NCBI GenBank assembly: GCA_018715935.1
Contig: DVKR01000040.1
Coordinates: 1 to 64,000 of the forward strand
Source: Candidatus Aphodovivens excrementavium
GTDB taxonomy: Bacteria; Actinomycetota; Coriobacteriia; Coriobacteriales; Eggerthellaceae
DNA: 64,000 bases
Direction: 5' to 3'
Shown here: positions 1 to 64,000 of the stretch, in pieces
How the letters are laid out: every line of letters starts with the position of its first letter
How positions within the stretch are numbered: position 1 is the stretch's first letter
Program-made: the position numbers and the translations under genes
The notes under the pieces: generated by a model
Databases searched by the model: none
What the model was told of the DNA's origin: nothing
Seen by the model: only the letters and a program-made list of their open reading frames with translations

Positions 1-33
1 GTCGGGGCTTTTTCACCCGCAGGAACAAAGCAC

Positions 34-152
34 GAAAAAGCGCACGTCCCTTTTCGCCAGCGCCCTTGCCGGACGGGATGCGAAAAAGCGCACGCCCCTT
101 GCGCACGCCCCTTTTTTCACGTCCCCTTTTGCACTTCCCTTTTGCACCTTCG
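34..152. repeat. GTGAAAAAG-type palindromic repeat cluster
   Basis: Several imperfect copies of an element that starts GCGAAAAAGCGCACG and runs into CCCTTTT(T)GCAC lie head to tail at about 34-57, 80-104 and 100-152. Each half is roughly the reverse complement of the other half (GAAAAAG against CTTTTTC), so the transcript could fold into hairpins. Related copies occur at 2399-2427, 4602-4657 and 17033-17051. No coding frame is credible in positions 1-176. Confidence 0.6.
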
Positions 153-176
153 TTCTCTTCGCCCCTCGCAGTTGGG

Positions 177-1091
177 TTAATCGATGTAGACTATCCTGCC
201 CATGTTGGACGTGTCGTATCCGCCAAGGCTTCCGAACTCGTCTTTCATGATGCCCGACTCGAGGATTCCCATCATCACCTGTATGGGATGAGAATCGAAC
301 AGCTCCCGTTTAACCACGAGATCGTATTGCTCTTGCTGCAACGGCACAAAATCGACGCCATCGACCTGCCGCGCCACCTTCTCGCTTCCAACAGCAACGT
401 CTGCACGCCGCCGCGCCACGGCGCTCGCCACCGCAATATGCGACTGGACCTCGTTTCGGTATCCCTCTATCTGGGCAGGATCCGCCCCCATCAGCTTGAG
501 ATGCTCGTCAAGCAGAACACGGCTTCCCGCCCCCTTTTCTCGGTTCACGAGGGTTACACCCGGCTTCAGCAAATCCTCCCATTGGCAAATCTGCTTCGGA
601 TTGCCCTGTGCGACGTAAAACCCTTGCGTTCTGCAGGTGAGGTGCACAACAACAGCGGGCACGCCGGGAAGAAGCCGCCGCACATAGGGGACGTTGTAGG
701 TGTTGCTTTCGCTGTCCCACAGATGAGACGAGGCAACCTGCACCTCGTCTTTGTAGAGCGCGGTCAGAGCATCGTAGCTTCCCACGTAAGACCGCAGGCA
801 CCTCACACCCGCCTGCGTGATGTAGTTCGACAGGACGTCCAAAATGACATCCTGGCCGCAAAGCACAAGCTGATCCTGCATACTCGGCGCAAGAGGCGTG
901 CGACTGCCGCGCGAGGGCGCGGTTCGCGTGGAGGCAATATAGGCTTGAACATCGGCATAGGTGAAGCGCAAGCGCCTGCCGATGCGGTACGACCCAAGCG
1001 AACCTTCCTTCGCCAAGTCATACACGGCATTGCGGCCGATATGCAAGATCTCAGCAATTTCGTCGGCAGTCAGCGCGTCGTCGTTGGGCAT
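177..1091 (-). CDS. Excisionase-type HTH regulator with PBP-like domain
   Basis: A 304-aa protein that probably regulates transcription in response to a small ligand. Residues about 7-56 form a MerR/excisionase-like winged helix (LTADEIAEILHIGRNAVYDL, then a YRIGRRLRF wing). Residues about 75-300 resemble the periplasmic-binding-protein-like domain (PBP_like, PF12727) of molybdate-type binding proteins, with the typical VNREKGAGSR segment, but there is no signal peptide, so it acts in the cytoplasm. An AAGGAA ribosome site precedes the ATG. The gene is divergent from the AbrB-like membrane protein at 1218 and shares a 126-bp control region with it, so that gene is its likely target. Ligand unknown; molybdate or another oxyanion is only a guess from the fold. 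Confidence 0.85.
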   Translation of the reverse strand: MPNDDALTADEIAEILHIGRNAVYDLAKEGSLGSYRIGRRLRFTYADVQAYIASTRTAPSRGSRTPLAPSMQDQLVLCGQDVILDVLSNYITQAGVRCLRSYVGSYDALTALYKDEVQVASSHLWDSESNTYNVPYVRRLLPGVPAVVVHLTCRTQGFYVAQGNPKQICQWEDLLKPGVTLVNREKGAGSRVLLDEHLKLMGADPAQIEGYRNEVQSHIAVASAVARRRADVAVGSEKVARQVDGVDFVPLQQEQYDLVVKRELFDSHPIQVMMGILESGIMKDEFGSLGGYDTSNMGRIVYID

Positions 1092-1165
1092 GGTCTTTCC
1101 TTGCTGCTAGATGCTAAAAGGGACGAATCGGGACGAAACCGGACTCTATCTTCCCTTTACGTGTA

Positions 1166-1191
1166 GAGTAATTCGTTACTTAAGTATACTC
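1166..1191. promoter_or_regulatory. Imperfect palindrome between divergent genes
   Basis: In the 126-bp gap between two divergent genes, GAGTA at 1166 and TACTC at 1187 are inverted arms with a further AGTAA-TTCG-TTACT palindrome inside. TATACT at 1185-1190 could be a -10 box for the rightward gene, although no clear -35 is visible. The arrangement suits an operator for the neighbouring HTH regulator; this is inference. Confidence 0.35.
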
Positions 1192-1217
1192 GACTGAGGT
1201 ATAAGGAGGGAACGATT

Positions 1218-2306
1218 GTGCTTGCAGAACTGCCTCTCATAGCTCGGTTTGCCATAACGATCCTCTTGGGCGTAGCGTGCGGCTTGCTTTGCAAGCGCCT
1301 GCGCGTGCCCGCCGGCTACATGGTTGGCGCCTTCGTGGGAGTAGCGGCGCTTAACTGCACAATAGGCGGAGTTTGGGTTCCCGATGGCACGCGAACCGCC
1401 GTTCAGATCATCGCCGGAGCGTTCGTTGGCTGCTCGATGGAACGCAGCGACCTTACACGCTTGAAGGAAATCGGAAAGCCCGTTGCCGTTATGCTGGGCG
1501 CCTGCCTGATTTTGATGCTCGCCGCAGGCGCGTGCATAACGGCCACAAGCCAGCTCGACCTGAGAACGGCGCTCATGTGCGCAGTTCCCGGAGGCATCAA
1601 CGACACCCCCATCGTGGCTGCAGACATGGGCGCCGACGCGCCCGCTGTTGCCGTTTTGCAGTTGGTGCGGCAAATTCTCGGCATAGCCGTCCTTCCCGCC
1701 GCCATTGCGGCCTTCGACAAAATGCGTGTTGCGCGGGGAAACCTGGGCGAGCGCGCCGACAGCGCTACCGTAAACAGGGAAAGTCGCGTCAAATCGAAGC
1801 AGAAGTCGGCCGCCGCCACCGTTGCCGTTCTTGCCGCTTCCGTTATAGGTGGCCTTTTAGGAAGGGCAACCCACATTCCTGGCATGACGTTCGCATTTGC
1901 CATTCTTGCGGCGCTCGTTCTTAAGCTCGGCTTCGATTTCGCGTTCATTCCCAAGTGGATCAAAAAGATCTGCCAACTCGTTGCCGGGTGTTATCTGGGA
2001 ACGTTGCTCACGGCAGACGGCCTTGCCGGAATGGGAGCGCTTGTTGTTCCCATTCTCATTGTGATTGCGTTCTACACCGCAAACTGCTTCGTAACCGGCA
2101 AAATTGAAAGCAGGCTTTTCGGTTACGGCCGAAAAGAAGGCATGCTCATCGCCAGCCCTGCGGGAGCGTCGGACATGGCTTTGATTATGGACGACATGGG
2201 AATACGAAACACCGACGTGGTGATCATGCAAGTCGTGCGCGCAACCGTGGTAATGACCTGCTTTCCGCAGATAGTAAACGCGATCTGCTTTGTGACAGGA
2301 GGATGA
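1218..2306 (+). CDS. AbrB-family membrane protein (putative permease)
   Basis: A 362-aa integral membrane protein with about nine or ten hydrophobic segments. It shows the two-repeat layout of the AbrB/ammonia monooxygenase-like family (AbrB_dup, PF05145): glycine-rich halves with GYMVGAFVGVAALN near residue 35, AVPGGINDTPIVAADMG near 125, and SPAGASDMALIMDDMG near 313. The hydrophilic stretch around residues 175-200 separates the halves. Family members are probable transporters of unsettled substrate. Translation starts at GTG 1218, chosen because AAGGAGGG lies seven bases upstream. It is divergent from a ligand-binding HTH regulator, suggesting inducible expression. A hairpin-forming repeat at 2399-2427 follows and may terminate it. 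Confidence 0.85.
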   Translation: MLAELPLIARFAITILLGVACGLLCKRLRVPAGYMVGAFVGVAALNCTIGGVWVPDGTRTAVQIIAGAFVGCSMERSDLTRLKEIGKPVAVMLGACLILMLAAGACITATSQLDLRTALMCAVPGGINDTPIVAADMGADAPAVAVLQLVRQILGIAVLPAAIAAFDKMRVARGNLGERADSATVNRESRVKSKQKSAAATVAVLAASVIGGLLGRATHIPGMTFAFAILAALVLKLGFDFAFIPKWIKKICQLVAGCYLGTLLTADGLAGMGALVVPILIVIAFYTANCFVTGKIESRLFGYGRKEGMLIASPAGASDMALIMDDMGIRNTDVVIMQVVRATVVMTCFPQIVNAICFVTGG

Positions 2307-2398
2307 CCGCGAACTGCGGCAGCCTCGCGGCGGCGCGGGGACGTGCGCGGAGGCGGGGCACAGAGGTGGCGCGAAAAGAGCCTCAGAAGCGGGCGAAA

Positions 2399-2427
2399 CG
2401 TGAAAAAGTGCCTGTCCCTTTTTCACG
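2399..2427. terminator. Repeat-derived hairpin
   Basis: Perfect 10-bp inverted arms CGTGAAAAAG and CTTTTTCACG are separated by nine bases. The hairpin lies between convergent genes ending at 2306 and 2461 and belongs to the dispersed GTGAAAAAG repeat family, so it may act as a bidirectional terminator. Confidence 0.5.
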
Positions 2428-2460
2428 GGGCTTCGGGAGGCGGCGCAGAGGCGGGGCGCT

Positions 2461-3915
2461 CTAGTTGATTGCGGGCTTGCCGCGGCAGATGACCACCGTC
2501 AGCGCCGCCGAAACGCACAGCACCACGGCCACGCAGCCGAACATCGTGAGGTATGACCCGGTGGCGTCGATGAGCGTCCCCAAAATCAAAGCGGCCATCA
2601 CGTTGCTAACGGCCGACACGATGGAAATCTTCGAATAGATGACCGCGTATTCGGCGTCGCCAAAGCTTCTGCGCGCCAGAATCGGCAGCATTACGTTCGT
2701 CACGCCGTAATACAGGCCGAACCCGCCGGCGCCTATGTAGTAGCCGATCATCGACTCCGCGCAGAACGAGAACAAAGCCAGCCCCGTCAGGCCGCAGCAC
2801 AGCGCCACGATAACCGTCGCGGCGGGACGCTTTTCCCCAACGGAGCCCGCGCCGAGCTTGAAGATCGTCTGTCCCGCCATGGCAACCGAACCGGCCGTAG
2901 CGCCCAGCAGCGGAAACACGATGCCGATGTCGAGCGTCGAAGCGTAGCTGGGAATCATGATGTAAACGTACATGCCGAAATTCAGGCAGAACCCCAGCGC
3001 GGCCAAGCAGTAGAAAACGGGCATCTTGAAGGCTTGGGACGCCGGAATGCCGGTTATCTGCACGGTGACGGCGTCGCGCGCGGCGGCGGCCTGCGCGGCG
3101 GCTGGGGCGGCTGGCGCGGTTGGCGCGGCGGCGTTGGCCGAAGCTGGTGTGGCCTCGACTAACGCGGATGCCCCTCTCGCGGCAGCTTCTCCGCTGGCAG
3201 CTTCTCCGCTGACGGCCCCTCTCGCGGCGACCCCTCCGCTGGCGGCCCCCTTCGCAGCTGCAGCTTCCCCACCTTCGGCGGCCACGCTAGCGGGCGGCTT
3301 GGCACCGCACGGCAGCAGCCCTTTGTCCTGCGGCCTGCTCGCCACCAGGAAAAGCGTCACCGGCAGCGTGCACGCCACCAAAACCGCGAAGACTCGATAG
3401 GTGGCCGACCACCCAATCGCTTCGATAAGAACGCCGCCAACCGAGGACCACACGACGCCGCCCACGCCTGTGAACGCCATAATCACGCCCAGGAAGAAGC
3501 CGGCGCGCCTCACAAACCAACGATTCATCAGGGTAGACGGCGCAAGATAAAGCAGCGACCCAACTCCGATGCCCATAATGAAGCCGCCAACGTAGAACTG
3601 CCACAGCGACGCCGTGAACGAAAGCCACACGAACGCAACCACCATCGCGCCCACCGACAGCGAAAGGCACACGCGCGCGTCGCCTTTGTCGAGCAGCTTG
3701 CCCATAAACGGCAGCGACACCATGGTGGATATCCACAGAAACGAGATGTAGTAGCTCGTCATGCCCTTCTCGATGCCCAGCTCATCGGCAATGTAGGGGT
3801 AAAAAATACCCGAGCAGCTAATCGCGAACGAAAGAGGAATGAAGCTAGTGATCACCAACGCGGCAACAACGCAGTAGCCAAAATGGACGCGCGGCGTGCG
3901 ACCCCCTGCAACCAT
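2461..3915 (-). CDS. MFS transporter, OFA-like, with Ala-rich loop
   Basis: A 484-aa major facilitator with twelve predicted membrane segments in two groups of six. The first half ends in a SRPQDKGLLPCGAKPP segment, like the corresponding loop in oxalate:formate-antiporter-type carriers. The central cytoplasmic loop (about residues 205-290) is almost entirely Ala, Gly, Glu and Ser and is encoded partly by five in-frame 15-bp repeats at 3181-3255; that is far longer than usual for the family. The start at 3915 has GAGGGG seven bases upstream. The substrate is probably a small carboxylate by family analogy, not shown by the sequence. It is convergent with the AbrB-like gene and not in an obvious operon. 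Confidence 0.85.
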   Translation of the reverse strand: MVAGGRTPRVHFGYCVVAALVITSFIPLSFAISCSGIFYPYIADELGIEKGMTSYYISFLWISTMVSLPFMGKLLDKGDARVCLSLSVGAMVVAFVWLSFTASLWQFYVGGFIMGIGVGSLLYLAPSTLMNRWFVRRAGFFLGVIMAFTGVGGVVWSSVGGVLIEAIGWSATYRVFAVLVACTLPVTLFLVASRPQDKGLLPCGAKPPASVAAEGGEAAAAKGAASGGVAARGAVSGEAASGEAAARGASALVEATPASANAAAPTAPAAPAAAQAAAARDAVTVQITGIPASQAFKMPVFYCLAALGFCLNFGMYVYIMIPSYASTLDIGIVFPLLGATAGSVAMAGQTIFKLGAGSVGEKRPAATVIVALCCGLTGLALFSFCAESMIGYYIGAGGFGLYYGVTNVMLPILARRSFGDAEYAVIYSKISIVSAVSNVMAALILGTLIDATGSYLTMFGCVAVVLCVSAALTVVICRGKPAIN

Positions 3916-4050
3916 ACAATCCCCTCTTTGTCGACGTAAAACTCCTTAGTTAATCATACGAGGAAAACGCCGAGTTCGCCCATCAACAATGTCATGCCGC
4001 TTTCCAAATTGGAAAACGCGAGGAGCCAGGGCGAGGCAGGGCGGGGTAAG

Positions 4051-4446
4051 CCGATCGTGCATAGCGGTGAAAACTTGCCGAGGGCACGCGGCGGGCGCCC
4101 TTGGCGAACCATCCGACCGTCCATAGAGGCGAAAACTTGCCGGATTCATTCGCTAGGTGAACCTGGAAGGCGGGCCGATCATGCATATCGGCAATTATTC
4201 GCCAGCTTCGTGCGCTAGGACGCCCCGCCAGGCGAATCGATCGTGCATATCGGTAAATACTTGCCCGGCGCGTGCGAAAAGTACTCGATATGCACGGTCG
4301 AAAAAGTTCCGAAATGCACGACGCCTCTCTGACCTGCGCAAACGTAGCGCCCCATCGAGTCCTCGACAGAAGAGAGCCGCGAAAGCCGTGCATATCGGCC
4401 AAAACTCGCACCGAGTTGGCAAGTTTTCACCGCTATGAACGATCGC
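4051..4446. repeat. 62-bp-periodic degenerate repeat array
   Basis: Four direct copies of a 30-bp core (CCGATCGTGCATATCGGT followed by AAAACTTGCC, degenerate) start at 4051, 4113, 4175 and 4237, exactly 62 bp apart. Further copies are inverted (about 4272-4301, 4296-4325 and 4417-4446) or direct (about 4382-4411). The 32-bp intervals between the direct copies are themselves partly related (intervals two and three agree at about 20 of 32 positions), so the array is better read as a decayed 62-bp tandem repeat than as a CRISPR. It lies in a 750-bp gene-free stretch. Confidence 0.7.
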
Positions 4447-4540
4447 TGCAAATCCGAATGTTGTATCAGTGAAAATCCGAATGTTCTATCGCTGCAAACC
4501 CGAATGCTTGAATCCGAATGCTTGGTTGGTGGAAATCCAG
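4442..4540. repeat. 23-bp tandem repeat array
   Basis: Three full units starting at 4442, 4465 and 4488 (exact 23-bp period) share ATCGCTGCAAATCCGAATG with few changes, followed by partial units containing AATCCGAATGCTTG up to about 4540. The array abuts and slightly overlaps the last inverted unit of the 62-bp array. No gene is seen here. Confidence 0.75.
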
Positions 4541-4601
4541 GTATTGCCCTATGGGAAATCCGCATAGCGAAACGAACGCAGAGAAAGGATGAAAAGGAAA
4601 G

Positions 4602-4657
4602 GGTGAAAAAGGGGACGTACGCTTTTGCAGGTGAAAAAGGGGCATGCACTTTTGCAC
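4602..4657. repeat. Two tandem 28-bp GTGAAAAAG repeats
   Basis: Two adjacent 28-bp copies (4602-4629 and 4630-4657) begin GGTGAAAAAGGGG and end CTTTTGCA. They are members of the dispersed palindromic family at 34-152 and 2399-2427. They sit ten bases beyond the stop of the surface-protein gene and could form its terminator hairpin. Confidence 0.7.
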
Positions 4658-4666
4658 ATGGACGCG

Positions 4667-7156
4667 CTAAGAACTGCGGCGATAGGCGGCCAGACCGGCA
4701 AGGGCGCCCAGCGCCAGTGCTGCCAGGGCGCCGAACACAAGCACCATCGTCGAAGCTCCGTCTCCCACATCGGAGAGCTTCGTCATGCGCACGCTTTCCT
4801 GGGCAGCGTCTTTCTGCGCAACATCTTTTTGTTCGGCGCCAGCCTGCACTCCGTCTGCGTACCCGTCGTTGCTGCCGCCACCCTGGTCAGCCGGATCTTC
4901 CGCGCCGGAGCCGTCGTCTGACCCGGGATCCGACCCGTCGCCGGGCTTGTCGCCCGGATCTCCACCGGGCTCGCTGCCCGAATCGTCGCTCGTCCCGTCG
5001 CCGGAACCATCATCCGGCCCGCCGCCCGGATCCGCCGGCGGCGTCGGCTCCTTGGCCTTCACAGACAGCGTGCCGTCTACGGGCTTGAAAGTGTAGTTCG
5101 CGGCACTCATCAGCCCCGTTCCTTCTACCACGATGGCACACGTCTGCCCTGCCTGAGTCACGCCCGGCTCATAATCAGGACATGAAAGGCTTGGCGCGCC
5201 GGCGATTGCCACGCTCTCTTCAATATCCGCACCCACAAAGCCCGAAAGCCTATACGTCAGCTCGGGGAGCTGGTCGCCAAAAGAAACGGTCTTGTCGTCT
5301 GCAACAATGCTCAGCTCTGCCTTTGAGATAGTAAACGACACGGTCGCCTCGTTGCCCAAATGGGCGGTGTCGGAGTCAACCTTGATGACCGCGCGATAGT
5401 TGCCCGCGTCGGTCGGCGCCGACTCGATCCGCTGCCAAACGGGCTGCTCCATCGTCCCGGCGTTTCTGAACCACTCGACCACTGGCGCTGCCGCACTTCC
5501 CTCCACGGCATAGTCGAGTTCGCAAGGTTTGCCGTCGTAGGTTTTGCTTGGATCGGATGCGACCGTTATCGTGGTCTCGCCCTGTTTGGTTGCCGGCGGA
5601 AGCGTTAGAACCACGTCGTTGGTGGGCACACCCGACAAAACAAGCTTTTTCGACGCGGTAACGGTTGCAGACAGCCCGTTGAGATAACCAGCCAAGCTGC
5701 TTGCATAGCCCTCCGGAAGGTAGTAGCCGTCAAGCGTTTCCGCCCCGATGCTCGAAATCGCCTCTCCGGGCTTCACCAGCTGCACGGCATCACCAGGCAT
5801 GGAAGCAAACCCATCCGCCCCCGCGATGCTGATGTAATAGCCGTCGTTCAGCGTCGCGTACTCAGCATAAACGACATGGTCTTCCGGCTTCGAGGTCTCA
5901 AGCCACACCTTGCAGTCGGCGAAACTTGAAACGTGCATGTCGGCGGCTGTGATGCTCATGTTGCCCTGAACGGCCTTCGCATAGGCCCCCTGGCCGGTCT
6001 GCACGACCAGATAGGTGTCTTCGGGCACGTCCTCAACGAACACTTTTGCCTTGTCGTAGGAAATCTGCGCGTGTCCAACGCCCTCGGAAGAACCGGCAGC
6101 ATCGAGGCGCAGCGTGAAAGCACCGTCGGCGTCGGTGTCGGCGAGCTGCAACGAGCCGTCGCCCGTTGCCGCAGGCGCTGCGGAAGCGAAGAGTGCCTTT
6201 TGGGGTGTTCCGCTCAAATTGAGCTCAAAGGCAGGAACCACGCCTGCAGAGTCGGAGCAGCGCATGTTGCGCACCCATTGGGAATTGGTAAACCATGCCA
6301 GCGCACTCGTAGAGTCAGTAAGATACGGCGTGCGAACCCAGAAGTTACTAGTTGCGCAGTACCGCGCATCGACGCGAAGGCCGCCGCCCAGGTCGCTTGC
6401 GATGTTTTCTCCTACGACGACGTACTTCGTGTAGCCGCTGCTGTCGTTGAGTTGATCGTACCTTCCATAAGGAGGATACAGCTTGTCCGTGGTGGAATAC
6501 GCTTTCGAGTTGCGTGCGTCGTGCGTGTAGACCGTCGAGCTGCTCATCAAGCTCTGTTCAATTGCTGTGAACAGTGACGTTTCGAGACTTTTCAGCTCAT
6601 CTCTGAGCGGACTGGCACCATAATGGTTCGGATGAACTTCTGCAGGCTCACCATCGGCATACGAACAGCTCCAGGCGCTATCGTAGATTTTGTTGTCGTT
6701 GCTATTGGGCTCGAACTGCCGATCGGCAGCCAGCGGGCTCGCCGCAATCAGGGTCACGCTGCCCGAGCTTTGACTTCCCGCTATCCACCACTGCTGGCCG
6801 TTGCTGCCGAAATATATCTTGGCGGCAAGCTGCTCGCCGTCGCTGTCATTGGTGTTGAACGTCTGCAGCTGCTCAACCGTGGCAAACTGGGTGATATCCG
6901 GCTCGGCTGCGGCGTAGGCCTTTGAAGCTGCCACCAGTGGATGAAGGCAAGTGATTGCCGTCACGGAAAAAAGGAGCACAGCGGCCATGAGCACCGCAAG
7001 GACGAGCGACATCAGCCTTACAAGGGGAGCCGCCAGCGCTGCTTGAGCTACGTTGGATGTCGCCGGGATGGCAGCCCGCGTCTGGACAACGGCCGCTCCC
7101 GCCGGAGCAGCAACCGCCGCCTTGCTTGACGTAGTGCGTTTTGCGCGAGTGCCCAT
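4667..7156 (-). CDS. Surface protein with MBG domain and tail anchor
   Basis: An 829-aa exported protein. A long N-region with a hydrophobic segment at about 48-72 and an AYA site near 82 looks like an extended signal peptide. Residues about 90-320 resemble DUF6273-type modules (FWVRTPYL, followed by VPAFELNL). Around 515-600 lies a domain with the KTYDGKPCELDY start typical of MBG/YDG domains, and about 610-700 an MBG_2-like domain ending NYTFKPVDGTLSV. A Pro/Gly/Asp/Ser spacer (705-765) leads to LSDVGDG, a hydrophobic helix and an RRSS tail. That is the layout of a sortase substrate, but the LPxTG motif is degenerate. It probably binds ligands or host glycans; function unproven. Start 7156 has only a weak GGGA site upstream. 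Confidence 0.8.
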   Translation of the reverse strand: MGTRAKRTTSSKAAVAAPAGAAVVQTRAAIPATSNVAQAALAAPLVRLMSLVLAVLMAAVLLFSVTAITCLHPLVAASKAYAAAEPDITQFATVEQLQTFNTNDSDGEQLAAKIYFGSNGQQWWIAGSQSSGSVTLIAASPLAADRQFEPNSNDNKIYDSAWSCSYADGEPAEVHPNHYGASPLRDELKSLETSLFTAIEQSLMSSSTVYTHDARNSKAYSTTDKLYPPYGRYDQLNDSSGYTKYVVVGENIASDLGGGLRVDARYCATSNFWVRTPYLTDSTSALAWFTNSQWVRNMRCSDSAGVVPAFELNLSGTPQKALFASAAPAATGDGSLQLADTDADGAFTLRLDAAGSSEGVGHAQISYDKAKVFVEDVPEDTYLVVQTGQGAYAKAVQGNMSITAADMHVSSFADCKVWLETSKPEDHVVYAEYATLNDGYYISIAGADGFASMPGDAVQLVKPGEAISSIGAETLDGYYLPEGYASSLAGYLNGLSATVTASKKLVLSGVPTNDVVLTLPPATKQGETTITVASDPSKTYDGKPCELDYAVEGSAAAPVVEWFRNAGTMEQPVWQRIESAPTDAGNYRAVIKVDSDTAHLGNEATVSFTISKAELSIVADDKTVSFGDQLPELTYRLSGFVGADIEESVAIAGAPSLSCPDYEPGVTQAGQTCAIVVEGTGLMSAANYTFKPVDGTLSVKAKEPTPPADPGGGPDDGSGDGTSDDSGSEPGGDPGDKPGDGSDPGSDDGSGAEDPADQGGGSNDGYADGVQAGAEQKDVAQKDAAQESVRMTKLSDVGDGASTMVLVFGALAALALGALAGLAAYRRSS

Positions 7157-7372
7157 ACGATTCCCAACTAGTTTGCGTGCCCACAGATGCAGCCAGCATA
7201 CACTTCCGCGTGCTCACACGTCAACGCGAACGAACCCCAACGGCAAACAGAGACCGTACGGACTCGAAAAATGAGGTTTTCCCCTTTATTCTTCGGACAC
7301 CGATCGAAGGACGCGTGCCGGCCAGAGGGCGGGCACCAATCGGAGGGCGGATGTCGACCAGAGGACTGCACC

Positions 7373-7581
7373 TTTTGCGGGATTTGTCCCGCATTCCTCC
7401 GGTGCGTTTTTCCGTACGCAAGGATCGCGGGTTTTATCCCGCATTCTTTTGGCAGGCGCTCGCCAAGCCGCAAGTTTTGCGGGACTTGTCCCGCGTTGTT
7501 GCGTCCCTCAGAAAGTTTTGCGGAGTTTGTCCCGCATCAGCCCCATTTTCGAGCTCGACAAGGGACAAACCCCTCAAAAGT
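7373..7581. repeat. Hairpin-forming TTTTGCGGGATTTGTCCCGC repeats
   Basis: Direct copies lie at 7373-7392, about 7423-7446, 7475-7494 and 7516-7535, and an inverted, more degraded copy at about 7560-7581. Each contains the inverted repeat GCGGGA-N4/5-TCCCGC, so transcripts of either strand would form a series of short hairpins. The array lies between the divergent surface-protein gene (start 7156) and the DUF3644/IS3 remnants. Positions 7157-7372 show no gene; 7310-7365 holds weaker GAGGGCGG-type repeats. Confidence 0.7.
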
Positions 7582-7593
7582 TGAAACGGCGAC

Positions 7594-7765
7594 ATGCCGA
7601 GGAAGAGCAGGCCGCTTTTCCGTGCGCAAGGTGAAGCGAAACGCAGCTCGCAATCGAGCTCTACAGCCGTCCCACCATCCGCTACCACGCAGAGGGATGT
7701 TGCTTCTTCGTGTGCAATGCCTGGGAACTCATGCTCAAAGCTTATATCATCCGCGAGATCGGCTG
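7594..7765 (+). pseudogene. N-terminal remnant of a DUF3644-like gene
   Basis: The frame open from 7635 reads LAIELYSRPTIRYHAEG followed by CCFFVCNAWELMLKAYIIRE, which I recognise as close to the conserved N-terminal block of DUF3644 proteins. A plausible original start is ATG 7594 (MPRKSRPLFR in another frame), so at least one frameshift lies near 7625-7635, and an in-frame TGA at 7632 closes the later frame. After about 7765 the frame runs straight into IS3 transposase sequence, so the rest of the gene is missing. This is best read as a broken gene. Family assignment is from memory of the motif; DUF3644 function is not established. Confidence 0.5.
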
Positions 7766-8381
7766 GGCCGGCACGACGCGCGGCTGCGCCAAGCGCCCCA
7801 AGGGCGAGGCCAAGCAGGCAGCGCCGCAGGCCAACTCGGCGCCCGACCTCGTGCGGCGAGACTTCAGCGCGGACGGCCCGAACAGGGCCTGGTTCGCCGG
7901 CATCGCCTACGTGCGCACGCACCAGGGGTGGCTCTACCTGGCGGTCGTGATGGACATCTGGTCCAGGAAGATCGTCGGCTGGTCGATGTCGGCCCGCATG
8001 ACGGCCGAGCTCGCCGACGACGCGCTGAGGATGGCGATCGCGAGGCGCAGGCCGCCCGGAGGCTGCATCCACCATAGCGACCACGGGAGCCAGTACGTCT
8101 CGCCCCTGATCGGCAAGACGATGCGCGAGGCCGGCATCAGGCCGTCGATGGGCTCGATCGCGAGCCCGTGGGACAACGCGGCGATGGAGTCGCTCATGGG
8201 GCTCGTCAAGGCGGAGTGCGTGCACGCCCGCACGTTCGAGACGCGGGATCAGGCGGCATTGGAGATATTCGACTACATCGAGTGCTTCTACAACAGGGTG
8301 CGGATCCACTCCGCGCTCGGCAACCTCAGCCCCGAGGAGTTCGAGGCGAGGCATGCGCAGGAGGCCGCTTCGGCGGCGTAG
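7710..8381 (+). CDS. IS3-family transposase remnant (OrfB, rve domain)
   Basis: The 223-aa frame carries the integrase core of an IS3-family OrfB from about residue 45: LVRRDFSADGPNRAWFAGIAY, then HHSDHGSQY (second Asp), SPWDNAAMESLMG (Glu) and YNRVRIHSALG. The first catalytic aspartate, normally in WxADITYV, is Gly here (codon GGC) and the next Thr is Ala, so the enzyme is probably dead. The N-terminal HTH region of OrfB and any OrfA are absent; the first 20 residues derive from a DUF3644-like gene. GTG 7710 is merely the first start codon in the open frame. A possible right IS end begins near TGTCAACGAAATCGGGG at 8386; no left end was found. Confidence 0.75.
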   Translation: MCNAWELMLKAYIIREIGWAGTTRGCAKRPKGEAKQAAPQANSAPDLVRRDFSADGPNRAWFAGIAYVRTHQGWLYLAVVMDIWSRKIVGWSMSARMTAELADDALRMAIARRRPPGGCIHHSDHGSQYVSPLIGKTMREAGIRPSMGSIASPWDNAAMESLMGLVKAECVHARTFETRDQAALEIFDYIECFYNRVRIHSALGNLSPEEFEARHAQEAASAA

Positions 8382-8422
8382 AGGGTGTCAACGAAATCGG
8401 GGTAAATTCATCCATATTGACG

Positions 8423-8475
8423 GAATGGCGCACATAGGAACCCCGCCCGGAGGGGAAAGGCGCACGTGGGAACTG
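8423..8475 (+). promoter_or_regulatory. Paired 20-bp element, copy A
   Basis: Two half-sites, AATGGCGCACATAGGAACCC at 8424 and AAAGGCGCACGTGGGAACTG at 8456 (32 bp apart), lie about 160-210 bp upstream of the 451-aa surface-protein gene. The same pair, in the same orientation relative to the gene, occurs upstream of the lipoprotein gene (11191-11241). A third, weaker TGGCGCACAGGCGGAC lies at 8511. It is a possible shared activator or repressor site, or a mobile repeat. Confidence 0.5.
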
Positions 8476-8521
8476 CACCGGCGCGGGACGTTCCCGTATC
8501 CTCGTTGCCGTGGCGCACAGG

Positions 8522-8599
8522 CGGACCGGGGGCGCCCCGCCCCCGGTCCGATCCCGTCGAGCCGAACGGTGCGAGGGGGAGCCAGACGCTCCCCCTCGC
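8522..8599. terminator. Two GC-rich hairpins before surface-protein gene
   Basis: CGGACCGGGGGCG pairs with the downstream CCCCCGGTCCG (8522-8550), and GCGAGGGGGAGC pairs with GCTCCCCCTCGC (8571-8599, five-base loop). The second is followed by TTAAA, not a strong T-run. They lie 35-110 bases upstream of the start at 8634 and may terminate incoming transcription or shape the leader of the surface-protein mRNA. Confidence 0.45.
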
Positions 8600-8633
8600 T
8601 TAAACGTCTAGCCCAAGGGCAAAGGAGGACATC

Positions 8634-9989
8634 ATGGCCAAGCACGCAAGGAGATCCTTCGCACGGTACACGATCGGGACGTCGAGGAAGGTGAAGCGCG
8701 CCGCGCACGCCGGGGGCGAGGCCGTCCTGCCTCCCGTCATGGAGTCGCGCGCCCGCAAGATCGCGGCGTCCGCCGCGGCCCTCGCCATGGCCGGCGCCCT
8801 CGCCCTGCCCGTGCCCGCATGGGCGGCGGATTGGGTCTCCATCGACGGGAACGATTACACCCAGGCCGCCAGCGGCGCGGGCTCGGGCGGGGGCTCCTGG
8901 TCGTGGAACGGCAAGGAAGACCTTCTGCTCGACGACTACTCCGGCACGGGCATAGGAGCCGGCGGCGACCTCGTCATCACCCTGGAAGGCGAGAACAAGG
9001 TCTATGGCGAAACGAGCTACGATCCGGCGACGGGGATGACCGAAACCGTCTCCGGCGGGGTCTGGGTCGAGGGCGGAGACCTCACCATCACCGGAGACGG
9101 CAGCCTCGACGTGTCGAGAGAAAACGAAGCCGCCGTCGTTACCTGGGGCGGCGACATCTCCATCGAGGGAACGACCGTCAGCGCCACGACCACTATAGAC
9201 GATGTCTATCTTGACTTGAGCAGCAAAGGCGCGATCACCGCCGAGGATGGCAGCATAGACATCATCGGCTCAACGGTCGATGCGACTTGGAACGATAAAG
9301 GAGATCATACCGGCACCATCCTTGCGATTTACTCGACTTCCCTCGGCGGCTCCCAAAATGCCGGCACTATCGACATCATCGATTCCGATGTCACCGCAAC
9401 CGTATCGGCACCCGATCGCAAGGGAGAAAACCTGGATTGGGCGCAGGGGATCGGAACGTTCAGCAACACCAAAGGCACCGCACCTCACGTCAACATCGAC
9501 AAATCGACCGTTGACGTGAGCACCCCGGGCGGTGCAGCACTGCGTGCTTGGAGCAGAAGCGGTGAAGATTCGGGTGCGATCAACATCTACGATTCGACGC
9601 TGCCCGAGGGGTCCTCGATTCGGGATGTTAATTATGATCCTGGATTTGGCGTTCCCTTCATCGGCCAGGTCCTCGCCACGGGATCGGGGACCATCACCGA
9701 GGTCGACGATCCGGCGATCCTGTCCAGCGCGCATATCGAGCGCATTGCCGATCCGGTAGACCCCGTGGACCCCGTGGATCCTGTGGATCCCGCCGAACCC
9801 GCTGAGCCTGCCGAACCCGCCGTTCTCCCGCTCGCGCCCGAGAAGGCGTACGCCGCGACCGCGGACGACGCCGCGCTGCCCGCAACGGGCGACGCGGCGA
9901 CGGGCATCGTCGCGACGGTGGCGGCCGCCATCACGGCCGCTGGCGCCACGCTCTTCGGCTGGAGGAAGATGAGGGACGCCGGGAAGTAG
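8634..9989 (+). CDS. LPATGD-anchored surface protein
   Basis: A 451-aa exported protein. The N-region is long and basic, with a hydrophobic core at about 42-60 ending PVPAWA, a signal peptidase site. Residues about 65-360 are rich in short Gly/Asp/Ile/Thr repeats (GGDLVITLEGENKVYG, VEGGDLTITGDGSLDV), a pattern of parallel beta-helix or Cthe_2159-like carbohydrate-binding domains. A (VDP)n/(AEP)n spacer at about 380-400 spans the wall, then LPATGD near 422, a hydrophobic helix and a WRKMRDAGK tail: a good sortase sorting signal. GGAGG precedes ATG 8634 by about seven bases. It follows two hairpins and a paired repeat element, and is followed by a strong hairpin at 10104. Confidence 0.85.
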   Translation: MAKHARRSFARYTIGTSRKVKRAAHAGGEAVLPPVMESRARKIAASAAALAMAGALALPVPAWAADWVSIDGNDYTQAASGAGSGGGSWSWNGKEDLLLDDYSGTGIGAGGDLVITLEGENKVYGETSYDPATGMTETVSGGVWVEGGDLTITGDGSLDVSRENEAAVVTWGGDISIEGTTVSATTTIDDVYLDLSSKGAITAEDGSIDIIGSTVDATWNDKGDHTGTILAIYSTSLGGSQNAGTIDIIDSDVTATVSAPDRKGENLDWAQGIGTFSNTKGTAPHVNIDKSTVDVSTPGGAALRAWSRSGEDSGAINIYDSTLPEGSSIRDVNYDPGFGVPFIGQVLATGSGTITEVDDPAILSSAHIERIADPVDPVDPVDPVDPAEPAEPAEPAVLPLAPEKAYAATADDAALPATGDAATGIVATVAAAITAAGATLFGWRKMRDAGK

Positions 9990-10103
9990 CGCAGACACCG
10001 CGCGTGCGCGTGGGTTCCCTCCTTTTGTCGGATCCCACGTGAAACGCTTGCCAAGTCCTGGGCGAGGACCGCAGAAGAACGCGAGCGCCTTTGGCCCAAC
10101 AAG

Positions 10104-10143
10104 CGAACCGCCCCTCCCCCTTGTAAGGGGGAGGGGCGGTTCG
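10104..10143. terminator. Strong 18-bp stem terminator
   Basis: CGAACCGCCCCTCCCCC pairs with GGGGGAGGGGCGGTTCG around a short TTGTA-type loop. It lies between the convergent surface-protein (ends 9989) and lipoprotein (ends 10180) genes. No T-run is present on either side, so efficiency is uncertain, but position and strength suggest a shared terminator. Confidence 0.7.
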
Positions 10144-10179
10144 ATGCTCGATGCGTAATACCCGATACGCGGAGACCAG

Positions 10180-11115
10180 CTAGGCGATTCCCCGATCTAT
10201 TGCTTCCTGCTCCTCGTTCTCATAGCATTCAACCAACCAGCCGCTCTCCGTAAGGTCGGAGATCATCCCGTTGATGCACTGGCAGAGATCCTCGTTGCCT
10301 TTCATGAGAACCAGCCCTAAGCCGAGGTAGGTTGGATCGACCATCTCCCAGCCGGACTGGGCGACCGTCCCGTTGACTATCTCCTGAACGATCTGATCCG
10401 CGAACGCCCGGTCGAACGAGGAGAACACGGCCGCATCGACCTGCCCGGCGGCCAGCGCTGCAAGAACATCCTCGTTCGTCGCCAGCTCAACAATCTCCGC
10501 CTCGGGATACACGACGACGGCGTTCTCCGCCTGCGCCGAGCCCTTGACGGCGCCGATACGCACGTGGACGAGATCGTCCTCGCTTTGCACCGATGCCCCA
10601 GACTCCGGATTCGTGCTCAAAAAGATCTCGTCGCCCACCACGTTCATCACGTCGATGCTGTCGGTCATCTCATAGCTAGCGAGCCGCTCCTCGGTTATCT
10701 CGAAGTTCGCAGCGGTGATGTCCACGTCCCCGGCTGCCGCCGCGCCCAACATCTCCTCGACGCTCCCGTACTCCACGAACTCGATCTCGACGCCCAGCCC
10801 TTCGGCGATTTTCCGGCAGAGCTCCGGCACGTATCCGTCCCGGGTGCCCGCCAGCTCTCCGTACGTCTCCGGATCATCCGGCACCACGTAGGTCATCTTG
10901 TTGCTGGCCCCCGCTCCGACTACCAGCACCCCGCGCTCCTGGATCGCAGCCGCGGAATGGTACTCAGGAGACGTCGGATCCGGAGCGGGCTCGGGAGATT
11001 CGGGAGCGCTGTTCTGGTTTTCGGCCGTTTCGTCGGATGAGGTCTCTCCCCCGCAGGCCGTCAGGCATAGGAGCATCGACAGGGCTACCATGATCGACAC
11101 TATTTTCTTGAGCAT
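10180..11115 (-). CDS. ABC-transporter solute-binding lipoprotein
   Basis: A 311-aa family-3 solute-binding protein (SBP_bac_3), probably for a polar amino acid or related compound. The start at 11115 is chosen over upstream in-frame codons because GGAGGAAGATC precedes it and because MLKKIVSIMVALSMLLCLTAC is a typical lipoprotein signal with the lipobox LTAC. A Glu/Pro/Ser linker (about 22-50) tethers the domain. Core motifs include GVLVVGAG, DGYVPELCRKIAEGLGVEI, GDVDITAANFEITEERLASY and LVLMKGNEDLCQCIN. No permease or ATPase gene is adjacent, so it is an orphan in this window and may serve a distant transporter or a sensor. A paired repeat element lies about 75-125 bp upstream. Confidence 0.85.
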   Translation of the reverse strand: MLKKIVSIMVALSMLLCLTACGGETSSDETAENQNSAPESPEPAPDPTSPEYHSAAAIQERGVLVVGAGASNKMTYVVPDDPETYGELAGTRDGYVPELCRKIAEGLGVEIEFVEYGSVEEMLGAAAAGDVDITAANFEITEERLASYEMTDSIDVMNVVGDEIFLSTNPESGASVQSEDDLVHVRIGAVKGSAQAENAVVVYPEAEIVELATNEDVLAALAAGQVDAAVFSSFDRAFADQIVQEIVNGTVAQSGWEMVDPTYLGLGLVLMKGNEDLCQCINGMISDLTESGWLVECYENEEQEAIDRGIA

Positions 11116-11190
11116 CTGATCTTCCTCCATTTCCATCATTGACGCATTGGCATGATGGATGATGGTGAATGCAGAGCATGCCGTTTTGCA

Positions 11191-11241
11191 GTTCGCATGT
11201 GCGCCATTCGCCCAAAGGGAGGGTTCGCATGTGCGCCATTC
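11191..11241 (-). promoter_or_regulatory. Paired 20-bp element, copy B
   Basis: Read on the minus strand, GAATGGCGCACATGCGAACC occurs twice, at 11222-11241 and 11191-11209 (31 bp apart), ahead of the lipoprotein gene. The proximal half continues GAACTGCA exactly as in copy A at 8456-8476. The rest of 11242-11393 shows no gene. Confidence 0.5.
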
Positions 11242-11393
11242 TGGAGAGCTGGGGTTTCGGTGGATTCCCGCGTCACGCGTCCTCCGCGCGATGCGATGGG
11301 GAGCGCCCGCCATGGAGGAGGCGCGCGGGAGAGGCACGCTGTTCTCGATGACGCCGGCGCCTCCAGCTAGAGGAAGCGCCGGCGTCGTACCGC

Positions 11394-14300
11394 TTATCGC
11401 CTCCCTTTGACCCGGCAGACGGCAAGAGCGGAAGCTGCGAGCATGCCGATCAAAGCGGCGGCGGCGAAAGGAACGGTTCCGCTGTCGGATGTGGCAGACA
11501 GGCCGTCACTGCCGCCGGTCTGCTCTTCAGGCGTCTGAGGAGCGGGGTCGGGCTCGGGGTCGGGGTCGGGAGTGGGAGTGGGCTCGGGCTCGGGCTCCGG
11601 CTCCGGGGACTCCTCCCACTGGGCGTAGAGCGTCACCGACCCCCCGGCCTCGGCCAGGTCCTCCTCGAGGGCGGCGCCGGGCTGGTAGGACGCGCCGCTG
11701 CCGTCGGGCGCGGTGTTCCAGCCGGCGAACACGTAGCCCCCGCGCTCGAAGCCGCAGGGATCGAGGGATTCGGCCAGCCCGATCTCGACGCGCTGCGGAT
11801 CCATCTCGCCCTCGCCGCCGTTGGCGTCGAAGACCACGGTGTAGTAGTCGCGCTCCCACTGGGCGTAGAGCGTGACCCGCCCGCCGTCCTCCTGCGTGAG
11901 GTTCTCGGCGACCGTCGCCCCGTCCGCGAACTGCTCCCCGCTGCCGTCGGCCTCCGTGTTCCACCCGAGGAAGTGGAAGCCCTCCAGGCCGAACGGGCAC
12001 GGCATGAGCGCCTGCTCCTGGTCGTGGAAGAACTTCTGGTCGAGCACCTCGTCGGGATCCACCGTCCCCGCCCCGTTCGGGTCGAAATGCACGAAATAGG
12101 GCCAGGGGGTCCACTGGGCGTAGAGGGCCACTTCATCGCCCTGCACTGTCGTGAGGTCCTGCACTTGCTCGCCGTCGGCGTAGAGGGTGCCCGTCCACCC
12201 GGGGGTCGTCGTCCATCCCGCGAAGTCGTAGCCCTCGCGCGAGAACCCGTTGGCGAACAGGCCCTGGGGCTCGCCGTAGACCATGTCTTGGGACTCCATG
12301 CCGCCGATGGCGTCGTCCGCGTTGGCGTCGAAGACGACCGTGTAGACGTTGGCGGCGGGGTGGGCCTGCAGGACCGCCGGGCCGTTCAGCGTGATGGTCT
12401 GATCAGCAACCGAAGGATCCCAGCTGGGCACGACACCGCCGGCCGTCCAGCCCTCGAAGGAGTAGCCGGCCTCCACGGAGGCGCCGATCCCGATCTTATC
12501 ACCGGCGAGTCGCTTGGTAATGCGGTCGACGTGCTCCCCAGTTGCGGGATCGACAATCCAGGCGCTCGCGTGGTCATCGGCCTCCACCTCCACGGTGAAG
12601 TACTCGAGCGAGAGCATGCCGAAGCCGCCCACTATCTCAATCTCGGCGTCCCTGGTGTCCCAACCGTCGATGGACACGGTGTATGAGCCGTCGGGCACGG
12701 AAAGCCCGCCCGTCGTCGTCGCGTAGACGCCATCGCATCCCGTCCGGTTGAAGGGGGCATAGGAGGTCTCGCCGTTCGTCAGCGTGATGCTCAGAGAATC
12801 CAAATCCACACCCCTACCGTTGTCGGTGATGGTGACGTAGGCCACCCCCTCCTCGGCGATGACCGCGTTCAGGCTCACCTCTCCGCTCGCAAGCGTCCCG
12901 TCGTCCTTCAGCCCGCAGAGGTTGACGACCTCGGAGCCGTAGGCGTAGAAGGACCCGAGGCCGAGCCCCTCCCACCCGACGATCGTCTCGTTGTCGGGGA
13001 TCGCATCGTTCCAGACGAGCGCGACCGGCTTGTCGAAGGAGGCCGATATCGGCGCCGTCTGAGAACCCATGGTCAGCTTGATGCTGTACGTCAGCGGCGT
13101 CCACTGGGCGTAGAGCGTCACGGTGGCGCCGTCTTCCTCGGACAAGCCCGAGACTTCTACGGCGTCTTCGTAGGGAGCGCCCGACCCGTCGGCCTTGGTG
13201 TTCCACCTGGCGAACGAGTAGCCGGGCAGGGAGTACCCGACATGGGGCAGCTCCGCCGCGCCGGCGAGCGGCACCGTGATCGCGTCCATGCTCCCGGAGA
13301 CCCGCGTGCTTGCCGAGGACGGCACGTTGGCGTCGAAGACCACCTCGTAGGAGGGCTCATGCCACCAGGCGTGGAGGGTCGTCTCACCCTGGCGCACCCA
13401 CCGCCCGTCCCCGTCGGTGTAGCCCTCCACGCCGTTCACGAGGCTGCCGTCGGCGTTGGCGACCAGCTTGGCGTCCTGGCTATCCGGGTCGGCCGCGGTG
13501 CCGTAGCCGATGAGCGTCCACCCGTCCGGGCCGGTCGGCGCCGCCACGTTGAAGAGCGTCGCGGCGTAGGAGCGCGCGTAGGCCGAGCCGTCGGCGCCGC
13601 CCTCGGTGGCCTTGAGCACGACGTTGGGGGATTTGCTCAAGGTTCCGCCCTTGCCGGCGTCCACCTTGCCGGTGTAGATGGCGCTGCCCGAGTCCACGGC
13701 GCTCGTCACCGAGTTGCCGGAGTGAATCCACGGGTAGACCTGGTTGCCGATCGTGCGGACGTCGTTGGCGCCGTAGGGCACGTCGGCATGGGAGGAGCCC
13801 GAGAGGTCGATGCCGGCCACGCGGGTGCCGTCGGCGGCGCCGGCGAGCGCCACGGTGGTCTTGCTGACCGCATTGCCCCACTTGTCCACGGGGTTGGTAA
13901 CCTTGTTGGCGTTTATCGATCCTCCGGTGATGATGGTGGTGCATCCGGAGGAGCTGTTGTAGTCTCCGATATCCCGGTGATTATCGATGCCTTTGGCGGT
14001 AATGGTTCCGCCGGATATCGTGATGGTGGTTTCATGCTTGTCGTACTGACTGACGTAAGTGCTCTTGATGGTCCCGATACCGATCTTTCCAGTTGCGTTC
14101 ACGGTGCCGCCGGAAATGACTATGTTCGTCCAGACCTTCTCTACTTTTCCATCCTTGTAGCTGCAGTAAAAGTAGCCGCCTATGCCCGCGCTTTCGCTAG
14201 ATTTGACGATATTGTTGCCTTTGCCGCCGATGGCGGTGATGTCTCCGCCCGAAATATTGATATCCGTAGCGCCGGAGCTTGATCCGCCGGATCCGATGCC

Positions 14301-15371
14301 GCTGCCATCGCCACTTCCTTCAGCATAGACCGTCCCTCCGGTGATATATATGCCCCGCGCGTTGCCATCGCCGCCTGAACCAATTCCAGCGCCATCGGAA
14401 ACAGTGGCTTTGGCGGTTACGTTGCCTCCGTTTATGCGGATGTTCTCACCGCTGGCAATCCAATCCGCCGGGCCTTCATAGGACCTACCACCGCCGATTC
14501 CCGCGCCGCCTTCTTCTCCTGTGGCGGTAACGGTACCACCGTTTATCGTGATGTCCTTGCCGTTGCAGCCCCAACCGCCGCCGATTCCCGCGCCGCCGCC
14601 ATCCCCCTTGGCTTCCACGATTCCGCCGTTGATCGTGATGTTCTGAGCGTGCCCGCGGCAGCCTCCGCCGATACCGGCGGCACCATTGCCTCCCTGGGCT
14701 ACGACCTTGCCGCTGTTGAACTCGATGTTCCCGGTGGTTCCGGAGAAAGTGAACATGAGAACATAGACCGATCCGATGCCCGCGCTGCCGCTCGAGTGGC
14801 TCGCATGCGCGGTTATGGTGCCCGGGTTGTCAGGATCCTCGGTCTCGAACACGAGCTTTGTCTGCGTACCGTCCTTGCGTATAGCCGGGCAGAGTAGGTA
14901 GCTGCCAAAGTAGGAGCTGGAACCGGACTCTGAGACAAGCTTCACGGTGCTGTTCTTATTCTCTGCGATCTCGATGGCGGCCGTGCGTACGCCTATGTTC
15001 GCCTTGATGCTGGGATCTATGCTGAGACCATCCGCCAGCTTGACCGTAACCGTCTGTCCCTCCGGGGCGGAAATCACCACCCTGACATTGGTGCTCTGCC
15101 CGACAAGACGGTACTCTCCCGCCTTGTCGATGTGAACGGTGGTGTTCCACCCGGCTTTTGAGACGTCCACGGTGTCGCCGGGGTTCGGACGCCAGTTGTG
15201 CCAAGCACCCCCAACTCCCGATCCGTCGAGATCCCCCTCAAGCGCATCGGCCGCCGTCCCGCCGCCTTCATCGGCAAACGACATCGGCGCGGCTAAGCAC
15301 AGCGCGACCACCAGAGCGGCGAGAAAAGCCATCGCCAGAGACGCCACAATCCTAATCGACTTCGAACGCAT
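11394..15371 (-). CDS. Large surface protein with InlB-type repeats
   Basis: A protein of about 1325 aa; the frame opens further upstream (15440), but MRSKSIRIVASLAMAF at 15371 begins a clean signal peptide (cleavage near SFADEGG) with GGAG eight bases before it. Residues about 100-430 contain many GGAGIGGG-type repeats alternating with ITINGGTVTATG-type strands, a beta-helix-like carbohydrate-binding pattern. Four InlB/Listeria-Bacteroides repeats (VVFDAN, GYxFAGWNT, VTLYAQW) lie at about 675-760 and 1010-1270. A Pro/Glu/Asp spacer precedes LSATSDSG, a hydrophobic helix and a VKGRR tail: a degenerate sorting signal. A TATAAT box flanked by inverted repeats precedes it, and a membrane LuxR regulator gene lies immediately upstream in the same direction. 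Role probably adhesion or glycan binding. Confidence 0.8.
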   Translation of the reverse strand: MRSKSIRIVASLAMAFLAALVVALCLAAPMSFADEGGGTAADALEGDLDGSGVGGAWHNWRPNPGDTVDVSKAGWNTTVHIDKAGEYRLVGQSTNVRVVISAPEGQTVTVKLADGLSIDPSIKANIGVRTAAIEIAENKNSTVKLVSESGSSSYFGSYLLCPAIRKDGTQTKLVFETEDPDNPGTITAHASHSSGSAGIGSVYVLMFTFSGTTGNIEFNSGKVVAQGGNGAAGIGGGCRGHAQNITINGGIVEAKGDGGGAGIGGGWGCNGKDITINGGTVTATGEEGGAGIGGGRSYEGPADWIASGENIRINGGNVTAKATVSDGAGIGSGGDGNARGIYITGGTVYAEGSGDGSGIGSGGSSSGATDINISGGDITAIGGKGNNIVKSSESAGIGGYFYCSYKDGKVEKVWTNIVISGGTVNATGKIGIGTIKSTYVSQYDKHETTITISGGTITAKGIDNHRDIGDYNSSSGCTTIITGGSINANKVTNPVDKWGNAVSKTTVALAGAADGTRVAGIDLSGSSHADVPYGANDVRTIGNQVYPWIHSGNSVTSAVDSGSAIYTGKVDAGKGGTLSKSPNVVLKATEGGADGSAYARSYAATLFNVAAPTGPDGWTLIGYGTAADPDSQDAKLVANADGSLVNGVEGYTDGDGRWVRQGETTLHAWWHEPSYEVVFDANVPSSASTRVSGSMDAITVPLAGAAELPHVGYSLPGYSFARWNTKADGSGAPYEDAVEVSGLSEEDGATVTLYAQWTPLTYSIKLTMGSQTAPISASFDKPVALVWNDAIPDNETIVGWEGLGLGSFYAYGSEVVNLCGLKDDGTLASGEVSLNAVIAEEGVAYVTITDNGRGVDLDSLSITLTNGETSYAPFNRTGCDGVYATTTGGLSVPDGSYTVSIDGWDTRDAEIEIVGGFGMLSLEYFTVEVEADDHASAWIVDPATGEHVDRITKRLAGDKIGIGASVEAGYSFEGWTAGGVVPSWDPSVADQTITLNGPAVLQAHPAANVYTVVFDANADDAIGGMESQDMVYGEPQGLFANGFSREGYDFAGWTTTPGWTGTLYADGEQVQDLTTVQGDEVALYAQWTPWPYFVHFDPNGAGTVDPDEVLDQKFFHDQEQALMPCPFGLEGFHFLGWNTEADGSGEQFADGATVAENLTQEDGGRVTLYAQWERDYYTVVFDANGGEGEMDPQRVEIGLAESLDPCGFERGGYVFAGWNTAPDGSGASYQPGAALEEDLAEAGGSVTLYAQWEESPEPEPEPEPTPTPDPDPEPDPAPQTPEEQTGGSDGLSATSDSGTVPFAAAALIGMLAASALAVCRVKGRR

Positions 15372-15429
15372 CGCGATTCTCCAATCCCCCGGGCCGCTGA
15401 AACCCCTGAACCGGGACGTCGATGAGCCA

Positions 15430-15472
15430 GTTGAAACCATAGGGCAATTATACGAAGGCGCTTGGTTTCAAC
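15430..15472 (-). promoter_or_regulatory. Promoter with flanking inverted operator arms
   Basis: A consensus TATAAT (15447-15452, minus strand) sits between perfect 10-bp inverted arms GTTGAAACCA (15430-15439) and TGGTTTCAAC (15463-15472), centres 33 bp apart. The upstream arm covers the -35 area, where no good hexamer is seen, suggesting activator dependence. The LuxR-type protein encoded just upstream is an obvious candidate binder. Confidence 0.5.
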
Positions 15473-15617
15473 CACACCCGTTGGAGGGACAAAACGGGTA
15501 GTGGCGGCCTAGGACGCGGAAGCGCGAGAGCACGCGGGGGCCGCGCGGGGCGTCGTGCCCGCGTCATGCGGCAAAGGCGGGATTGCAAAGCGGCGCGGAG
15601 ATCCGCCGAGGAGGACG

Positions 15618-17027
15618 TCAGTCCACCGTGAAGCTCATATAGTTGCGGAGCAGGCCGACCCTCGTCTTTGTTTCGGCCTTCTCGTAGATGGAGGAGACGT
15701 GCCGCTGGACCATCCGCCGCGAGATGAACAGGCTGTCGGCGATCTCCTGCAAGTCGTCGTCGGTGGTCAGAAGCCTCTCCAGCACTTCCGTTTCGCGGGG
15801 GGTCAGGGAGCAGCGCTCCGCGTACAGCTGCAGCCGCTCTTGCGACAAGATCTCCTGCTGCGCGGGGATCTCCTCGATCTGCTCCGAAGCGGTGACCGCG
15901 CGGGCGATATACGGCAGCAGCACCAGCAGGATGCCGATCGATATCAGGCAGCTTCCCACCGCCAGCGCCGTGCTGCCCACGGCGTCGTAAATGCTCAGGG
16001 CAGGGAGGATGGTTGCGGCCACCGTAAGGCTGCGCACGATGCGCCCCATGCCCGCCCATAGCTCGGGGCATTTGCTCTTCGGCGCAAAGTCCAAGAACAT
16101 CACGGTGAGAAAGATCACGTAAAAGCCGCTGTACAGGTACATCAGCGCGGTGCCCGCAAAATAGCCGACCTCCTCGGAGAGGAAGAACATGCAGACGGAG
16201 GAAACCAGTATGGCGCACACCGTGGCGAGCGGGAGGTATTTCCTCTCCTTCACATCCGCGATGAACCCCGCCAAAACGAGCCCCAAGGCATAGAAGAGCC
16301 GAACCCCGCTGTAGATATTGTAGGATCGCTCGGCGTTGAAGGCGGTCAGCACGCTGTCGATCATCCCCGCGACAAGGCTCATCAGCACAACGGCAGCGAC
16401 CAGGGCGATCGCCGTTTTGCGGTACTTCCGGTCATCCGAAAAGCTTTGGACCGGCTTTTCCGGAATCCAATTCCTCGGCACCCGGATGACGAATAACATC
16501 ACAAGCGCCACGCTCAAGAAGATGCCGACCATGAAAACGACCGATTGTGAAATCAGATTCTGCACGACGAACTGCAAGACGATCGGCGCCGCCATGCCGG
16601 CGCCGATCACCCTTCCCGTATACCGGCTTCCGGCAAAGCACATCGCCGTATCGTAATACACGCAGCCGCCGATATGGCCGGTCAGCAGAAGCGCCGCGGT
16701 GGCGCTCGCCAGGAAAACGGCCGGCTGGTCCGCGATCAGCAAGACGGCGGCGGCCGCGAGGCACAGGGCGCCTACGACGATCAACGCCGCTTTTCTCGAT
16801 CGTTCCGTTTTGCAGGCTTTGCGCAGCAGGGAAAAAGAAAGGAAGCCCGCGCCTGTGCAGACAAGCCCGAACGTGTACACGGAGTTCACGGAGGAGCTTC
16901 CGAGAACGACGGCGCAGCGCTCGTTGACATACGCCTCGATCAGCATGAAGGTGAAGAAACACAGCGCGAAACAGATTCCGCACAGAAGCCGTGGGGAAGG
17001 GTTCGCCCTCACCCGTTTTTCCGCCAT
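15618..17027 (-). CDS. LuxR-family regulator with membrane domain
   Basis: A 468-aa protein with ten to twelve hydrophobic segments (about 15-370) resembling an MFS-like membrane domain, followed by a C-terminal LuxR/NarL helix-turn-helix (about 405-465: LTPRETEVLERLL, LQEIADSLFISRRMVQRHVS). This architecture is common in Coriobacteriia, where such proteins are thought to couple membrane sensing to transcription. The start at 17027 (MAEKRVRANP) has AGGGGG about nine bases upstream; the longer open frame to 17255 lacks membrane or coding character. It is followed after 246 bp by the 1325-aa surface-protein gene in the same direction, its likely target. A TATAAT at 17224-17229 would give a leader of about 190 nt. 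Confidence 0.85.
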   Translation of the reverse strand: MAEKRVRANPSPRLLCGICFALCFFTFMLIEAYVNERCAVVLGSSSVNSVYTFGLVCTGAGFLSFSLLRKACKTERSRKAALIVVGALCLAAAAVLLIADQPAVFLASATAALLLTGHIGGCVYYDTAMCFAGSRYTGRVIGAGMAAPIVLQFVVQNLISQSVVFMVGIFLSVALVMLFVIRVPRNWIPEKPVQSFSDDRKYRKTAIALVAAVVLMSLVAGMIDSVLTAFNAERSYNIYSGVRLFYALGLVLAGFIADVKERKYLPLATVCAILVSSVCMFFLSEEVGYFAGTALMYLYSGFYVIFLTVMFLDFAPKSKCPELWAGMGRIVRSLTVAATILPALSIYDAVGSTALAVGSCLISIGILLVLLPYIARAVTASEQIEEIPAQQEILSQERLQLYAERCSLTPRETEVLERLLTTDDDLQEIADSLFISRRMVQRHVSSIYEKAETKTRVGLLRNYMSFTVD

Positions 17028-17633
17028 CGACCGGCCCCCTTTTTTGCACTTCCCGCCACATCGCCGATACCGCAGCAAAGCGTCCGGCGGATACGCTCCA
17101 AATCTCGAGGCCGACGCATTCGTCGTAACCGAGCTTCGCAACCGTGGAAACCGCGGCGCCGTCATCTGGTCGAGGGAGTTTCGCAAATCTCGGCCACCGG
17201 CTTCTGCGGCTTTTCTGCGGCTTATTATATTGCACACCCGTGCGATTGGCCCCATCGTTCCGCACGCTCCGCCGCAACGGGCGCGGAACGACCGCGAGGC
17301 GGCGGGGATAGCCGAGGAGCTGCCAGAGGAAGCAGGAGCGCCCGGCGGCCAGAATTCCCAAACGGCAGCTTGGACGCGGCAGGACCCCAGCCATTCTGCA
17401 TTTCAAGTTAGGAGGATATCTACTACTTTTGGCCTGCGGCCCGGAGGGAGATAGGAAGGGCAAGTCGGTCGTGCCCGCGTAGGGCGAGGAGGGATGCGCC
17501 GCGCTTCCCTCCTCGAGGTTGCGGGGGCGGATGTCTCCGATTGCAAACGCCCCATCCGGAGCACGACCGACGACATCCCCGCCATCCGCTTTTCCCGCCA
17601 ATCGCCCGAATTTGCCCAGAAAACCCCGATTTC
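17028..17633. other. Gene-free stretch upstream of the LuxR gene
   Basis: No credible coding frame, RNA gene or long repeat is seen in these 606 bases. The only signals are a fragment of the GTGAAAAAG-family repeat at 17033-17051 (CCCCCTTTTTTTGCAC) and a minus-strand TATAAT at 17224-17229 without a recognisable -35. Confidence 0.4.
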
Positions 17634-17666
17634 GGCAAAAAGAAAGGCCGGACGATTGTCCGGCCT
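17634..17666 (-). terminator. Rho-independent terminator after tRNA-fMet
   Basis: On the minus strand, AGGCCGGAC and GTCCGGCCT form a perfect 9-bp stem with a four-base loop, followed by TTCTTTTT. It begins about eight bases beyond the tRNA 3' end, so it terminates that transcript. Confidence 0.85.
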
Positions 17667-17673
17667 GAAGTTT

Positions 17674-17750
<77 letters not shown>

Positions 17751-17794
17751 CTATGTAAGTGCTCGCTTCGCTTTCGCAAAAACGGCAAGAGAGG

Positions 17795-17823
17795 ATGTTA
17801 CTCTGACCTTCACCAAAACGCAA
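17795..17823 (-). promoter_or_regulatory. Probable tRNA-fMet promoter
   Basis: Minus-strand TTGCGT (17818-17823) and TAACAT (17795-17800) are separated by 17 bp, 45 bases upstream of the mature 5' end. Confidence 0.45.
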
Positions 17824-18035
17824 GCTGATAGCTTTACAAACACATGATGCACACACTTAGAGGAAGATCGAAACGCGCGATCACTCCTGCTACCGACAAG
17901 CGCCACACTCCCACAATCAACGCTCGCATTTAACTTGTCGGAAAACTAACCTTATCCCCCCGAGCGTTACAATCGAGAACGCAAAAACGTTAGGACTGCC
18001 TTCCCAAACGCCTGACACCTAGCTTTGGAGGATTC

Positions 18036-18833
18036 ATGCCCGTTATCGACTCGCACGCACATATCTATCCCGACAAAATTGCTGCACGCGCGGTTTCTGC
18101 CATCAGCACGTTCTACAACATCCCCATGGAAAACCCCCAGGGCACGCCTGAAGCGCTTCTCAAAGCCTGCGAGAACACGCCCATCACGCACTTCATTGTG
18201 CATTCGGTGGCAACCACCGCGCATGCCGTCACGTCGTGCAACAACTTTATCGCCGAGCAGTGCAAAACCCACCCGCAGTTCATCGGCTTTGGAACCATGC
18301 ACCAAGACTTCGAAGATCCCGAGGCGGAAATCGACCGCATGATAGAGCTGGGGCTACACGGCATAAAGCTGCACCCCGACACGCAGGAAGTGAACATGGA
18401 CGACCCGCGTCTTATGGCGGTTTACGAGATCATGGAAGCACGCGGGTTACCGCTGGTGGTGCACACGGGAGACTTCCGCCACGACTACTCGCACCCGCGA
18501 CGCTTGAAAAACGTGCTGCGCACCTTCCCCGATCTCGTGGTTGACGGCGCCCACCTGGCAGGCTGTTTCGTCCCTGACATCGGATACGACGTGCTACACG
18601 CCGAGCGCTTGTTCGTAGACGCCTCGAGCACGCTTCCGTTTGTGGGAGCTCGTCGCTTTGCCGAGCTCGTGCGCATGTGGGGCACCGACCGCGTTATGTT
18701 CGGCTCCGATTTCCCTATGTGGAACCCTAATTCCGAGTACGCGGTGCTGGCGTCATGTGGTTTCAACGACGACGAAATGGACAAGCTCACTTACCTGAAC
18801 GCACAGCGCTTCTCCGGCGTCACCGTGGAATAA
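18036..18833 (+). CDS. Amidohydrolase (ACMSD-type TIM barrel)
   Basis: A 265-aa metal-dependent hydrolase of the amidohydrolase 2 family. Visible ligands are the HAH pair (residues 7-9), KLHP near 111, VHTGD near 147, GAHL near 174 and FGSDFPMWNP near 222, in the expected order of the barrel. TTGGAGGATTC precedes the ATG. Members include decarboxylases and hydrolases of cyclic acids; the substrate cannot be told here. It stands alone, convergent with folC, and 5' to it (17824-18035) only weak promoter-like sequence is seen. Confidence 0.85.
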   Translation: MPVIDSHAHIYPDKIAARAVSAISTFYNIPMENPQGTPEALLKACENTPITHFIVHSVATTAHAVTSCNNFIAEQCKTHPQFIGFGTMHQDFEDPEAEIDRMIELGLHGIKLHPDTQEVNMDDPRLMAVYEIMEARGLPLVVHTGDFRHDYSHPRRLKNVLRTFPDLVVDGAHLAGCFVPDIGYDVLHAERLFVDASSTLPFVGARRFAELVRMWGTDRVMFGSDFPMWNPNSEYAVLASCGFNDDEMDKLTYLNAQRFSGVTVE

Positions 18834-18904
18834 GAGGGCGACAGGAAATCTAGCGCCCGCACCCGTTCGCACGATCCGATAGCGCCCCGGTCTACACGCG
18901 CGCC

Positions 18905-20281
18905 CTAGCGGGACGCGCGAATGGCGGCCTTCACCGCCGCCACGGAGTACAGGCTCCCGAAGGCGCAGATCAACCCATCGGCTCCCGCCAGCTCGCGAGC
19001 ACGGGCGAGCGCATCGACGAAGTCGCGCGCCACATACGGGCTCACACACGCCGAGCATCCCAGCAAATCCTGACCCGTCCAGCGAATCGCACGCGCAAGC
19101 TTGTATGAAGGCAGCGCGCGCGGATTGTCTGGCGTCACGCACACAAACGCACTGCCGCACGGCAGCACCGCCTCCAGCATCTCCGGATAGTTCTTGTCTT
19201 CAAGCACTCCAATCACGAACACGGCCTTGCGTCCCGCAAACACCTCGCCCAGCGAATCGGCGAGGGCGCGTGCGCCCTGCGGGTTGTGCCCTCCATCGAC
19301 TATGATCGCGAACCCGTCGGAAGCGCTGCCGCCTTCCACGATTTCAAACCTGCCGGGCCAGCGCGTCTGCGCAATGCCCTCGCGCACCGCATCGTCGGAA
19401 ATGCTCCAGCCCTTCGCACGCAGCGCATCGATTATCTCCAGTGACAGCGCCGCGTTCTGGGGTTGATACGAACTGACGAGCTGCGTGGTGAGCTTGCGAC
19501 CCTTATAGGTGAAGGCACGACTCGGTGCGGCGCGGCGCTCGGGCGACCCATCTTTCCCAGGCCATTGCACAGAGCCCTCTTCCAACTGCCCAAAATCCGG
19601 CACGCGCAGCTCGCAGCCGTAATCGGCAGCACGCCGGGCAACCACCTCCATCGCCTCGGGCTCTTGCGGCCACGACACCACCGTTGCCCCCGGCTTGATA
19701 ATCCCCGCCTTTTCGCCCGCTATCTGGGCAAGCGTATTTCCTAATAGCGCCGTGTGATCAAGCCCTATGCGCGTGATGGCGCAGACTTCAGGCATATCGA
19801 TAACGTTGGTGGAATCCAGCCTGCCGCCCAGCCCCACCTCCATTACCACGATGTCGCAGCGCGAGCGTGCGAAATGCAGCAGCGCGACGGCGGTCATAAG
19901 CTCGAATTCGGTGGGGTTATCTCCCGTTTCCTTTGCCATCGCCTCAGCATGAGTGCGCACCTCAAGCGTGACCTCGCGCAGGTCGGCGAGGCTGATCATA
20001 GCCTCGTCAACCTGGATGCGCTCTTCGAAATGCTCGATATACGGGCTGGTGAAAAGCCCTGTTTTTAATCCGGCTGCCTGCAGCACCGCAGCGGTAAACG
20101 CGCACACCGACCCTTTGCCGTTGGTGCCCGCCACATGGACGAACTTCAATGCGTCCTGCGGTCGCCCCAGACGCTCAAGCAGTTCGCATATACGCTCAAG
20201 CCCCAGTCGCGACGCCTGCCAGCGCGGCGTGTTGATATAGGCAACGGGGTCGAAATCGTCAGGGGCAAGCTCAGGACCCAT
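18905..20281 (-). CDS. folC: Folylpolyglutamate / dihydrofolate synthase
   Basis: A 458-aa Mur-ligase-type enzyme that adds glutamate to dihydropteroate and folates. It shows FVHVAGTNGKGSVCAFTAA (P-loop, residues about 46-64), SPYIEHFEERIQV, the central VEVGLGGRLDSTNV metal-binding segment near 148, THRIGLDH-like ITRIGLDHTALLG, and GGHNPQGA near 337. Length and order match FolC. Its start lies only nine bases downstream of the nfnB stop, so nfnA, nfnB and folC are probably one transcript. FolC needs ATP and glutamate; no other folate gene is in the window. Confidence 0.93.
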   Translation of the reverse strand: MGPELAPDDFDPVAYINTPRWQASRLGLERICELLERLGRPQDALKFVHVAGTNGKGSVCAFTAAVLQAAGLKTGLFTSPYIEHFEERIQVDEAMISLADLREVTLEVRTHAEAMAKETGDNPTEFELMTAVALLHFARSRCDIVVMEVGLGGRLDSTNVIDMPEVCAITRIGLDHTALLGNTLAQIAGEKAGIIKPGATVVSWPQEPEAMEVVARRAADYGCELRVPDFGQLEEGSVQWPGKDGSPERRAAPSRAFTYKGRKLTTQLVSSYQPQNAALSLEIIDALRAKGWSISDDAVREGIAQTRWPGRFEIVEGGSASDGFAIIVDGGHNPQGARALADSLGEVFAGRKAVFVIGVLEDKNYPEMLEAVLPCGSAFVCVTPDNPRALPSYKLARAIRWTGQDLLGCSACVSPYVARDFVDALARARELAGADGLICAFGSLYSVAAVKAAIRASR

Positions 20282-20290
20282 GAGGCGCCC

Positions 20291-21763
20291 TTATTTCAAC
20301 AGGTAGTTGGCGATACCTGCAGCGGCACGCTTGCCGGCGCCCATCGCCAGGATAACCGTGGCAGCGCCGATAACCGTGTCGCCGCCGGCGAACACGCCCG
20401 GCTTCGAGGTCGCGCCCGTTTCTTCGTCGGCGATAACCAGGTTGCGCGACGTCACCTCAAGACCTGGCGTCGTCTGCGCAATGAGCGGATTGGTTTTCGA
20501 GCCGATGGCGATAACCATCATGTCGGCGTCGATAACAAACTCGCTGCCTTCCACCGGCACGGGGCGGCGACGCCCCGACGCATCGGGTTCTCCCAGTTCC
20601 ATGCGGATGCACTCAACACCGGTAACCCAGCCGTCTTCGCTACCGATGATGCGCACCGGATTGCATAGCAGGTCGAACTGCACGCCCTCTTCCTGCGCAT
20701 GATGGATTTCTTCGGCACGCGCCGGCATTTCCTCCATGCCGCGACGATACACAATATGCACTTCTGCGCCCAGACGAAGCGCGGTGCGCGCGGCATCCAT
20801 GGCAACGTTGCCGCCACCAGAAACCACGCACTTCTTTCCTGCATATACCGGCGTGTCGTACTCGGGGAACTGATAGCCCTTCATCAGATTAACGCGCGTA
20901 AGCAGCTCGTTCGCCGTCATCACGCCGTTTAAGCCCTCGCCTTCGATGCCCAGATAGCTGGGAAGCCCCGCGCCCGTGCCCACGAACACCGCATCGAAAC
21001 CGCGCTCGTCAAGCAGCTCGTCGATGCTGTAGAGCTTCCCCACAAGCGCATTCATCTCAAACTCTACGCCCTGTTCGGAAAGCTGCGAGATTTCACACTC
21101 CACCAGGTCTTTCGGAAGACGGAACTCGGGAATGCCGTAGGTGAGCACGCCGCCCGCCTTGTGCAACGCCTCGAACACGCGCACCGAGCAGCCACGTTTT
21201 GCCAACTCTCCCGCACACGTCAGCGACGCCGGCCCCGACCCCACAACCGCCACGCGCTTGCCAGCAAGGTCGCGGATAGGCTCGGGATCCGTGGCATCCG
21301 CGGGTTGAGCACCGGAAGCCGCAGCGTCGGCTGGTTCCGTCGGCTGGAAAGCCGACGGAACTCCTCCCATTGCCCAATCGGCAACAAAGCGCTCCAGGCG
21401 TCCAATGCCCACCGGCTCGCCTTTACGGCCGCGCGTGCACACTCCCTCGCACTGCGTTTCCTGCGGACATACGCGCCCGCAGATGGCTGGAAGCGCATTT
21501 GCGCCTTTCACCAGGTCGTAGGCCTCTGCGAAGTTTCCATTGGCAACCTGCTCGATAAATTGCGGGATAGGCACGCCAACCGGACAGCCGTCAACGCAGG
21601 GCGCCTTTGGACACTGAATGCACCGGCGCGCTTCATTGATTGCATCTTCGGCGGTATACCCACGCGCTACCTCATCGAACGTCTTTGCGCGCTCGGCAGG
21701 GTCCAGCTCGGGCATGGGTGTTTTCTCTTGCTGCTTATTCGTTTCATAGCTTCTACGCGCCAT
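20291..21763 (-). CDS. nfnB: NfnB: NADP-binding large subunit of bifurcating transhydrogenase
   Basis: A 490-aa flavoprotein related to the small subunit of glutamate synthase. The N-terminal ferredoxin-like domain has the cysteine clusters CIQCPKAPCVDGCP and ICGRVCPQETQCEGVC for two [4Fe-4S] centres; two Rossmann folds follow (VAVVGSGPASLTCAGEL near 173, CVVSGGGNVAMDAAR near 310) and an FAGGDTVIGAATVILAMGAG C-terminal block. Because NfnA is encoded just upstream, the pair should form NADH-dependent reduced ferredoxin:NADP oxidoreductase, which makes NADPH by electron bifurcation. No gltB-type large subunit is nearby, arguing against glutamate synthase. AGGAG precedes ATG 21763. folC follows nine bases after the stop. 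Confidence 0.9.
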   Translation of the reverse strand: MARRSYETNKQQEKTPMPELDPAERAKTFDEVARGYTAEDAINEARRCIQCPKAPCVDGCPVGVPIPQFIEQVANGNFAEAYDLVKGANALPAICGRVCPQETQCEGVCTRGRKGEPVGIGRLERFVADWAMGGVPSAFQPTEPADAAASGAQPADATDPEPIRDLAGKRVAVVGSGPASLTCAGELAKRGCSVRVFEALHKAGGVLTYGIPEFRLPKDLVECEISQLSEQGVEFEMNALVGKLYSIDELLDERGFDAVFVGTGAGLPSYLGIEGEGLNGVMTANELLTRVNLMKGYQFPEYDTPVYAGKKCVVSGGGNVAMDAARTALRLGAEVHIVYRRGMEEMPARAEEIHHAQEEGVQFDLLCNPVRIIGSEDGWVTGVECIRMELGEPDASGRRRPVPVEGSEFVIDADMMVIAIGSKTNPLIAQTTPGLEVTSRNLVIADEETGATSKPGVFAGGDTVIGAATVILAMGAGKRAAAGIANYLLK

Positions 21764-21809
21764 GCGAAATCTCCTATCGGTGTTGCCGCGCTAGTGGTGA
21801 TGTTGCGCT

Positions 21810-21843
21810 ATCGTCAGCGCCGCGCCATCGTCAGCGCCGCGCT
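21810..21843. repeat. 17-bp tandem duplication
   Basis: ATCGTCAGCGCCGCGC followed by C or T occurs twice in direct tandem in the 111-bp gap between nfnA (stop 21875) and nfnB (start 21763), 32 bases past the nfnA stop. It is one of several short arrays in 3' flanks in this window. Confidence 0.75.
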
Positions 21844-21874
21844 CTTGGCGATGCCGTGTCGCATATCTGCCGCT

Positions 21875-22729
21875 TTATGCGTTGCAGGCGCGGGCCTCGC
21901 TTGCATACTTGCCCTTGGCGGCATCACGCGCTGCCGCCTCGAAATCGCGGTACATCACACCGCGGTGCATCGCGTCATCGAAATCAACCAGGTGGCCGTC
22001 GAAATCGGGACCGTCTACGCACGCGTGCTTGTACTCGTCGCCCACCTTCACGCGACAGCCTCCGCACATTCCCGTTCCGTCAATCATGATGGGGTTCATA
22101 GAAACGAGGGTTTTGATCCCATAGGGCTTGGTGGTAAGCGCAACGAACTTCATCATAATCACCGGGCCCACGGCCAGAACCAGATCATAGTTCGCTCCTG
22201 CTTCGATGCGCTCTTGCAAGGGGGCCGTCACCACGCCCTTATTGCCGTTAGAGCCGTCGTCGGTCATCACCTTGTGCCAGGAAGAGCATGCCGCCAGCTC
22301 GTCTTCAAGCAGGATGAGGTCTTTGTTACGAAAACCCGTAATCACGTCAACCTCGCACCCGTTTTCGTGCAACCACTTAGCCTGCGGATACGCAATTGCC
22401 GTACCCAAACCACCGCCGATAACGCAGGCGCGCTTCACGCCCTCGAGCTCGGTGGGGTTTCCGAACGGGCCGGCGAAATCCAAAAGCGCCTCGCCCGCCT
22501 TCAACGTGGCAAGGTGCATGGTAGTCGCACCCACCGCTTGGAACACGATGGTCACCGTGCCCGCTTCGGGATCGGTCTCGTTCATGGTAAGCGGAATGCG
22601 CTCGCCGTGCTCGTCGATGCGCAGCATGATGAACTGCCCGGGTTTTATCTTCTTCGCGATTTCCGGCGCGCGCACCACCATGCGCGTCACCTCGGCGTTA
22701 AGCCGTTCTACCTGTTCAATGGGATACAC
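21875..22729 (-). CDS. nfnA: NfnA: NAD-binding small subunit of bifurcating transhydrogenase
   Basis: A 284-aa ferredoxin-NADP-reductase-like protein (dihydroorotate dehydrogenase electron-transfer subunit family). FAD-binding RIPLTMNE near 55, NAD-binding VIGGGLGTAIAYPQAKWL near 107, and C-terminal cysteines GMCGGCRVKV and ACVDGPDFDGHLVDF that ligate a [2Fe-2S] cluster are visible. It transfers hydride from NADH into the NfnAB complex. The frame starts at GTG 22729 with AGGGGG eleven bases upstream, a loose but plausible site. An extended -10 box (TGATATACT) lies about 45 bases upstream. A pyrK role is possible by homology, but the adjacent nfnB favours NfnA. Confidence 0.88.
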   Translation of the reverse strand: MYPIEQVERLNAEVTRMVVRAPEIAKKIKPGQFIMLRIDEHGERIPLTMNETDPEAGTVTIVFQAVGATTMHLATLKAGEALLDFAGPFGNPTELEGVKRACVIGGGLGTAIAYPQAKWLHENGCEVDVITGFRNKDLILLEDELAACSSWHKVMTDDGSNGNKGVVTAPLQERIEAGANYDLVLAVGPVIMMKFVALTTKPYGIKTLVSMNPIMIDGTGMCGGCRVKVGDEYKHACVDGPDFDGHLVDFDDAMHRGVMYRDFEAAARDAAKGKYASEARACNA

Positions 22730-22774
22730 CTGGCTTCAATCCCCCTCGTTATATGGTTGCTTTGGGAAGCTATC

Positions 22775-22783
22775 AGTATATCA
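22775..22783 (-). promoter_or_regulatory. Extended -10 promoter for nfnA-nfnB-folC
   Basis: Minus-strand TGATATACT is a TGN-TATACT extended -10 element 46 bases upstream of the nfnA GTG. No convincing -35 is present, as is usual for extended -10 promoters. Confidence 0.5.
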
Positions 22784-22855
22784 GCCAAAGAAGAACGGTT
22801 GGTGGCGCTTGGCGTTTCTGCACGTTAGACGGTTGCGTTTTCGCGTGGAGGGAAA

Positions 22856-23416
22856 CTAGGCGCGCAGCAGCTCGCCCAGCGTGGCGAAATCGTCTTCAAG
22901 GGCTACGCGCTTGCTTCCGTCGTAGAGCGCAGCCGCCGGATGAAAAATGGGAAACACCTTGAACTTGCCCGCCATCTGCAGCTTTCCATGCAGGCGCGTG
23001 ATGCCCACTTCGGTCTTCAAGATAAACTTGGTTGAAAAGTTCCCCAGAGTCACAATGAACTCGGGGTCGATGGTGCGCGTCTGCTCGCGCAGATATGGCG
23101 TGCACAGCTCAATTTCCTCAGGTCGCGGGTTGCGGTTTCCCGGAGGACGACATTTCAGCACATTGGCAATGAAAACGTCTTCGCGCTTGAGACCCGCGAT
23201 GGCAAGCAGCTCGTTAAGGTACTTTCCGGCGGCGCCTACAAACGGCTCGCCCTGCAGGTCCTCGTTTTTACCAGGAGCCTCGCCGACAATCAGCACGCGG
23301 GCATTGGGGTTTCCCTCGCCGAACACCGTTTGCGTGCGGCCGTCGGCAAGCGGGCAGCGGTGGCATGCCTGCACTTCGGCACGAATTTCATCCAAAGGAA
23401 TGTGCGGTTTATGCAT
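22856..23416 (-). CDS. Type-4 uracil-DNA glycosylase
   Basis: A 186-aa [4Fe-4S] uracil-DNA glycosylase (UDG family 4), which excises uracil arising from cytosine deamination. The four cysteine ligands are visible in two places (CHRCPLADG near 18-21, and CRPPGNRNPRPEEIELC near 86-102). Catalytic motif GEAPGKNEDLQGEPFVG and the C-terminal HPAA(A)L-type FHPAAALYDGS are intact. ATG 23416 is preferred over TTG 23425 because AAGGTGG stands ten bases before it. It follows alr by 55 bases and may be co-transcribed with it. Confidence 0.92.
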   Translation of the reverse strand: MHKPHIPLDEIRAEVQACHRCPLADGRTQTVFGEGNPNARVLIVGEAPGKNEDLQGEPFVGAAGKYLNELLAIAGLKREDVFIANVLKCRPPGNRNPRPEEIELCTPYLREQTRTIDPEFIVTLGNFSTKFILKTEVGITRLHGKLQMAGKFKVFPIFHPAAALYDGSKRVALEDDFATLGELLRA

Positions 23417-23471
23417 TGAGAACAACCACCTTACTCGTACACTTCAGAAAGACCGCCTGCGCTGCGGGCGA

Positions 23472-25088
23472 TTACTTGTAAACCTTCGGAAGACGCAAAC
23501 CAAACCCGCACGCCATCTCGTAGTTGATGGTTCCCAACGTTGCCGCCATCTCGTCAAGCGTTATCTCGGCGTCTCCTTGCCGGCCGACGAGCAAAACCTC
23601 GTCGCCAATTTGCGGGTCGAGCCTGCGACGCGTTCCGTAAATGCGCATGTCAACCTCGAACATGCACATGTCCATGCAGATCTGACCCACCTGACGGCAG
23701 CGACGCCCATCAACGATCACGTCGGTTAGGCCCGAAAGCTCGTGACGCAGACCATCGGCATACCCAACGGGAATAGTGCAGATCTTCACGCTGCCGGGGC
23801 TGCGGTATTCAAGGCCGTAGCTCACGCCCTCGCCCACCGCAACGGTGCGCGTGTCGGTAATGCGCGCGTGCACGCTCATGGCGGGGCGCAAGTCAAGCAG
23901 CCCGTAGGTTTCGCTTGAGGCGTGCAGGCCGTAAAGCGATATTCCCAAGCGCGTCATATCGAAGTGAACGTCGCCAAAGCGCGCGCCCGCCGCCGTATTG
24001 GCAGCATGCACAATTCCCGGATTGATGCCCGACGCGCGCAGCGCCGACACCGCTTCGATAAAGCGCTTGGCTTGGATTTGGAAATCGAGCGTCTCGGCAG
24101 CATCGGCCGTAGCGAAGTGGGTGAACACCCCGGTCAACTCGAGTGCTCGGTGAAAGCCGATTTGCGTCATGAACTCAATCACTTGGTCGTACCGCACGCC
24201 AATGCGGTTCATGCCCGTGTTGACGGCAAGGTGGTACGGTGCGCGAATCCCAAATGCATCGGCGGTTTCGGCATAGGCTATGGCGAATTCCGGCGTGTAC
24301 ACAGCCGGGGTAATCTTGTAGGCAAGAAGCAGCGGAGCCGCAGTTGCCGGCGGTTCCGACAAGATGAGAATAGGAGCGTTCACCAGCGCTTCTCGCAGTT
24401 TGATGGCTTCGTTTACCGTGGCGACACCCAGCCATTCCGCACCCGAATTGAGCGCAGTACGCGCCACTTGCACGGCCCCATGACCATAGGCGTCGGCTTT
24501 GACGATGGCCATCAGGCGCGTAGAGCGGGCGAGTCGCCTGCGGTATTCCATCACGTTGTGCCGAATGGCAGAAAGGTCAACCTCCACCCACGACCAACGG
24601 CGGTCGACATCAGGAATGGTGCGCAGCTTTTCAGGGTCGAAATGAAGCGCGCCTGCTGCATCGCGTTCGGTGTCGCGCGCGAATTTAAGCGCCCCTTTTG
24701 CAACTGAGTTAACGGATGCGGGGCTGAAGGGATAGGACTGGCTTCCGCCGAACGCCGACTGGTTGCCGCCGAACATGGGCTGGCTGCCGCTCGATGCAGA
24801 ATGGCCACCTCCAAACGCGGATCCGCCCCCTGACGCAGAAGAGCTGCCGTCGAACGTCGAACGGACATCTCCACCTTGGGCGAAGCGACCGCGATAGCCC
24901 TGGTCGGAAAAGGCTTCTTCCGTCGATTGCGCCGTTGCGGCAGACTGACCGGCCGCGGCCGAACGCGCCCCTATCGCAGACGAAGCGGGCGTCACCGGCG
25001 TGCGACCAACGCTGACGCTTGCCGGCACAAAGCCCGGTTTGCGCCGAGCGAAGCCGGTGAAGCCATTCAGCGGTTCTTCGTTAGTCAC
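23472..25088 (-). CDS. alr: Alanine racemase with long N-terminal extension
   Basis: A 538-aa protein whose last 370 residues are a complete PLP-dependent alanine racemase supplying D-Ala for peptidoglycan. The catalytic lysine is in MAIVKADAYGHG (about residue 197) and the catalytic tyrosine in VSYGLEY near 420; the barrel motif HFATADAAET is present. Before this lie about 160 residues rich in Ser, Gly, Ala, Gln and Phe (FGGGHSASSGSQPMFGGNQS), of low complexity and without signal peptide, not normal for Alr. GTG 25088 is chosen because GGAGG precedes it by five bases, while the upstream ATG 25115 overlaps the probable -10 region. Udg follows in the same direction. Confidence 0.88.
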   Translation of the reverse strand: MTNEEPLNGFTGFARRKPGFVPASVSVGRTPVTPASSAIGARSAAAGQSAATAQSTEEAFSDQGYRGRFAQGGDVRSTFDGSSSASGGGSAFGGGHSASSGSQPMFGGNQSAFGGSQSYPFSPASVNSVAKGALKFARDTERDAAGALHFDPEKLRTIPDVDRRWSWVEVDLSAIRHNVMEYRRRLARSTRLMAIVKADAYGHGAVQVARTALNSGAEWLGVATVNEAIKLREALVNAPILILSEPPATAAPLLLAYKITPAVYTPEFAIAYAETADAFGIRAPYHLAVNTGMNRIGVRYDQVIEFMTQIGFHRALELTGVFTHFATADAAETLDFQIQAKRFIEAVSALRASGINPGIVHAANTAAGARFGDVHFDMTRLGISLYGLHASSETYGLLDLRPAMSVHARITDTRTVAVGEGVSYGLEYRSPGSVKICTIPVGYADGLRHELSGLTDVIVDGRRCRQVGQICMDMCMFEVDMRIYGTRRRLDPQIGDEVLLVGRQGDAEITLDEMAATLGTINYEMACGFGLRLPKVYK

Positions 25089-25116
25089 AGTGCCCTCCCT
25101 TTCAAAATCGGGCATC

Positions 25117-25125
25117 AGTATAGCA
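25117..25125 (-). promoter_or_regulatory. Extended -10 promoter of alr
   Basis: Minus-strand TGCTATACT (TGN-TATACT) lies 29 bases upstream of GTG 25088, too close to ATG 25115 for that codon to be the start. Confidence 0.5.
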
Positions 25126-25258
25126 CTGAGACTTTTTCTGAAAGCCGCGTTTGCGCAACCTCACTCTAAGAACGAAACTCAGCGAAAGGGGAGCTGGTCG
25201 TGTTCTGCAGCGCTTGCGCACCTGCGCGCATGCCATCCACACGTGCGCGACCCTCGGC

Positions 25259-25318
25259 GAAAGCCAAGCCGACTCAGCAAGAGCCAAGCTGGCACGACGA
25301 GAGCCAAACTGACTCAGT
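25259..25318. repeat. 20-bp tandem array in mogA 3' flank
   Basis: AGCCAA recurs at 25262, 25282 and 25302, an exact 20-bp period, in units of the form AAGCCAAGCCGACTCAGCA. The array reaches into the stop codon of mogA (25314). Nothing else is seen in 25126-25258. Confidence 0.75.
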
Positions 25319-25796
25319 GGCCGCCGCCTGCCATCATCTTTGCGGCATGGGGAAGCGCTTTCACGATGCCCTCCCAGTTCTCACGCGCAGCCTTTTCGCT
25401 TCCTGGCAAGTTGATAACCAGGTGCCGACCGCGCTGCATGCACAAAGCGCGCGAAAGCATGGCGTACGGCGTGATTGCCAGCGAATGCGCGCGCATGGCT
25501 TCCGCAATACCCGGAACGTTGCGCTCGCACACGTCCATCGTAGCCTCCGGAGTGACGTCGCGCAGGGAAAGGCCGCTGCCACCGCACGTCAAAACGATGT
25601 CGACGTCCAACTCGTCGCATGCCGAAACAATGGCAGCCGCAATGTCGGCACGCTCGTCTTTTACCACCACATGGCTTTTGCACTCCCAGCCGTTTTCGGA
25701 GATGAGGCTTTCAAGCGCCGCCCCCGCAGTGTCTTCTTTCATGCTGCGCGTATCCGAACACGTGATGATGGCAAACGTTAAGGCGTTTTCTGACAT
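25314..25796 (-). CDS. mogA: MogA/MoaB molybdopterin adenylyltransferase
   Basis: A 160-aa MoaB/Mog-fold protein that adenylates molybdopterin before molybdenum insertion. It begins AIITCSDTRSMKEDTAG, has the conserved VLTCGGSGLSLRDVTPEAT loop near residue 72-92, and ends with the NLPGSEKAARENWE helix. The start at 25796 has GGAGG eight bases upstream and removes a nine-residue in-frame extension that lacks a ribosome site. It follows moeA by 51 bases on the same strand, so the two form a Moco operon. The exact split of work between MogA and MoaB types cannot be decided from sequence alone. Confidence 0.88.
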   Translation of the reverse strand: MSENALTFAIITCSDTRSMKEDTAGAALESLISENGWECKSHVVVKDERADIAAAIVSACDELDVDIVLTCGGSGLSLRDVTPEATMDVCERNVPGIAEAMRAHSLAITPYAMLSRALCMQRGRHLVINLPGSEKAARENWEGIVKALPHAAKMMAGGGH

Positions 25797-25847
25797 TGGA
25801 CGCTCCTCCTTCGCTTGAGGCAAACAAGACGCTTTGTTCGCGAACCC

Positions 25848-27104
25848 CTAGATAACCGTTTCTTCTGCTACGTCCAGCAACACGCATTCCACGAGATCGC
25901 CCGCAGAACGCCCGCCTTGGCCCTCGGGCAGCACGGCCATGCAATTGCTGCGCTGGATAACTCCAAACAAGCCAGAGCTTTGATTCTTCGCCGGCTCGAC
26001 GATGTAGCTTCCGTCTTCGTCTTTGCGCAGCGTCGAGCGCAAAAAGAGACGACGTGAGTCGTTCTTCTTGGTGTCGTGCGCCAGTTTCGCCATAACCGAG
26101 GGACGCACGAAGTGGTTGTAACCCTGCATCTTGCGTAAGGCGGGTCGGATGATCATCTCGAACCCGCAGTAGGCGGCAGCCGGGTTGCCCGGCAGGCCGA
26201 ACACCGGCGTCTCCCGCACGACGCCGAACGTTTGCGCCTTGCCCGGGCGCATGTTCACGGTGGTCATCAGGAGGGTTCCGAGCTTTTCCACAACCGGCTT
26301 TATGAAGTCGAAGTCGCCGTTAGAGGCGCCGCCGCTGGTTACCACGAAATCGTAGTCGTAGGTTGCATCGGAAACCACCTGGGCAAGCGCGTCTTCGTCG
26401 TCGGTCACAATGGGCAAAATGGTGGGCACCGCCCCGGCAGCCTGAGCGCACGCCGCAAGCGCATAGCTGTTTGAATTGCGGATCTTGCCGGGGGTGGGCA
26501 TCTCGGTGGGATCAACCAGCTCAGAGCCTATGGCAATTATCGCAACGCGCGGGCGACGATACACCGGCGCTTCGATGATGCCGCATCCGGCCAGAAAGCC
26601 CGCACCCGCCGAACCGATGATCTCCCCTTTCGAAACCACCACTTCGCCGGCTTTGGCCTCCTCGCCCGCCTGGCGCACGTTCGAGCCCAGCTTGGTGGGG
26701 GCGTCGAACGCCACGCGGCTGCCCGGCTTGCCGTCACCGGAGACAACGCTCACGATCTCGTATTTCACTACGGAATCGGCATCGTCTGGCAGCGGCGCAC
26801 CTGTCATGATGCGCACGCATTGACCAGGCTCGATAACTCCTTCGAAGGTCTCCCCGGCGGCAATTTCGGCAATGACGTCAAGCTCTACCGGAGCTTCGGC
26901 AGTTGCTTGTGCCAGCTCGCTTGCGCGCAAAGCGAAGCCATCCATGGCGGAGTGCGCAAAGGGCGACACGTCAATGTCGCTGCGCAGGTCTTCCGCGGCA
27001 ACGCGTCCAACCGCATCGAGCAACCCCACCGTTTCGACGGGAAGTACCGACACCTGGGAAAGCACAAGCTCGCGCGCTTCCTCAAGCGAGATCATTTCAG
27101 CCAT
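25848..27104 (-). CDS. moeA: Molybdopterin molybdenumtransferase MoeA
   Basis: A 418-aa enzyme that inserts molybdate into adenylated molybdopterin. Domain order is standard: N-terminal SPFAHSAMDGFALRA (about 46-60), CVRIMTGAPLPDDADSVV near 103, the MogA-like core with VTSGGASNGDFDFIK near 255, MRPGKAQTFG near 283, FGLPGNPAAA near 298, and a C-terminal beta-barrel. AAAGGGG precedes ATG. A good promoter lies at 27245-27272, leaving a leader of about 135 nt with no recognised riboswitch fold. mogA follows. Confidence 0.92.
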   Translation of the reverse strand: MAEMISLEEARELVLSQVSVLPVETVGLLDAVGRVAAEDLRSDIDVSPFAHSAMDGFALRASELAQATAEAPVELDVIAEIAAGETFEGVIEPGQCVRIMTGAPLPDDADSVVKYEIVSVVSGDGKPGSRVAFDAPTKLGSNVRQAGEEAKAGEVVVSKGEIIGSAGAGFLAGCGIIEAPVYRRPRVAIIAIGSELVDPTEMPTPGKIRNSNSYALAACAQAAGAVPTILPIVTDDEDALAQVVSDATYDYDFVVTSGGASNGDFDFIKPVVEKLGTLLMTTVNMRPGKAQTFGVVRETPVFGLPGNPAAAYCGFEMIIRPALRKMQGYNHFVRPSVMAKLAHDTKKNDSRRLFLRSTLRKDEDGSYIVEPAKNQSSGLFGVIQRSNCMAVLPEGQGGRSAGDLVECVLLDVAEETVI

Positions 27105-27244
27105 TACAGCCCCTTTCAGCTACAAACTGCACGACACATCCCCAGCATGCCGTGCGCCTATCCAAAGCAGTATGTGCGGCCGCACGTCTAGCCGCACGCG
27201 CGTCAGTCGTCCAGACGCAATGCCCGTTCATTTACCGTCCGTTC

Positions 27245-27272
27245 ATTATAGCGTTCTTAGAATGATCGTTAA
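27245..27272 (-). promoter_or_regulatory. moeA promoter
   Basis: Minus-strand TTAACG (27267-27272) and TATAAT (27245-27250) with 16-bp spacing. Transcription would start near 27238. The remaining gene-free stretch up to 27616 holds nothing else I can name. Confidence 0.6.
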
Positions 27273-27616
27273 GCACTCCCCGCGATTTTTCGCCCTCAGC
27301 TCACCTCCAACTCGCCACGCCAACGTTCCATGCGTGTCAAAGACGCGTCAAAGGAACATATCAAACGGCGCGCTGCCACAACGCCTCTGGACGCTCTTTC
27401 CCGTGCGTAAATGGAACAGTTCAGCCTACTGCGGCAACCGTCCCGTCGGCCTATAGCAGCACCGCTCCTGTCGCCCTCTTGCGACAGCGTCCCATCTCCC
27501 TCTTTACGCAGAAGAACAAACCGTTTATGACAAATAGCGAAAACTTCAGGATAAGCCAAAAAGCAACGAGCGGCATCGTCTAGAATCCACTGAGTCAATC
27601 TTGAGGAGGCAAAACG

Positions 27617-28159
27617 ATGTATAGGCAAGTGAAGATGCATCCCTCGGCGCGCATTGCACCTTCGGCAAGTATCGTGGGTCGCGTGGAGATAGGGTCCGAT
27701 GTAACCGTGTTGTCGGGAGCGCGCGTGCGCGGCGACGACGCTGCCGTGATTGTGGGGGCTGGCTCGAACCTGCAGGAAAACACCGTTGTTCACGTCTATG
27801 GCGGATTCCCTGTCATACTTCACGAGCGAGTTTCGGTAGGGCATGGCGCCATCATCCACGGATGCGAGATCGGCCACGACACGCTCGTGGGCATGGGAGC
27901 GATTGTGATGAACGGCGCCAAGGTCGGCCCCGAAAGCGTGATTGCTGCGGGCGCGGTGATTACAGAAGGCAAGGAATTCCCTGCTCGCAGCATGCTCGTG
28001 GGCACACCCGCGCGCCTGGTGCGCACGCTGTCGGACGAAGAGGTAGAAAGACTCTGCCGCTACGCCAGCGAAGAGTATTTGCGTGTGGGCGACCAAATGC
28101 TCCAGGAAGGCCTGTTGCGCCACCCCAATCCCGAAGAGAACATCCACCTGCCCGAATAA
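27617..28159 (+). CDS. Gamma-class carbonic anhydrase family protein
   Basis: A 180-aa left-handed beta-helix protein built of hexapeptide repeats. VGHGAIIHGCEIGHD (near residues 74-88) supplies the paired histidines, with an earlier VVHVYGG near 56, matching the metal site of gamma carbonic anhydrases and YrdA-like proteins. It ends with the SMLVGTPARLVR segment and a C-terminal helix. TTGAGGAGG precedes ATG 27617. The role is CO2/bicarbonate interconversion or an acyl-CoA-linked relative; most family members are untested. It is monocistronic, with a terminator 50 bases downstream. Confidence 0.85.
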   Translation: MYRQVKMHPSARIAPSASIVGRVEIGSDVTVLSGARVRGDDAAVIVGAGSNLQENTVVHVYGGFPVILHERVSVGHGAIIHGCEIGHDTLVGMGAIVMNGAKVGPESVIAAGAVITEGKEFPARSMLVGTPARLVRTLSDEEVERLCRYASEEYLRVGDQMLQEGLLRHPNPEENIHLPE

Positions 28160-28209
28160 GCAAGACGCACGCGCGCCCTCGCCCAGCGAACAGCAACAAG
28201 GCGCGGAAC

Positions 28210-28254
28210 AAAAAGCCCCTGCGACTGGACTTCAATCCATCGCAGGGGCTTTTT
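28210..28254. terminator. Bidirectional terminator, carbonic anhydrase/enolase
   Basis: AAAAAGCCCCTGCGA and TCGCAGGGGCTTTTT form a 15-bp stem with A- and T-runs on both sides, between convergent genes. Confidence 0.88.
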
Positions 28255-28360
28255 CGACACAGTCCCAAGCACTACCTCGCAGTTCATGCGAAGCTTGAAG
28301 CTGGCTGCAAGGCCATCCCGTTCGCGCAAAGACAGCGAGAGGCGTCCTCGCGCAGTATCA

Positions 28361-28422
28361 GGCAGCTCCACCGAGCATCAGGCAGCTTCGCCGAGCGTCG
28401 GGCAGCTTCTCGCCGAGCGTCG
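28361..28422. repeat. 20-bp tandem array abutting enolase stop
   Basis: GGCAGCT starts units at 28361, 28381 and 28401 (20-bp period; the last is 22 bp), each of the form GGCAGCTTCGCCGAGCGTCG, with partial units on both sides. The array ends 11 bases from the enolase stop codon at 28434. Confidence 0.78.
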
Positions 28423-28433
28423 GGCCGACGAAA

Positions 28434-29855
<1,422 letters not shown>

Positions 29856-29994
29856 TCATGCGTCTGGCAGCTGGTGGAAGTCGGCCAGCACGACGCGCGC
29901 CTGCGAATACGCGTCTGCGTGGCAAAGCCTCAGCAAAGGCAGCTCCTGCGCATTGGGTAACGAGCTTGCAAGGGAAAGAGCTGTTAAAAGGCAC

Positions 29995-30873
29995 CTAGCC
30001 AAACAGCGAGAGCACGATGCAGAGCGCAAGGCCTACAGCCGTAACGAGCGCTGCGTCGACACCGAACTTGCGGTGCGAGAGAGACGTCCGACAAACGCCG
30101 GGAGCACCGTAGCAGCGCGCGTCCATCGCCAGCGCTAAATTGTCGGCGCGTCTAAACATTCCCACAAACAGGGGCACAAGCACCGTTGCCCACGCTCTCA
30201 CGCGCGCGACCAGCCCTTTTTCACCGAACTTCGCACCACGCGCCCATTGGGCATCATGAATGCGCCCCAGCTCTTCGGCAACCAGCGGGATAAACCGCAA
30301 CGCTATCGAGAGAACAGACGCCACATCGTCTACGGGAACATGCATCACGCGCAACGGACGCAGAAAGCTTGAGAAAGCCTCGGTGAGCTGGGTAGACGTA
30401 GTGGTAAAACTCACTATTAGGCTGGCAGCCACCAGAAGAAGAATCCGAACTGCGTAGAAGCAGCCGCGCTCGAATCCTGCGGGAACAAACCCAAAGGACC
30501 CCACCAACACAACGGGCGGCATCTGCGCCAGCAGCCCCGTCGATACGTCTCCCACTCCGCCAAAGGCGACTTCTTCCCGCATCGCCTGCGCCGCCGTCTG
30601 CACCGCTGCCGCATCAAATGAAAACGAATTGGCGACCACCGCGAACAGGGCAATCACCACAATAGGCACCGACAAGGCACCGATGCGACTGGGGGGAATG
30701 CGCCCCGCCGCGCAGAGCGCCGCAAACGCAAGTGCGCATACGCCCAGAGCCCACCACGTTTCCACCAAAAAAAGCGTGACTGAATAGGCGATAAGGAGCA
30801 CGATTTTCGCCCGTGCATCACAGGAGTGGACGGGAGATTGCCCGGCAATATACGTGTTGAGGTTGATGTTCAT
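29995..30873 (-). CDS. ecfT: ECF transporter T component
   Basis: A 292-aa membrane protein with about five to seven hydrophobic segments. The two Ala-Arg-Gly-type coupling motifs of EcfT are seen: AQWARGAKF near 208 and AMDARCYG near 248, which contact the ATPase subunits. It begins with the usual HSCDARAKIVLLI helix. EcfT couples ATP hydrolysis to substrate-specific S subunits importing vitamins or metals. EcfA ATPases and S subunits, often beside it, are absent here. It lies downstream of the ribosomal operon but behind a terminator, a location often seen for ecfT. Confidence 0.88.
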   Translation of the reverse strand: MNINLNTYIAGQSPVHSCDARAKIVLLIAYSVTLFLVETWWALGVCALAFAALCAAGRIPPSRIGALSVPIVVIALFAVVANSFSFDAAAVQTAAQAMREEVAFGGVGDVSTGLLAQMPPVVLVGSFGFVPAGFERGCFYAVRILLLVAASLIVSFTTTSTQLTEAFSSFLRPLRVMHVPVDDVASVLSIALRFIPLVAEELGRIHDAQWARGAKFGEKGLVARVRAWATVLVPLFVGMFRRADNLALAMDARCYGAPGVCRTSLSHRKFGVDAALVTAVGLALCIVLSLFG

Positions 30874-31002
30874 CTCGGAAAGTATGCCACATCTCGCTTC
30901 TGGACAAAGCTTGGCGCAAGAAAGCCCATCGGCAATCTAAATCGGCGACTGCAAGAAGGGCGCCTCCTCGCAAAGCCCTCTCGCCCATCGGCTCCAAATA
31001 AA

Positions 31003-31029
31003 AAGCCCCGGGGTTGCACCTCGGGGCTT
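31003..31029 (-). terminator. Terminator of the ribosomal protein operon
   Basis: Minus-strand AAGCCCCG and CGGGGCTT arms with an inner GG/CC pair, followed by TTTTATTT, lie 30 bases after the rplQ stop. Confidence 0.85.
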
Positions 31030-31058
31030 GATCTCTCGTGGTGTTGGAGAAAGGAGAG

Positions 31059-31676
31059 TTATTTCTCTTCCTTCTTCTCCTCTTCCTCAGCGGGAGCTTC
31101 GGCTTCCTCAGCAGCTTCCTCGGCGGGAGCCTCAGTTGCCTCGGCCGCCTCGGCCGCTTCTTCAGCAGCCTCCTCGGCTACCTCTTCGGTCTTTGCCTCC
31201 TCGGCAACTTCCTCGGCAGCCTCTTCCTCAGCTGCAGCCTTCTTGGGCTGCGCCTTCTTTGCAGCGGTCTTCTTGGCCGGCTTCTCGTCGTCTTTCTCGG
31301 CCTTCTTCCGCACGGGCTCGGTTACCAACTCCATGATGACCATGGGGGCATTGTCGCCTTTGCGATAACCCAGCTTCATGATGCGGGTGTAGCCACCCTG
31401 GCGATCCTGGAACATGCCCTGCGCGACCTTCTCGAAGACCTCGCGCACCAGCTCCTTGTTACCGCCCAGTGCGGCAATAGCCAGACGGCGAGAATGCAGG
31501 TCGCCCTTCTTTGCCCACGTGATGATCTTGTCAACGTCAGGGCGGATTTCCTTAGCGCGGGACTCGACCGTCTTAATGCGATCGTTGAGCAGCAGCGAAG
31601 AAACCAGGCTACGCTTCATAGCCTTGGTGTGGCTCTTGTCCGTGCCCAGCTTACGCCCCTTCTTGTAATGTCTCAT
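31059..31676 (-). CDS. rplQ: Ribosomal protein L17 with acidic C-tail
   Basis: A 205-aa protein. Residues 1-118 are a standard L17 (MRHYKKGRKLGTDKSHTKAM, SLLLNDRIKTVESRAKE, GGYTRIMKLGYRKGDNAPM), a large-subunit protein near the exit tunnel. The remaining 85 residues are Lys/Ala then Glu/Ala-rich (KPAKKTAAKKAQPKK, then EEAAEE repeats), absent from most bacterial L17 proteins but seen in several actinobacterial lineages. AGGAGAAGC precedes ATG. It is the last gene of the operon. Confidence 0.95.
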   Translation of the reverse strand: MRHYKKGRKLGTDKSHTKAMKRSLVSSLLLNDRIKTVESRAKEIRPDVDKIITWAKKGDLHSRRLAIAALGGNKELVREVFEKVAQGMFQDRQGGYTRIMKLGYRKGDNAPMVIMELVTEPVRKKAEKDDEKPAKKTAAKKAQPKKAAAEEEAAEEVAEEAKTEEVAEEAAEEAAEAAEATEAPAEEAAEEAEAPAEEEEKKEEK

Positions 31677-31689
31677 GATCTTGCTTCTC

Positions 31690-32640
31690 CTATTGCTTCA
31701 AGTTGAGGTCCATGGAAATGAGCTTGTCCTTCACTTCCTCGATGGACTTCGCACCAAAGTTCCTGATGTTCAGCAGATCGTTCTCGGAGAACTCGACCAG
31801 CTGGCGCACGGAATGAATGCCGGCGCGCTTCAGGCAGTTGTACGAACGAACCGACAGATCCAGATCCTCGATCTGCTTGTCAAGCTCGGCGTTGGTCTCC
31901 TGACCCTCCGGAGCGAAGATGGACGGAACCTCGCCCTCTTCCTCGTCTGCGATGTCAGACAGGCTCAAAAACGCGCCCATGTACTGGTTGATGATGTTGG
32001 CGGCGCGGCATACAGCCTCGGTGGGCGCAATGCTGCCGTCGGTTTCAACTTCCAGCACCAACTTGTCGTAGTCGGTGCGCTGACCCACACGGGTGTCCGT
32101 CACGTTGAGCGTGCAGCGACGCACAGGCGAGAACAGCGAGTCGACATGAATGATGCCGATCGGATCCTCGGTGCGCTTGTTGCGCTCAGCCGACACATAG
32201 CCACGACCAACGCCGATGCGAATGGTCATGTCGAGCGTGCCGCCGTCAGCCACCGTTGCAATGACATGCTCCGGATTGACCAGCGTGAACTCGGTGGGCA
32301 CTTCAAGATCGGCACCCGTAACCGTGCACGGGCCTTCTGCCAGTACGTGCGCAGTTGCCTCTTCCACCTCGTCGTTGAGCGCCGAGAACACCAAGCCCTT
32401 CACGTTCAAAACGATGTCGGTGATATCCTCGATAACGCCCTCGGCGGTGGTGAACTCATGCTGTACGCCTTCAATCTGAATGGCGGTTGCCTTGGCACCG
32501 TCAAGCGACGAAAGCAGCACGCGGCGCATGCAGTTGCCCAGCGTGTAGCCATACCCACGCTCGAGCGGCTCCACAATGAAACGCGCTACGGTATCGTTGA
32601 CCTCTTCCGTGGTTACCGTCGGCCTCATGAACTCTGTCAT
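31690..32640 (-). CDS. rpoA: RNA polymerase alpha subunit
   Basis: A 316-aa alpha subunit: N-terminal dimerisation domain (FIVEPLERGYGYTLGNCMRRVLLSSL, residues about 20-46) and C-terminal domain that binds UP elements and activators (LDLSVRSYNCLKRAGIHSV, near 255-290). ATG 32640 is preferred to TTG 32649, which sits directly on the AAGGAGG site. rpsD precedes it by 29 bases and rplQ follows by 13. Confidence 0.96.
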   Translation of the reverse strand: MTEFMRPTVTTEEVNDTVARFIVEPLERGYGYTLGNCMRRVLLSSLDGAKATAIQIEGVQHEFTTAEGVIEDITDIVLNVKGLVFSALNDEVEEATAHVLAEGPCTVTGADLEVPTEFTLVNPEHVIATVADGGTLDMTIRIGVGRGYVSAERNKRTEDPIGIIHVDSLFSPVRRCTLNVTDTRVGQRTDYDKLVLEVETDGSIAPTEAVCRAANIINQYMGAFLSLSDIADEEEGEVPSIFAPEGQETNAELDKQIEDLDLSVRSYNCLKRAGIHSVRQLVEFSENDLLNIRNFGAKSIEEVKDKLISMDLNLKQ

Positions 32641-32669
32641 GTTGTGCAAGCCTCCTTACTGCGCAGCGA

Positions 32670-33299
32670 TTAGTTCTTCGAGTAAAGTTCGACGATGAGC
32701 TGTTCGCGAATATCCAGATCGATCTGATCGCGCTGCGGAAGCGCCAGAACGCTGCCCTGCAGCTTCTCGATGTCAACCTCAAGCCAAGCCGGAACCTGCA
32801 CACGCTCGTTGCTGATGAGCGCGCTTTTGATGACCAGCATCTCCTTGGCCTTGGGGGCCACGGAAATCAGGTCGCCGGGACGCACACGGAACGAGGGGAT
32901 GTTGACGCGGCGGCCATTCACATGAATGTGACCATGGCGCACCTGCTGACGAGCCTCGGCGCGAGATTTTGCAAAGCCCAGGCGATACACAACGTTGTCC
33001 AGGCGGGTCTCCAGGATGCCCAGGAGGTTCTCACCAGTGATGCCCTGCTTGCGAGACGCCAGTTCGTAGTATGCACGGAACTGCTTCTCCAGAACGCCGT
33101 AGATGCGCTTGGTCTTCTGCTTTTCACGCAGCTGCAGCAAGTATTCGTTTTCTTTCACGCGCTTGCGGCCTGCCTCGCCAGGGGCATAGGCGCGGCGCTC
33201 CATAGCGCACTTATCGGTGTAGCAGCGGTCGCCCTTGAGGAACAGCTTGGAACCCTCGCGGCGGCACAGCCTGCAATCAGCTCCAGTATAACGAGCCAT
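32670..33299 (-). CDS. rpsD: Ribosomal protein S4
   Basis: A 209-aa primary 16S rRNA-binding protein. [16 protein letters not shown] gives the N-terminal zinc-type cysteines (C9, C12, with C26 and C31), [20 protein letters not shown] follows, and the S4 domain [20 protein letters not shown] spans about 94-150. S4 also takes part in antitermination and autoregulation in other bacteria. It sits 18 bases after rpsK. Confidence 0.97.
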
Positions 33300-33317
33300 A
33301 ATGTATGATCCTTTCAG

Positions 33318-33716
33318 TTACACGCGACGACGTTTGCGCGGACGGCAACCGTTGTGCGGAATAGGTGTGCAGTCTTGAATGCTGGATACTTCCAGGCCTG
33401 CGGCTTGCAGCGAGCGGATTGCCGTCTCGCGACCCGAGCCGGGGCCTTTCACATACACAGCAACCTTGCGCAGGCCATGCTCCATAGCCGTTTTGGCACA
33501 AGCTTCAGCAGCCATTTGCGCAGCAAACGGAGTGGACTTACGGGAGCCCTTGAAGCCGACCGTACCGGCAGACTGCCACGCGATCACGTTGCCCTGAGGA
33601 TCGGTGATGCTGACGATGGTGTTGTTGAACGTAGACTTGATGTGCGCAGCACCAACGGCGATGTTCTTACGCTCGGAGCGCTTGATGCGCGTGCGCACGT
33701 TTTTCTTCTGAGCCAT
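33318..33716 (-). CDS. rpsK: Ribosomal protein S11
   Basis: A 132-aa platform protein of the small subunit: basic N-terminus, [20 protein letters not shown] near 23-42, [20 protein letters not shown] near 90-109 and the [13 protein letters not shown] tail. Fully standard, 13 bases after rpsM. Confidence 0.97.
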
Positions 33717-33729
33717 TTATGCTACCTCA

Positions 33730-34098
33730 CTACTTCTTCTTGCCGCCGATTTGCTTGCGCGGACCCTTGCGGGTGCGAGCGTTCGTATGCGTGCGCTGAC
33801 CGCGAACGGGCAGGCCGCGACGATGACGCAGACCTCGGTAGCAGCCGATCTCCATGAGGCGCTTCACGTTCTGCTGAACATCGCGACGCAGGTCGCCTTC
33901 AACATGAAGGTTGTTCTGGATGTAGTCGCGCAGCTTGACGAGCTCCTCCTCGGTAAGATCGTCGGAGCGAGTGTCGGGGTTGATACCGGTTTCGGCCAGA
34001 ATCTTTTTGGAAGTGGTCAGGCCAATACCATAGATGTAGGTCAAGGCGATCTCGATGCGCTTATTGCGAGGAAGATCGACACCAACAAGACGTGCCAT
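33730..34098 (-). CDS. rpsM: Ribosomal protein S13
   Basis: A 122-aa head protein of the small subunit, contacting the P-site t[23 protein letters not shown], a helix-hairpin-helix segment near 15-60, and [20 protein letters not shown] near the basic C-terminus identify it. It follows rpmJ by 20 bases. Confidence 0.97.
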
Positions 34099-34118
34099 GC
34101 TTACTTATCCCTTTCTTC

Positions 34119-34232
34119 CTAGCCCTGACGCTGCTTGTGACGAGGGTTCTCGCAGATAACGAGCACCTTGCCATGGCGTCGGATAATCTTGCACTTATCG
34201 CACATTTTCTTGACCGAAGGACGTACCTTCAT
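34119..34232 (-). CDS. rpmJ: Ribosomal protein L36
   Basis: A 37-aa protein. It reads [20 protein letters not shown] at the start, with the C-C-C-H zinc ligands C11, C14, C27 and H32, and ends in KQRQG. It is the zinc-binding (C+) form of L36. It lies between infA and rpsM in the usual order. Confidence 0.95.
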
Positions 34233-34432
34233 TTGCTTTTCCTTTCGGTAATGCGTTTTCAACTTATATTCACGCCCAGCCGCTGGCGGTTGTTTTCTTA
34301 GTCTCTGACGCGTCGGGCTCGACGACGTCTCCTTTGCGGCGCGCCGGATTAGGCGCTTTCGCAGTGCCGCAGAGCGTGGAGTGCGCTGCGGCGAAACGCA
34401 GGGGCAGCTCGGCTTCTGCCCACACGTGCCAC

Positions 34433-34651
34433 TTACTTGAAACGATAGGTGATGCGCCCGCGATTCAGGTCGTAAACCGAAAGCTCCACCGTGACCTTGT
34501 CACCAGGCAAAATCTTGATGTAGTGCATTCTCATCTTGCCTGAGATATGGGCGAGAATCTTGTGTCCATTCTCGAGCTCAACCCTAAACATGGCATTCGG
34601 CAATGCCTCTAGGACTTCCCCTTGAAGCTCGATGACATCTTCTTTGCTCAA
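34433..34651 (-). CDS. infA: Translation initiation factor IF-1
   Basis: A 72-aa OB-fold protein ([47 protein letters not shown]) that binds the ribosomal A site during initiation. It starts at TTG 34651, preceded by AGAAGGAG with seven intervening bases. The 200-bp gap to rpmJ (34233-34432) is longer than usual and shows no gene. map, adk and secY, often upstream, are not here; a promoter and terminator separate infA from the tRNA region. Confidence 0.95.
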
Positions 34652-34727
34652 AAAAAGCTCCTTCTAGCAATACGTACGTTTGCAGCGCATGCGACAGCGT
34701 ATGCCGCAGCTTTTGCAGCAACCTCAG

Positions 34728-34756
34728 ATTTTACCAAAGAAAGAGCATATTCGAAA
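34728..34756 (-). promoter_or_regulatory. infA-operon promoter
   Basis: Minus-strand TTTCGA (34751-34756) and TAAAAT (34728-34733), 17-bp spacing, about 70 bases upstream of the infA start. Confidence 0.55.
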
Positions 34757-34775
34757 AAAATCCATAAGGGCGCAG

Positions 34776-34803
34776 AAAACCGACAAAACCTTTGGTCGGT
34801 TTT
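34776..34803. terminator. Hairpin upstream of infA promoter
   Basis: AAAACCGAC and GTCGGTTTT form a 9-bp stem with A- and T-rich flanks, able to end transcription in either direction between the tRNA region and infA. Confidence 0.65.
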
Positions 34804-34958
34804 GAAAATACCTGCTTGCCAGGCGTGCGGCTTGTGCCGCGCAGCTTCCGCACACAGGCGCGAAGCCGCCAGGTATTTGCGCTCAAGCGCGACCGCCTTG
34901 TCGGCCTTGAAAGAAGAGCCCGTCGATGGGCTCGGTGTAAAGCTCAGTGGTGGCTTGC

Positions 34959-35046
34959 CACCGGTTCGAATCCGGGGGATTCCGCCGATGAAGTCTGTCA
35001 TCCAAGCCAGCGCAGTGCCTCTAAATGGCTGGGGTACCAGGATTCG
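34959..35046. repeat. 88-bp direct repeat, copy A, with tRNA-Gln 3' fragment
   Basis: Identical to 35147-35234 except for one A/G difference. It begins CACCGGTTCGAATCCGGGGG, a T-arm-like sequence followed by ATTCCGCC, and ends with the last 20-odd bases of tRNA-Gln (GGCTGGGGTACCAGGATTCG), after which the tRNA match stops. Upstream (34930-34960) AGCTCAGTGGTGGC resembles a D-arm, so a decayed tRNA may be present. Confidence 0.85.
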
Positions 35047-35146
35047 CGTATTTGCTTGCGCAAATCCGCACCCCTCCCTCGCAAGCTCGGTCGGGCGAAA
35101 CGCTACAAACGCGCCACCGGCGCGTTTGCTTGACGCGTTTCCACCT

Positions 35147-35234
35147 CACCGGTTCGAATCCGGGGGATTCCGCCGATGAAGTCTGTCGTCCAAGCCAGCG
35201 CAGTGCCTCTAAATGGCTGGGGTACCAGGATTCG
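35147..35234. repeat. 88-bp direct repeat, copy B, overlapping tRNA-Gln
   Basis: The second copy lies 188 bp from the first and its end is the 3' part of the intact tRNA-Gln gene. Between the copies stand a perfect hairpin (CAAACGCGCC-ACC-GGCGCGTTTG, 35106-35128) and a TTTGCTTGCGCAAA palindrome. A 3'-tRNA duplication is the usual scar of site-specific integration or of unequal recombination. Confidence 0.85.
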
Positions 35235-35287
35235 AACCTAGATAGCTGGCACCAAAAACCAGAGTCCTGCCGTTGGACGATACCCCA
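35214..35287 (-). tRNA. tRNA-Gln (TTG), CCA encoded
   Basis: A 74-nt cloverleaf: TGGGGTATCGTCCAACGGCA, anticodon loop TTTTGGT with TTG, T-arm GGTTCGAATCC, acceptor TACCCCAGCCA. It reads CAA and, by wobble, CAG codons. It follows tRNA-Lys by 39 bases and is likely co-transcribed. Confidence 0.93.
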
Positions 35288-35326
35288 GCGTCGGGCTGCC
35301 TCTCACCTAGCGAGGCGCAAGAAAAA

Positions 35327-35402
35327 TGGTGGGCCGTGAGGGAATCGAACCCGCGACCTTGGGATTAAAAGTCCCCTGCTCTACCGACTGAGCTAACGGC
35401 CC
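35327..35402 (-). tRNA. tRNA-Lys (TTT), CCA encoded
   Basis: A 76-nt cloverleaf: GGGCCGTTAGCTCAGTCGGT, anticodon arm GGGGACTTTTAATCCC with TTT, T-arm GGGTTCGATTCCC, acceptor GGCCCACCA. First gene of the tRNA-Lys/tRNA-Gln pair. Confidence 0.95.
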
Positions 35403-35446
35403 ACATTCGCCTGCACTCCGCCCCTGGCGAGAAAGTGCAATTCGTT

Positions 35447-35475
35447 ATTGTAACGGCACCCCGTAAACGGGTCAA
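35447..35475 (-). promoter_or_regulatory. tRNA-Lys/tRNA-Gln promoter
   Basis: Minus-strand TTGACC (35470-35475) and TACAAT (35447-35452) with ideal 17-bp spacing, 45 bases upstream of the mature tRNA-Lys 5' end. Confidence 0.75.
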
Positions 35476-35599
35476 TCATTCGATTTCATTTTTCGTAAAT
35501 ATGAAAATGCCGTTACGCAGGTTCCATTATTTGGCAATAGGCCTACAATCCTGACGGGCAAAATCAGGCAGACGGCGAAGAACGAAAGGGAGTGCGCAT

Positions 35600-36022
35600 A
35601 TGTGGTGCAGCAAGATCTTGGTAGCCTATGACGGCTCAACGGCTTCGCGCAAGGCGGTGAGCCTGGCACGAGAGATCGCCGAGGAAGAGCCGTTGGCGGA
35701 ATTCGTGTTCGTTCATGTGATGAAGCTCTACGCGATGGGATCCGGCGTTGAAAACGTGCTGATTGACGATGCAAACGCAACACTCGACGAGCTGCAAGAA
35801 CTCGTGGCCGACTTGGGTTCGCGCGCTCAAGTGAAGATGCTGCGCGGCTCCTCCCCGGCAGATCTGATTCTGAAATGCGCCAAAGAAGAAGGCTGCGACC
35901 TCATTGTCATGGGCAGCCGCGGGCGCGGAGGCGTGAAGGGCTATCTGGGCAGCGTGAGCTATGCCGTGGTGCAAGGCTCTCCTATCACTGTTCTTATTAC
36001 TAAAGAGGAAACCGACAAATAA
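35600..36022 (+). CDS. Universal stress protein (UspA family)
   Basis: A 140-aa Usp-fold protein. ILVAYDGSTASRKAVSLARE opens the ATP-binding fold and the GxxGxG-type loop MGSRGRGGVKGYLGSVSYAV near 110-129 closes it, so it probably binds ATP. Its stop codon overlaps the start of the following MFS gene (TAATG at 36020), indicating translational coupling. Usp proteins next to transporters are common; the role is stress survival or transporter regulation. Confidence 0.88.
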   Translation: MWCSKILVAYDGSTASRKAVSLAREIAEEEPLAEFVFVHVMKLYAMGSGVENVLIDDANATLDELQELVADLGSRAQVKMLRGSSPADLILKCAKEEGCDLIVMGSRGRGGVKGYLGSVSYAVVQGSPITVLITKEETDK

Positions 36023-37488
36023 TGGCCGAGCACGTGAACACCGCTGCGCCGCAGGAAACGAACCGGCAAGACGCGGACGAACAAGACGGGAGCCAACAAG
36101 ACGCGAACGAGCGGCCTCCCAGCCACCCCGGCGCGACCGCACAGGCGCCAGCCCAACCCGGAGCGAGCACACAGGCGACAGGCCAGCCCGCCAGCAACCG
36201 GCTGTGGACGAAAGACTTCGTATTCGGCACCCTCGTTAACTTCCTGTTGATGGTTAACTACTACAGCCTGATGGTTGTTATCACGAGCTATTCCATGAAA
36301 GTCTATAATGCGCCCGCGTCCGCAGCAGGACTTGCGGCAAGCATTTTCATCATCGGGGCGCTTATCGCCCGCATTATTGCCGGCAGCGTCATGGACAAGG
36401 TTGGGCGCAAGCACATTCTGGTGGCGGGCATACTTGTGGAAGTGGCATGCTCGGCGCTGTATCTGCTGGGCATCGGGTTTGCGCCCCTGTTCGTGCTGCG
36501 CTTTGCACACGGGTTCGCGTACGGCTGCTGCTCTACCACCATCGGCACCGTTGTCACCGCGCTCGTTCCCGCCAAGCGCAAAGGCGAAGGCGTGGGCTAC
36601 TACATGCTATCCACCACCCTTGGCGCAGCAATCGGCCCGTTTTTGGGAATGTTCCTCTCTCAGAACGTCGGTTACCCGGTGCTGTTCATCACCGCTGTGG
36701 CGGTTGCCGTTGTGGGCATGTTGTTCATCCTGAGCCTGAAGGTGCCCGAGATATCGCGCAAGCGCGCAGCGAGCAGCGCGGCAAGCGCACTCGCCGCCGA
36801 CAAAACAGCGCAGGCAAGCGGACGCAAGAGCCACAAGGCAGCGCAGCCAAGCAGGCAAATTGCCGGCGAGGCTGCGGGTGCGCATCGAAGCATGGGTTGG
36901 GTGTCGAAAATTATCGAGCCCTCCGCTGTTTCCATCGGCTTGATGTGCGGCGTGCTGTTCTTCTGCTACTCGAGCCTTTTGACGTTCCTCACGCCCTTCG
37001 CAGAAGAGAACGGCCTTACCACCGCGTCGAGCTTCTTCTTTGTTGCCTATGCGGCGGCAACGTTCATCACCCGTCCGTTTACCGGAAAGCAGTTCGACCG
37101 CAAAGGCGACCAAGTGGTTATGGTTCCGGCGTTTATTGCGTTCACCATCGGCATGGCCCTGCTGTCAAACGTTCACCACCCCGTCGTCATGCTTGTCGCC
37201 GCCGCACTGATGGGTTACGGCGCGGGCACCGTGCAGTCAAGCGCGCTCGCGCTCGCTGTGCGCATGGCCCCGCCGGAAAAACTGAGCCTGGCGAATTCGA
37301 CGTTCTACGCGCTGCTTGACGTTGGCGTTGGCGTTGGCCCGCTGGTGCTGGGAATCGTCGAGCCTTTCTGGGGGTATCGCGGTCTGTTTTTGGCAATGGC
37401 CATTCTGTCGGTGGTGTCGTTTGCGATGTACCTCTACATCGGTCGCAAGGGCGGCTCCATGAGAAGGCTGCTGAAAGAGCACAGCTAG
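36022..37488 (+). CDS. MFS transporter with long hydrophilic N-terminus
   Basis: A 488-aa major facilitator. The first 60 residues are Gln/Ala/Asp/Pro-rich and disordered; twelve membrane helices follow. MDKVGRKHILVAGI near 123 is the inter-helix signature loop (D-x-x-GR-K/R), and the second half has the related GKQFDRKGDQVVM. The central loop (about 235-290) is Ala/Ser/Lys-rich. It resembles drug/sugar-type facilitators; substrate unknown. Translationally coupled to the upstream uspA; AGAGGA within the uspA end could also serve as ribosome site. A strong terminator follows. Confidence 0.85.
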   Translation: MAEHVNTAAPQETNRQDADEQDGSQQDANERPPSHPGATAQAPAQPGASTQATGQPASNRLWTKDFVFGTLVNFLLMVNYYSLMVVITSYSMKVYNAPASAAGLAASIFIIGALIARIIAGSVMDKVGRKHILVAGILVEVACSALYLLGIGFAPLFVLRFAHGFAYGCCSTTIGTVVTALVPAKRKGEGVGYYMLSTTLGAAIGPFLGMFLSQNVGYPVLFITAVAVAVVGMLFILSLKVPEISRKRAASSAASALAADKTAQASGRKSHKAAQPSRQIAGEAAGAHRSMGWVSKIIEPSAVSIGLMCGVLFFCYSSLLTFLTPFAEENGLTTASSFFFVAYAAATFITRPFTGKQFDRKGDQVVMVPAFIAFTIGMALLSNVHHPVVMLVAAALMGYGAGTVQSSALALAVRMAPPEKLSLANSTFYALLDVGVGVGPLVLGIVEPFWGYRGLFLAMAILSVVSFAMYLYIGRKGGSMRRLLKEHS

Positions 37489-37526
37489 ACAGCGAAAACT
37501 GCTCGCATCGGGGTTTATCACGAAAA

Positions 37527-37572
37527 AAGGGCGGCTGTCTTTCGCCGGCATGTGCGAAAGACAGCCGCCCTT
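37527..37572. terminator. 19-bp stem terminator
   Basis: AAGGGCGGCTGTCTTTCGC pairs perfectly with its complement after an 8-base loop, between the convergent MFS and HD-domain genes. A-run before and TTCTCTAC after give a moderate bidirectional terminator. Confidence 0.8.
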
Positions 37573-37710
37573 CTCTACATATTGAAGCAGATACGATATT
37601 GAAGCAGAGCAGAAATGCCGCCAGATCCTTCAAGCAGCATCCCACCTGGTCTGCGGGCTTATAGCCGCGCAGCAACATCGGGAAGAAAAGCCCTCTAAAG
37701 CAAACCCGGG

Positions 37711-38307
37711 TTACGCGGGCTGAAACGTGTCTTTGTCGGGAGCAAAGGAGCGCATTGCCTGTATGGTGCGGTCGAACAGCTCATCGAGCTCCCAACCGCA
37801 CAGTTCCGCGCCCTTTCGGATAACATCGCGCGAGCATCCCGCAGCAAATCGCTTGTCTTTGAACTTTTTCTTGAGCGACTTCACCTCGAAGTCCATCACG
37901 CTTTTCGACGGGCGCATGACCACCGCCGCGCCGATAAGTCCTGTCAGCTCGTCTACGGCAAACAACACCTTTTCCATGAACATCTCAGGCTTAGGACACG
38001 CCTCGTTGAAATCTGAATTGTGCGTTTGGATCGAGCGGATCAGCTGATCGGTTCCGCCTGCTGCATGCAGCATTTCCGCCGCGCGCAGCGTATGGTCTTC
38101 AGGCGTGGGAAATTCTTCCCAATCGAGATCGTGCAACAGGCCAACAAGCCCCCAGAACTCCACGTTTTCTGGGTCGAATTCCTGCGCAAAGTAACGCAGG
38201 CAGCCTTCTACCGTCTCTGCGTGTTCGATGTGAAACGGATCCTTGTTGTGTTCGTTGAGCAGCCCAAACGCCTGATCGCGCGTAAGCCCCGCCTCCAATG
38301 TTGCCAT
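37711..38307 (-). CDS. HD-domain protein
   Basis: A 198-aa soluble HD hydrolase. HIEHAETVEGC (near 26) and LLHDLDWEEFP (near 54-64) give the histidines and the HD pair that bind metal; HTLRAAEML near 70 and an IQTHNSDF near 93 continue the fold. Such proteins hydrolyse phosphate esters of nucleotides, but several act on unknown substrates. The start at 38307 (MATLEAG) has GGAAAGGGG upstream; the open frame extends 15 more residues without a site. No operon partner: the exporter gene upstream is separated by a repeat-bearing gap. Confidence 0.8.
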   Translation of the reverse strand: MATLEAGLTRDQAFGLLNEHNKDPFHIEHAETVEGCLRYFAQEFDPENVEFWGLVGLLHDLDWEEFPTPEDHTLRAAEMLHAAGGTDQLIRSIQTHNSDFNEACPKPEMFMEKVLFAVDELTGLIGAAVVMRPSKSVMDFEVKSLKKKFKDKRFAAGCSRDVIRKGAELCGWELDELFDRTIQAMRSFAPDKDTFQPA

Positions 38308-38338
38308 GATGCCCCTTTCCTGCACGAACCTTCTTATC

Positions 38339-38457
38339 TTTTCGCAGCGCACGCTGGTCTTTTCGCAACACGCGCTGACATCTGTTCAACGCACTCCGGT
38401 CCAAACGGCACGCCCATGCCCAATGGCACACTCATGCCCAGCGGCACGCTCGTTTCC
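38339..38457. repeat. Two short tandem arrays in exporter 3' flank
   Basis: Two 21-bp units (CTTTTCGCAGCGCACGCTGG type) at about 38339-38380, and three 18-bp units (AACGGCACGCCCATGCCC, AATGGCACACTCATGCCC, AGCGGCACGCTCGTTTCC) at 38404-38457. The arrays lie 20 bases beyond the stop of the heavy-metal exporter. Confidence 0.72.
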
Positions 38458-38476
38458 CGCCCGGTGTCAGCATGCG

Positions 38477-39472
38477 CTAAAACACGATGCCGAACGCGTT
38501 GCCGACAAGCCCCCAAGCAACGCCGGTCACATACAGCAGCACAATAATCGCAATCGTTTGCCTGAGCGGACGGTTGGCGCGCAGCAGCACGAGCAAGCCC
38601 ACGCCGGCAGATACCAGCAGGCCGGCCATCATGGCGCCGGCGCCCAGCACGCCTTCGAGGTACAGTTGCGCGATAGCAACGCTTGCCGCGCAGTTGGGGA
38701 TAAGCCCCACAAGCGCCGATGTCAGCACCGACAATACCGTATTGCTGCCAAGGAACGACGCCAGCGCGTCTTCGCCCACCACTTCAAGCACGTAGTTCAG
38801 CGCGAACGTTATCAAAAACACAAACACGCCCACCTGCACGGTGTGAATGAGCGCGCTTTTAAGGATGCTTTTCCAGCCGTGGCTATGATCGTGGTCGTGC
38901 TCATGCGCGTGATGCTCGTGCGAGCACCCTGCCGCGCAATCGTCATGGTGCTGATACACCAGTTCAGGATTGCTCTCGCACGTTGCGCACTCATTGTTGC
39001 AATGGCATCGGTCCTGCTCGCACAGCTCATGGATGCGCAGCTTTTGCTTGTCGCGACGCGCAAGGCGCAGCACCGTATCCACGATAAAGCCCATGATCAT
39101 GCCAATAAGAAGTTTGGCTCCCAAGATTTTGGCAATGGTTTCAACGGGAACCTGCTCCGCAATGAAGATAGGGAGCATTTCGTCTGACGTGGAAAGAAAC
39201 ACCGCAAACAGCGTACCCAGCGTTACCACCCTGCCTGCGTAGAGCGTTGCTGCCGCAGCTGAGAAGCCGCATTGCGGCACCACGCCCAACACGGCACCCA
39301 CAATAGGGCCGGCGGCGCCTGCATGCTGAATGGCCTCTTGGGTTTTTCCCGCCGTCCGATGCTCCAGCCATTCCATCGCCACGTAGGTGAGAAGCAGGAA
39401 CGGAATAAGGTAGAGCGTGTCGGACACCGAATGTTCGAGCGTATGTTGCAGTATGTGCACAAATTCTTCCAT
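38477..39472 (-). CDS. Putative heavy-metal exporter (ArsP_2-like)
   Basis: A 331-aa membrane protein with eight to ten hydrophobic segments in two homologous halves: VGAVLGVVPQCGFSAAAATL near 55 and LVGLIPNCAASVAIAQLYLE near 255 each carry a conserved Pro-x-Cys. The cytoplasmic loop between them (about 140-205) is loaded with metal-binding residues, including CEQDRCHCNNECATC and HEHHAHEHDHDHSHG. This layout fits the putative 10TM heavy-metal exporter family (DUF2899/ArsP_2). The likely job is efflux of arsenic-type or divalent metals; the ion is not fixed by sequence. No ArsR-type regulator is adjacent. Confidence 0.78.
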   Translation of the reverse strand: MEEFVHILQHTLEHSVSDTLYLIPFLLLTYVAMEWLEHRTAGKTQEAIQHAGAAGPIVGAVLGVVPQCGFSAAAATLYAGRVVTLGTLFAVFLSTSDEMLPIFIAEQVPVETIAKILGAKLLIGMIMGFIVDTVLRLARRDKQKLRIHELCEQDRCHCNNECATCESNPELVYQHHDDCAAGCSHEHHAHEHDHDHSHGWKSILKSALIHTVQVGVFVFLITFALNYVLEVVGEDALASFLGSNTVLSVLTSALVGLIPNCAASVAIAQLYLEGVLGAGAMMAGLLVSAGVGLLVLLRANRPLRQTIAIIVLLYVTGVAWGLVGNAFGIVF

Positions 39473-39542
39473 AACGGGTTATTGTAGCCGAATCTGGGAA
39501 ACGCGCCTCCTTACAGCTGCCAAACGAGAATCAACCTCCCCG

Positions 39543-39570
39543 TTACAAAGAGCTGCCTCGGCGTTATTAT
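39543..39570 (+). promoter_or_regulatory. Promoter before the DUF2510 gene
   Basis: TTACAA (39543-39548) and TATTAT (39565-39570), 16-bp spacing; transcription would start about 38 bases upstream of the small ORF at 39615. Confidence 0.45.
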
Positions 39571-39614
39571 GATCTATAGTGGTACACGAAAGGCTACCAG
39601 TAGTTGGTAAGCTA

Positions 39615-39737
39615 ATGACTCAGACCGCCGGCGAGCAGCGCAGCGGCAGCGCACCTCCGCCACAAACGACGCGACAGCAAGACGGTAAAAGACAAAGCGG
39701 TCAACGAACAAGACCGAAAGACGCAAGAAGAGAGTGA
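39615..39737 (+). CDS. Possible 40-aa coupled upstream ORF
   Basis: MTQTAGEQRSGSAPPPQTTR followed by a Gln/Arg/Lys-rich tail, 40 aa, no membrane segment. Its stop overlaps the next start (TGATG at 39735-39739), a classical coupling arrangement. There is no good ribosome site (GGTAAGC is weak) and no homology I recognise, so it may be an untranslated leader. Confidence 0.3.
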   Translation: MTQTAGEQRSGSAPPPQTTRQQDGKRQSGQRTRPKDARRE

Positions 39738-40270
39738 TGACAATGACAACGAACCCGCAACCAGGCTGGTATTCGGATCCTTCGGGAAACCCCACCCGTT
39801 TGCGTTATTGGGACGGAACACAATGGACGGAGCAGTACGCCGAAGCACAGCAGAACGCCGGATGGAACCCGGAAGCCGCAAGCGCAGCTCCCAATAGCGA
39901 TGCGAACGCGACGGCGAACAACTGGAACGCCGGCGCCGCAGGCGCTGCACCCTACGGCGCGGCGCCCTATGCAACCACGACTGCCGCAGCTCCCTACAAT
40001 ACTGCTGCTCCCTACACTGCCGCAGCACCCTACGCGCCAACGGACAGCGACAACACGTTGCGCATGGTGGCGTTCATCTTTGCAGTGATAAGCACCGTAT
40101 CGGTATGCTGGCTGATCATCCCGTTGGCATGGATGATCCCTATGACGGTGCGCTGCTGGGGCATCTACAAAGGCACCAAACCCAATACGACGGCATTTGG
40201 CGTTTGCACGCTCATCTTCTTGTCGCTCGTGGGCGGCATCCTGCTGCTCATCTCCAAAAAAGATCAGTAG
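39737..40270 (+). CDS. DUF2510 membrane protein
   Basis: A 177-aa protein of three parts. Residues about 4-32 are a DUF2510 module (PQPGWYSDPSGNPTRLRYWD, then GTQWTEQ), a short Trp-rich domain common in actinobacterial membrane proteins. A low-complexity Ala/Pro/Tyr/Asn linker (40-105) follows, then two hydrophobic helices (about 112-137 and 152-172) ending SKKDQ. Function unknown; such proteins are often membrane-associated adaptors. Start codons at 39734 (GTG), 39737 and 39743 (ATG) are all possible; 39737 is chosen because of its overlap with the preceding stop. Confidence 0.75.
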   Translation: MTMTTNPQPGWYSDPSGNPTRLRYWDGTQWTEQYAEAQQNAGWNPEAASAAPNSDANATANNWNAGAAGAAPYGAAPYATTTAAAPYNTAAPYTAAAPYAPTDSDNTLRMVAFIFAVISTVSVCWLIIPLAWMIPMTVRCWGIYKGTKPNTTAFGVCTLIFLSLVGGILLLISKKDQ

Positions 40271-40301
40271 AAAGCCCCTTACTAAAAGAATCACCCGTAA
40301 C

Positions 40302-40337
40302 CGAAACGACCCCGACGCTACTGTCGGGGTCGTTTCG
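40302..40337. terminator. 15-bp stem terminator
   Basis: CGAAACGACCCCGAC and GTCGGGGTCGTTTCG with a six-base loop stand between two convergent genes (DUF2510 protein and the 3156-aa surface protein). Confidence 0.85.
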
Positions 40338-40424
40338 TTAAGGCGGCACGAGCGCTTTCCCGCCGTTGCGCTTTGGGAACCAGCTCGGCTCTGCCGCCCT
40401 TTCCTCTCGTTTACCAGCGGTTGC

Positions 40425-43400
40425 TTATCGACGATTGCCGCCTCGCTTTGCGCGGCGCATGAGCACCAACGCCGTCAGGCAGGCTGCAAGAGCCACCAGC
40501 AGCACGGCTCCCGCGCCCATGAGCACGCCTGATGCCGCATCGCCGGTATCGGCAAGCGCCTTCAAATTGGAGCCGCCGCCCTTTCCGCTGCTGCCGGTAG
40601 GCTGATTGGCGCCTTGGCCTGCATTGCCGCTACCTGAGCCGTTGCCGCCCTGTCCGGCGTCGCCATTGCCGGATCCGTCGCCGCTGCCCGTGCCGTCGCC
40701 GGGGTTGCCGGGATCGGCACCCGGATCGTTCGGATTGTCCGGATCGGTGCCAGGATTATCGGGGTCTGCCGTCTTAACGTTAATCTGCACATCAACATAA
40801 AGCGGCTCGTAGTTTGCCGTATCCGTAGGCGCGAACACTGCGCGATAGACCCCCGCTTCGTTCACGACGCCCGCAGTGTCTACCCAGCTCCACGTGCCGG
40901 TTACCGGCGTTCCGTCTGCCATGACCACCGTCGCGCCAACAAGCGCCACGTCAGCCAGCTTCGTGCCCGCCGCAACTTCGGCAGGGTCGGCAGCAAGACC
41001 CGTCTGCGACAGCATCGCCTTTGAGATCACGATGCCGGCGGGATACTCCTTCTCGAACGGCGCGTAGTCGCTGGATCCCTCATAGACAAACTTCACATCG
41101 TAGGAGCCTACGCTTACGGGTGCGCCGCTCGACCACGGATTGGAGCCCGAACGATAGAGCACCTGCACCTTTGCCTGCTCGGATGCAGGGAAGCTCTGGC
41201 CGTATGCCGGGACGGCGGGAACTGCCGCGCCGGTGTAGGCCACCGCAATACCGGCAAACGAGATGTCGGCATCAGAGCTGATATCCGCAAGCCACTTCGC
41301 GTAGAGCGTAACAGCCGAATCAAACGCGGTGGCAGCAATGCCCGCCGCAGGGTCGGCGTCCTCGGCGAACACGACTGGCTGGGCGAGGTCCTCATCGAGG
41401 TACCATCCTGCCAATTCGTAGCCGTCGAGCGCCAGGGTGGGAACGTCGCCCTCGCTGAGCGTTCCGCCCGTGGGCACTTCTACCGTCGTCGTATGGGAGC
41501 CGCCCTCAAAGACGCCTTCGCCTGCGTTAAGCGTAAGCTCCACCGTGTCGTCGGCAGCAAGCTCCCACTGCGCGTAGTACGTGCTTGCGCCCGCCGTCTG
41601 GTACGTGGTGCCTGCCGTCACCTGCTCGCCGCCCTGAGCCGATGTGAACCAGCCCTTGAACGTGTAGCCGTCGCGTGTTGGTACGGGCAGCGCGGGAAGC
41701 GCCGCGTCGTAGGTGGCGGTCACCGTTGTCGTTCCCATTCCATCGTCGAATACGCCGCCCTGGGCGTTAAGCGTCACCGCATACGTCTTCGGAGTCCACG
41801 CCGCCGTGACGGTTATGTCTGCAGACACCGGCGTGTCCGTGGTAAACGGGGTTCCTTCTGCCGTCATCCACCCGGCAAAACCGTAGCCGACGCGGCTTGC
41901 CGTTGGCAGGCTCGCCAGCGTGCCGCCGGCAGTTACCGTCTCAGTGCCAGGATGGCCACCGTCAAGCGCGCCCCCGTTGGCATCGAACGTCACCGTGTAC
42001 TGCTGCGTCGGCGGCGTGCTGCCTCCCTCCCAGGTCATCACGTAGGGGCTGAACCCAGAGGAAGGAACATGGAAGCTTACGTATCCATCGGCGACGGCGC
42101 TCGTGTCAAGCGTCACCGACTCAACCTCGCTTTTCGCAATGAGGTCACTCACCTCTTGGTCGCTTGCGCTGTAGTCGCGATGAAGTCCGGCGAAGTGATA
42201 CACCTTAATGCTTTCCGCATCCGCACCTTCGGGGATCTTCCAGAACACCGTGGTGCCCTCAGATGAGCTTACCCATGCGTTCGACTGCTTCTGATCAACA
42301 AGGTCGAGGTATTGGAAGTCGTAGTTCGAGCCGACCGTACCTGCACCCAGCTCGCTGTTGGCGTGATCGATAAGCTCCTGCTCTCGCTGGCCCGGCAGCA
42401 GTTCATCGGAGAACAGCGTCACGCCCGACGCGTCTGCCAGCGGCACATCGACGTTGCCGTTGAAGTAGATTGTCGTGTCTTCGGGCAGCGCTGCCGCCAC
42501 GCCGCCCTCCGTCTCAAGCGCCCCCTCGATGGCAGCGGGGCTGCTGGCATCCACCAGCGGGACGTTCAGCTCGCCGCTCTCTGCGGCCTCGGCATCGGAC
42601 ACGCTGCGGATAACCAGCTGGGAGGGCTCAAGCGCGAACGTGTAGCGATGCTCGTTAACCGTTACGTCGACCGACCCCTCGGCGTCGCTCTCATCACCTG
42701 CCGTGCGCGTTTGCGCGCCCTCCACCGTCAAGTCGACACGTGCGGTGTATCTACCCGGCTGGGTGTCGTCTTCGATGGCCTCGCCATTTTCGTTGTAGTA
42801 GCGCACCTGCGCCGTCGTTCCCTCGTCAAGCAGCTCGTTAAGTTCGGCGATGGTGTAGGCGTTGCCTTGACCGTCGATCACGTACTGATCGGCGAAGTGG
42901 TCACCGGTGCTGCTCGTGCCTCCCACGTATTTCTCGACAGCTGCGGGACGCAGCGTCAGGCACGTGATCTCATAGGTGAATGCCGTCTGCTGGCCTTCTG
43001 CAAGCTTCCACGATTTCGCCTCACTGTCGTAAGTCAGCGTGAACGTCTCCCTGCCGTCTTCGTCGCTCTTCGCGAAGTAATGCGTGCCATAGGCGGGATC
43101 GCCCATTTCGGCATATGCATCGAGGTAGTTCTGAGCATCCATCGCCACCTCGACGGTCCACGTGCCGTCGGTGCCCTTTACGGGCTGTTCCACCGTGAAG
43201 CTGTCTGCGATGAGCGGCTCGCCGTCTGCGCCGCCAAACGTCACATCGGGATGCGCATTGCTTCCTTCGCTTCCGTTGATTTCGTTCACGCCTGCAAGCT
43301 CAACGGAAACGGCGTCGCCAAGCTGCTCTGCTACGTATTCCGACGTGGGCGCGGCGGGGTCAACGTCGCCAGCGTCTACCGACCACCGCGCGCTTACCAC

Positions 43401-46400
43401 TATCGACTCGTCAACAGCCGTAAGGGCTTCAAAATCGGCTTCGTCAGCATCGACCCAGCCAAGGAACTGGTGCCCATCCCACTCCACCGTGGGTAGTCCG
43501 CCCCAGCTGTTAAGGCATTGATTTGCAGGCAGGATCACCTGGCTGTTGCCCTTTGTGAAGACAGCTCCCTCTGCCTCATCGGCGCCATCGATGCCGTCGT
43601 TATCGTCGAACGTCACCTTGACAATGGTCGCCGTCGAAAGATCGCTGTCCTCGTGATTCTCGTCGCCGGCACCCCAGGCGTAGTAGGTGCCCTCCGCACT
43701 CACCTCAAAACGTTTGTTCTCCGCCTCCTGCGGATCGCTCCTATCGTCGCTCTCGCTCCAATAATAGATATCGGAGTTGCCGTTCTGGAGAATCACCTCT
43801 ATAGTGCCGGGGGCTTCGCCCTCGCTGTAGCGGATGTCGGGCGCTGTCGCCTTTGCCTTGGCAATGACCACACCGCTCTCGAATACCTGCTCGAAGGCGT
43901 TGTAGTCGCCGTCGGCCGCACGTGTCACACGTACGTCGTAGCTGCCGGCGTTCACCGGGACGTCAATTGACCAAGCAGCATCATCTGAAGAGTCTGCCGA
44001 CCGATACTCCACCGTGAATCCTTCGATGTCGTCACTCGGTAGCGTTGTGAAAGCGAAGGGTCTGCCGGTGCCGTCATACACATAAGCCGTATTGCCGGCA
44101 TCGGGATTCACCGAAACGTCCTGCAACGGCGACTCGCAAACGCCCTGGAACGTCACGGGCGTGGCAGCGGGATCCTCAAGCGCCCAACCTGCCGACACGG
44201 GAACCTCGGCAGAGGGATCGCCGTCCCTCCACACGAGCGTCACCGTCTTAGAAGCATCGCCCGACACCGTATGAGTACCCGCTTCGAGGCCAAGAGCCTT
44301 GTCGAATGCTGCCACGTACGGCGCTGCTTGGATCGTTACGTCAACCATCCAGACCTTCTCAGCCTTCGCCAAGCCGAAGAACTGCGCAGCGCTCTCGATC
44401 AAGCCCTCGGCGGGAACGTCCTCGGAATACACCTCGTCGATAGCGTACGCATCGTTCTGCCCCTCGCTGTTGGCGATCAGCGTATCGAAAGTCTGCGCGA
44501 CATGCTCAGAGGCCATCGCCTCGTTGGCATCGGACACCTGCACGTCGAGCAGCGCGTTCACGTCGTCAACCGTCACCTCGGGACGCATCTTGCACACGAC
44601 GTCGCGCTCCACAGTCACATCGGTGGGTTCGCCATCGACGTACAGCGTAGCAGTCACCTTCACGGCGCCCGCCGCAAGTTTGGTGAGCTCGCCCGTTTCT
44701 TCATCGATCGTCGCCACGGTGTTGTCATCCACCGAGTACTTGAACGAGACGCGGCTGTCGTAAACCGGGCTGGAGAAGCCCTTGCTGGCTTCATACGTTG
44801 CGGAAGCGGTGCCCTCGTCCAGCACCTCGAGGCCTTCGATCGTCGGGTTGACGGCAATCACCTCGACCTCCGCCGAGAGGCTGGGATTGGAATCTGACGT
44901 AGCCGTAATGTTCGCTCCGCCTGTCTGATGCACCGACACGATGCCCTGCCCCGCGTTCGCGGAAACCGTCGCGGTCTGCTCGTTGTCGGACGCCCAGCTG
45001 ATACCGTTGTCGAAGGCATTCGCCGGCGTAGTGTAACCGTTCAGGCGCAGCGTACGGGCTTCGCTCTGACGCATATCCACGACGCGCGTCGCGTCACCGT
45101 CGATGACCACACTCTCGACGGGGTTGTTCTGGATGGTGCGCGTCGGCCCGTAGACGATCACCTGGCCGCCGCCCGTGATACCCGACCCCGTCGGCGCGCT
45201 CTTGCCGTTGCCGTAGATCCAGTACTTGCCGAACACCGTGCTGGTGCCGCCGGGCAGCTCGCCCTGCATGTAGTCGCCGTCTTGTGAGTAGTGCCTGCTC
45301 GACATCTGCGCAGCAGGAAGCGATGCGATGTCCTCCACCGACGCAGCGCCCACCGCACCGTCCACCCGGTAGATGCCGTCAGAGGCGCCCCAGCCGTTCG
45401 ACGCGACATACCCAATGGAGACATCCTTGTAGTTCTGAGTAGAAACGCTGCCCACATACGGCGTCACACCGCCGATGTTCACGTTGCCGTTGTTGTCGGC
45501 GAGGATATGCACGTTGGAGCCGCTGCCCGTCTGGATGCTCACGCCGTTGTACGGCACGATGGTTCCGCCCGTGATATACGCATTCGCGCCGTCAAACTGG
45601 ATGGGATACGTGGTGTTGTCGGCCACGTTCTGATGCTCGAACGTGCCGCCGTTCACGTAAAGCGTACCCTGCGTCCACAGGCTGTTGATCGTGCCGCCGT
45701 TGACCGTCACCTCACTCGAGGCGTTCGCGACGTCCACGGCGAGATGGTGGTTGTTCTTCAGGCTGTAGGTGCCGTCGTTGATGGTGAGCTTCGTGCCCGT
45801 CACGCCGGTCGCGAACACCGCCGCCTCGGAACCCCAGTACATTCCCGAACTGCCGAGAATAGCCGTGCCGTTGTTGCCGGCGAACTTAACGGCAACGCCT
45901 TCGTTGTTACCACCCGTGCCGTACTCAGTGCGCAGCGAAACGCCGCCCGTGGTGATGAGCGTTGAGTTCGCCCCGATTTCGACAGGGTTGAGCGCGTCAT
46001 ATAATGACCCCTGCGCACGCGTGTCGTTAACGTACACCGAGTCCTTCAGCACGAGCGTCGCGCCGTTCTGAACATGGAAGCGGCAGGACTTCAGCTCTCC
46101 TGAGCCGCCGACCACCAGGTCGCGGTTCACGTAGATCTCACGGTTGCCGTCGTCGAACAGACCACCCTCGTCGAACTCAAAGGAGCCCTGCGTAATGATC
46201 GTGCCCACCGACGAGTCGTTCACCGCGGCGGTGAAGTCATCGGCGTTCCCTACCGTCACCGTGCGCTTCTCCGCCGTGCCCTTCAGCACGTTGAGCATCT
46301 TCTCAGCAGCCTCCAGGCGATCGAGGTTGGATACCTGCGCCTGATCCTCGGCGGAAAGCGCGTCGTAGGCGTCGCGCGCCGCCGTGATGGCCGCCTCGTC

Positions 46401-49400
46401 GTCCACCGTGACGTCCTCCGCGTCGGGCAGCGAGGCGATCATGTCCTCAACCTGCTTCCAGGCGGGTACGTCCTCCTCGGCCTTCGAGATCGCGAAGCTG
46501 TCGATGAGCGTCGAGCTGCCGCCGTCAACGCGATACGCCTGGTAGTACAGGTGGTCACCGTCGATAGTGATGCCCGAATACACCGGCACCGACAGGTCAA
46601 GCGCAACCTTGCTGGGGATGTCGGCGGAAGGCGTCTGCACGTAGTTCTTCACGCCTGCCGTACCAGCGATGACGAACGCCGTGCCGTTGGGGTTGAGAGC
46701 CGTCTCGTAGTTGGCGCCCTCGTAAGTCTGCGTCTCCAACGTCACGTCCTGCTCGGCACCGCGAGAAAGGAACGGCGTACGGTTATATACGTGGTCATGC
46801 CCCGAAAGCACGAGGTCAACGTCGCATGCCGCAGCCAAGGCGTCTATCTGCGAACGGATTGTCGCCACATCGCTGTCGGCCTGATGCGGGCCGTTGGAAT
46901 ACGGCGACTTATGCATGAGCACAATTTTCCACTGCGTGTCTGCACCCGCCAGCACGTCATACGCCCAGTCGTACTGCGCCTGCGACAACGACTCGTCGGT
47001 GGCAAGGTCGTTCGTGTTGAGCACCACGAACGTAGCATTTTTGTACACGTAAGAGTAGTACACGCCCGTTGAGAGGTCCTGTCCTTCCGGCACGTTTGCC
47101 AAGTTGAAATGCGACACGATGGGGTTCTCATCGGTAATGCCCTCTACATCGCTTTTCGCTTCGTGATTACCCGCAGCGGGCGTCATCGACATGCCCTGCG
47201 CCACTCCGTCTTCGTCGTCGAGCGCCCAAGTCCAGTAATCCTCGTTGGCCCCATCGTCCACGAAGTCGCCCCCGTGCACCGTGAACGATGCCTCAGGGAA
47301 GGCTGCATCTGCCTGCGCCAATGTGTTCTTATACACGTCGTAGTCGGACTCAACCATGCCCTGTGAGTCGTTCACATTGACGAAGGTGAAGGCGTCGTCG
47401 GCATCCGCTGCGTCACCCGTAGCGAACTGATAGGCGCTGCTCCACCATCCGTTGTCCTTGTTGCCCACGCGATAGTAATATGTGGTGCCGTCGTCCAGCC
47501 CACTCACGGAAACGGAGTGCTTCTCCGCCTGCTGGGTGCCATAGGTAGTAACCAAGCCTAAGTTCAGCTGGGTCTTTGGTTTAGTCACCTGCTCAGAAGA
47601 CGCCTGCACCTCGGCTACGATGTTTTGGAACTGGTCGTCGGTCGCTACCTGCACGGCGCCGCTCGTCACATTCGTCCCCGTATACCAGCGGAAGTTGCGA
47701 TCGGTAACGGGGTTGGTGCCCAATGTCATAGTCACCTGAGTCGGTAAAAGCCCGTTGTCAACCGACGGCTCGGGCGCAGTTGTAGTTCCATCGAACTCGA
47801 CAGTAACTCCCTCGCCGTCGATCACGTCATCAGTAAAGTTGGAATCATAGAGCATCGAGCCAGCGATTTCGGAGATGAGCGAGCCCATGCCGGTGAGGAA
47901 GCTCGGGCTCATGTACTCGTTGATCAACCCTTCTATCATGCTGCGGATGGCAACAGAGTCGAATCCGAACAGTTCCAACGTGCTTTTCAGGTTGCCGTTG
48001 TCGGTCTGGCTGTCGATGGCCGTCTTCCATAAGCCAGAAAACGCGATGCCGGTGTCGATGGAGTTGTCAGCGAGCAACGTGTCGATTATGAGCATGACGT
48101 CATCAATGAGCGTGGCAATGAGCGTTTGAACCACATTCCCCGACTCGATGTAGGCAAGGGCGTCTTCCACCCACGCCGGCGGATTCTCGTGGCCGGCATA
48201 ATGGCCGGTCAGCACAACAAAAACCAAATCGTATATGGTATGCTGCTCGGAATCTAGCGAAGTGATGCCCATGTTCGACACTTGGGTCACAATCTCATCG
48301 ACCTTCCCGAGCAGCCATTCGGGGTCGTCGATATATTTCGTCTCGACCGTGTTCAGCACATCGTCCACCAGGCGCAAAATCTGCGCGTCGGTGATGGTCG
48401 TGTTTCCGATGATGCCGGCAGTGCCAGAAGGCGAAAGCTGGATGCCGCCGTTACGGTACTCGACATGCACGCGTCCGATTCCGGTGCCTAACTCTATCTC
48501 CATACCTCCCGCAAGTGCGTCGCGCACGGCTGAAAGAACCATTGTGTCTATGTCCACATCGGGCAGGTTTTCTGCCAGCCAGGGACGCAGACCCGCTTCG
48601 CCAATCTCCTGAAGCATGGGACGCAACATGCCATTCGCCATGTTGTTGAAGAGAGTTTCGGGATAGAGCTTCTGCTGCGTGTAGCTCTTAAGATCGTCGA
48701 TCTGAGTAACCGCCCCCGTATGGTCTTTGAAACTGATGGCCTTCACGCTCTCGCTGGACACGCTGAACGTCTCGTGCGTGCGTTGCGTGCCGTCGTCAAG
48801 CGCTGCGCCCTTCGTTAAGGTGACAGTACGCACCGGGCTCATCCACGAGGAGAGCGAGCCCGTCTCCAGGTCGGTAATGGTGTTGCCCGCGTTCGACGTG
48901 AACTGCGCCATGTCGTTGGCATGCATGTGGCCGGTGAAGATGTAGCGCATGCCTGCATCAGCGAATTGGGACGCCACGTCGCGCCAATTCTCGACGACGT
49001 ACTCGGAGAGGATGTTCTCCTCGCCGGTGAAGTGAGGAACGAGGCCGTGGTGCATCAGACCAATGACGGTGTCGCCCTCGGCCTCTGCGTTCTTCGTCTG
49101 CTCGACCACCCAGGGCATGAGATCCTCATCCACACGACCTGCGGTCACATGCTCGTTCGTGTCGTAGCCGGTGTGGGCGTCGGGGCTATACATTCCGGAG
49201 TCGATTGCCACAATGGTGTACTTGCCCAGATCGACGGAATACGAAAGGCCGCCCGCCTGCTCGCCGGATGCTGCGTTGGGGTTGGTGAAGTACTGCGCAT
49301 CCCAGTTTCCGTCATAGCCGAAGTTCCGATAGATCTCCTTGAACTCGTCGGGAGTCGTGGTTTCGGCGCTTTCCTTCTTGCCATTCGCGAAAGTGCACGA

Positions 49401-49895
49401 ATCCTGATAGTTGTAGATGTCGTGGTTGCCGTTGATGACGAAGACTTCGGTGTCGGTTTCGTCCTCGATCTTTTGGAACCTCTCGGCCAGCTGCTCGTGG
49501 CCGAGCTTCTCGCCGTCCTTCGTGAGGTCGCCGGAGACCAGCAGCACGTCGGGCTGATCCTGCCTCACCATGTCGAGCGCCGCGTCCAGGATCGAGCCCG
49601 ACTCCTCGAGCATCTTTGGGTCACCACCCACATAGGTGCGATAGTCCTCGCAATCGCTCACATAGTTGAGCGGGTAGTAGTGCGTATCCGACAGAACGGC
49701 AATTCTTACGTCTTCGGCATCGGCGCTAAGCGTCTGCCCGGCGGCATCCGATCCATCTCCCTGCTGCGTTTCCTCATCCGCATACGCGCTCTGGAAGGAA
49801 AGCCCGCCAACGGGCAGCGACAACGCCAGCGTCAAGATGGCAGCCAGCGCCGCGCGAAACCCTCGCATCAGCCCGCCTTCTTCCTGCTCTTTCAT
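40425..49895 (-). CDS. Giant surface protein with two metallophosphoesterase domains
   Basis: A 3156-aa exported protein, about 15% of the window. A signal peptide (residues 10-40) leads to calcineurin-like phosphoesterase 1 with its full ligand set (SDTHYY near 70, SGDLT near 121, NGNHD near 155, MHHGLVPH near 282, TGHMHAND near 320). After a helical linker comes a second unit: FN3-like domain (about 720-830), then purple-acid-phosphatase-type esterase (GGDFVDD near 875, AGNHE near 908, LMHKSPY near 994, SGHDHVYNRTP near 1032). Then a helical segment (1140-1205), beta-helix-like strands (1210-1480), Big-like domains (1600-1770), three InlB repeats (2630-2870), an MBG-like domain, an Asn/Pro/Gly spacer and an ALADTGD tail helix. 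Likely a wall-bound phosphatase or nucleotidase; substrate unknown. Confidence 0.85.
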   Translation of the reverse strand: MKEQEEGGLMRGFRAALAAILTLALSLPVGGLSFQSAYADEETQQGDGSDAAGQTLSADAEDVRIAVLSDTHYYPLNYVSDCEDYRTYVGGDPKMLEESGSILDAALDMVRQDQPDVLLVSGDLTKDGEKLGHEQLAERFQKIEDETDTEVFVINGNHDIYNYQDSCTFANGKKESAETTTPDEFKEIYRNFGYDGNWDAQYFTNPNAASGEQAGGLSYSVDLGKYTIVAIDSGMYSPDAHTGYDTNEHVTAGRVDEDLMPWVVEQTKNAEAEGDTVIGLMHHGLVPHFTGEENILSEYVVENWRDVASQFADAGMRYIFTGHMHANDMAQFTSNAGNTITDLETGSLSSWMSPVRTVTLTKGAALDDGTQRTHETFSVSSESVKAISFKDHTGAVTQIDDLKSYTQQKLYPETLFNNMANGMLRPMLQEIGEAGLRPWLAENLPDVDIDTMVLSAVRDALAGGMEIELGTGIGRVHVEYRNGGIQLSPSGTAGIIGNTTITDAQILRLVDDVLNTVETKYIDDPEWLLGKVDEIVTQVSNMGITSLDSEQHTIYDLVFVVLTGHYAGHENPPAWVEDALAYIESGNVVQTLIATLIDDVMLIIDTLLADNSIDTGIAFSGLWKTAIDSQTDNGNLKSTLELFGFDSVAIRSMIEGLINEYMSPSFLTGMGSLISEIAGSMLYDSNFTDDVIDGEGVTVEFDGTTTAPEPSVDNGLLPTQVTMTLGTNPVTDRNFRWYTGTNVTSGAVQVATDDQFQNIVAEVQASSEQVTKPKTQLNLGLVTTYGTQQAEKHSVSVSGLDDGTTYYYRVGNKDNGWWSSAYQFATGDAADADDAFTFVNVNDSQGMVESDYDVYKNTLAQADAAFPEASFTVHGGDFVDDGANEDYWTWALDDEDGVAQGMSMTPAAGNHEAKSDVEGITDENPIVSHFNLANVPEGQDLSTGVYYSYVYKNATFVVLNTNDLATDESLSQAQYDWAYDVLAGADTQWKIVLMHKSPYSNGPHQADSDVATIRSQIDALAAACDVDLVLSGHDHVYNRTPFLSRGAEQDVTLETQTYEGANYETALNPNGTAFVIAGTAGVKNYVQTPSADIPSKVALDLSVPVYSGITIDGDHLYYQAYRVDGGSSTLIDSFAISKAEEDVPAWKQVEDMIASLPDAEDVTVDDEAAITAARDAYDALSAEDQAQVSNLDRLEAAEKMLNVLKGTAEKRTVTVGNADDFTAAVNDSSVGTIITQGSFEFDEGGLFDDGNREIYVNRDLVVGGSGELKSCRFHVQNGATLVLKDSVYVNDTRAQGSLYDALNPVEIGANSTLITTGGVSLRTEYGTGGNNEGVAVKFAGNNGTAILGSSGMYWGSEAAVFATGVTGTKLTINDGTYSLKNNHHLAVDVANASSEVTVNGGTINSLWTQGTLYVNGGTFEHQNVADNTTYPIQFDGANAYITGGTIVPYNGVSIQTGSGSNVHILADNNGNVNIGGVTPYVGSVSTQNYKDVSIGYVASNGWGASDGIYRVDGAVGAASVEDIASLPAAQMSSRHYSQDGDYMQGELPGGTSTVFGKYWIYGNGKSAPTGSGITGGGQVIVYGPTRTIQNNPVESVVIDGDATRVVDMRQSEARTLRLNGYTTPANAFDNGISWASDNEQTATVSANAGQGIVSVHQTGGANITATSDSNPSLSAEVEVIAVNPTIEGLEVLDEGTASATYEASKGFSSPVYDSRVSFKYSVDDNTVATIDEETGELTKLAAGAVKVTATLYVDGEPTDVTVERDVVCKMRPEVTVDDVNALLDVQVSDANEAMASEHVAQTFDTLIANSEGQNDAYAIDEVYSEDVPAEGLIESAAQFFGLAKAEKVWMVDVTIQAAPYVAAFDKALGLEAGTHTVSGDASKTVTLVWRDGDPSAEVPVSAGWALEDPAATPVTFQGVCESPLQDVSVNPDAGNTAYVYDGTGRPFAFTTLPSDDIEGFTVEYRSADSSDDAAWSIDVPVNAGSYDVRVTRAADGDYNAFEQVFESGVVIAKAKATAPDIRYSEGEAPGTIEVILQNGNSDIYYWSESDDRSDPQEAENKRFEVSAEGTYYAWGAGDENHEDSDLSTATIVKVTFDDNDGIDGADEAEGAVFTKGNSQVILPANQCLNSWGGLPTVEWDGHQFLGWVDADEADFEALTAVDESIVVSARWSVDAGDVDPAAPTSEYVAEQLGDAVSVELAGVNEINGSEGSNAHPDVTFGGADGEPLIADSFTVEQPVKGTDGTWTVEVAMDAQNYLDAYAEMGDPAYGTHYFAKSDEDGRETFTLTYDSEAKSWKLAEGQQTAFTYEITCLTLRPAAVEKYVGGTSSTGDHFADQYVIDGQGNAYTIAELNELLDEGTTAQVRYYNENGEAIEDDTQPGRYTARVDLTVEGAQTRTAGDESDAEGSVDVTVNEHRYTFALEPSQLVIRSVSDAEAAESGELNVPLVDASSPAAIEGALETEGGVAAALPEDTTIYFNGNVDVPLADASGVTLFSDELLPGQREQELIDHANSELGAGTVGSNYDFQYLDLVDQKQSNAWVSSSEGTTVFWKIPEGADAESIKVYHFAGLHRDYSASDQEVSDLIAKSEVESVTLDTSAVADGYVSFHVPSSGFSPYVMTWEGGSTPPTQQYTVTFDANGGALDGGHPGTETVTAGGTLASLPTASRVGYGFAGWMTAEGTPFTTDTPVSADITVTAAWTPKTYAVTLNAQGGVFDDGMGTTTVTATYDAALPALPVPTRDGYTFKGWFTSAQGGEQVTAGTTYQTAGASTYYAQWELAADDTVELTLNAGEGVFEGGSHTTTVEVPTGGTLSEGDVPTLALDGYELAGWYLDEDLAQPVVFAEDADPAAGIAATAFDSAVTLYAKWLADISSDADISFAGIAVAYTGAAVPAVPAYGQSFPASEQAKVQVLYRSGSNPWSSGAPVSVGSYDVKFVYEGSSDYAPFEKEYPAGIVISKAMLSQTGLAADPAEVAAGTKLADVALVGATVVMADGTPVTGTWSWVDTAGVVNEAGVYRAVFAPTDTANYEPLYVDVQINVKTADPDNPGTDPDNPNDPGADPGNPGDGTGSGDGSGNGDAGQGGNGSGSGNAGQGANQPTGSSGKGGGSNLKALADTGDAASGVLMGAGAVLLVALAACLTALVLMRRAKRGGNRR

Positions 49896-50091
49896 TCCCC
49901 ACCTCTTCTTACTCGTCTTTCCTCGTCATGGCGCTGTCTGTGGGATGCCTCAAGCCGACTCGGGAGGCGTTGCCTCCGTTTGTTTCGACTTGTTGGCCTC
50001 CATCCCCGAACCCTTCTTGAAGCGCGCGGGACACAGCGCCTTTCGGGTGCAGTACTGCCCGATAAAGATGCGTCGGAAACGATAGCTTTCC

Positions 50092-50120
50092 TATGTAAAA
50101 GGTGGGAAAAGAGTTGTTAA
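50092..50120 (-). promoter_or_regulatory. Promoter of the giant surface-protein gene
   Basis: Minus-strand TTAACA (50115-50120) and TACATA (50092-50097) with 17-bp spacing; leader about 190 nt. A GTGTAAAGAAACACA imperfect palindrome lies just upstream at about 50139. Confidence 0.5.
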
Positions 50121-50203
50121 GAATAAGGTAAGCGCTGTGTAAAGAAACACATCGTACCAGATGAAAGCCTGTTTTTCGAAATGTAAAATCTTCCGGAAAC
50201 GAA

Positions 50204-50261
50204 CGGAGCCCCGACGTAACCGTCGGGGCTCCGAAAGGGCGCTCGCCGAAATGGCGAGCGC
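50204..50261 (-). terminator. groEL terminator and second hairpin
   Basis: CGGAGCCCCGACG/CGTCGGGGCTCCG (50204-50233, four-base loop) is followed on the minus strand by TTCGTTT. A second perfect stem, GCGCTCGCC/GGCGAGCGC (50239-50261), stands between it and the groEL stop. Confidence 0.82.
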
Positions 50262-50285
50262 GTCTCTGGCGAACCAGATTGCGGC

Positions 50286-51929
<1,644 letters not shown>

Positions 51930-52056
51930 CTATCCTTTCAGATAACAAACCTGGTTTACTGCGCGTGCTCGGCACGCCTTGATGCGCACCCTGCACACGC
52001 TGCGAGCTTTCGGCGCAACGCTCACTGCTTGAGAGCGCTGCCCCTTTGCAACGTTG

Positions 52057-52344
52057 CTATTCGCAGATTGCGTAAATGTCGTCGGCGCGCAGGATCAGCA
52101 CGTCTTCGCCGCCGTAGTGCACTTCGGTTCCGCCGTACTTGCCATAGATAACCTTATCGCCAACCTTCACCGGAACCGGCACCAGGTTGCCGTTTTTGTC
52201 CAGTTTGCCCTCGCCAACGGCAATAACCTCGCCGGTTTGGGGCTTCTCCTTGGCCTCGCTTGCCAGATACAGGCCAGACGCGGTGGTCTGCTCGGCCTCG
52301 TCGGCTTTCACGATCACGCGATCACCCAGCGGTTTCAAGCTCAT
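52057..52344 (-). CDS. groES: Co-chaperonin GroES
   Basis: A 95-aa cap of the GroEL chamber: [20 protein letters not shown], the mobile loop near 17-33 ([20 protein letters not shown]), and [20 protein letters not shown]. The start at 52344 has GGAAGGAAGG upstream; the open frame runs 28 residues further without homology. Confidence 0.96.
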
Positions 52345-52445
52345 AACGAATGCCTTCCTTCCAAGAGTAGTGGGTTTATGCGGCATGTTGCGACAGCAGC
52401 CGCAAGTGCAGTGGGCGAGAAACAGCACCTACAGCTTTGCGACTG

Positions 52446-52472
52446 CTAGCACTCACACATGCCGAGTGCTAA
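52446..52472. promoter_or_regulatory. CIRCE operator (HrcA site)
   Basis: CTAGCACTC, nine bases, GAGTGCTAA: the 9-9-9 CIRCE element with one mismatch from the TTAGCACTC consensus. HrcA repressor binds it and releases it on heat shock. It lies just downstream of the groES -10 box. hrcA itself is not in the window. Confidence 0.93.
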
Positions 52473-52482
52473 ACAATGTGTA

Positions 52483-52510
52483 ACTATAGCAGCGCTGGAG
52501 CCAATTGCAA
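52483..52510 (-). promoter_or_regulatory. groESL promoter
   Basis: Minus-strand TTGCAA (52505-52510), 16-bp spacer, TATAGT (52483-52488). Transcription would start near the CIRCE element. Confidence 0.75.
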
Positions 52511-52623
52511 GTTGAATTGAGAAAATGTGAGTGAACGAGACTTAGATTTTGCCAAATCGTCAAAATGTCGTCACATTTGAGGAGAAAGAGCGCAGAGCGC
52601 TAGGCGCTGCGCCCAGATGCTGG

Positions 52624-52765
52624 GCGCCGGGCGTCGGGCGCCGCAAGCCGCACGCCGGGCGCACCCCGCACACCGGGCGTCGGGCACTTCGCGTTGCACA
52701 CCGGACGTCGGGCGCCGCACGCCGCACGCCGGACGCACGCCGCATACCGAACGCACTTCGCAAGC
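52624..52765. repeat. GC-rich degenerate tandem repeats
   Basis: Units beginning CACCGGGCGTCGGGC or CACCGGACGTCGGGC at 52671 and 52699, with related ones at about 52624 and 52745, interspersed with GCACGCCGGGCGCA-type submotifs. The region lies between the groES promoter and the stop of the MFS gene at 52805. No gene is seen here; the many open frames on both strands are a product of GC bias. Confidence 0.65.
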
Positions 52766-52804
52766 GTCCCGCCCACCTCAACATTCCTCATTTTTTCGAC
52801 ATCC

Positions 52805-54061
52805 CTAACGCGTGGCGGCTGCTGCCTTCCGTTTTTCATCCGCCTTCATCATGCGGAAGAACAAGGCGATAATGACAAACTCGAGAACCGCAAGCACCGC
52901 CAGCACCGTGAACGCCGTTTGCCTGCCGCTTGTGCCTACAACCGCAAGCAATGCCATATTGATAAGCGACGCGTAGACGGTGGCGAAATTGCAGATGGAA
53001 AGATTGAGCGGGTAATTCTTCAGACCGAAACGCTGACGCGAATAGGCGGAGTTCACCACCGGCACGCCGCCGTAGCAGAACCCGCAGCACAGTGCGCCCA
53101 CGATATAGAGCGCCTGTATTCCGGTAAAGAACGCTCCCAGCACGCACGCTGTGGCAACCAGCGCCGCCACAGCGTCAAGCACCATGGTGGTTGCCACGTT
53201 GGTGCGGTCGAACACGATGCCCACGATCACGCGCGACAGACCGTTGCACGTAGACACAAGGCCAACCAGCAGCGTTGCGAACCCGGCGTCAATGCCCACA
53301 AGCTGGGCGTCAGACGCGCAATTACCAATGGTGGCAAGGCCAATAGCGCCGATGATAGACGCCCACAGCCAGTACAGATAAAACGACGGCGTTTTGAGCG
53401 GAGAGTCGGACGGCTGCTCGGGCTGCACGACTTTCGTTGGATCGTTGACGGCATCGGGAACGGTAAACACTCCAGAATCAGGACGCTTGAGCACCAGCGC
53501 CAAAATCACGCTCACCACCGCAGTCGCTATACCCAAAGCGCAAAACGTAGGGGTGAGCCCCGCCAGCCCAATAATGTTTACCGACAGCGTTCCCAGCACC
53601 AGCGATCCAAGCCCGAACCCCATCAGCATCACACCCGACGAAAAGCCGACCCTGTCGGGGAACCATGCGTTGGTTGTGGCAATCACCACGTTGTAGCCTA
53701 CGCCGACTCCAAAGCCGCCCATCATCCCGTAGCAGCCGTAGACCACGCCGATAGACGCATGGCCGAACAGACCCGTGCAGATGAAGCCCAACGCGAACAA
53801 GCCCGCAGACACAATGGTGGTTAGCTTCACGCCCAGCATCTTCTCTATTTGAGATTCGGCAACCGCGCCTACGCAAAACGAGATCATCATGATATTGAAC
53901 GTCTGCGCAATCGCCGCGCTCTCGTAACCAAACGCCGCGCACATGGGAGCCGCAAACATCGAAAACGCGTAGATAAGCCCGAGAAACAACAGCGTGATAG
54001 TTGAAAGGACCAGGTATCCCGCTCGACGGCGTTTGACTTCGGGGGCAATTGCAATGCTCAT
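52805..54061 (-). CDS. MFS transporter, OFA-like
   Basis: A 418-aa facilitator with twelve membrane segments. It has GLIYAFSMFAAPM in helix 1, a GVGVGYNVVIATTNAWFPDR segment near 107-126 like that of oxalate:formate antiporter family members, and the half-way loop with RPDSGVF near 195. Substrate unknown; a monocarboxylate or dicarboxylate is the family guess. The start at 54061 has AAGGAG seven bases upstream; the longer frame (to 54121) crosses the operator region. It is followed by a GC-rich repeat region, and preceded by an ATTGTG/CACAAT palindrome. Confidence 0.86.
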   Translation of the reverse strand: MSIAIAPEVKRRRAGYLVLSTITLLFLGLIYAFSMFAAPMCAAFGYESAAIAQTFNIMMISFCVGAVAESQIEKMLGVKLTTIVSAGLFALGFICTGLFGHASIGVVYGCYGMMGGFGVGVGYNVVIATTNAWFPDRVGFSSGVMLMGFGLGSLVLGTLSVNIIGLAGLTPTFCALGIATAVVSVILALVLKRPDSGVFTVPDAVNDPTKVVQPEQPSDSPLKTPSFYLYWLWASIIGAIGLATIGNCASDAQLVGIDAGFATLLVGLVSTCNGLSRVIVGIVFDRTNVATTMVLDAVAALVATACVLGAFFTGIQALYIVGALCCGFCYGGVPVVNSAYSRQRFGLKNYPLNLSICNFATVYASLINMALLAVVGTSGRQTAFTVLAVLAVLEFVIIALFFRMMKADEKRKAAAATR

Positions 54062-54075
54062 GGCGCTCCTTTTCA

Positions 54076-54094
54076 ATTGTGCATAAGACACAAT
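54076..54094. promoter_or_regulatory. Palindromic operator candidate before MFS gene
   Basis: ATTGTG and CACAAT arms separated by seven bases lie between the start at 54061 and a minus-strand TATAGT at about 54098-54103. The position suits repression of the MFS gene by an unknown regulator. Confidence 0.4.
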
Positions 54095-54103
54095 CACTAT
54101 ATC

Positions 54104-54385
54104 GGCGCAGATGAGAAACAAAGAAGCCCTGCATTTCCGGCGGCGGACAAAAGAAAATTGTCCGCAGGAACAAGAAGCCGGCGGCTTGTTTCGAAAAGAG
54201 GCAGCCGGCTAGGTGGAAGAACCTGCGTTCGAGCGCGAACTGCCCTCATGAAGTACAAACGACGGAAAGGCTTAGCTGCCTTCTCTCTTCATCAGGGGCA
54301 AGAGCCAAAAGAAAAGGCCGCCTGCCCACTTCGCGAGGGGACGAGATCACGAAGAGGGTGAAGTCCGGAAGGAGAAGCCGCCTTC
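54104..54385. other. Gene-free gap with imperfect hairpins
   Basis: Between the MFS promoter and the response-regulator stop, I see only short imperfect inverted repeats (GGACAAAAGAAAATTGTCC at about 54145, AGCCGGC/GCCGGCT around 54177-54210, and GAGAAG/CTTCTC at 54372-54387, which could help end the response-regulator transcript). No gene or RNA family is recognised. Confidence 0.4.
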
Positions 54386-55126
54386 TCACTTTGACGGCGC
54401 TTTCACGAGGCCGCCTTCGTAGGCGCAGATAACCAACCCGGCACGATCATGCGCATCAAGCTTTTGCATGATGCGCGCCACATGCGTTTTCACCGTCGCG
54501 GGCGATATTACCAGATGCGCAGCAATTTCCTCGTTGCTCAGCCCACGCGCTACCAACAGCAAGATCTCGCGCTCGCGATCGGTAAGCGACGTGAGGGCGT
54601 TGTTAGCCACCGGACGCTGATAGGGACGCGATGCCACGAAGGTTTCCACCAACCGGCGCATGATGGAAGGCTGGATAAGAGCATCTCCCGCCGCAACCAC
54701 CCGCAACGCATCTACGATATCGTCAGGTTCGGCGTCTTTCAAAAGGAATCCGCTTGCGCCTGCCGCAAGCGCGTCGTAGACATATTCATCGAGGTCGAAT
54801 GTGGTAAGGATGAGCACGTGAGTGTTGGCGAGCTTGGGGTTTGCCTTGATGTCGCGTGTGGCCGCAATGCCGTTGAGGCGCGGCATTCGAATATCCATCA
54901 GCACTACATCAGGAGCAAGGCGCTGGGCGAGTTCTACCGCCTCAAGCCCATCGCGAGCCTCGCCCACTACGTCGATGCCGTCATAAGAGAGCAGAATGAG
55001 CCGAAATCCGCTGCGCACGAGGTCTTGATCGTCCGCAATGAGCACGCGAAGGGGTTTGGCGCGTCCTTCCACAGATGGATTGGAAAATACATCCGCCCTC
55101 GGAGACGCGTTCGTTTCATTCAGCAT
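54386..55126 (-). CDS. NarL-family response regulator
   Basis: A 246-aa two-domain regulator. Receiver domain about 27-145 with acidic pocket ADDQD (31-35), phosphoacceptor Asp78 in VVLMDIRMP, and the conserved Lys in GFLLKDAEP near 130; LuxR-type HTH about 180-240 (LTDREREILLLVARGLSNEE, VISPATVKTHVARIMQKL). ATG 55126 overlaps the last codons of the histidine kinase gene by 11 bases, so the pair is translationally coupled; AGAAGGGGG inside the kinase gene serves as ribosome site. Its targets are not in evidence. Confidence 0.93.
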   Translation of the reverse strand: MLNETNASPRADVFSNPSVEGRAKPLRVLIADDQDLVRSGFRLILLSYDGIDVVGEARDGLEAVELAQRLAPDVVLMDIRMPRLNGIAATRDIKANPKLANTHVLILTTFDLDEYVYDALAAGASGFLLKDAEPDDIVDALRVVAAGDALIQPSIMRRLVETFVASRPYQRPVANNALTSLTDREREILLLVARGLSNEEIAAHLVISPATVKTHVARIMQKLDAHDRAGLVICAYEGGLVKAPSK

Positions 55127-56471
55127 AGTTGCCCCCTTCTTTCCGAACGGTCTGTTCCTGAGCATCTATTGCGCTTTGCATGCGCTGCTCTTCTCGGGCT
55201 CTTTCTTCCTCTTGAGCGCGAGCTGCGGCGAGCGGTATACGCGCGCGCACCACAAAGCCGCCTTCGAATGCCTTTGCAGGGTCGGCGCCCGCCTCTAGCG
55301 TTCCTCCCAGTAGCCGAGCGCGTTCCGCCATGCCGGCAATGCCGTTGCCCGAGCCATCTTGCGCATGCGGCAGCGCGGCGTTCCCCAAGACAACATCGCA
55401 TCCGCTGCCGTTGTCGGCAACCGTCAGGTATGCCGAGCCGTTTGCGAGCGCCAGCCGAATAACGGCGCGTGTTGCCTGAGCATGTTTAACTATGTTGGTG
55501 GCCGCCTCCCGCGCGATGGCAAACAGAGCCAGATCCACATGGGCAGGCACGGCGCCTCGCTCGTAGCCAACGGCATCTAGACGACACGCCACGCCCGCGT
55601 CTTCCAAATAGTGCACGAGATCGGAAAGTCGGTCGGTTCCTTCTGTCGGCGCGACTTCCGCCGGGTCGTCGCCGTGGCGCAGAACGCCTATCATGCTGCG
55701 AATATCGTCCAGTGCGCTTTTGGCCGTTGAGCGCGCCGCCTCGATGGCCTCCTTTGCCGCTGCCGGGTCGCGGTCTAGCAAACGCTCCGCCGCAGCCGTT
55801 TGGATGCTCACCGCCGATAGCGAGTGCGCGGTGATGTCGTGTACCTCGCGCGCAATACGCACGCGCTCTTCTTCCACGCGTCGAGCCGCTTCTTCCTCAC
55901 GCGTGCGCTCCGCTTCCGCCGCGCGCTCTTCGGTAGCCCTCACGTAGGCTTGATGCGTCTTGAACCCGTAGCCGGCAGCAGCTGCCGCAACAACGAGGCC
56001 GATGTTTTGCACCTGAAGGAAAAACGCCAGGCTCGGGGTTGCGGAAGACCCCGAAAACAGGAGCAAACCCCCTATCGCAAGCAGCGCCGCTGCCGCCGCC
56101 TCGGCTATTGTCCGTTGCGCCGCAACCGTGAACAGGGCAATCAGAAGCCCGATGGGCGAAAGCCCAAGCGACGCGTAGAGGCTCTGCAACGAGCAATGGA
56201 GCACCAGCACCACCGCAAACACCAGCCACGGGGCCACACGGCGCAGCACTAAGGGAAGCGTCGTAAGGGCCAGAGCAACGAACACCCCGAACTCGGGGAC
56301 GACGTTCACCAGTCCCAGATACTGCCGTAGCGCTAGGTCGGGAAAAACGATAGACGACACCGTGAGCATCAGCTGCACGCACGCAACGACGAACGCCGCC
56401 GCGGCAATGGCAACATCGATAGCCCAGTCTTTGGCCTTCATGCTCTGCAGTCTGTCGAGAATGTCGTCCAT
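55116..56471 (-). CDS. Sensor histidine kinase (HisKA_3 type)
   Basis: A 451-aa kinase with four or five membrane helices (about 18-160), a charged helix rich in Glu/Arg, then the HisKA_3 dimerisation block VRIAREVHDITAHSLSAVSI with the phosphorylated His near 210, and an HATPase_c domain (EAATNIVKHAQ N-box near 325, GNGIAGMAERARLLGG G-box near 385). This is the NarX/LiaS/DesK-like class paired with NarL-type regulators. The start at 56471 (MDDILDRLQS) has no visible ribosome site, but a TATACC box ends eight bases before it, so the mRNA may be leaderless. The signal is unknown; no extracellular sensor domain is present. Confidence 0.9.
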   Translation of the reverse strand: MDDILDRLQSMKAKDWAIDVAIAAAAFVVACVQLMLTVSSIVFPDLALRQYLGLVNVVPEFGVFVALALTTLPLVLRRVAPWLVFAVVLVLHCSLQSLYASLGLSPIGLLIALFTVAAQRTIAEAAAAALLAIGGLLLFSGSSATPSLAFFLQVQNIGLVVAAAAAGYGFKTHQAYVRATEERAAEAERTREEEAARRVEEERVRIAREVHDITAHSLSAVSIQTAAAERLLDRDPAAAKEAIEAARSTAKSALDDIRSMIGVLRHGDDPAEVAPTEGTDRLSDLVHYLEDAGVACRLDAVGYERGAVPAHVDLALFAIAREAATNIVKHAQATRAVIRLALANGSAYLTVADNGSGCDVVLGNAALPHAQDGSGNGIAGMAERARLLGGTLEAGADPAKAFEGGFVVRARIPLAAARAQEEERAREEQRMQSAIDAQEQTVRKEGGNYAE

Positions 56472-56560
56472 ACGACAATGGTATACGAAATGACACCCGA
56501 TTAACCATACATCAGGTACGGTATCTTGCCTCCTACCGGTGACGGCTTCTATGCACGCCG

Positions 56561-56628
56561 CGCTGCCGAACGCGGGCTTAACTTGGTTTCCGCACGCTGC
56601 CGAGCGCGAGCTTAGCCTGGTGCCCGCA
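56561..56628. repeat. 34-bp tandem repeats in nadE 3' flank
   Basis: Two 34-bp units (56561-56594 and 56595-56628) begin CGCTGCCGAACGCGGGCTTA and CGCTGCCGAGCGCGAGCTTA and agree at about 28 positions; a partial third starts at 56629. The array lies 35 bases beyond the nadE stop. Confidence 0.72.
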
Positions 56629-56662
56629 CCCTGCGGCAAGGTGGTCGAGCCGCCACTGTAGC

Positions 56663-57484
56663 TTACAATTCGTAGAAGGGGGCAACGGGATAGGGAGGCT
56701 CAAGGGAGCGCTTGAACTCGTAGGAACGAACGCGGCGCAGAACGTCGTTCACTAACGCAAGGTCGTGGCCGCACGCTGCAATATGCTCCGGCGACTCCCC
56801 TCGCTCAAAATGGGCAAGAAGGATCTCGTCTAGCTCGGCATATTCGATACCCATGCTGCGCTCGTCTTGCTGGCCAGGCGCTAGCTCGGCGCTTGGGGGC
56901 TTCACCAACACATGTTGCGGGATGGGCGGAATTTCTCCGCTGCATACCGCCTGCGCGTTGCGCCACTCCGAAAGGGCGTAGACGTCGGTCTTGTAGAGTC
57001 CGCCAAGCGGGGCAAACGCTCCGGCGGTGTCTCCGTACAAGGTAGAGTAGCCCATCATCGCTTCGCTTTTGTTGCCCGTGTTCACCAGCATCCAGCCGTG
57101 CGCGTTGGAAAGCGCCATCAGGCACACCATGCGACAACGTGCCTGCGTGTTTTCCGAAGCAAGCCCCGCCAACTCCCCTCCGCACGCCTGTGCCAGCACC
57201 GAGGCAAACGCCTGGTAGGGCTCGGAAATAGAGATTGTTTCCGTTCGGACGCCCAGGTTTGCGGCAAGGTCTTGCGCGTCGGTAATGGAGTGATCGGTGG
57301 AGTACGGCCCAGGCAGCAGCACCCCATGCACGCGCGAAGCGCCGAAGGCGTCTGCGCACATCACGGCAACCAGGCTTGAGTCGATGCCGCCGGACAGGCC
57401 TATCAGCACATCAGAAAAACCCGCATTCTGCACGTAGTCTTTTAGCGCCGCAACGCACGTTTCGTATTTTTGCGCCGAATCCAT
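56663..57484 (-). CDS. nadE: NH3-dependent NAD+ synthetase
   Basis: A 273-aa ATP-pyrophosphatase enzyme that amidates nicotinic acid adenine dinucleotide to NAD+. IGLSGGIDSSLVAVMCAD near 28-45 is the P-loop; VLLPGPYSTDHS near 56, NTGNKSEAMMGYSTLYGDTA near 140-160 and the C-terminal FKRSLEPPYPVAPFYEL are as expected. No N-terminal glutaminase domain, so free ammonia is the donor. AAGGAG precedes ATG. Confidence 0.93.
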   Translation of the reverse strand: MDSAQKYETCVAALKDYVQNAGFSDVLIGLSGGIDSSLVAVMCADAFGASRVHGVLLPGPYSTDHSITDAQDLAANLGVRTETISISEPYQAFASVLAQACGGELAGLASENTQARCRMVCLMALSNAHGWMLVNTGNKSEAMMGYSTLYGDTAGAFAPLGGLYKTDVYALSEWRNAQAVCSGEIPPIPQHVLVKPPSAELAPGQQDERSMGIEYAELDEILLAHFERGESPEHIAACGHDLALVNDVLRRVRSYEFKRSLEPPYPVAPFYEL

Positions 57485-57548
57485 AGCTCACTCCTTCAGA
57501 CTTGGAAGCAGTGTATCCCGTAAGTGTTTCTTCGTCGTTACTGGGAAG

Positions 57549-58202
57549 TTACTGAATGGCGCGGATCTTGTCTGCCAGCCACGTTGCCCACTCCTCAACT
57601 CCGTCGCCTTTTGTGGCGGCGATGGAGAAAATGGGAGCCGTGGGGTTGAGCTGCTTAACCGACGACTCGAAGGCTTCGCGATCGAAATTGAACACCGGCA
57701 GCGTATCCACTTTATTCAAGATGACTGCCTGCGCTGCTTGGAATACTCCCGGATACTTTAGCGGCTTGTCGTCGCCTTCCGGCACCGACAGAATCATGAC
57801 CTTTACGTTTTCGCCAAGATCGAAATCGGTGGGACACACCAAGTTGCCCACGTTTTCGATGATGATGAGGTCCAGCCGTTCGAGGTCGAGCACATCCACC
57901 GCGCGCTTGATCATAGCGCTTTCCAGATGGCAGGCGCCGCCGGTGTTGATCTGCACTGCCGCCGTTCCTTGCGCCTTGATTTTTTCCGCGTCGACGCTGC
58001 TTGCAATGTCGCCTTCAATAACGGCGATGTTGAATTCGTCGCGCAGTGCGTCGATGGTGGCAAGGATAGTTGAGGTCTTGCCCGAACCGGGGCTTGCCAG
58101 CAGGTCGACCACATACACGTGGTTGGCGGCGAAGCGGTCGCGCAGCTCGGCCGCAATAGAGTCGTTCTTTTGCAGAATGGGCTGCTTCATGTCTATCTTC
58201 AT
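57549..58202 (-). CDS. hypB: Hydrogenase nickel-incorporation GTPase HypB
   Basis: A 217-aa GTPase that helps insert nickel into [NiFe] hydrogenase. P-loop SPGSGKTS (37-44), the switch EGDIASSVDAEKIK near 68, the nickel/zinc-binding GGACHLESAM near 90-99, IENVGNLVCP near 117, and the guanine motif NKVDTLPVFN near 161-170 are intact. It has no His-rich N-terminal store. AAAGGACGAGC precedes ATG. hypA lies 119 bases upstream in the same direction. No hydrogenase structural genes are in the window. Confidence 0.93.
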   Translation of the reverse strand: MKIDMKQPILQKNDSIAAELRDRFAANHVYVVDLLASPGSGKTSTILATIDALRDEFNIAVIEGDIASSVDAEKIKAQGTAAVQINTGGACHLESAMIKRAVDVLDLERLDLIIIENVGNLVCPTDFDLGENVKVMILSVPEGDDKPLKYPGVFQAAQAVILNKVDTLPVFNFDREAFESSVKQLNPTAPIFSIAATKGDGVEEWATWLADKIRAIQ

Positions 58203-58321
58203 GCTCGTCCTTTCAACAAGACGTACGGTACCGGGTTGTTATGTCGGCGCGCCAAGACGGCCAAAGACGGGGCGCGTTCCAAAGAGACACGTCGCATGGC
58301 ATGTGGGCACGCTCGTTGCCG

Positions 58322-58675
58322 TCAGTCGGGAATGTCCACCTCGATGGAGTCTATCTGGAGCTCGCGTCCCGCAAGAAGCTCATTTGCGAAGTTGTCGCAT
58401 TCCGGGCAAAACATGTGGAATCGGTCGTGCTCATATACCGCCCCGCACTCCAAACAGCGGCTTTTTGGCTTGATCATGTTGATCACAAGTTCGGCACCTT
58501 CCATGAGCGGCTCGTTTTCCGATAGCGCCTCGAATGCAAACACCAGCGCATCTTCGATGCATTCTGTCATCTCCCCCACGGAGAGAGTGACTTTCAGCAC
58601 CTTGTCGGCGCCGGCCTCTTGAGCCGACTTGGTAACAGCATCCATCACGCCCGTCATGATGCCCAGTTCATGCAT
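58322..58675 (-). CDS. hypA: Hydrogenase nickel metallochaperone HypA
   Basis: A 117-aa protein. MHELGIM gives the nickel-binding N-terminal His2; two zinc cysteine pairs are seen at CLECGAVYEHDRFHMFCPEC (near 76-95). It passes nickel to the hydrogenase precursor together with HypB. GGGAGGAACAGC precedes ATG. Confidence 0.94.
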   Translation of the reverse strand: MHELGIMTGVMDAVTKSAQEAGADKVLKVTLSVGEMTECIEDALVFAFEALSENEPLMEGAELVINMIKPKSRCLECGAVYEHDRFHMFCPECDNFANELLAGRELQIDSIEVDIPD

Positions 58676-58846
58676 GCTGTTCCTCCCTTCTGTTCCGCTT
58701 CATAATAAAGCAAGGGCCGCATACCGCGTCGCGCGAACAGGCGACTGGCACACGGCGCTTAGAAGCGGCAAGCCAAGCCGAAGCGTGCCAAGAAGACGCA
58801 CCTCATGGCGCGCCCTTGACACGCTTACGCTGCGGGGCGCAGCCGG

Positions 58847-59053
58847 CTAGAGAATCTTGGCTTCGTAGTCTTGGTCAACAACTGCCTGCACTAAAACGTC
58901 ATCTGCGACATCGGCGGAAAGCCTTACCGTCGCCTTCTTGCCGTCCAAATCGACAATGGCCTCCTCTACGCCATCGAGCGCCTCAAGCGTTTTCTTAACG
59001 CGCGCGACGCAGTGCTGGCACATCATTCCTTCAACGTGCAGGGTCTTCTCCAT
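58847..59053 (-). other. Possible internal CopZ start within copA
   Basis: ATG 59053 is in frame with copA, preceded by AAAAGGAG with a six-base gap. It would give a 68-aa protein matching a free CopZ copper chaperone. This may be a real second start, or a leftover from fusion of copA and copZ after loss of a stop codon. Confidence 0.4.
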
Positions 59054-61555
59054 CACAATCTCCTTTTCTGTAGACTCCATTTCTTTCTTTCTATTCAATT
59101 CAGCCAGATGATCCCCTTCTGGCCTTATTGACCCCCGATCCCCCTGATCGGCCAATTCAACAACCGCAACACCGTGCACGGCTGCGTTGCTCCCTCCGTC
59201 GCTTGGAATAACGGTCAGGGGTTGCGGCCTCCACGTGCGCAAGCGCAACGCGTTGCTTACCACGCACACTGAACTCAGGGACATTGCCGCCGCTGCAATC
59301 ATCGGATTGAGGTTAAACCCAATTCCCGAAAGCACGCCGGCCGCAACGGGTATACAAATAGCGTTATAGAACAGCGCCCAGAACAGGTTTTGCTTGATAT
59401 TGCGCATTGTGGCGCGAGAAAGGCCGATAGCCGCTGGAACGTCGGCAAGGTCGCTGTGCATCAACACGACGTCTGCGCTTTCAATGGCGATATCGGTACC
59501 TGCACCTATAGCAATTCCCACATCCGCGCGCGCCAGCGCAGGAGCGTCGTTGATGCCGTCTCCCACCATTGCCACGCGGCCATGTTGCGCAAGCTCGCGA
59601 ATGACCTGCTCTTTCCCTTCCGGTTTTACTCCGGCAATCACGCACCCGACGCCCACCTGCTTCTGGATAGCGGCTGCTGTACGCTCGTTGTCGCCCGTGA
59701 GCATGACGGTATTCACCCCCATCTGCTCAAGACGGGCAATGGCAGCCGCACTCGTGGGCTTCACCACGTCAGCAACGGCAATCACTCCAGCCAGCTTGCC
59801 CGCCCTTGCGAAATAGAGCACGGTCTTCCCTTCGTCGGCAAGCCGCTCGGCCCGCTGCGTTACCGAAGAAATATCCACTCCGTTTTCCGCCATCAGGCGC
59901 GCATTGCCGGCCATGCATTTCTCTCCCGCGTATGCGCCCGACACTCCCCCTCCGGGAATTTGCTGAAAACCCTCCACCGCAGAAGCCTTTGCGTCCTGGC
60001 TCTGCACGCCGCATTCGCGCGCATAGGCAACAACTGCCTGCGCCAAGGGATGCTCGCTTTTCTGCTCCAGGGCTAAAGCGAGCGCCACCAGATTCTCATA
60101 CGCTCCTCCCACACAAATCACATCGGTGACCTGCGGCTCTCCTTTTGTGATGGTGCCAGTCTTATCAAGCACGACCGTCTTGACCGCACATGCAGTTTCC
60201 AGAGCCTCTGCGGATTTGACTAATATGCCGCTGGTGGCTCCGCGGCCTGTTCCCACCATGATGGCCGTGGGCGTAGCCAGGCCAAGCGCGCACGGGCAGC
60301 TGATAACCAGCACGCTAATAGCATGCGACACCGCATCCGCAATAGTTCCGCCAGCAAGCAGCCACACGACAAACGTCACCAGCGCAATGCCGATAACCAC
60401 GGGCACAAAGACGCCTGAGATCTTGTCTGCCATTTTCTCGATAGGGGCCTTCGAACTTGTTGCCTCGTCCACCAAGCGAATAATGCCCGCCAGGGTAGTA
60501 TCGGCGCCCACGCGTTGTGCCCGCATGGCGAACCAGCCGGTGCGGTTGATGGTGGCGCCGGTTACTTCGTCCCCCGCTGTTTTTTCCACGGGAATGCTTT
60601 CCCCGGTGATGACCGACTCATCCACTGTGCCCGAACCTTCGACAACCACGCCATCAACCGGCACGCCCTCGCCCGCCTTCACGACAAGCACATCTCCCGG
60701 ACGCACCCGTTCGGCAGGGATTTCCTCCTCGGAGCCGTCGGGATTGCGGCGCAAGGCGGTTTTGGGAGAAAGATCCATCAGCTTGGATATAGCGTCGGTG
60801 GTTTTCCCCTTTGCGCGTGCCTCGAAATATTTCCCCAGCGTAATAAGGGTAAGGATCATCGCTGCCGACTCAAAGTACAAGTCCATGGCCGCCGTATGGG
60901 CCGAGGCGGAATCCCCTGCACCCAACGCCGCACCGATGCGATACAGTGCCGCGATGCCATACACCGTTGAAGCGGTCGAGCCAAGCGCAATGAGCGAGTC
61001 CATGTTTGGCCCGCCGTGGAACAACGTGGTAAAGCCCACGCGAAAGAATTTGAAGTTTACGAAGATAACGGGGAGCAACAGCAAAAACTGCGTGAGCGCA
61101 AACACCATCACGTTCTCGCTACCCAGGAAAACGGAGGGCAGCGGCCAGCCGAACATGTGCCCCATAGACAAGTAGAACAAGGGGATGGTGAAGACGAACG
61201 ACACGACAAGGCGCGTGCGCACCTGCCTAGCTTCTTTGGCAGCCGCTTCTTGCCGCGCGTTTCCAAAGCTTGCTGGCGCCATTCCGATTGGCGCGGGCTC
61301 CACCAAAGAGCCCGATGCAGAAGCGCCGCCCGCCAACCCCGCGTCAAGACGCGGCGTTGCCCCGTAACCGGCCTTTTCAACCGCCGCGCAGATAGCTGAT
61401 AGCGTGTCGGGGTTGCCGTCGTATTCCACTTCCATCGAATTCTTGAGCAGGTTAACCGTTGCCTGCTGAACCCCGTCTACTTTGTTTGACGCCTTTTCCA
61501 CCCGCGCCGAGCACGCTGCACAGGTCATGCCCGTCACGTCAAAAGTCTGCTTCAT
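58847..61555 (-). CDS. copA: Copper-exporting P1B-type ATPase with C-terminal CopZ domain
   Basis: A 902-aa Cu+ pump. N-terminal heavy-metal domain (GMTCAACSARV, C12/C15), eight membrane segments, actuator TGES near 317, channel CPC (SCPCALGLATP near 418), phosphorylation DKTGT near 461 and GDGINDAPAL near 665. After the last helices a 70-residue hydrophilic linker joins a second, complete metal-binding domain (residues 835-902: MEKTLHVEGMMCQHCVARVK) like a free CopZ chaperone. AAAGGAG stands six bases before codon 835, so that domain may also be made separately. csoR lies 11 bases upstream, giving an operon regulated by copper. Confidence 0.93.
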   Translation of the reverse strand: MKQTFDVTGMTCAACSARVEKASNKVDGVQQATVNLLKNSMEVEYDGNPDTLSAICAAVEKAGYGATPRLDAGLAGGASASGSLVEPAPIGMAPASFGNARQEAAAKEARQVRTRLVVSFVFTIPLFYLSMGHMFGWPLPSVFLGSENVMVFALTQFLLLLPVIFVNFKFFRVGFTTLFHGGPNMDSLIALGSTASTVYGIAALYRIGAALGAGDSASAHTAAMDLYFESAAMILTLITLGKYFEARAKGKTTDAISKLMDLSPKTALRRNPDGSEEEIPAERVRPGDVLVVKAGEGVPVDGVVVEGSGTVDESVITGESIPVEKTAGDEVTGATINRTGWFAMRAQRVGADTTLAGIIRLVDEATSSKAPIEKMADKISGVFVPVVIGIALVTFVVWLLAGGTIADAVSHAISVLVISCPCALGLATPTAIMVGTGRGATSGILVKSAEALETACAVKTVVLDKTGTITKGEPQVTDVICVGGAYENLVALALALEQKSEHPLAQAVVAYARECGVQSQDAKASAVEGFQQIPGGGVSGAYAGEKCMAGNARLMAENGVDISSVTQRAERLADEGKTVLYFARAGKLAGVIAVADVVKPTSAAAIARLEQMGVNTVMLTGDNERTAAAIQKQVGVGCVIAGVKPEGKEQVIRELAQHGRVAMVGDGINDAPALARADVGIAIGAGTDIAIESADVVLMHSDLADVPAAIGLSRATMRNIKQNLFWALFYNAICIPVAAGVLSGIGFNLNPMIAAAAMSLSSVCVVSNALRLRTWRPQPLTVIPSDGGSNAAVHGVAVVELADQGDRGSIRPEGDHLAELNRKKEMESTEKEIVMEKTLHVEGMMCQHCVARVKKTLEALDGVEEAIVDLDGKKATVRLSADVADDVLVQAVVDQDYEAKIL

Positions 61556-61566
61556 GATTGCACCGC

Positions 61567-61998
61567 CTAGTGAGCGAACCGTTTAATGAGCTGCATGGCT
61601 TCTTCGATTATTTCGACGTTTCCCTGCTGAACCTGCTCTACCACGCACGTTTCCAGATGGTCTTGCAGCAGCAGCGCCGACACGTTATGAATGGCGCTCT
61701 CTGCGGCGGCAAGCTGGATGAGAACGTCGCCGCAGTAGCGATTGTCGTCCAGCATGTCTTTCACTCCATTAAGTTGCCCAATGGCTCGGTTGAGGCGCTT
61801 TTGGAGATCGGCCTGGAACGCTTGCGATCGCGGCGTTTTTTTGTGGTGGCATGCACAGCTTCTGCCGCCTTCGCATGCAGGCGCGCTCATTATCTGCCCA
61901 CAGTTCTGCGCATTGGGCGCAGTTTGCTGCTGCGCATAAGAGCTCTGTGCGCACCGCTGCTTTGTTTGGGGGCTGTCTTGCAGCTTTACCTTAGTCAT
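61567..61998 (-). CDS. csoR: CsoR copper-sensing repressor
   Basis: A 143-aa member of the CsoR/RcnR (DUF156) family. Residues about 63-143 are the four-helix core: RLNRAIGQLNGVKDMLDD, then the Cu(I) ligands C in NRYCGDVLIQL and H/C in QDHLETCV. This C-H-C set is that of copper sensors rather than Ni sensors. The first 60 residues are an unusual Cys/His-rich extension (CEGGRSCACHHKK, plus C16 and C33), absent from standard 90-aa CsoR. AAGGAG precedes ATG 61998. It represses its own operon with copA through the palindrome at 62015-62031. Confidence 0.9.
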   Translation of the reverse strand: MTKVKLQDSPQTKQRCAQSSYAQQQTAPNAQNCGQIMSAPACEGGRSCACHHKKTPRSQAFQADLQKRLNRAIGQLNGVKDMLDDNRYCGDVLIQLAAAESAIHNVSALLLQDHLETCVVEQVQQGNVEIIEEAMQLIKRFAH

Positions 61999-62014
61999 GC
62001 ATTGCTCCTTTTAT

Positions 62015-62031
62015 ATACCCCCTGGGGGTAT
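62015..62031. promoter_or_regulatory. CsoR operator
   Basis: ATACCCCCTGGGGGTAT is a perfect 17-bp palindrome around a central T, the form of actinobacterial and firmicute CsoR boxes. It sits between the promoter and the csoR start. Confidence 0.88.
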
Positions 62032-62047
62032 GTTCTATACGCGATTG

Positions 62048-62075
62048 AGTATAGGACGGAGCGTTGCGATGTCAA
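62048..62075 (-). promoter_or_regulatory. csoR-copA promoter
   Basis: Minus-strand TTGACA (62070-62075), 16-bp spacer, TATACT (62048-62053): a near-consensus sigma-70 promoter, whose predicted start at about 62041 precedes the CsoR palindrome. Confidence 0.85.
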
Positions 62076-62316
62076 GTGGTTTTCTGTTTCTTTTTCGTCG
62101 GCTGCGGGCGGTGCCCGACTCGGAAAGAGCGCGATTTCAAAAGGCTCTCCGAGGGCCTGAAATAGCTGCTCGACCGGCTTCCTTAGGAACTAAAAAATTA
62201 TTTAAACTCAACTTTAACCTGCGGTTATACACTCAATACCTGGGTGGATAAAAATGTTGCGCAACTTTTTATGATTTGGTTTACTATCGTGCACCTTCCA
62301 TGATACAAGGCACTGT

Positions 62317-62601
62317 ATGCTCAACGCTATGAGCGATCAGATAGAAAAAGAATTCGGGAAGCGCGTACGCACCCTGCGCGAGCAATCAGGACTCTCCGCG
62401 CGTGAATTTGCGTTGATGGTAGGGCGCAGCAAGGCGTATATCATTCAGTTGGAAAACGGGCACCGTAATGTGTCACTCGACACCATTGAGCGCATTGCCG
62501 CCGGCCTTGATGTGAGCATTTCCGATCTGTTCAAGGGAATGGACACGCACGTTTCCATAGAGGCAAATCAAGGAACCCCCCCCCCTCGGATAAAACACTA
62601 G
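62317..62601 (+). CDS. XRE-family HTH regulator
   Basis: A 94-aa Cro/C1-type DNA-binding protein. Helix-turn-helix about residues 22-45 (LSAREFALMVGRSKAYIIQL) and the DTIERIAAGLDVSISDLF segment are typical. The rest is a short tail. CAAGG precedes ATG 62317. Upstream is AT-rich DNA with a GTTGCGCAAC palindrome at 62256-62265, a possible operator. The lower GC of 62160-62330 differs from neighbours and may reflect acquired DNA. Target genes unknown. Confidence 0.85.
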   Translation: MLNAMSDQIEKEFGKRVRTLREQSGLSAREFALMVGRSKAYIIQLENGHRNVSLDTIERIAAGLDVSISDLFKGMDTHVSIEANQGTPPPRIKH

Positions 62602-62696
62602 CACGCGGATACAAAACAAGCTGCAGCAAAGACATATATTCTTGCGTCGCCTTCGCTTCAGGTGCGACCATTCCTGCTTACACACACTAACAAGAA

Positions 62697-62724
62697 AGGC
62701 GAACCGAACTGTTCCGGCTCGCCT
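62697..62724. terminator. Hairpin between convergent genes
   Basis: AGGCGA and TCGCCT with an inner CCG/CGG pair around ACT-type loop; T-rich on both sides (TTTCTTGTT minus strand, TGTTTG plus strand). Ends the XRE gene and the MFS gene at 62805. Confidence 0.65.
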
Positions 62725-62804
62725 TGTTTGTAGGCAAAGACAGCTTTGCGATATCGCATCACGAACGCCCTTATAATTCCGCCTCGCTGCGGTTAAGGAA
62801 ACGC

Positions 62805-64000
62805 TTATCTGAGCTCAGGTTCCATCCGCCCCTCACTGGAGGCTTCTACGGCTGCGCCCTTGCCTCCTTGCAAGACCTCGACAAGCTTAGGCAAGAAGAA
62901 TGCAATCATGAAGAAAGCAGCGAGGGGGCAGAGCGCGATAAGGCGGAAGGTCGTCAAGTAGCCGAAGGAGTCGGCCAGAATTCCACCGACAGACGTACCG
63001 AACAGATTGGACAAGTCTTGCATGATGCCAAGCGATGCCACCGTGAGTGCCGTTACCGCCGAAGGGCACTTCGTCACTACAAACGCCCTCGTGATGGCCG
63101 ATATTCCGCCGGCAGAAATACCGCACAAGACCGCTGACACAATCCAAAGGGCATCGTCCATCGAAAAGCCAAGCAAGAGCTGAGCCGTAAAGCACATCAA
63201 AGCAAGGAATATCGCAATGCCCCTAAACCCGAAGCGGTCATACGCATATCCCGCCGCAAACGAACCGATTCCCATCCACCACATATAAGTCGTAATGTAG
63301 GTACCCGCTTGATCGACCATCCCTTCACTTTGACCATAAAGAATCATAAAGTTATCAATAAACAGCGAGGGAATGCTTATCAGCGTCATGATAAGCAAAA
63401 TCGGAACCGACCGAATATTAATAAACATGTTCAACCGCAGAGCACGATGATGTTTTTTAGGAGCTACATCCTCTTTTTTTACATGAGGGAAAATAAGGAA
63501 CAGGCACAAAGCGCCTGGAATGAAGCTGAATATCGCACCCGCGAAACAAGAATACTCAATACCGAACGTCGTTGTTATCCATAAGGTCAAGCTATTGGTC
63601 AGCGAAGAAAGCAGCTTAGTGAACAACACAATCAAGCCGAAAGCACTGCCCAGCGCCTTCTTATCCATTGTTTCTGCGATAACGATCATCATCGCGATGT
63701 GACCCATGCCGAATGTCAGCCCTTGCATAAATCGCAAGAAGATATAGAGCGGCGCGCTCGCGCACATGCCAAATCCGATGAACACCAGTCCGCGAACCGC
63801 ATACTGCCCGCCCAAAATCCAGGTCTTATGACGTGCGTGCTCAACTGCGTTACTAAACGGCCCTGAGCCAAGCATCGAAAACACCACATAGATAGAGCTG
63901 ATCAAACCAAAGACGCTCACGCCTAACCCAACCTCATCGCTGAGCAGGTTGACCGGTTGGCGTACCAAGGCATTACCAACACTGGCAGTTACGGTGATAA
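62805..64000 (-). CDS. MFS transporter, 5'-truncated by window edge
   Basis: At least 398 residues of a major facilitator; the frame continues without a stop to 64000, so the start lies outside the window and the TTG at 63968 is not the start. About eleven hydrophobic segments are visible; between halves the hydrophilic VKKEDVAPKKHHRAL stretch is the usual central loop. SDEVGLGVSVFGLISSIYVV lies near the N-terminal edge. GC is lower than elsewhere (more A/T at third positions around 63300-63700), possibly recent gain. Substrate unknown. Confidence 0.85.
   Translation of the reverse strand, partial: ITVTASVGNALVRQPVNLLSDEVGLGVSVFGLISSIYVVFSMLGSGPFSNAVEHARHKTWILGGQYAVRGLVFIGFGMCASAPLYIFLRFMQGLTFGMGHIAMMIVIAETMDKKALGSAFGLIVLFTKLLSSLTNSLTLWITTTFGIEYSCFAGAIFSFIPGALCLFLIFPHVKKEDVAPKKHHRALRLNMFINIRSVPILLIMTLISIPSLFIDNFMILYGQSEGMVDQAGTYITTYMWWMGIGSFAAGYAYDRFGFRGIAIFLALMCFTAQLLLGFSMDDALWIVSAVLCGISAGGISAITRAFVVTKCPSAVTALTVASLGIMQDLSNLFGTSVGGILADSFGYLTTFRLIALCPLAAFFMIAFFLPKLVEVLQGGKGAAVEASSEGRMEPELR

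Follow-up and report, generated by a model that had tools for sequence, protein, structure and literature searches.

What is the function of a repeated pair of short boxes in front of two exported-protein genes, and which protein reads it? In the window, i.e., the whole 64-kb stretch of DNA that was analysed, the pattern AATGGCGCAC[A/G]TNNGAAC was found in four copies that form two pairs, each with a start-to-start distance of 32 bp. One pair lies on the plus strand in front of the gene for a surface protein with an LPATGD signal (box 1, 8424-8441, AATGGCGCACATAGGAAC; box 2, 8456-8473, AAAGGCGCACGTGGGAAC), and the other lies on the minus strand in front of the gene for a solute-binding (SBP) lipoprotein (box 1, 11223-11240; box 2, 11191-11208; both AATGGCGCACATGCGAAC). 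Three of the four boxes are exact, and the one at 8456 has two mismatches. The original prediction had described the same element upstream of both genes, in the same orientation relative to each and with similarity continuing beyond the boxes. These points were borne out, as each pair points towards its gene and the match extends to GAACTGCA; of the predicted spacing of 31-32 bp, the value of 32 applies to both window pairs and that of 31 to neither. With up to three mismatches allowed, the window contains four matches versus a mean of 0.86 in shuffled sequences. A matrix built from the four boxes gave them scores of 32-36 bits, which is circular for the boxes themselves, and the next best position in the window scored 9.5, implying that the window has no intermediate copies. 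As a whole, the two pair regions form 55-nt inverted arms that are 78% alike and 2709 nt apart. Intergenic repeats of type AAAAAGCGCACGTCCCCTTTT are also present at 33-130 and 4600-4660; that they have GCGCACGT in common with box 2 at 8456 is probably a coincidence.

The gene behind pair 1 (8634-9989, plus strand) encodes an exported protein of 451 aa with an LPATGD sorting signal and no Pfam match. It faces the lipoprotein gene on the minus strand (10180-11115), whose product was assigned to SBP_bac_3 (4.7e-15). From 17027 downwards, the minus strand contains a regulator gene, a gene for a surface protein with beta-helix and Flg_new repeats (11394-15440), and the lipoprotein gene behind pair 2; the window scan found no box upstream of the beta-helix protein gene. 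To the left of pair 1 are an IS3-type transposase, 43 bp outside, and, further left, another surface protein; the left end of the IS3 element was looked for and not found. An Rfam scan of 8300-11400 returned nothing, and no SBP homolog could be detected at 1e-20 among 136 other genomes of the family. Integration at tRNA-Met (17674-17750) was rejected, as a repeat of the tRNA sequence is absent from the window. Two additional features of the window are a 28-nt repeat around GCGGGA-TTTGTCCCGC at 7368-7538, which is present four times at distances of 41-52 bp and lies upstream of the IS3-type transposase, and a 3156-aa surface protein with a calcineurin-like phosphoesterase, a purple acid phosphatase N-domain, and Big_2 and Flg_new repeats (40425-49895).

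Whether the element marks a surface regulon extending over the genome, as had been predicted, was examined in the genome of origin (2.08 Mb in 54 contigs). Seventeen matches with up to three mismatches were found, versus five for the reversed pattern. They comprise the four window boxes (0-2 mismatches) and 13 others, all of which have three mismatches and are unpaired. No copy beyond the four boxes appeared in this genome at up to two mismatches, which argues against a broad surface regulon. The motif scan thus yielded two promoters only, neither more than 9 kb away from a single regulator gene, and the two Clostridia genomes described below have one pair each; the genome-wide regulon had to be abandoned. 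The control site is a small local module. Scattering of hits, which the prediction had itself named as the outcome that would speak against a shared site, was not observed in this genome, and a search of 138 family genomes, with up to three mismatches allowed, detected the pair in this one alone.

The putative cognate regulator is encoded on the minus strand at 15618-17027, with its start placed at 17027 because homologs align from this position. It has 469 aa; an MFS-like membrane domain of 12 helices is followed by a GerE/LuxR domain at the C-terminus (residues about 395-469). The GerE domain (PF00196) scored 37.3 bits (cut-off 23.5), and the MFS_1 Pfam score of 29.3 was under the cut-off of 33.4. 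An AlphaFold2 model (11 homologs, mean pLDDT 78.8) contains about a dozen long helices followed by the GerE helices. The best Foldseek matches of this model were MFS transporters (OxlT; E 3e-7, TM 0.57/0.67), and the GerE part matches by sequence the structures of GerE, DesR, VraR, and ComA. With its C-terminal GerE domain and N-terminal 10-12 transmembrane helices, the protein has the architecture of the LuxR regulators with 10-12 transmembrane segments (Dong 2022). Neither the pair nor a relative of the regulator was found in viral contigs, plasmids gave none, and phages gave only two partial matches of 30-31%.

By scanning 84,980 species once for the exact pair, with a free spacing of 12-22 bp, two contigs were identified: L050 of genome G138, labelled Oscillospiraceae, and L051 of genome G139, labelled Clostridia. 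The chance expectation, estimated by hand from the pattern length and the collection size, is about 0.005. In both contigs, an ortholog of the window regulator (69% identical, or 68% by BLASTP, in L050 and 76% in L051; 75% between the two) immediately precedes the pair, and in L050 the next gene after the pair encodes an SBP lipoprotein with 43% identity to its window counterpart. Each genome has one pair, in addition to unpaired matches that carry 1-3 mismatches (12 in G138, 20 in G139). A search with the regulator protein, covering 394 genomes of the G138 order, 400 of the G138 family, and 295 of the G200 family, additionally retrieved G200 (73%), G195, G357, G433, G586, G922, G691, G749, and G927, and G357 was left out of the evaluation because it is cut by a contig end. 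In G200, G195, and G749, all found by the protein and not by the box, the pair is located within 140 bp behind the regulator. The reading frame of the G195 regulator is interrupted (L081:9301-10703), and the box pair and SBP-SLH target are kept. The genes behind the pair encode an SBP in G138, an SBP with SLH domains in G195, and a BspA-type LRR protein about 400 bp off in G200, and FHA/PP2C genes follow after a gap in G139 and G749. The predicted class of downstream genes, those for exported proteins, therefore applies to most loci and fails in G139 and G749, where the next intact genes are of the FHA and PP2C signalling type. Downstream of the module, G139 and G195 have genes of the FHA, PP2C, and protease-like types (L083:8403-11192), and G749 has those for FHA and PP2C. 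Among the genomes examined, a second pair before a second gene (LPATGD) occurs only in the genome of the window. As the gene content of the window points to Coriobacteriia, transfer between phyla is likely.

Further comparison indicated that the pair follows the similarity of the GerE domain. It is present in all six loci whose GerE identity to one query is at least 84%, and in none of the 26 rows at 62% or less to the same query (24 regulators after removal of two duplicates), these rows being the fetched loci, a part of the many matches listed. Of these six loci, one belongs to the window and two had been detected through the box, which leaves G200, G195, and G749 as the only independent tests. 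Among loci found without the box, the pair thus occurs in 3/3 versus 0/24, a result that by hand count would be expected once in 2925 if the loci were independent; as the three genomes are related, the true surprise is smaller. Single, unpaired matches with two mismatches were present in three neighbourhoods: L035 (which contains L024), L037, and L044. The G749 regulator, behind which the pair is present, shares 27-28% identity with the G138 and window regulators over the membrane part, and its GerE domain is 87% identical to that of G138 and 79% to that of the window. By contrast, the pair is absent from G586, G922, G022, and G433, where the identities to G138 are 44-49% for the membrane part and 58-61% for GerE. 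This contrast implies that the boxes go with the DNA-binding domain and not with the membrane domain, and, judged from these identities, G749 is a natural domain swap.

The promoters show a common geometry. Box 1 reads AATGGCGCACATNNGAACC in all seven aligned promoters and is invariant outside two N positions, and box 2 is looser; the spacing of the pair is 32 bp in four promoters and 33 bp in the other three. A TATAAT-like hexamer with 0-3 mismatches begins exactly 27 nt from the start of the box 2 GAAC in 7/7 promoters: TATCAT in G138, G139, and G749, TATAAT in G200, TATTAT in G195, and two putative -10 elements in the window, namely TATCCT for the LPATGD promoter (8497-8502, plus strand; two mismatches) and a weak CACCAT for the SBP promoter (11162-11167, minus strand; three mismatches). 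When offsets of 15-45 nt were scanned, the summed mismatches were 9 at 27 and at least 18 at all others. Such a site would have the class II layout, with an activator site abutting the -35 position at a fixed distance from the -10 element.

The four relatives without the pair were also inspected. Diverged boxes were found in G586 and G433 (GGGTTCGTAAATACGAACCC, then TTTGGCGGGA[A/G]TACGGCCTG) and in G922 (AAAGTCACAGATGTGACCCC, then ATTGGCGCGCTTGTGACCTG), in each case with a 33-bp spacing and a -10-like hexamer at 27; G022, examined by eye, fits this plan save for the -10. The combined 33/27 rule, which was framed after inspection of the same sequences, matches three of the four diverged relatives (G586, G433, and G922) and none of 5000 shuffles of each, and it matched 1/1826 control windows in a set that included the G433 locus itself. 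In the 47-52% relatives of the regulator, the diverged pair is immediately followed by a conserved protein of about 112 aa (L085:3011-3349, L088:3047-3385, L080:8813-9187, and the left end of L032).

The original proposal of a shared cis-regulatory site, with a LuxR-type regulator as its presumed reader, gains strong support from the recurrence of the element beside membrane LuxR orthologs and from its fixed geometry to a -10-like element. Very probably, the membrane-anchored LuxR-type activator encoded at 15618-17027 uses the paired boxes as its operator, with two-box binding and class II activation. The pairs, their spacing, the -10-like offset, the co-occurrence with the regulator, and the tracking of GerE are visible in the sequences themselves, and the binding, the direction of control, the ligand sensing, and the start sites are predicted as follows. 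The boxes, separated by three helical turns, would both be contacted from one side of the DNA by two subunits or dimers of the regulator. The promoter itself has a -10-like element and lacks a good -35; box 2, centred at about -44, would adjoin the -35 position, and box 1 would be centred about 32 bp further upstream, at about -76, both of them positions that GerE-domain activators occupy in class II promoters. The predicted transcription starts are about 7 nt downstream of each putative -10. The MFS-like domain may sense a ligand, upon which the regulator would activate the SBP gene and, in its own genome, also the second promoter, which drives the LPATGD surface protein. In this way, RNA polymerase would be recruited by the membrane-held activator to a promoter whose -35 is weak. 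The proposal is activation, and not repression, because of the promoter layout and because DadR, HcdR, and CadR are activators. Some observations speak against the operator: a 4-kb gene without a box separates the regulator from the window pairs, the LPATGD gene begins 132 nt downstream of the -10 predicted for it, and the -10 elements of the window are poor, with three mismatches in CACCAT and two in that of the LPATGD gene.

Several other explanations were weighed. The pair could be an operator at which the regulator represses, or binds only in a looped or membrane-held complex, in which case class II activation would be wrong. Sequence cannot separate activation from repression, and box 1 lies close behind the regulator's own end in the relatives; however, the poor -35 beside box 2 and the -10-like hexamer favour activation, as does the activating role of DadR, HcdR, and CadR (PMC9734109), and this version is considered unlikely. 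A mobile unit spanning 8423-11241, with the pairs as terminal inverted repeats (tandem transposase sites of a Tn7-like kind) and the two genes as cargo, would agree with the inward-facing 55-nt arms, 78% alike, and with the IS3-type transposase 43 bp outside. On the other hand, L050/G138 and L051/G139 have a single pair per genome, between the regulator and the next gene, and not one at each of two ends; a matching target duplication was not seen by eye at the two outer ends; and the fixed offset to the -10-like hexamer would be left unexplained. Such a unit appears very improbable.

A dispersed neutral repeat of the REP type is hardly credible for this site: although such repeats exist in the family, as in G080 with 275 copies of the box-like TGGTGCCAGNCATGAA, only four copies are present in the genome of the window, the exact pair was found elsewhere among the 84,980 species only beside the regulator, and both spacing and promoter position are conserved. 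It is just as difficult to believe that the boxes are read by a different regulator, for example the NarL-type response regulator encoded at 54386-55165, which also has a GerE domain: five other genomes have the pair linked to the membrane LuxR, whose GerE domain it tracks.

A few candidate sites were discarded. The boxes near a LuxR homolog in G080 were not accepted as support, being dispersed repeats (275 matches versus 2 for the control), and tandem repeats in L041, L042, L036, and L047 were rejected as box pairs because they are hairpin-like or unplaced. In L033 (G080:C1:982000-1001999), many of the TGGTGCCAGNCATGAA-type repeats are 32-66 bp apart, and the ORF at L033:6948-7718 is, by eye, presumably a REP-associated transposase.

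If the pairs are the operator of the membrane LuxR, this operator and the natural domain-swap control would provide a direct test of how a membrane-held regulator reaches a promoter, and a way to predict the targets of orphan membrane LuxRs. More tentatively, and with somewhat greater doubt than belief, this may be the first operator code to become readable for the large family of membrane LuxRs. Box pair and GerE domain would then form a transferable unit that is conserved in distant gut bacteria, is recombined with different MFS-like sensor domains, and brings DNA to a transporter-like membrane receptor to switch surface proteins. On this reading, the 33/27 geometry would be kept while the box letters vary with the GerE domain, so that operators of other family members could be predicted.

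Sites of known GerE-domain activators offer a basis for comparison. Class II sites of LuxR/FixJ/NarL-type activators lie next to the -35 position, with a centre near -42 to -45 and a weak -35. Box 2 resembles them in its place next to the -35, its centre of about -44, and the weak -35; unlike them, the present site has two 18-bp direct boxes at 32-33 bp and a membrane-bound regulator, and we know of no class II site with a similar box sequence. MalT is a soluble, ATP-binding GerE-domain activator with directly repeated sites. The boxes described here are likewise direct repeats for a GerE-domain activator, but the MalT boxes and spacings differ and MalT is soluble.

The regulator family is known; as far as searches show, evidence for its operator and for a domain swap is not found in the literature; no published operator for the family was encountered, including in the accessible parts of PMC9734109 and PMC11585353, and a search in print for the box letters returned matches in E. 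coli papers. In PMC9734109, DadR, HcdR, and CadR of Eggerthella lenta are described as 10-12-transmembrane LuxR regulators of Coriobacteriia that were shown to be activators; drug and polyphenol metabolism of gut Coriobacteriia is under the control of membrane LuxRs, by a mechanism that the authors call unclear. Compared with these proteins, the regulator studied here is similar in its many-helix N-terminal membrane domain, its C-terminal GerE domain, its gene near a presumed target, and membrane domains that have diversified more than the GerE domains. It differs in having an ortholog in Clostridia and a proposed operator, and in its presumed targets, which are an SBP lipoprotein and a sortase-anchored surface protein here and redox enzymes in the case of DadR, HcdR, and CadR.

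Follow-up and report, generated by a model that had tools for sequence, protein, structure and literature searches.

A 3156-residue surface protein of Candidatus Aphodovivens carrying two metallophosphoesterase domains of different subclasses

The window analyzed here (64,000 nucleotides of contig DVKR01000040.1, from Candidatus Aphodovivens excrementavium, assembly GCA_018715935.1) contains a gene for a very large surface protein in which two metallophosphoesterase (MPE) domains, one of the Lmo2642 type (D1) and one resembling the purple acid phosphatases (D2, preceded by an FN3-like domain), are joined by a conserved spacer and followed by a long modular tail (Table 1). Judged from the sequences compared, the order of D1, spacer, FN3-D2 and tail modules is real, conserved and so far undescribed, and both MPE sites are maintained under purifying selection, D2 most strictly. 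Our leading reading, held tentatively and with slightly less than even confidence, is that this is a surface-displayed two-step phosphoester hydrolase, with D1 acting as a diesterase and then D2 as a monoesterase in the serial scavenging of phosphate and nucleotides.

Table 1. Features of the dual-MPE gene and its product, in window coordinates
Feature	Residues	Position	Strand	Evidence
Whole gene, surface protein with two MPE domains	3156 aa	40425..49895	-	ORF and translation; same order in homologues
N-terminal export signal, end AYA-D	~1-39	49779..49895	-	Sequence read directly
D1, Lmo2642-type metallophosphoesterase	62-360	48816..49712	-	PF00149; 2xmo match; fold; invariant ligands
Conserved, mostly helical spacer	345-715	47751..48863	-	57-85% identity; 2xmo alignment reaches ~residue 560
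FN3-like N-terminal domain, purple acid phosphatase type	718-826	47418..47744	-	PF16656 (Pur_ac_phosph_N), 7.2e-15
D2, PAP-like MPE with D-x-Q first motif	831-1115	46551..47405	-	PF00149, 1.1e-13; motifs; dN/dS
Gly/Asn-rich repeat region, probable parallel beta-helix	1180-1560	45216..46358	-	Sequence pattern; sub-threshold PF20585
Big_2 (bacterial Ig-like), best stretch; second stretch nearby	1614-1677	44865..45056	-	Pfam
InlB/List_Bact repeats	~2647-2855	41331..41957	-	PF09479, three stretches, 1e-32; internalin B structures matched
LADTG-D motif, hydrophobic stretch and basic tail	3114-3156	40428..40556	-	Sequence read directly

Two phosphoesterase domains on one chain

Pfam finds on the chain two Metallophos stretches (8.4e-26), Pur_ac_phosph_N, Big_2 in two stretches and three List_Bact/InlB repeats. 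The two Metallophos domains show no significant similarity to each other (BLASTP E 0.5), which rules out a recent internal duplication, and each keeps invariant ligands, upholding the claim of an earlier sequence-only reading that two different, intact MPEs lie on one protein of 3156 aa. The Big and InlB modules that it named were likewise recovered; the MBG modules that it also listed were not, as Pfam gave none at E <= 1.

D1 had been described as a complete phosphoesterase, and it does carry the complete binuclear MPE set (D-x-H, GD, GNHD, H and GHxH), with the ligands D70, H72, D123, N157, H158, H282/H283, H323 and H325 present in 14/14 aligned D1 sequences. It matches Lmo2642 (2xmo) over the full domain, both by sequence (1.2e-32) and by profile (8.2e-40), and a model of the tandem region fits 2xmo (Z 27.1, 3.4 Å, 315 residues aligned, model residues 14-518) with the C-terminal domain included in the shared fold. 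The D1 model fits the glycerophosphodiesterase GpdQ (Z 16.9) and SMPDL3A (Z 16.3) too. The AlphaFold model of the tandem region is weak overall (mean pLDDT 57, D2 worst), and for that reason ligand geometry was not taken from it.

The spacer is 57-85% identical over its whole length among eight homologues and is therefore a domain, not a linker. Because the 2xmo alignment extends to model residue 518 (~residue 560), its first part appears to correspond to the C-terminal domain of Lmo2642; a match for this part came only from the model that included D1, the spacer modelled alone gave no PDB match, and the remainder beyond ~residue 560 gave none either.

D2 matches kidney-bean purple acid phosphatase (PAP; 1.4e-10), and wheat PAP phytase 6git is among its profile matches. 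The earlier description of a "purple-acid-phosphatase-type" esterase with a full ligand set holds for the FN3-like N-terminal domain and for the superfamily ligands of the MPE that follows it (GD, GNHE, H and GHxH), of which D843, D877, N910, H911, H995, H1033 and H1035 are present in 12/12 tandem proteins. It does not hold for the two features that would make this a PAP proper: the D-x-G first motif is replaced by D-x-Q (D-S-Q here and in close homologues), and the metal-binding Tyr, three residues on from the GD Asp, is absent, the sequence GDFVD placing an Asp there. That Tyr is the source of the purple colour in purple acid phosphatases. Nearly every D2 relative with a readable motif (these are mostly from Lachnospiraceae) also has D-x-Q without the Tyr, and Tyr-bearing (GDxxY) PAP-like proteins occur elsewhere in the phylum (L053, L055-L057). 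D2 thus falls into a side branch of bacterial proteins marked by D-x-Q, and it should not be called purple; on its motifs it is FN3-PAP-like, not a true purple acid phosphatase. Since the metal-1 site has neither its usual His nor the PAP Tyr, its chemistry is uncertain; human CPPED1, an active phosphatase, likewise has a D-x-Q motif. This Tyr-less branch is widespread in Lachnospiraceae (21/120 genomes gave a match) and apparently uncharacterised, and its metal chemistry merits a structure. In a 1645-aa protein (L080/L099; G444:C1:130565-132634), a pair of D2-type MPE domains, both with D-x-Q, occurs in tandem.

Selection on the parts of the chain was estimated by Nei-Gojobori dN/dS in three comparisons (with Aphodovivens, a Coriobacteriaceae MAG and Enorma), which gave 0.15-0.18 for D1, 0.12-0.23 for the spacer, 0.24-0.34 for the tail and 0.07-0.12 for D2 (0.07, 0.09 and 0.12). 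D2, with the lowest values, is the most conserved part and so is unlikely to be dead; ligand conservation and dN/dS together rule out a degenerate D2. Ligand loss was looked for on alignment, and none of the named D1 or D2 residues was lost in the tandem proteins, including the three of the 12 that are only 23-50% identical by region. The same results bear on the proposal that the protein is simply an adhesin, one of whose MPE domains has been reduced to a vestigial binding module, as the large repeat tail and the unusual D2 metal-1 site (D-x-Q, no Tyr) might suggest. We regard this as very improbable: the D-x-Q site is common to nearly all bacterial relatives, all other ligands stay invariant even at that low identity, and no part of the chain has a lower dN/dS than the supposedly vestigial candidate.

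Gene, export signal and tail

The minus-strand ORF is a real, open and correctly placed gene, and AAGAGGTGGGGA, a ribosome-binding-like sequence, precedes its ATG. The protein has the signal peptide, C-terminal motif, hydrophobic stretch and basic tail of a sortase-anchored wall protein, as far as these can be read from its residues. The "tail anchor" of the sequence-only reading can be retained as a sorting-signal-like tail, with the qualification that its motif is LADTG-D, not LPXTG. The source genome (2.08 Mb, 98.95% complete) has a single Pfam sortase match, a PF04203 gene on the minus strand (L040; G000:C2:32665-33168) that best resembles class B sortases (126 bits, under the model's cut-off, from a partial sequence), whereas the dual-MPE tail reads LADTG.

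The beta-helix proposed earlier has the expected sequence pattern, but Pectate_lyase_5 (PF20585) reaches the repeat region only below threshold (E 0.13; E 7e-4 in a homologue, scoring 20.1 bits where the cut-off is 24.3), and we retain it as probable. Elsewhere in the window (11394-15440, minus strand) lies a second large repeat protein, of 1348 aa, with a beta-helix (PF18889) and three InlB-type repeats.

Distribution and gene neighborhood

The tandem core (signal, D1, spacer, FN3-D2, repeat region and Big_2) recurs sparsely in Eggerthellaceae, Coriobacteriaceae, Lachnospiraceae and Oscillospiraceae: it was found in 8/395 genomes of the order (Coriobacteriales) and 2/348 of the Dorea family, and the full-length tandem in 1/300 of the Pseudoflavonifractor family, five others of which have D1 alone. 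From D1 through Big_2, the parts form one chain in two phyla, Actinomycetota and Bacillota. Over the core, Aphodovivens and Aveggerthella are 84-85% identical to the window protein, Enorma and a Coriobacteriaceae MAG 74-76%, and Dorea, Pseudoflavonifractor and Enterenecus 61-63%. Transfer between the phyla is suggested by identities of 60-63% and by Bacillota copies that are closer than some same-order copies. The D1 tree has an unresolved fork joining the tandem groups, single-MPE relatives and divergent Coriobacteriia copies. A phage or plasmid origin is not supported: neither plasmids (best match 42% coverage, < 60% identity) nor viral contigs gave a full-length match to the dual-MPE protein.

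The homologues have the core, repeat region and Big_2 in common (the repeat region is 39-51% conserved in Bacillota copies) but differ in their C-terminal halves and in how they are attached. Coriobacteriia tails are mostly of the LxxTGD type (LADTG, LASTG, LSSTG, LVQTG, LAETG), one copy has a tail that looks SLH-like, and the Bacillota copies lack a tail anchor. Two Lachnospiraceae loci, those of Dorea (L018:15427-17340) and L044 (10892-12834), have three small conserved genes after the dual-MPE gene, encoding a membrane protein, a secreted protein similar to the C-terminus of the MPE protein, and a protein with an xKTGD anchor. None matched a Pfam family above cut-off; together they may provide a separate surface attachment for the enzyme.

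The locus found in the window is also present in the same-genus genome G001 and in record DVIW01000010, the genus being the one represented by Candidatus Aphodovivens avistercoris. A gene for a GroEL-like chaperonin lies directly upstream in each genus member (window 50286-51920, minus strand; L015:7548-9182), which shows that both have the locus at the same site. Downstream in the window, also on the minus strand, are genes for an arsenic efflux protein (38477-39472; NF037962, 2.7e-104) and an HDIG-domain protein (37711-38352). Among the neighbors of the dual-MPE gene, none was recognized as serving the uptake of nucleosides or phosphate.

The Dorea phocaeensis locus also encodes, a few genes further downstream, a 722-aa protein with a strong Mac-1/IdeS-type cysteine protease domain (L018:17516-19684; PF09028, 7.1e-71). 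This neighbor, the surface location of the dual-MPE protein and the action on c-di-AMP of EecP, itself a wall-anchored enzyme with two MPEs (PMC13229355), could all be taken to favor an immune-facing role, in which, by analogy with what has been proposed for EecP, CdnP and SntA, the pair would degrade extracellular cyclic dinucleotides or nucleotide danger signals and so dampen host sensing. We think such a role improbable, since neither domain has the base-binding 5_nucleotid_C partner of those enzymes, the carriers appear commensal, and the protease neighbor was seen only in Dorea, with no such ORF after the shared small genes in L044.

Proposed function and comparison with known systems

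In the serial scheme that we prefer, D1, as an Lmo2642-like binuclear metallophosphodiesterase, would open extracellular phosphodiesters (most likely cyclic or linear nucleotides), and D2, as a bacterial D-x-Q FN3-PAP-like phosphomonoesterase, would remove the phosphate from the D1 product, yielding free phosphate together with a nucleoside or alcohol that the cell could take up. The enzyme pair would be held away from the membrane by the tail and by the repeat and Ig modules. We infer catalytic activity, substrates, serial action and sortase anchoring. The scheme draws on the likeness of D1, with its invariant metal ligands, to a cyclic-nucleotide phosphodiesterase and of D2, the part under the strongest purifying selection, to plant PAPs, on the conserved one-chain order, and on the precedent of YfkN and EecP as two-MPE wall enzymes of similar logic. 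The 5'-nucleotidase-type domain PF02872 was found neither in the protein nor in the genome, whose other PF00149 proteins (SbcD, SbcD/YhaO-like and YfcE-like) look cytosolic; the dual-MPE chain is therefore the only exported MPE found there. Against the scheme stand the likeness of D1 to GpdQ and SMPDL3A, the odd D2 metal-1 site and the lack of an identified uptake-gene neighbor. MPEs are also promiscuous, which counts against reading the substrates of this scheme from sequence.

Several of these points could also be assembled into a different account, in which the two domains have separate dietary or host substrates and the chain is a nutrient-harvesting surface "platform" with no pathway: D2 would be a phytate, phosphosugar or phosphoprotein phosphatase, as the wheat phytase match hints, and D1 a glycerophospho- or phospholipid-headgroup diesterase, in keeping with the GpdQ and SMPDL3A fits, in bacteria several of which are, by their names, from the poultry gut. 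We consider this rather unlikely, since Lmo2642 is by a wide margin the closest relative of D1, the Tyr that defines plant PAPs is missing from D2, and the fixed order of D1 and D2 on one chain suggests a linked role. An extended form of the serial reading would see here an undescribed two-enzyme class of two gut phyla that converts signalling nucleotides (cyclic dinucleotides or cyclic mononucleotides) fully to nucleoside and phosphate outside the cell, with a fixed hand-over from D1 to D2 arranged by the conserved helical spacer, and so alters nucleotide sensing by the host or the community; we hold this to be decidedly improbable.

Matches to two anti-phage phosphoesterase families, DS9_1 (NCBIfam NF053862; 43.9 bits against a curated cut-off of 420) and DS8 (far under its cut-off), were set aside as generic MPE matches. 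The literature search, which had most subscription journals outside its reach, found no paper describing the D1-spacer-FN3-D2 architecture. The sequence-only reading had stated that no characterised protein has this order, and in the literature searched that is so for the exact order; the principle of a wall protein with two MPEs is not new, as YfkN and EecP are both characterised. YfkN of B. subtilis is a trifunctional nucleotide phosphoesterase with an LPDTA sorting signal (PMC3222306), and it resembles the present protein in being large and surface-anchored, with two MPE units in series that combine diesterase and monoesterase activities in YfkN (PMC3222306, PMC13229355). Both of its units, however, are MP-NT with 5_nucleotid_C, whereas here D1 is Lmo2642-like, D2 is FN3-PAP-like and PF02872 is absent. 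EecP of E. faecalis, a wall-anchored c-di-AMP phosphodiesterase, shares the signal peptide, two catalytic units (duplicated MP-NT units in EecP) and C-terminal sorting motif (PMC13229355), but its MP-NT pairs are ~24% identical to each other, whereas the MPEs here are of different subclasses and are followed by an Ig/InlB tail. Set against the YfkN/EecP/CpdB type as a whole, the protein has two MPEs on one chain predicted to be exported and anchored, and lacks the PF02872 domain after each.

Lmo2642 is described as a cyclic nucleotide phosphodiesterase in the title of a paper that PMC4320098 and PMC3407115 cite, and it has been listed with surface binding proteins and lipoproteins (PMC2679221). 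It resembles D1 and the first part of the spacer in sequence and modelled fold, and differs in being a protein of 443 residues with a single MPE and no wall tail. In the kidney-bean and wheat PAPs (1kbp, 6git), as in FN3-D2, an MPE with the motifs GD, GNHE, H and GHDH comes after an FN3-like N-domain, but they have D-x-G and the metal-binding Tyr where D2 has D-S-Q and Asp, and D2 is not expected to be purple. By its description, BF1_0032 (BBPR_1505) of the gut actinobacterium Bifidobacterium bifidum is similar: this sortase-dependent "metallophosphoesterase" of 1597 aa is predicted to be anchored in the wall through a signal, LSQTG, that departs from LPXTG (PMC8603203). If the serial reading is right, YfkN and EecP would be joined by a third design of wall enzyme with two phosphoesterase steps on one chain, in this case built from unrelated MPE subclasses and conserved in both Actinomycetota and Bacillota of the gut.
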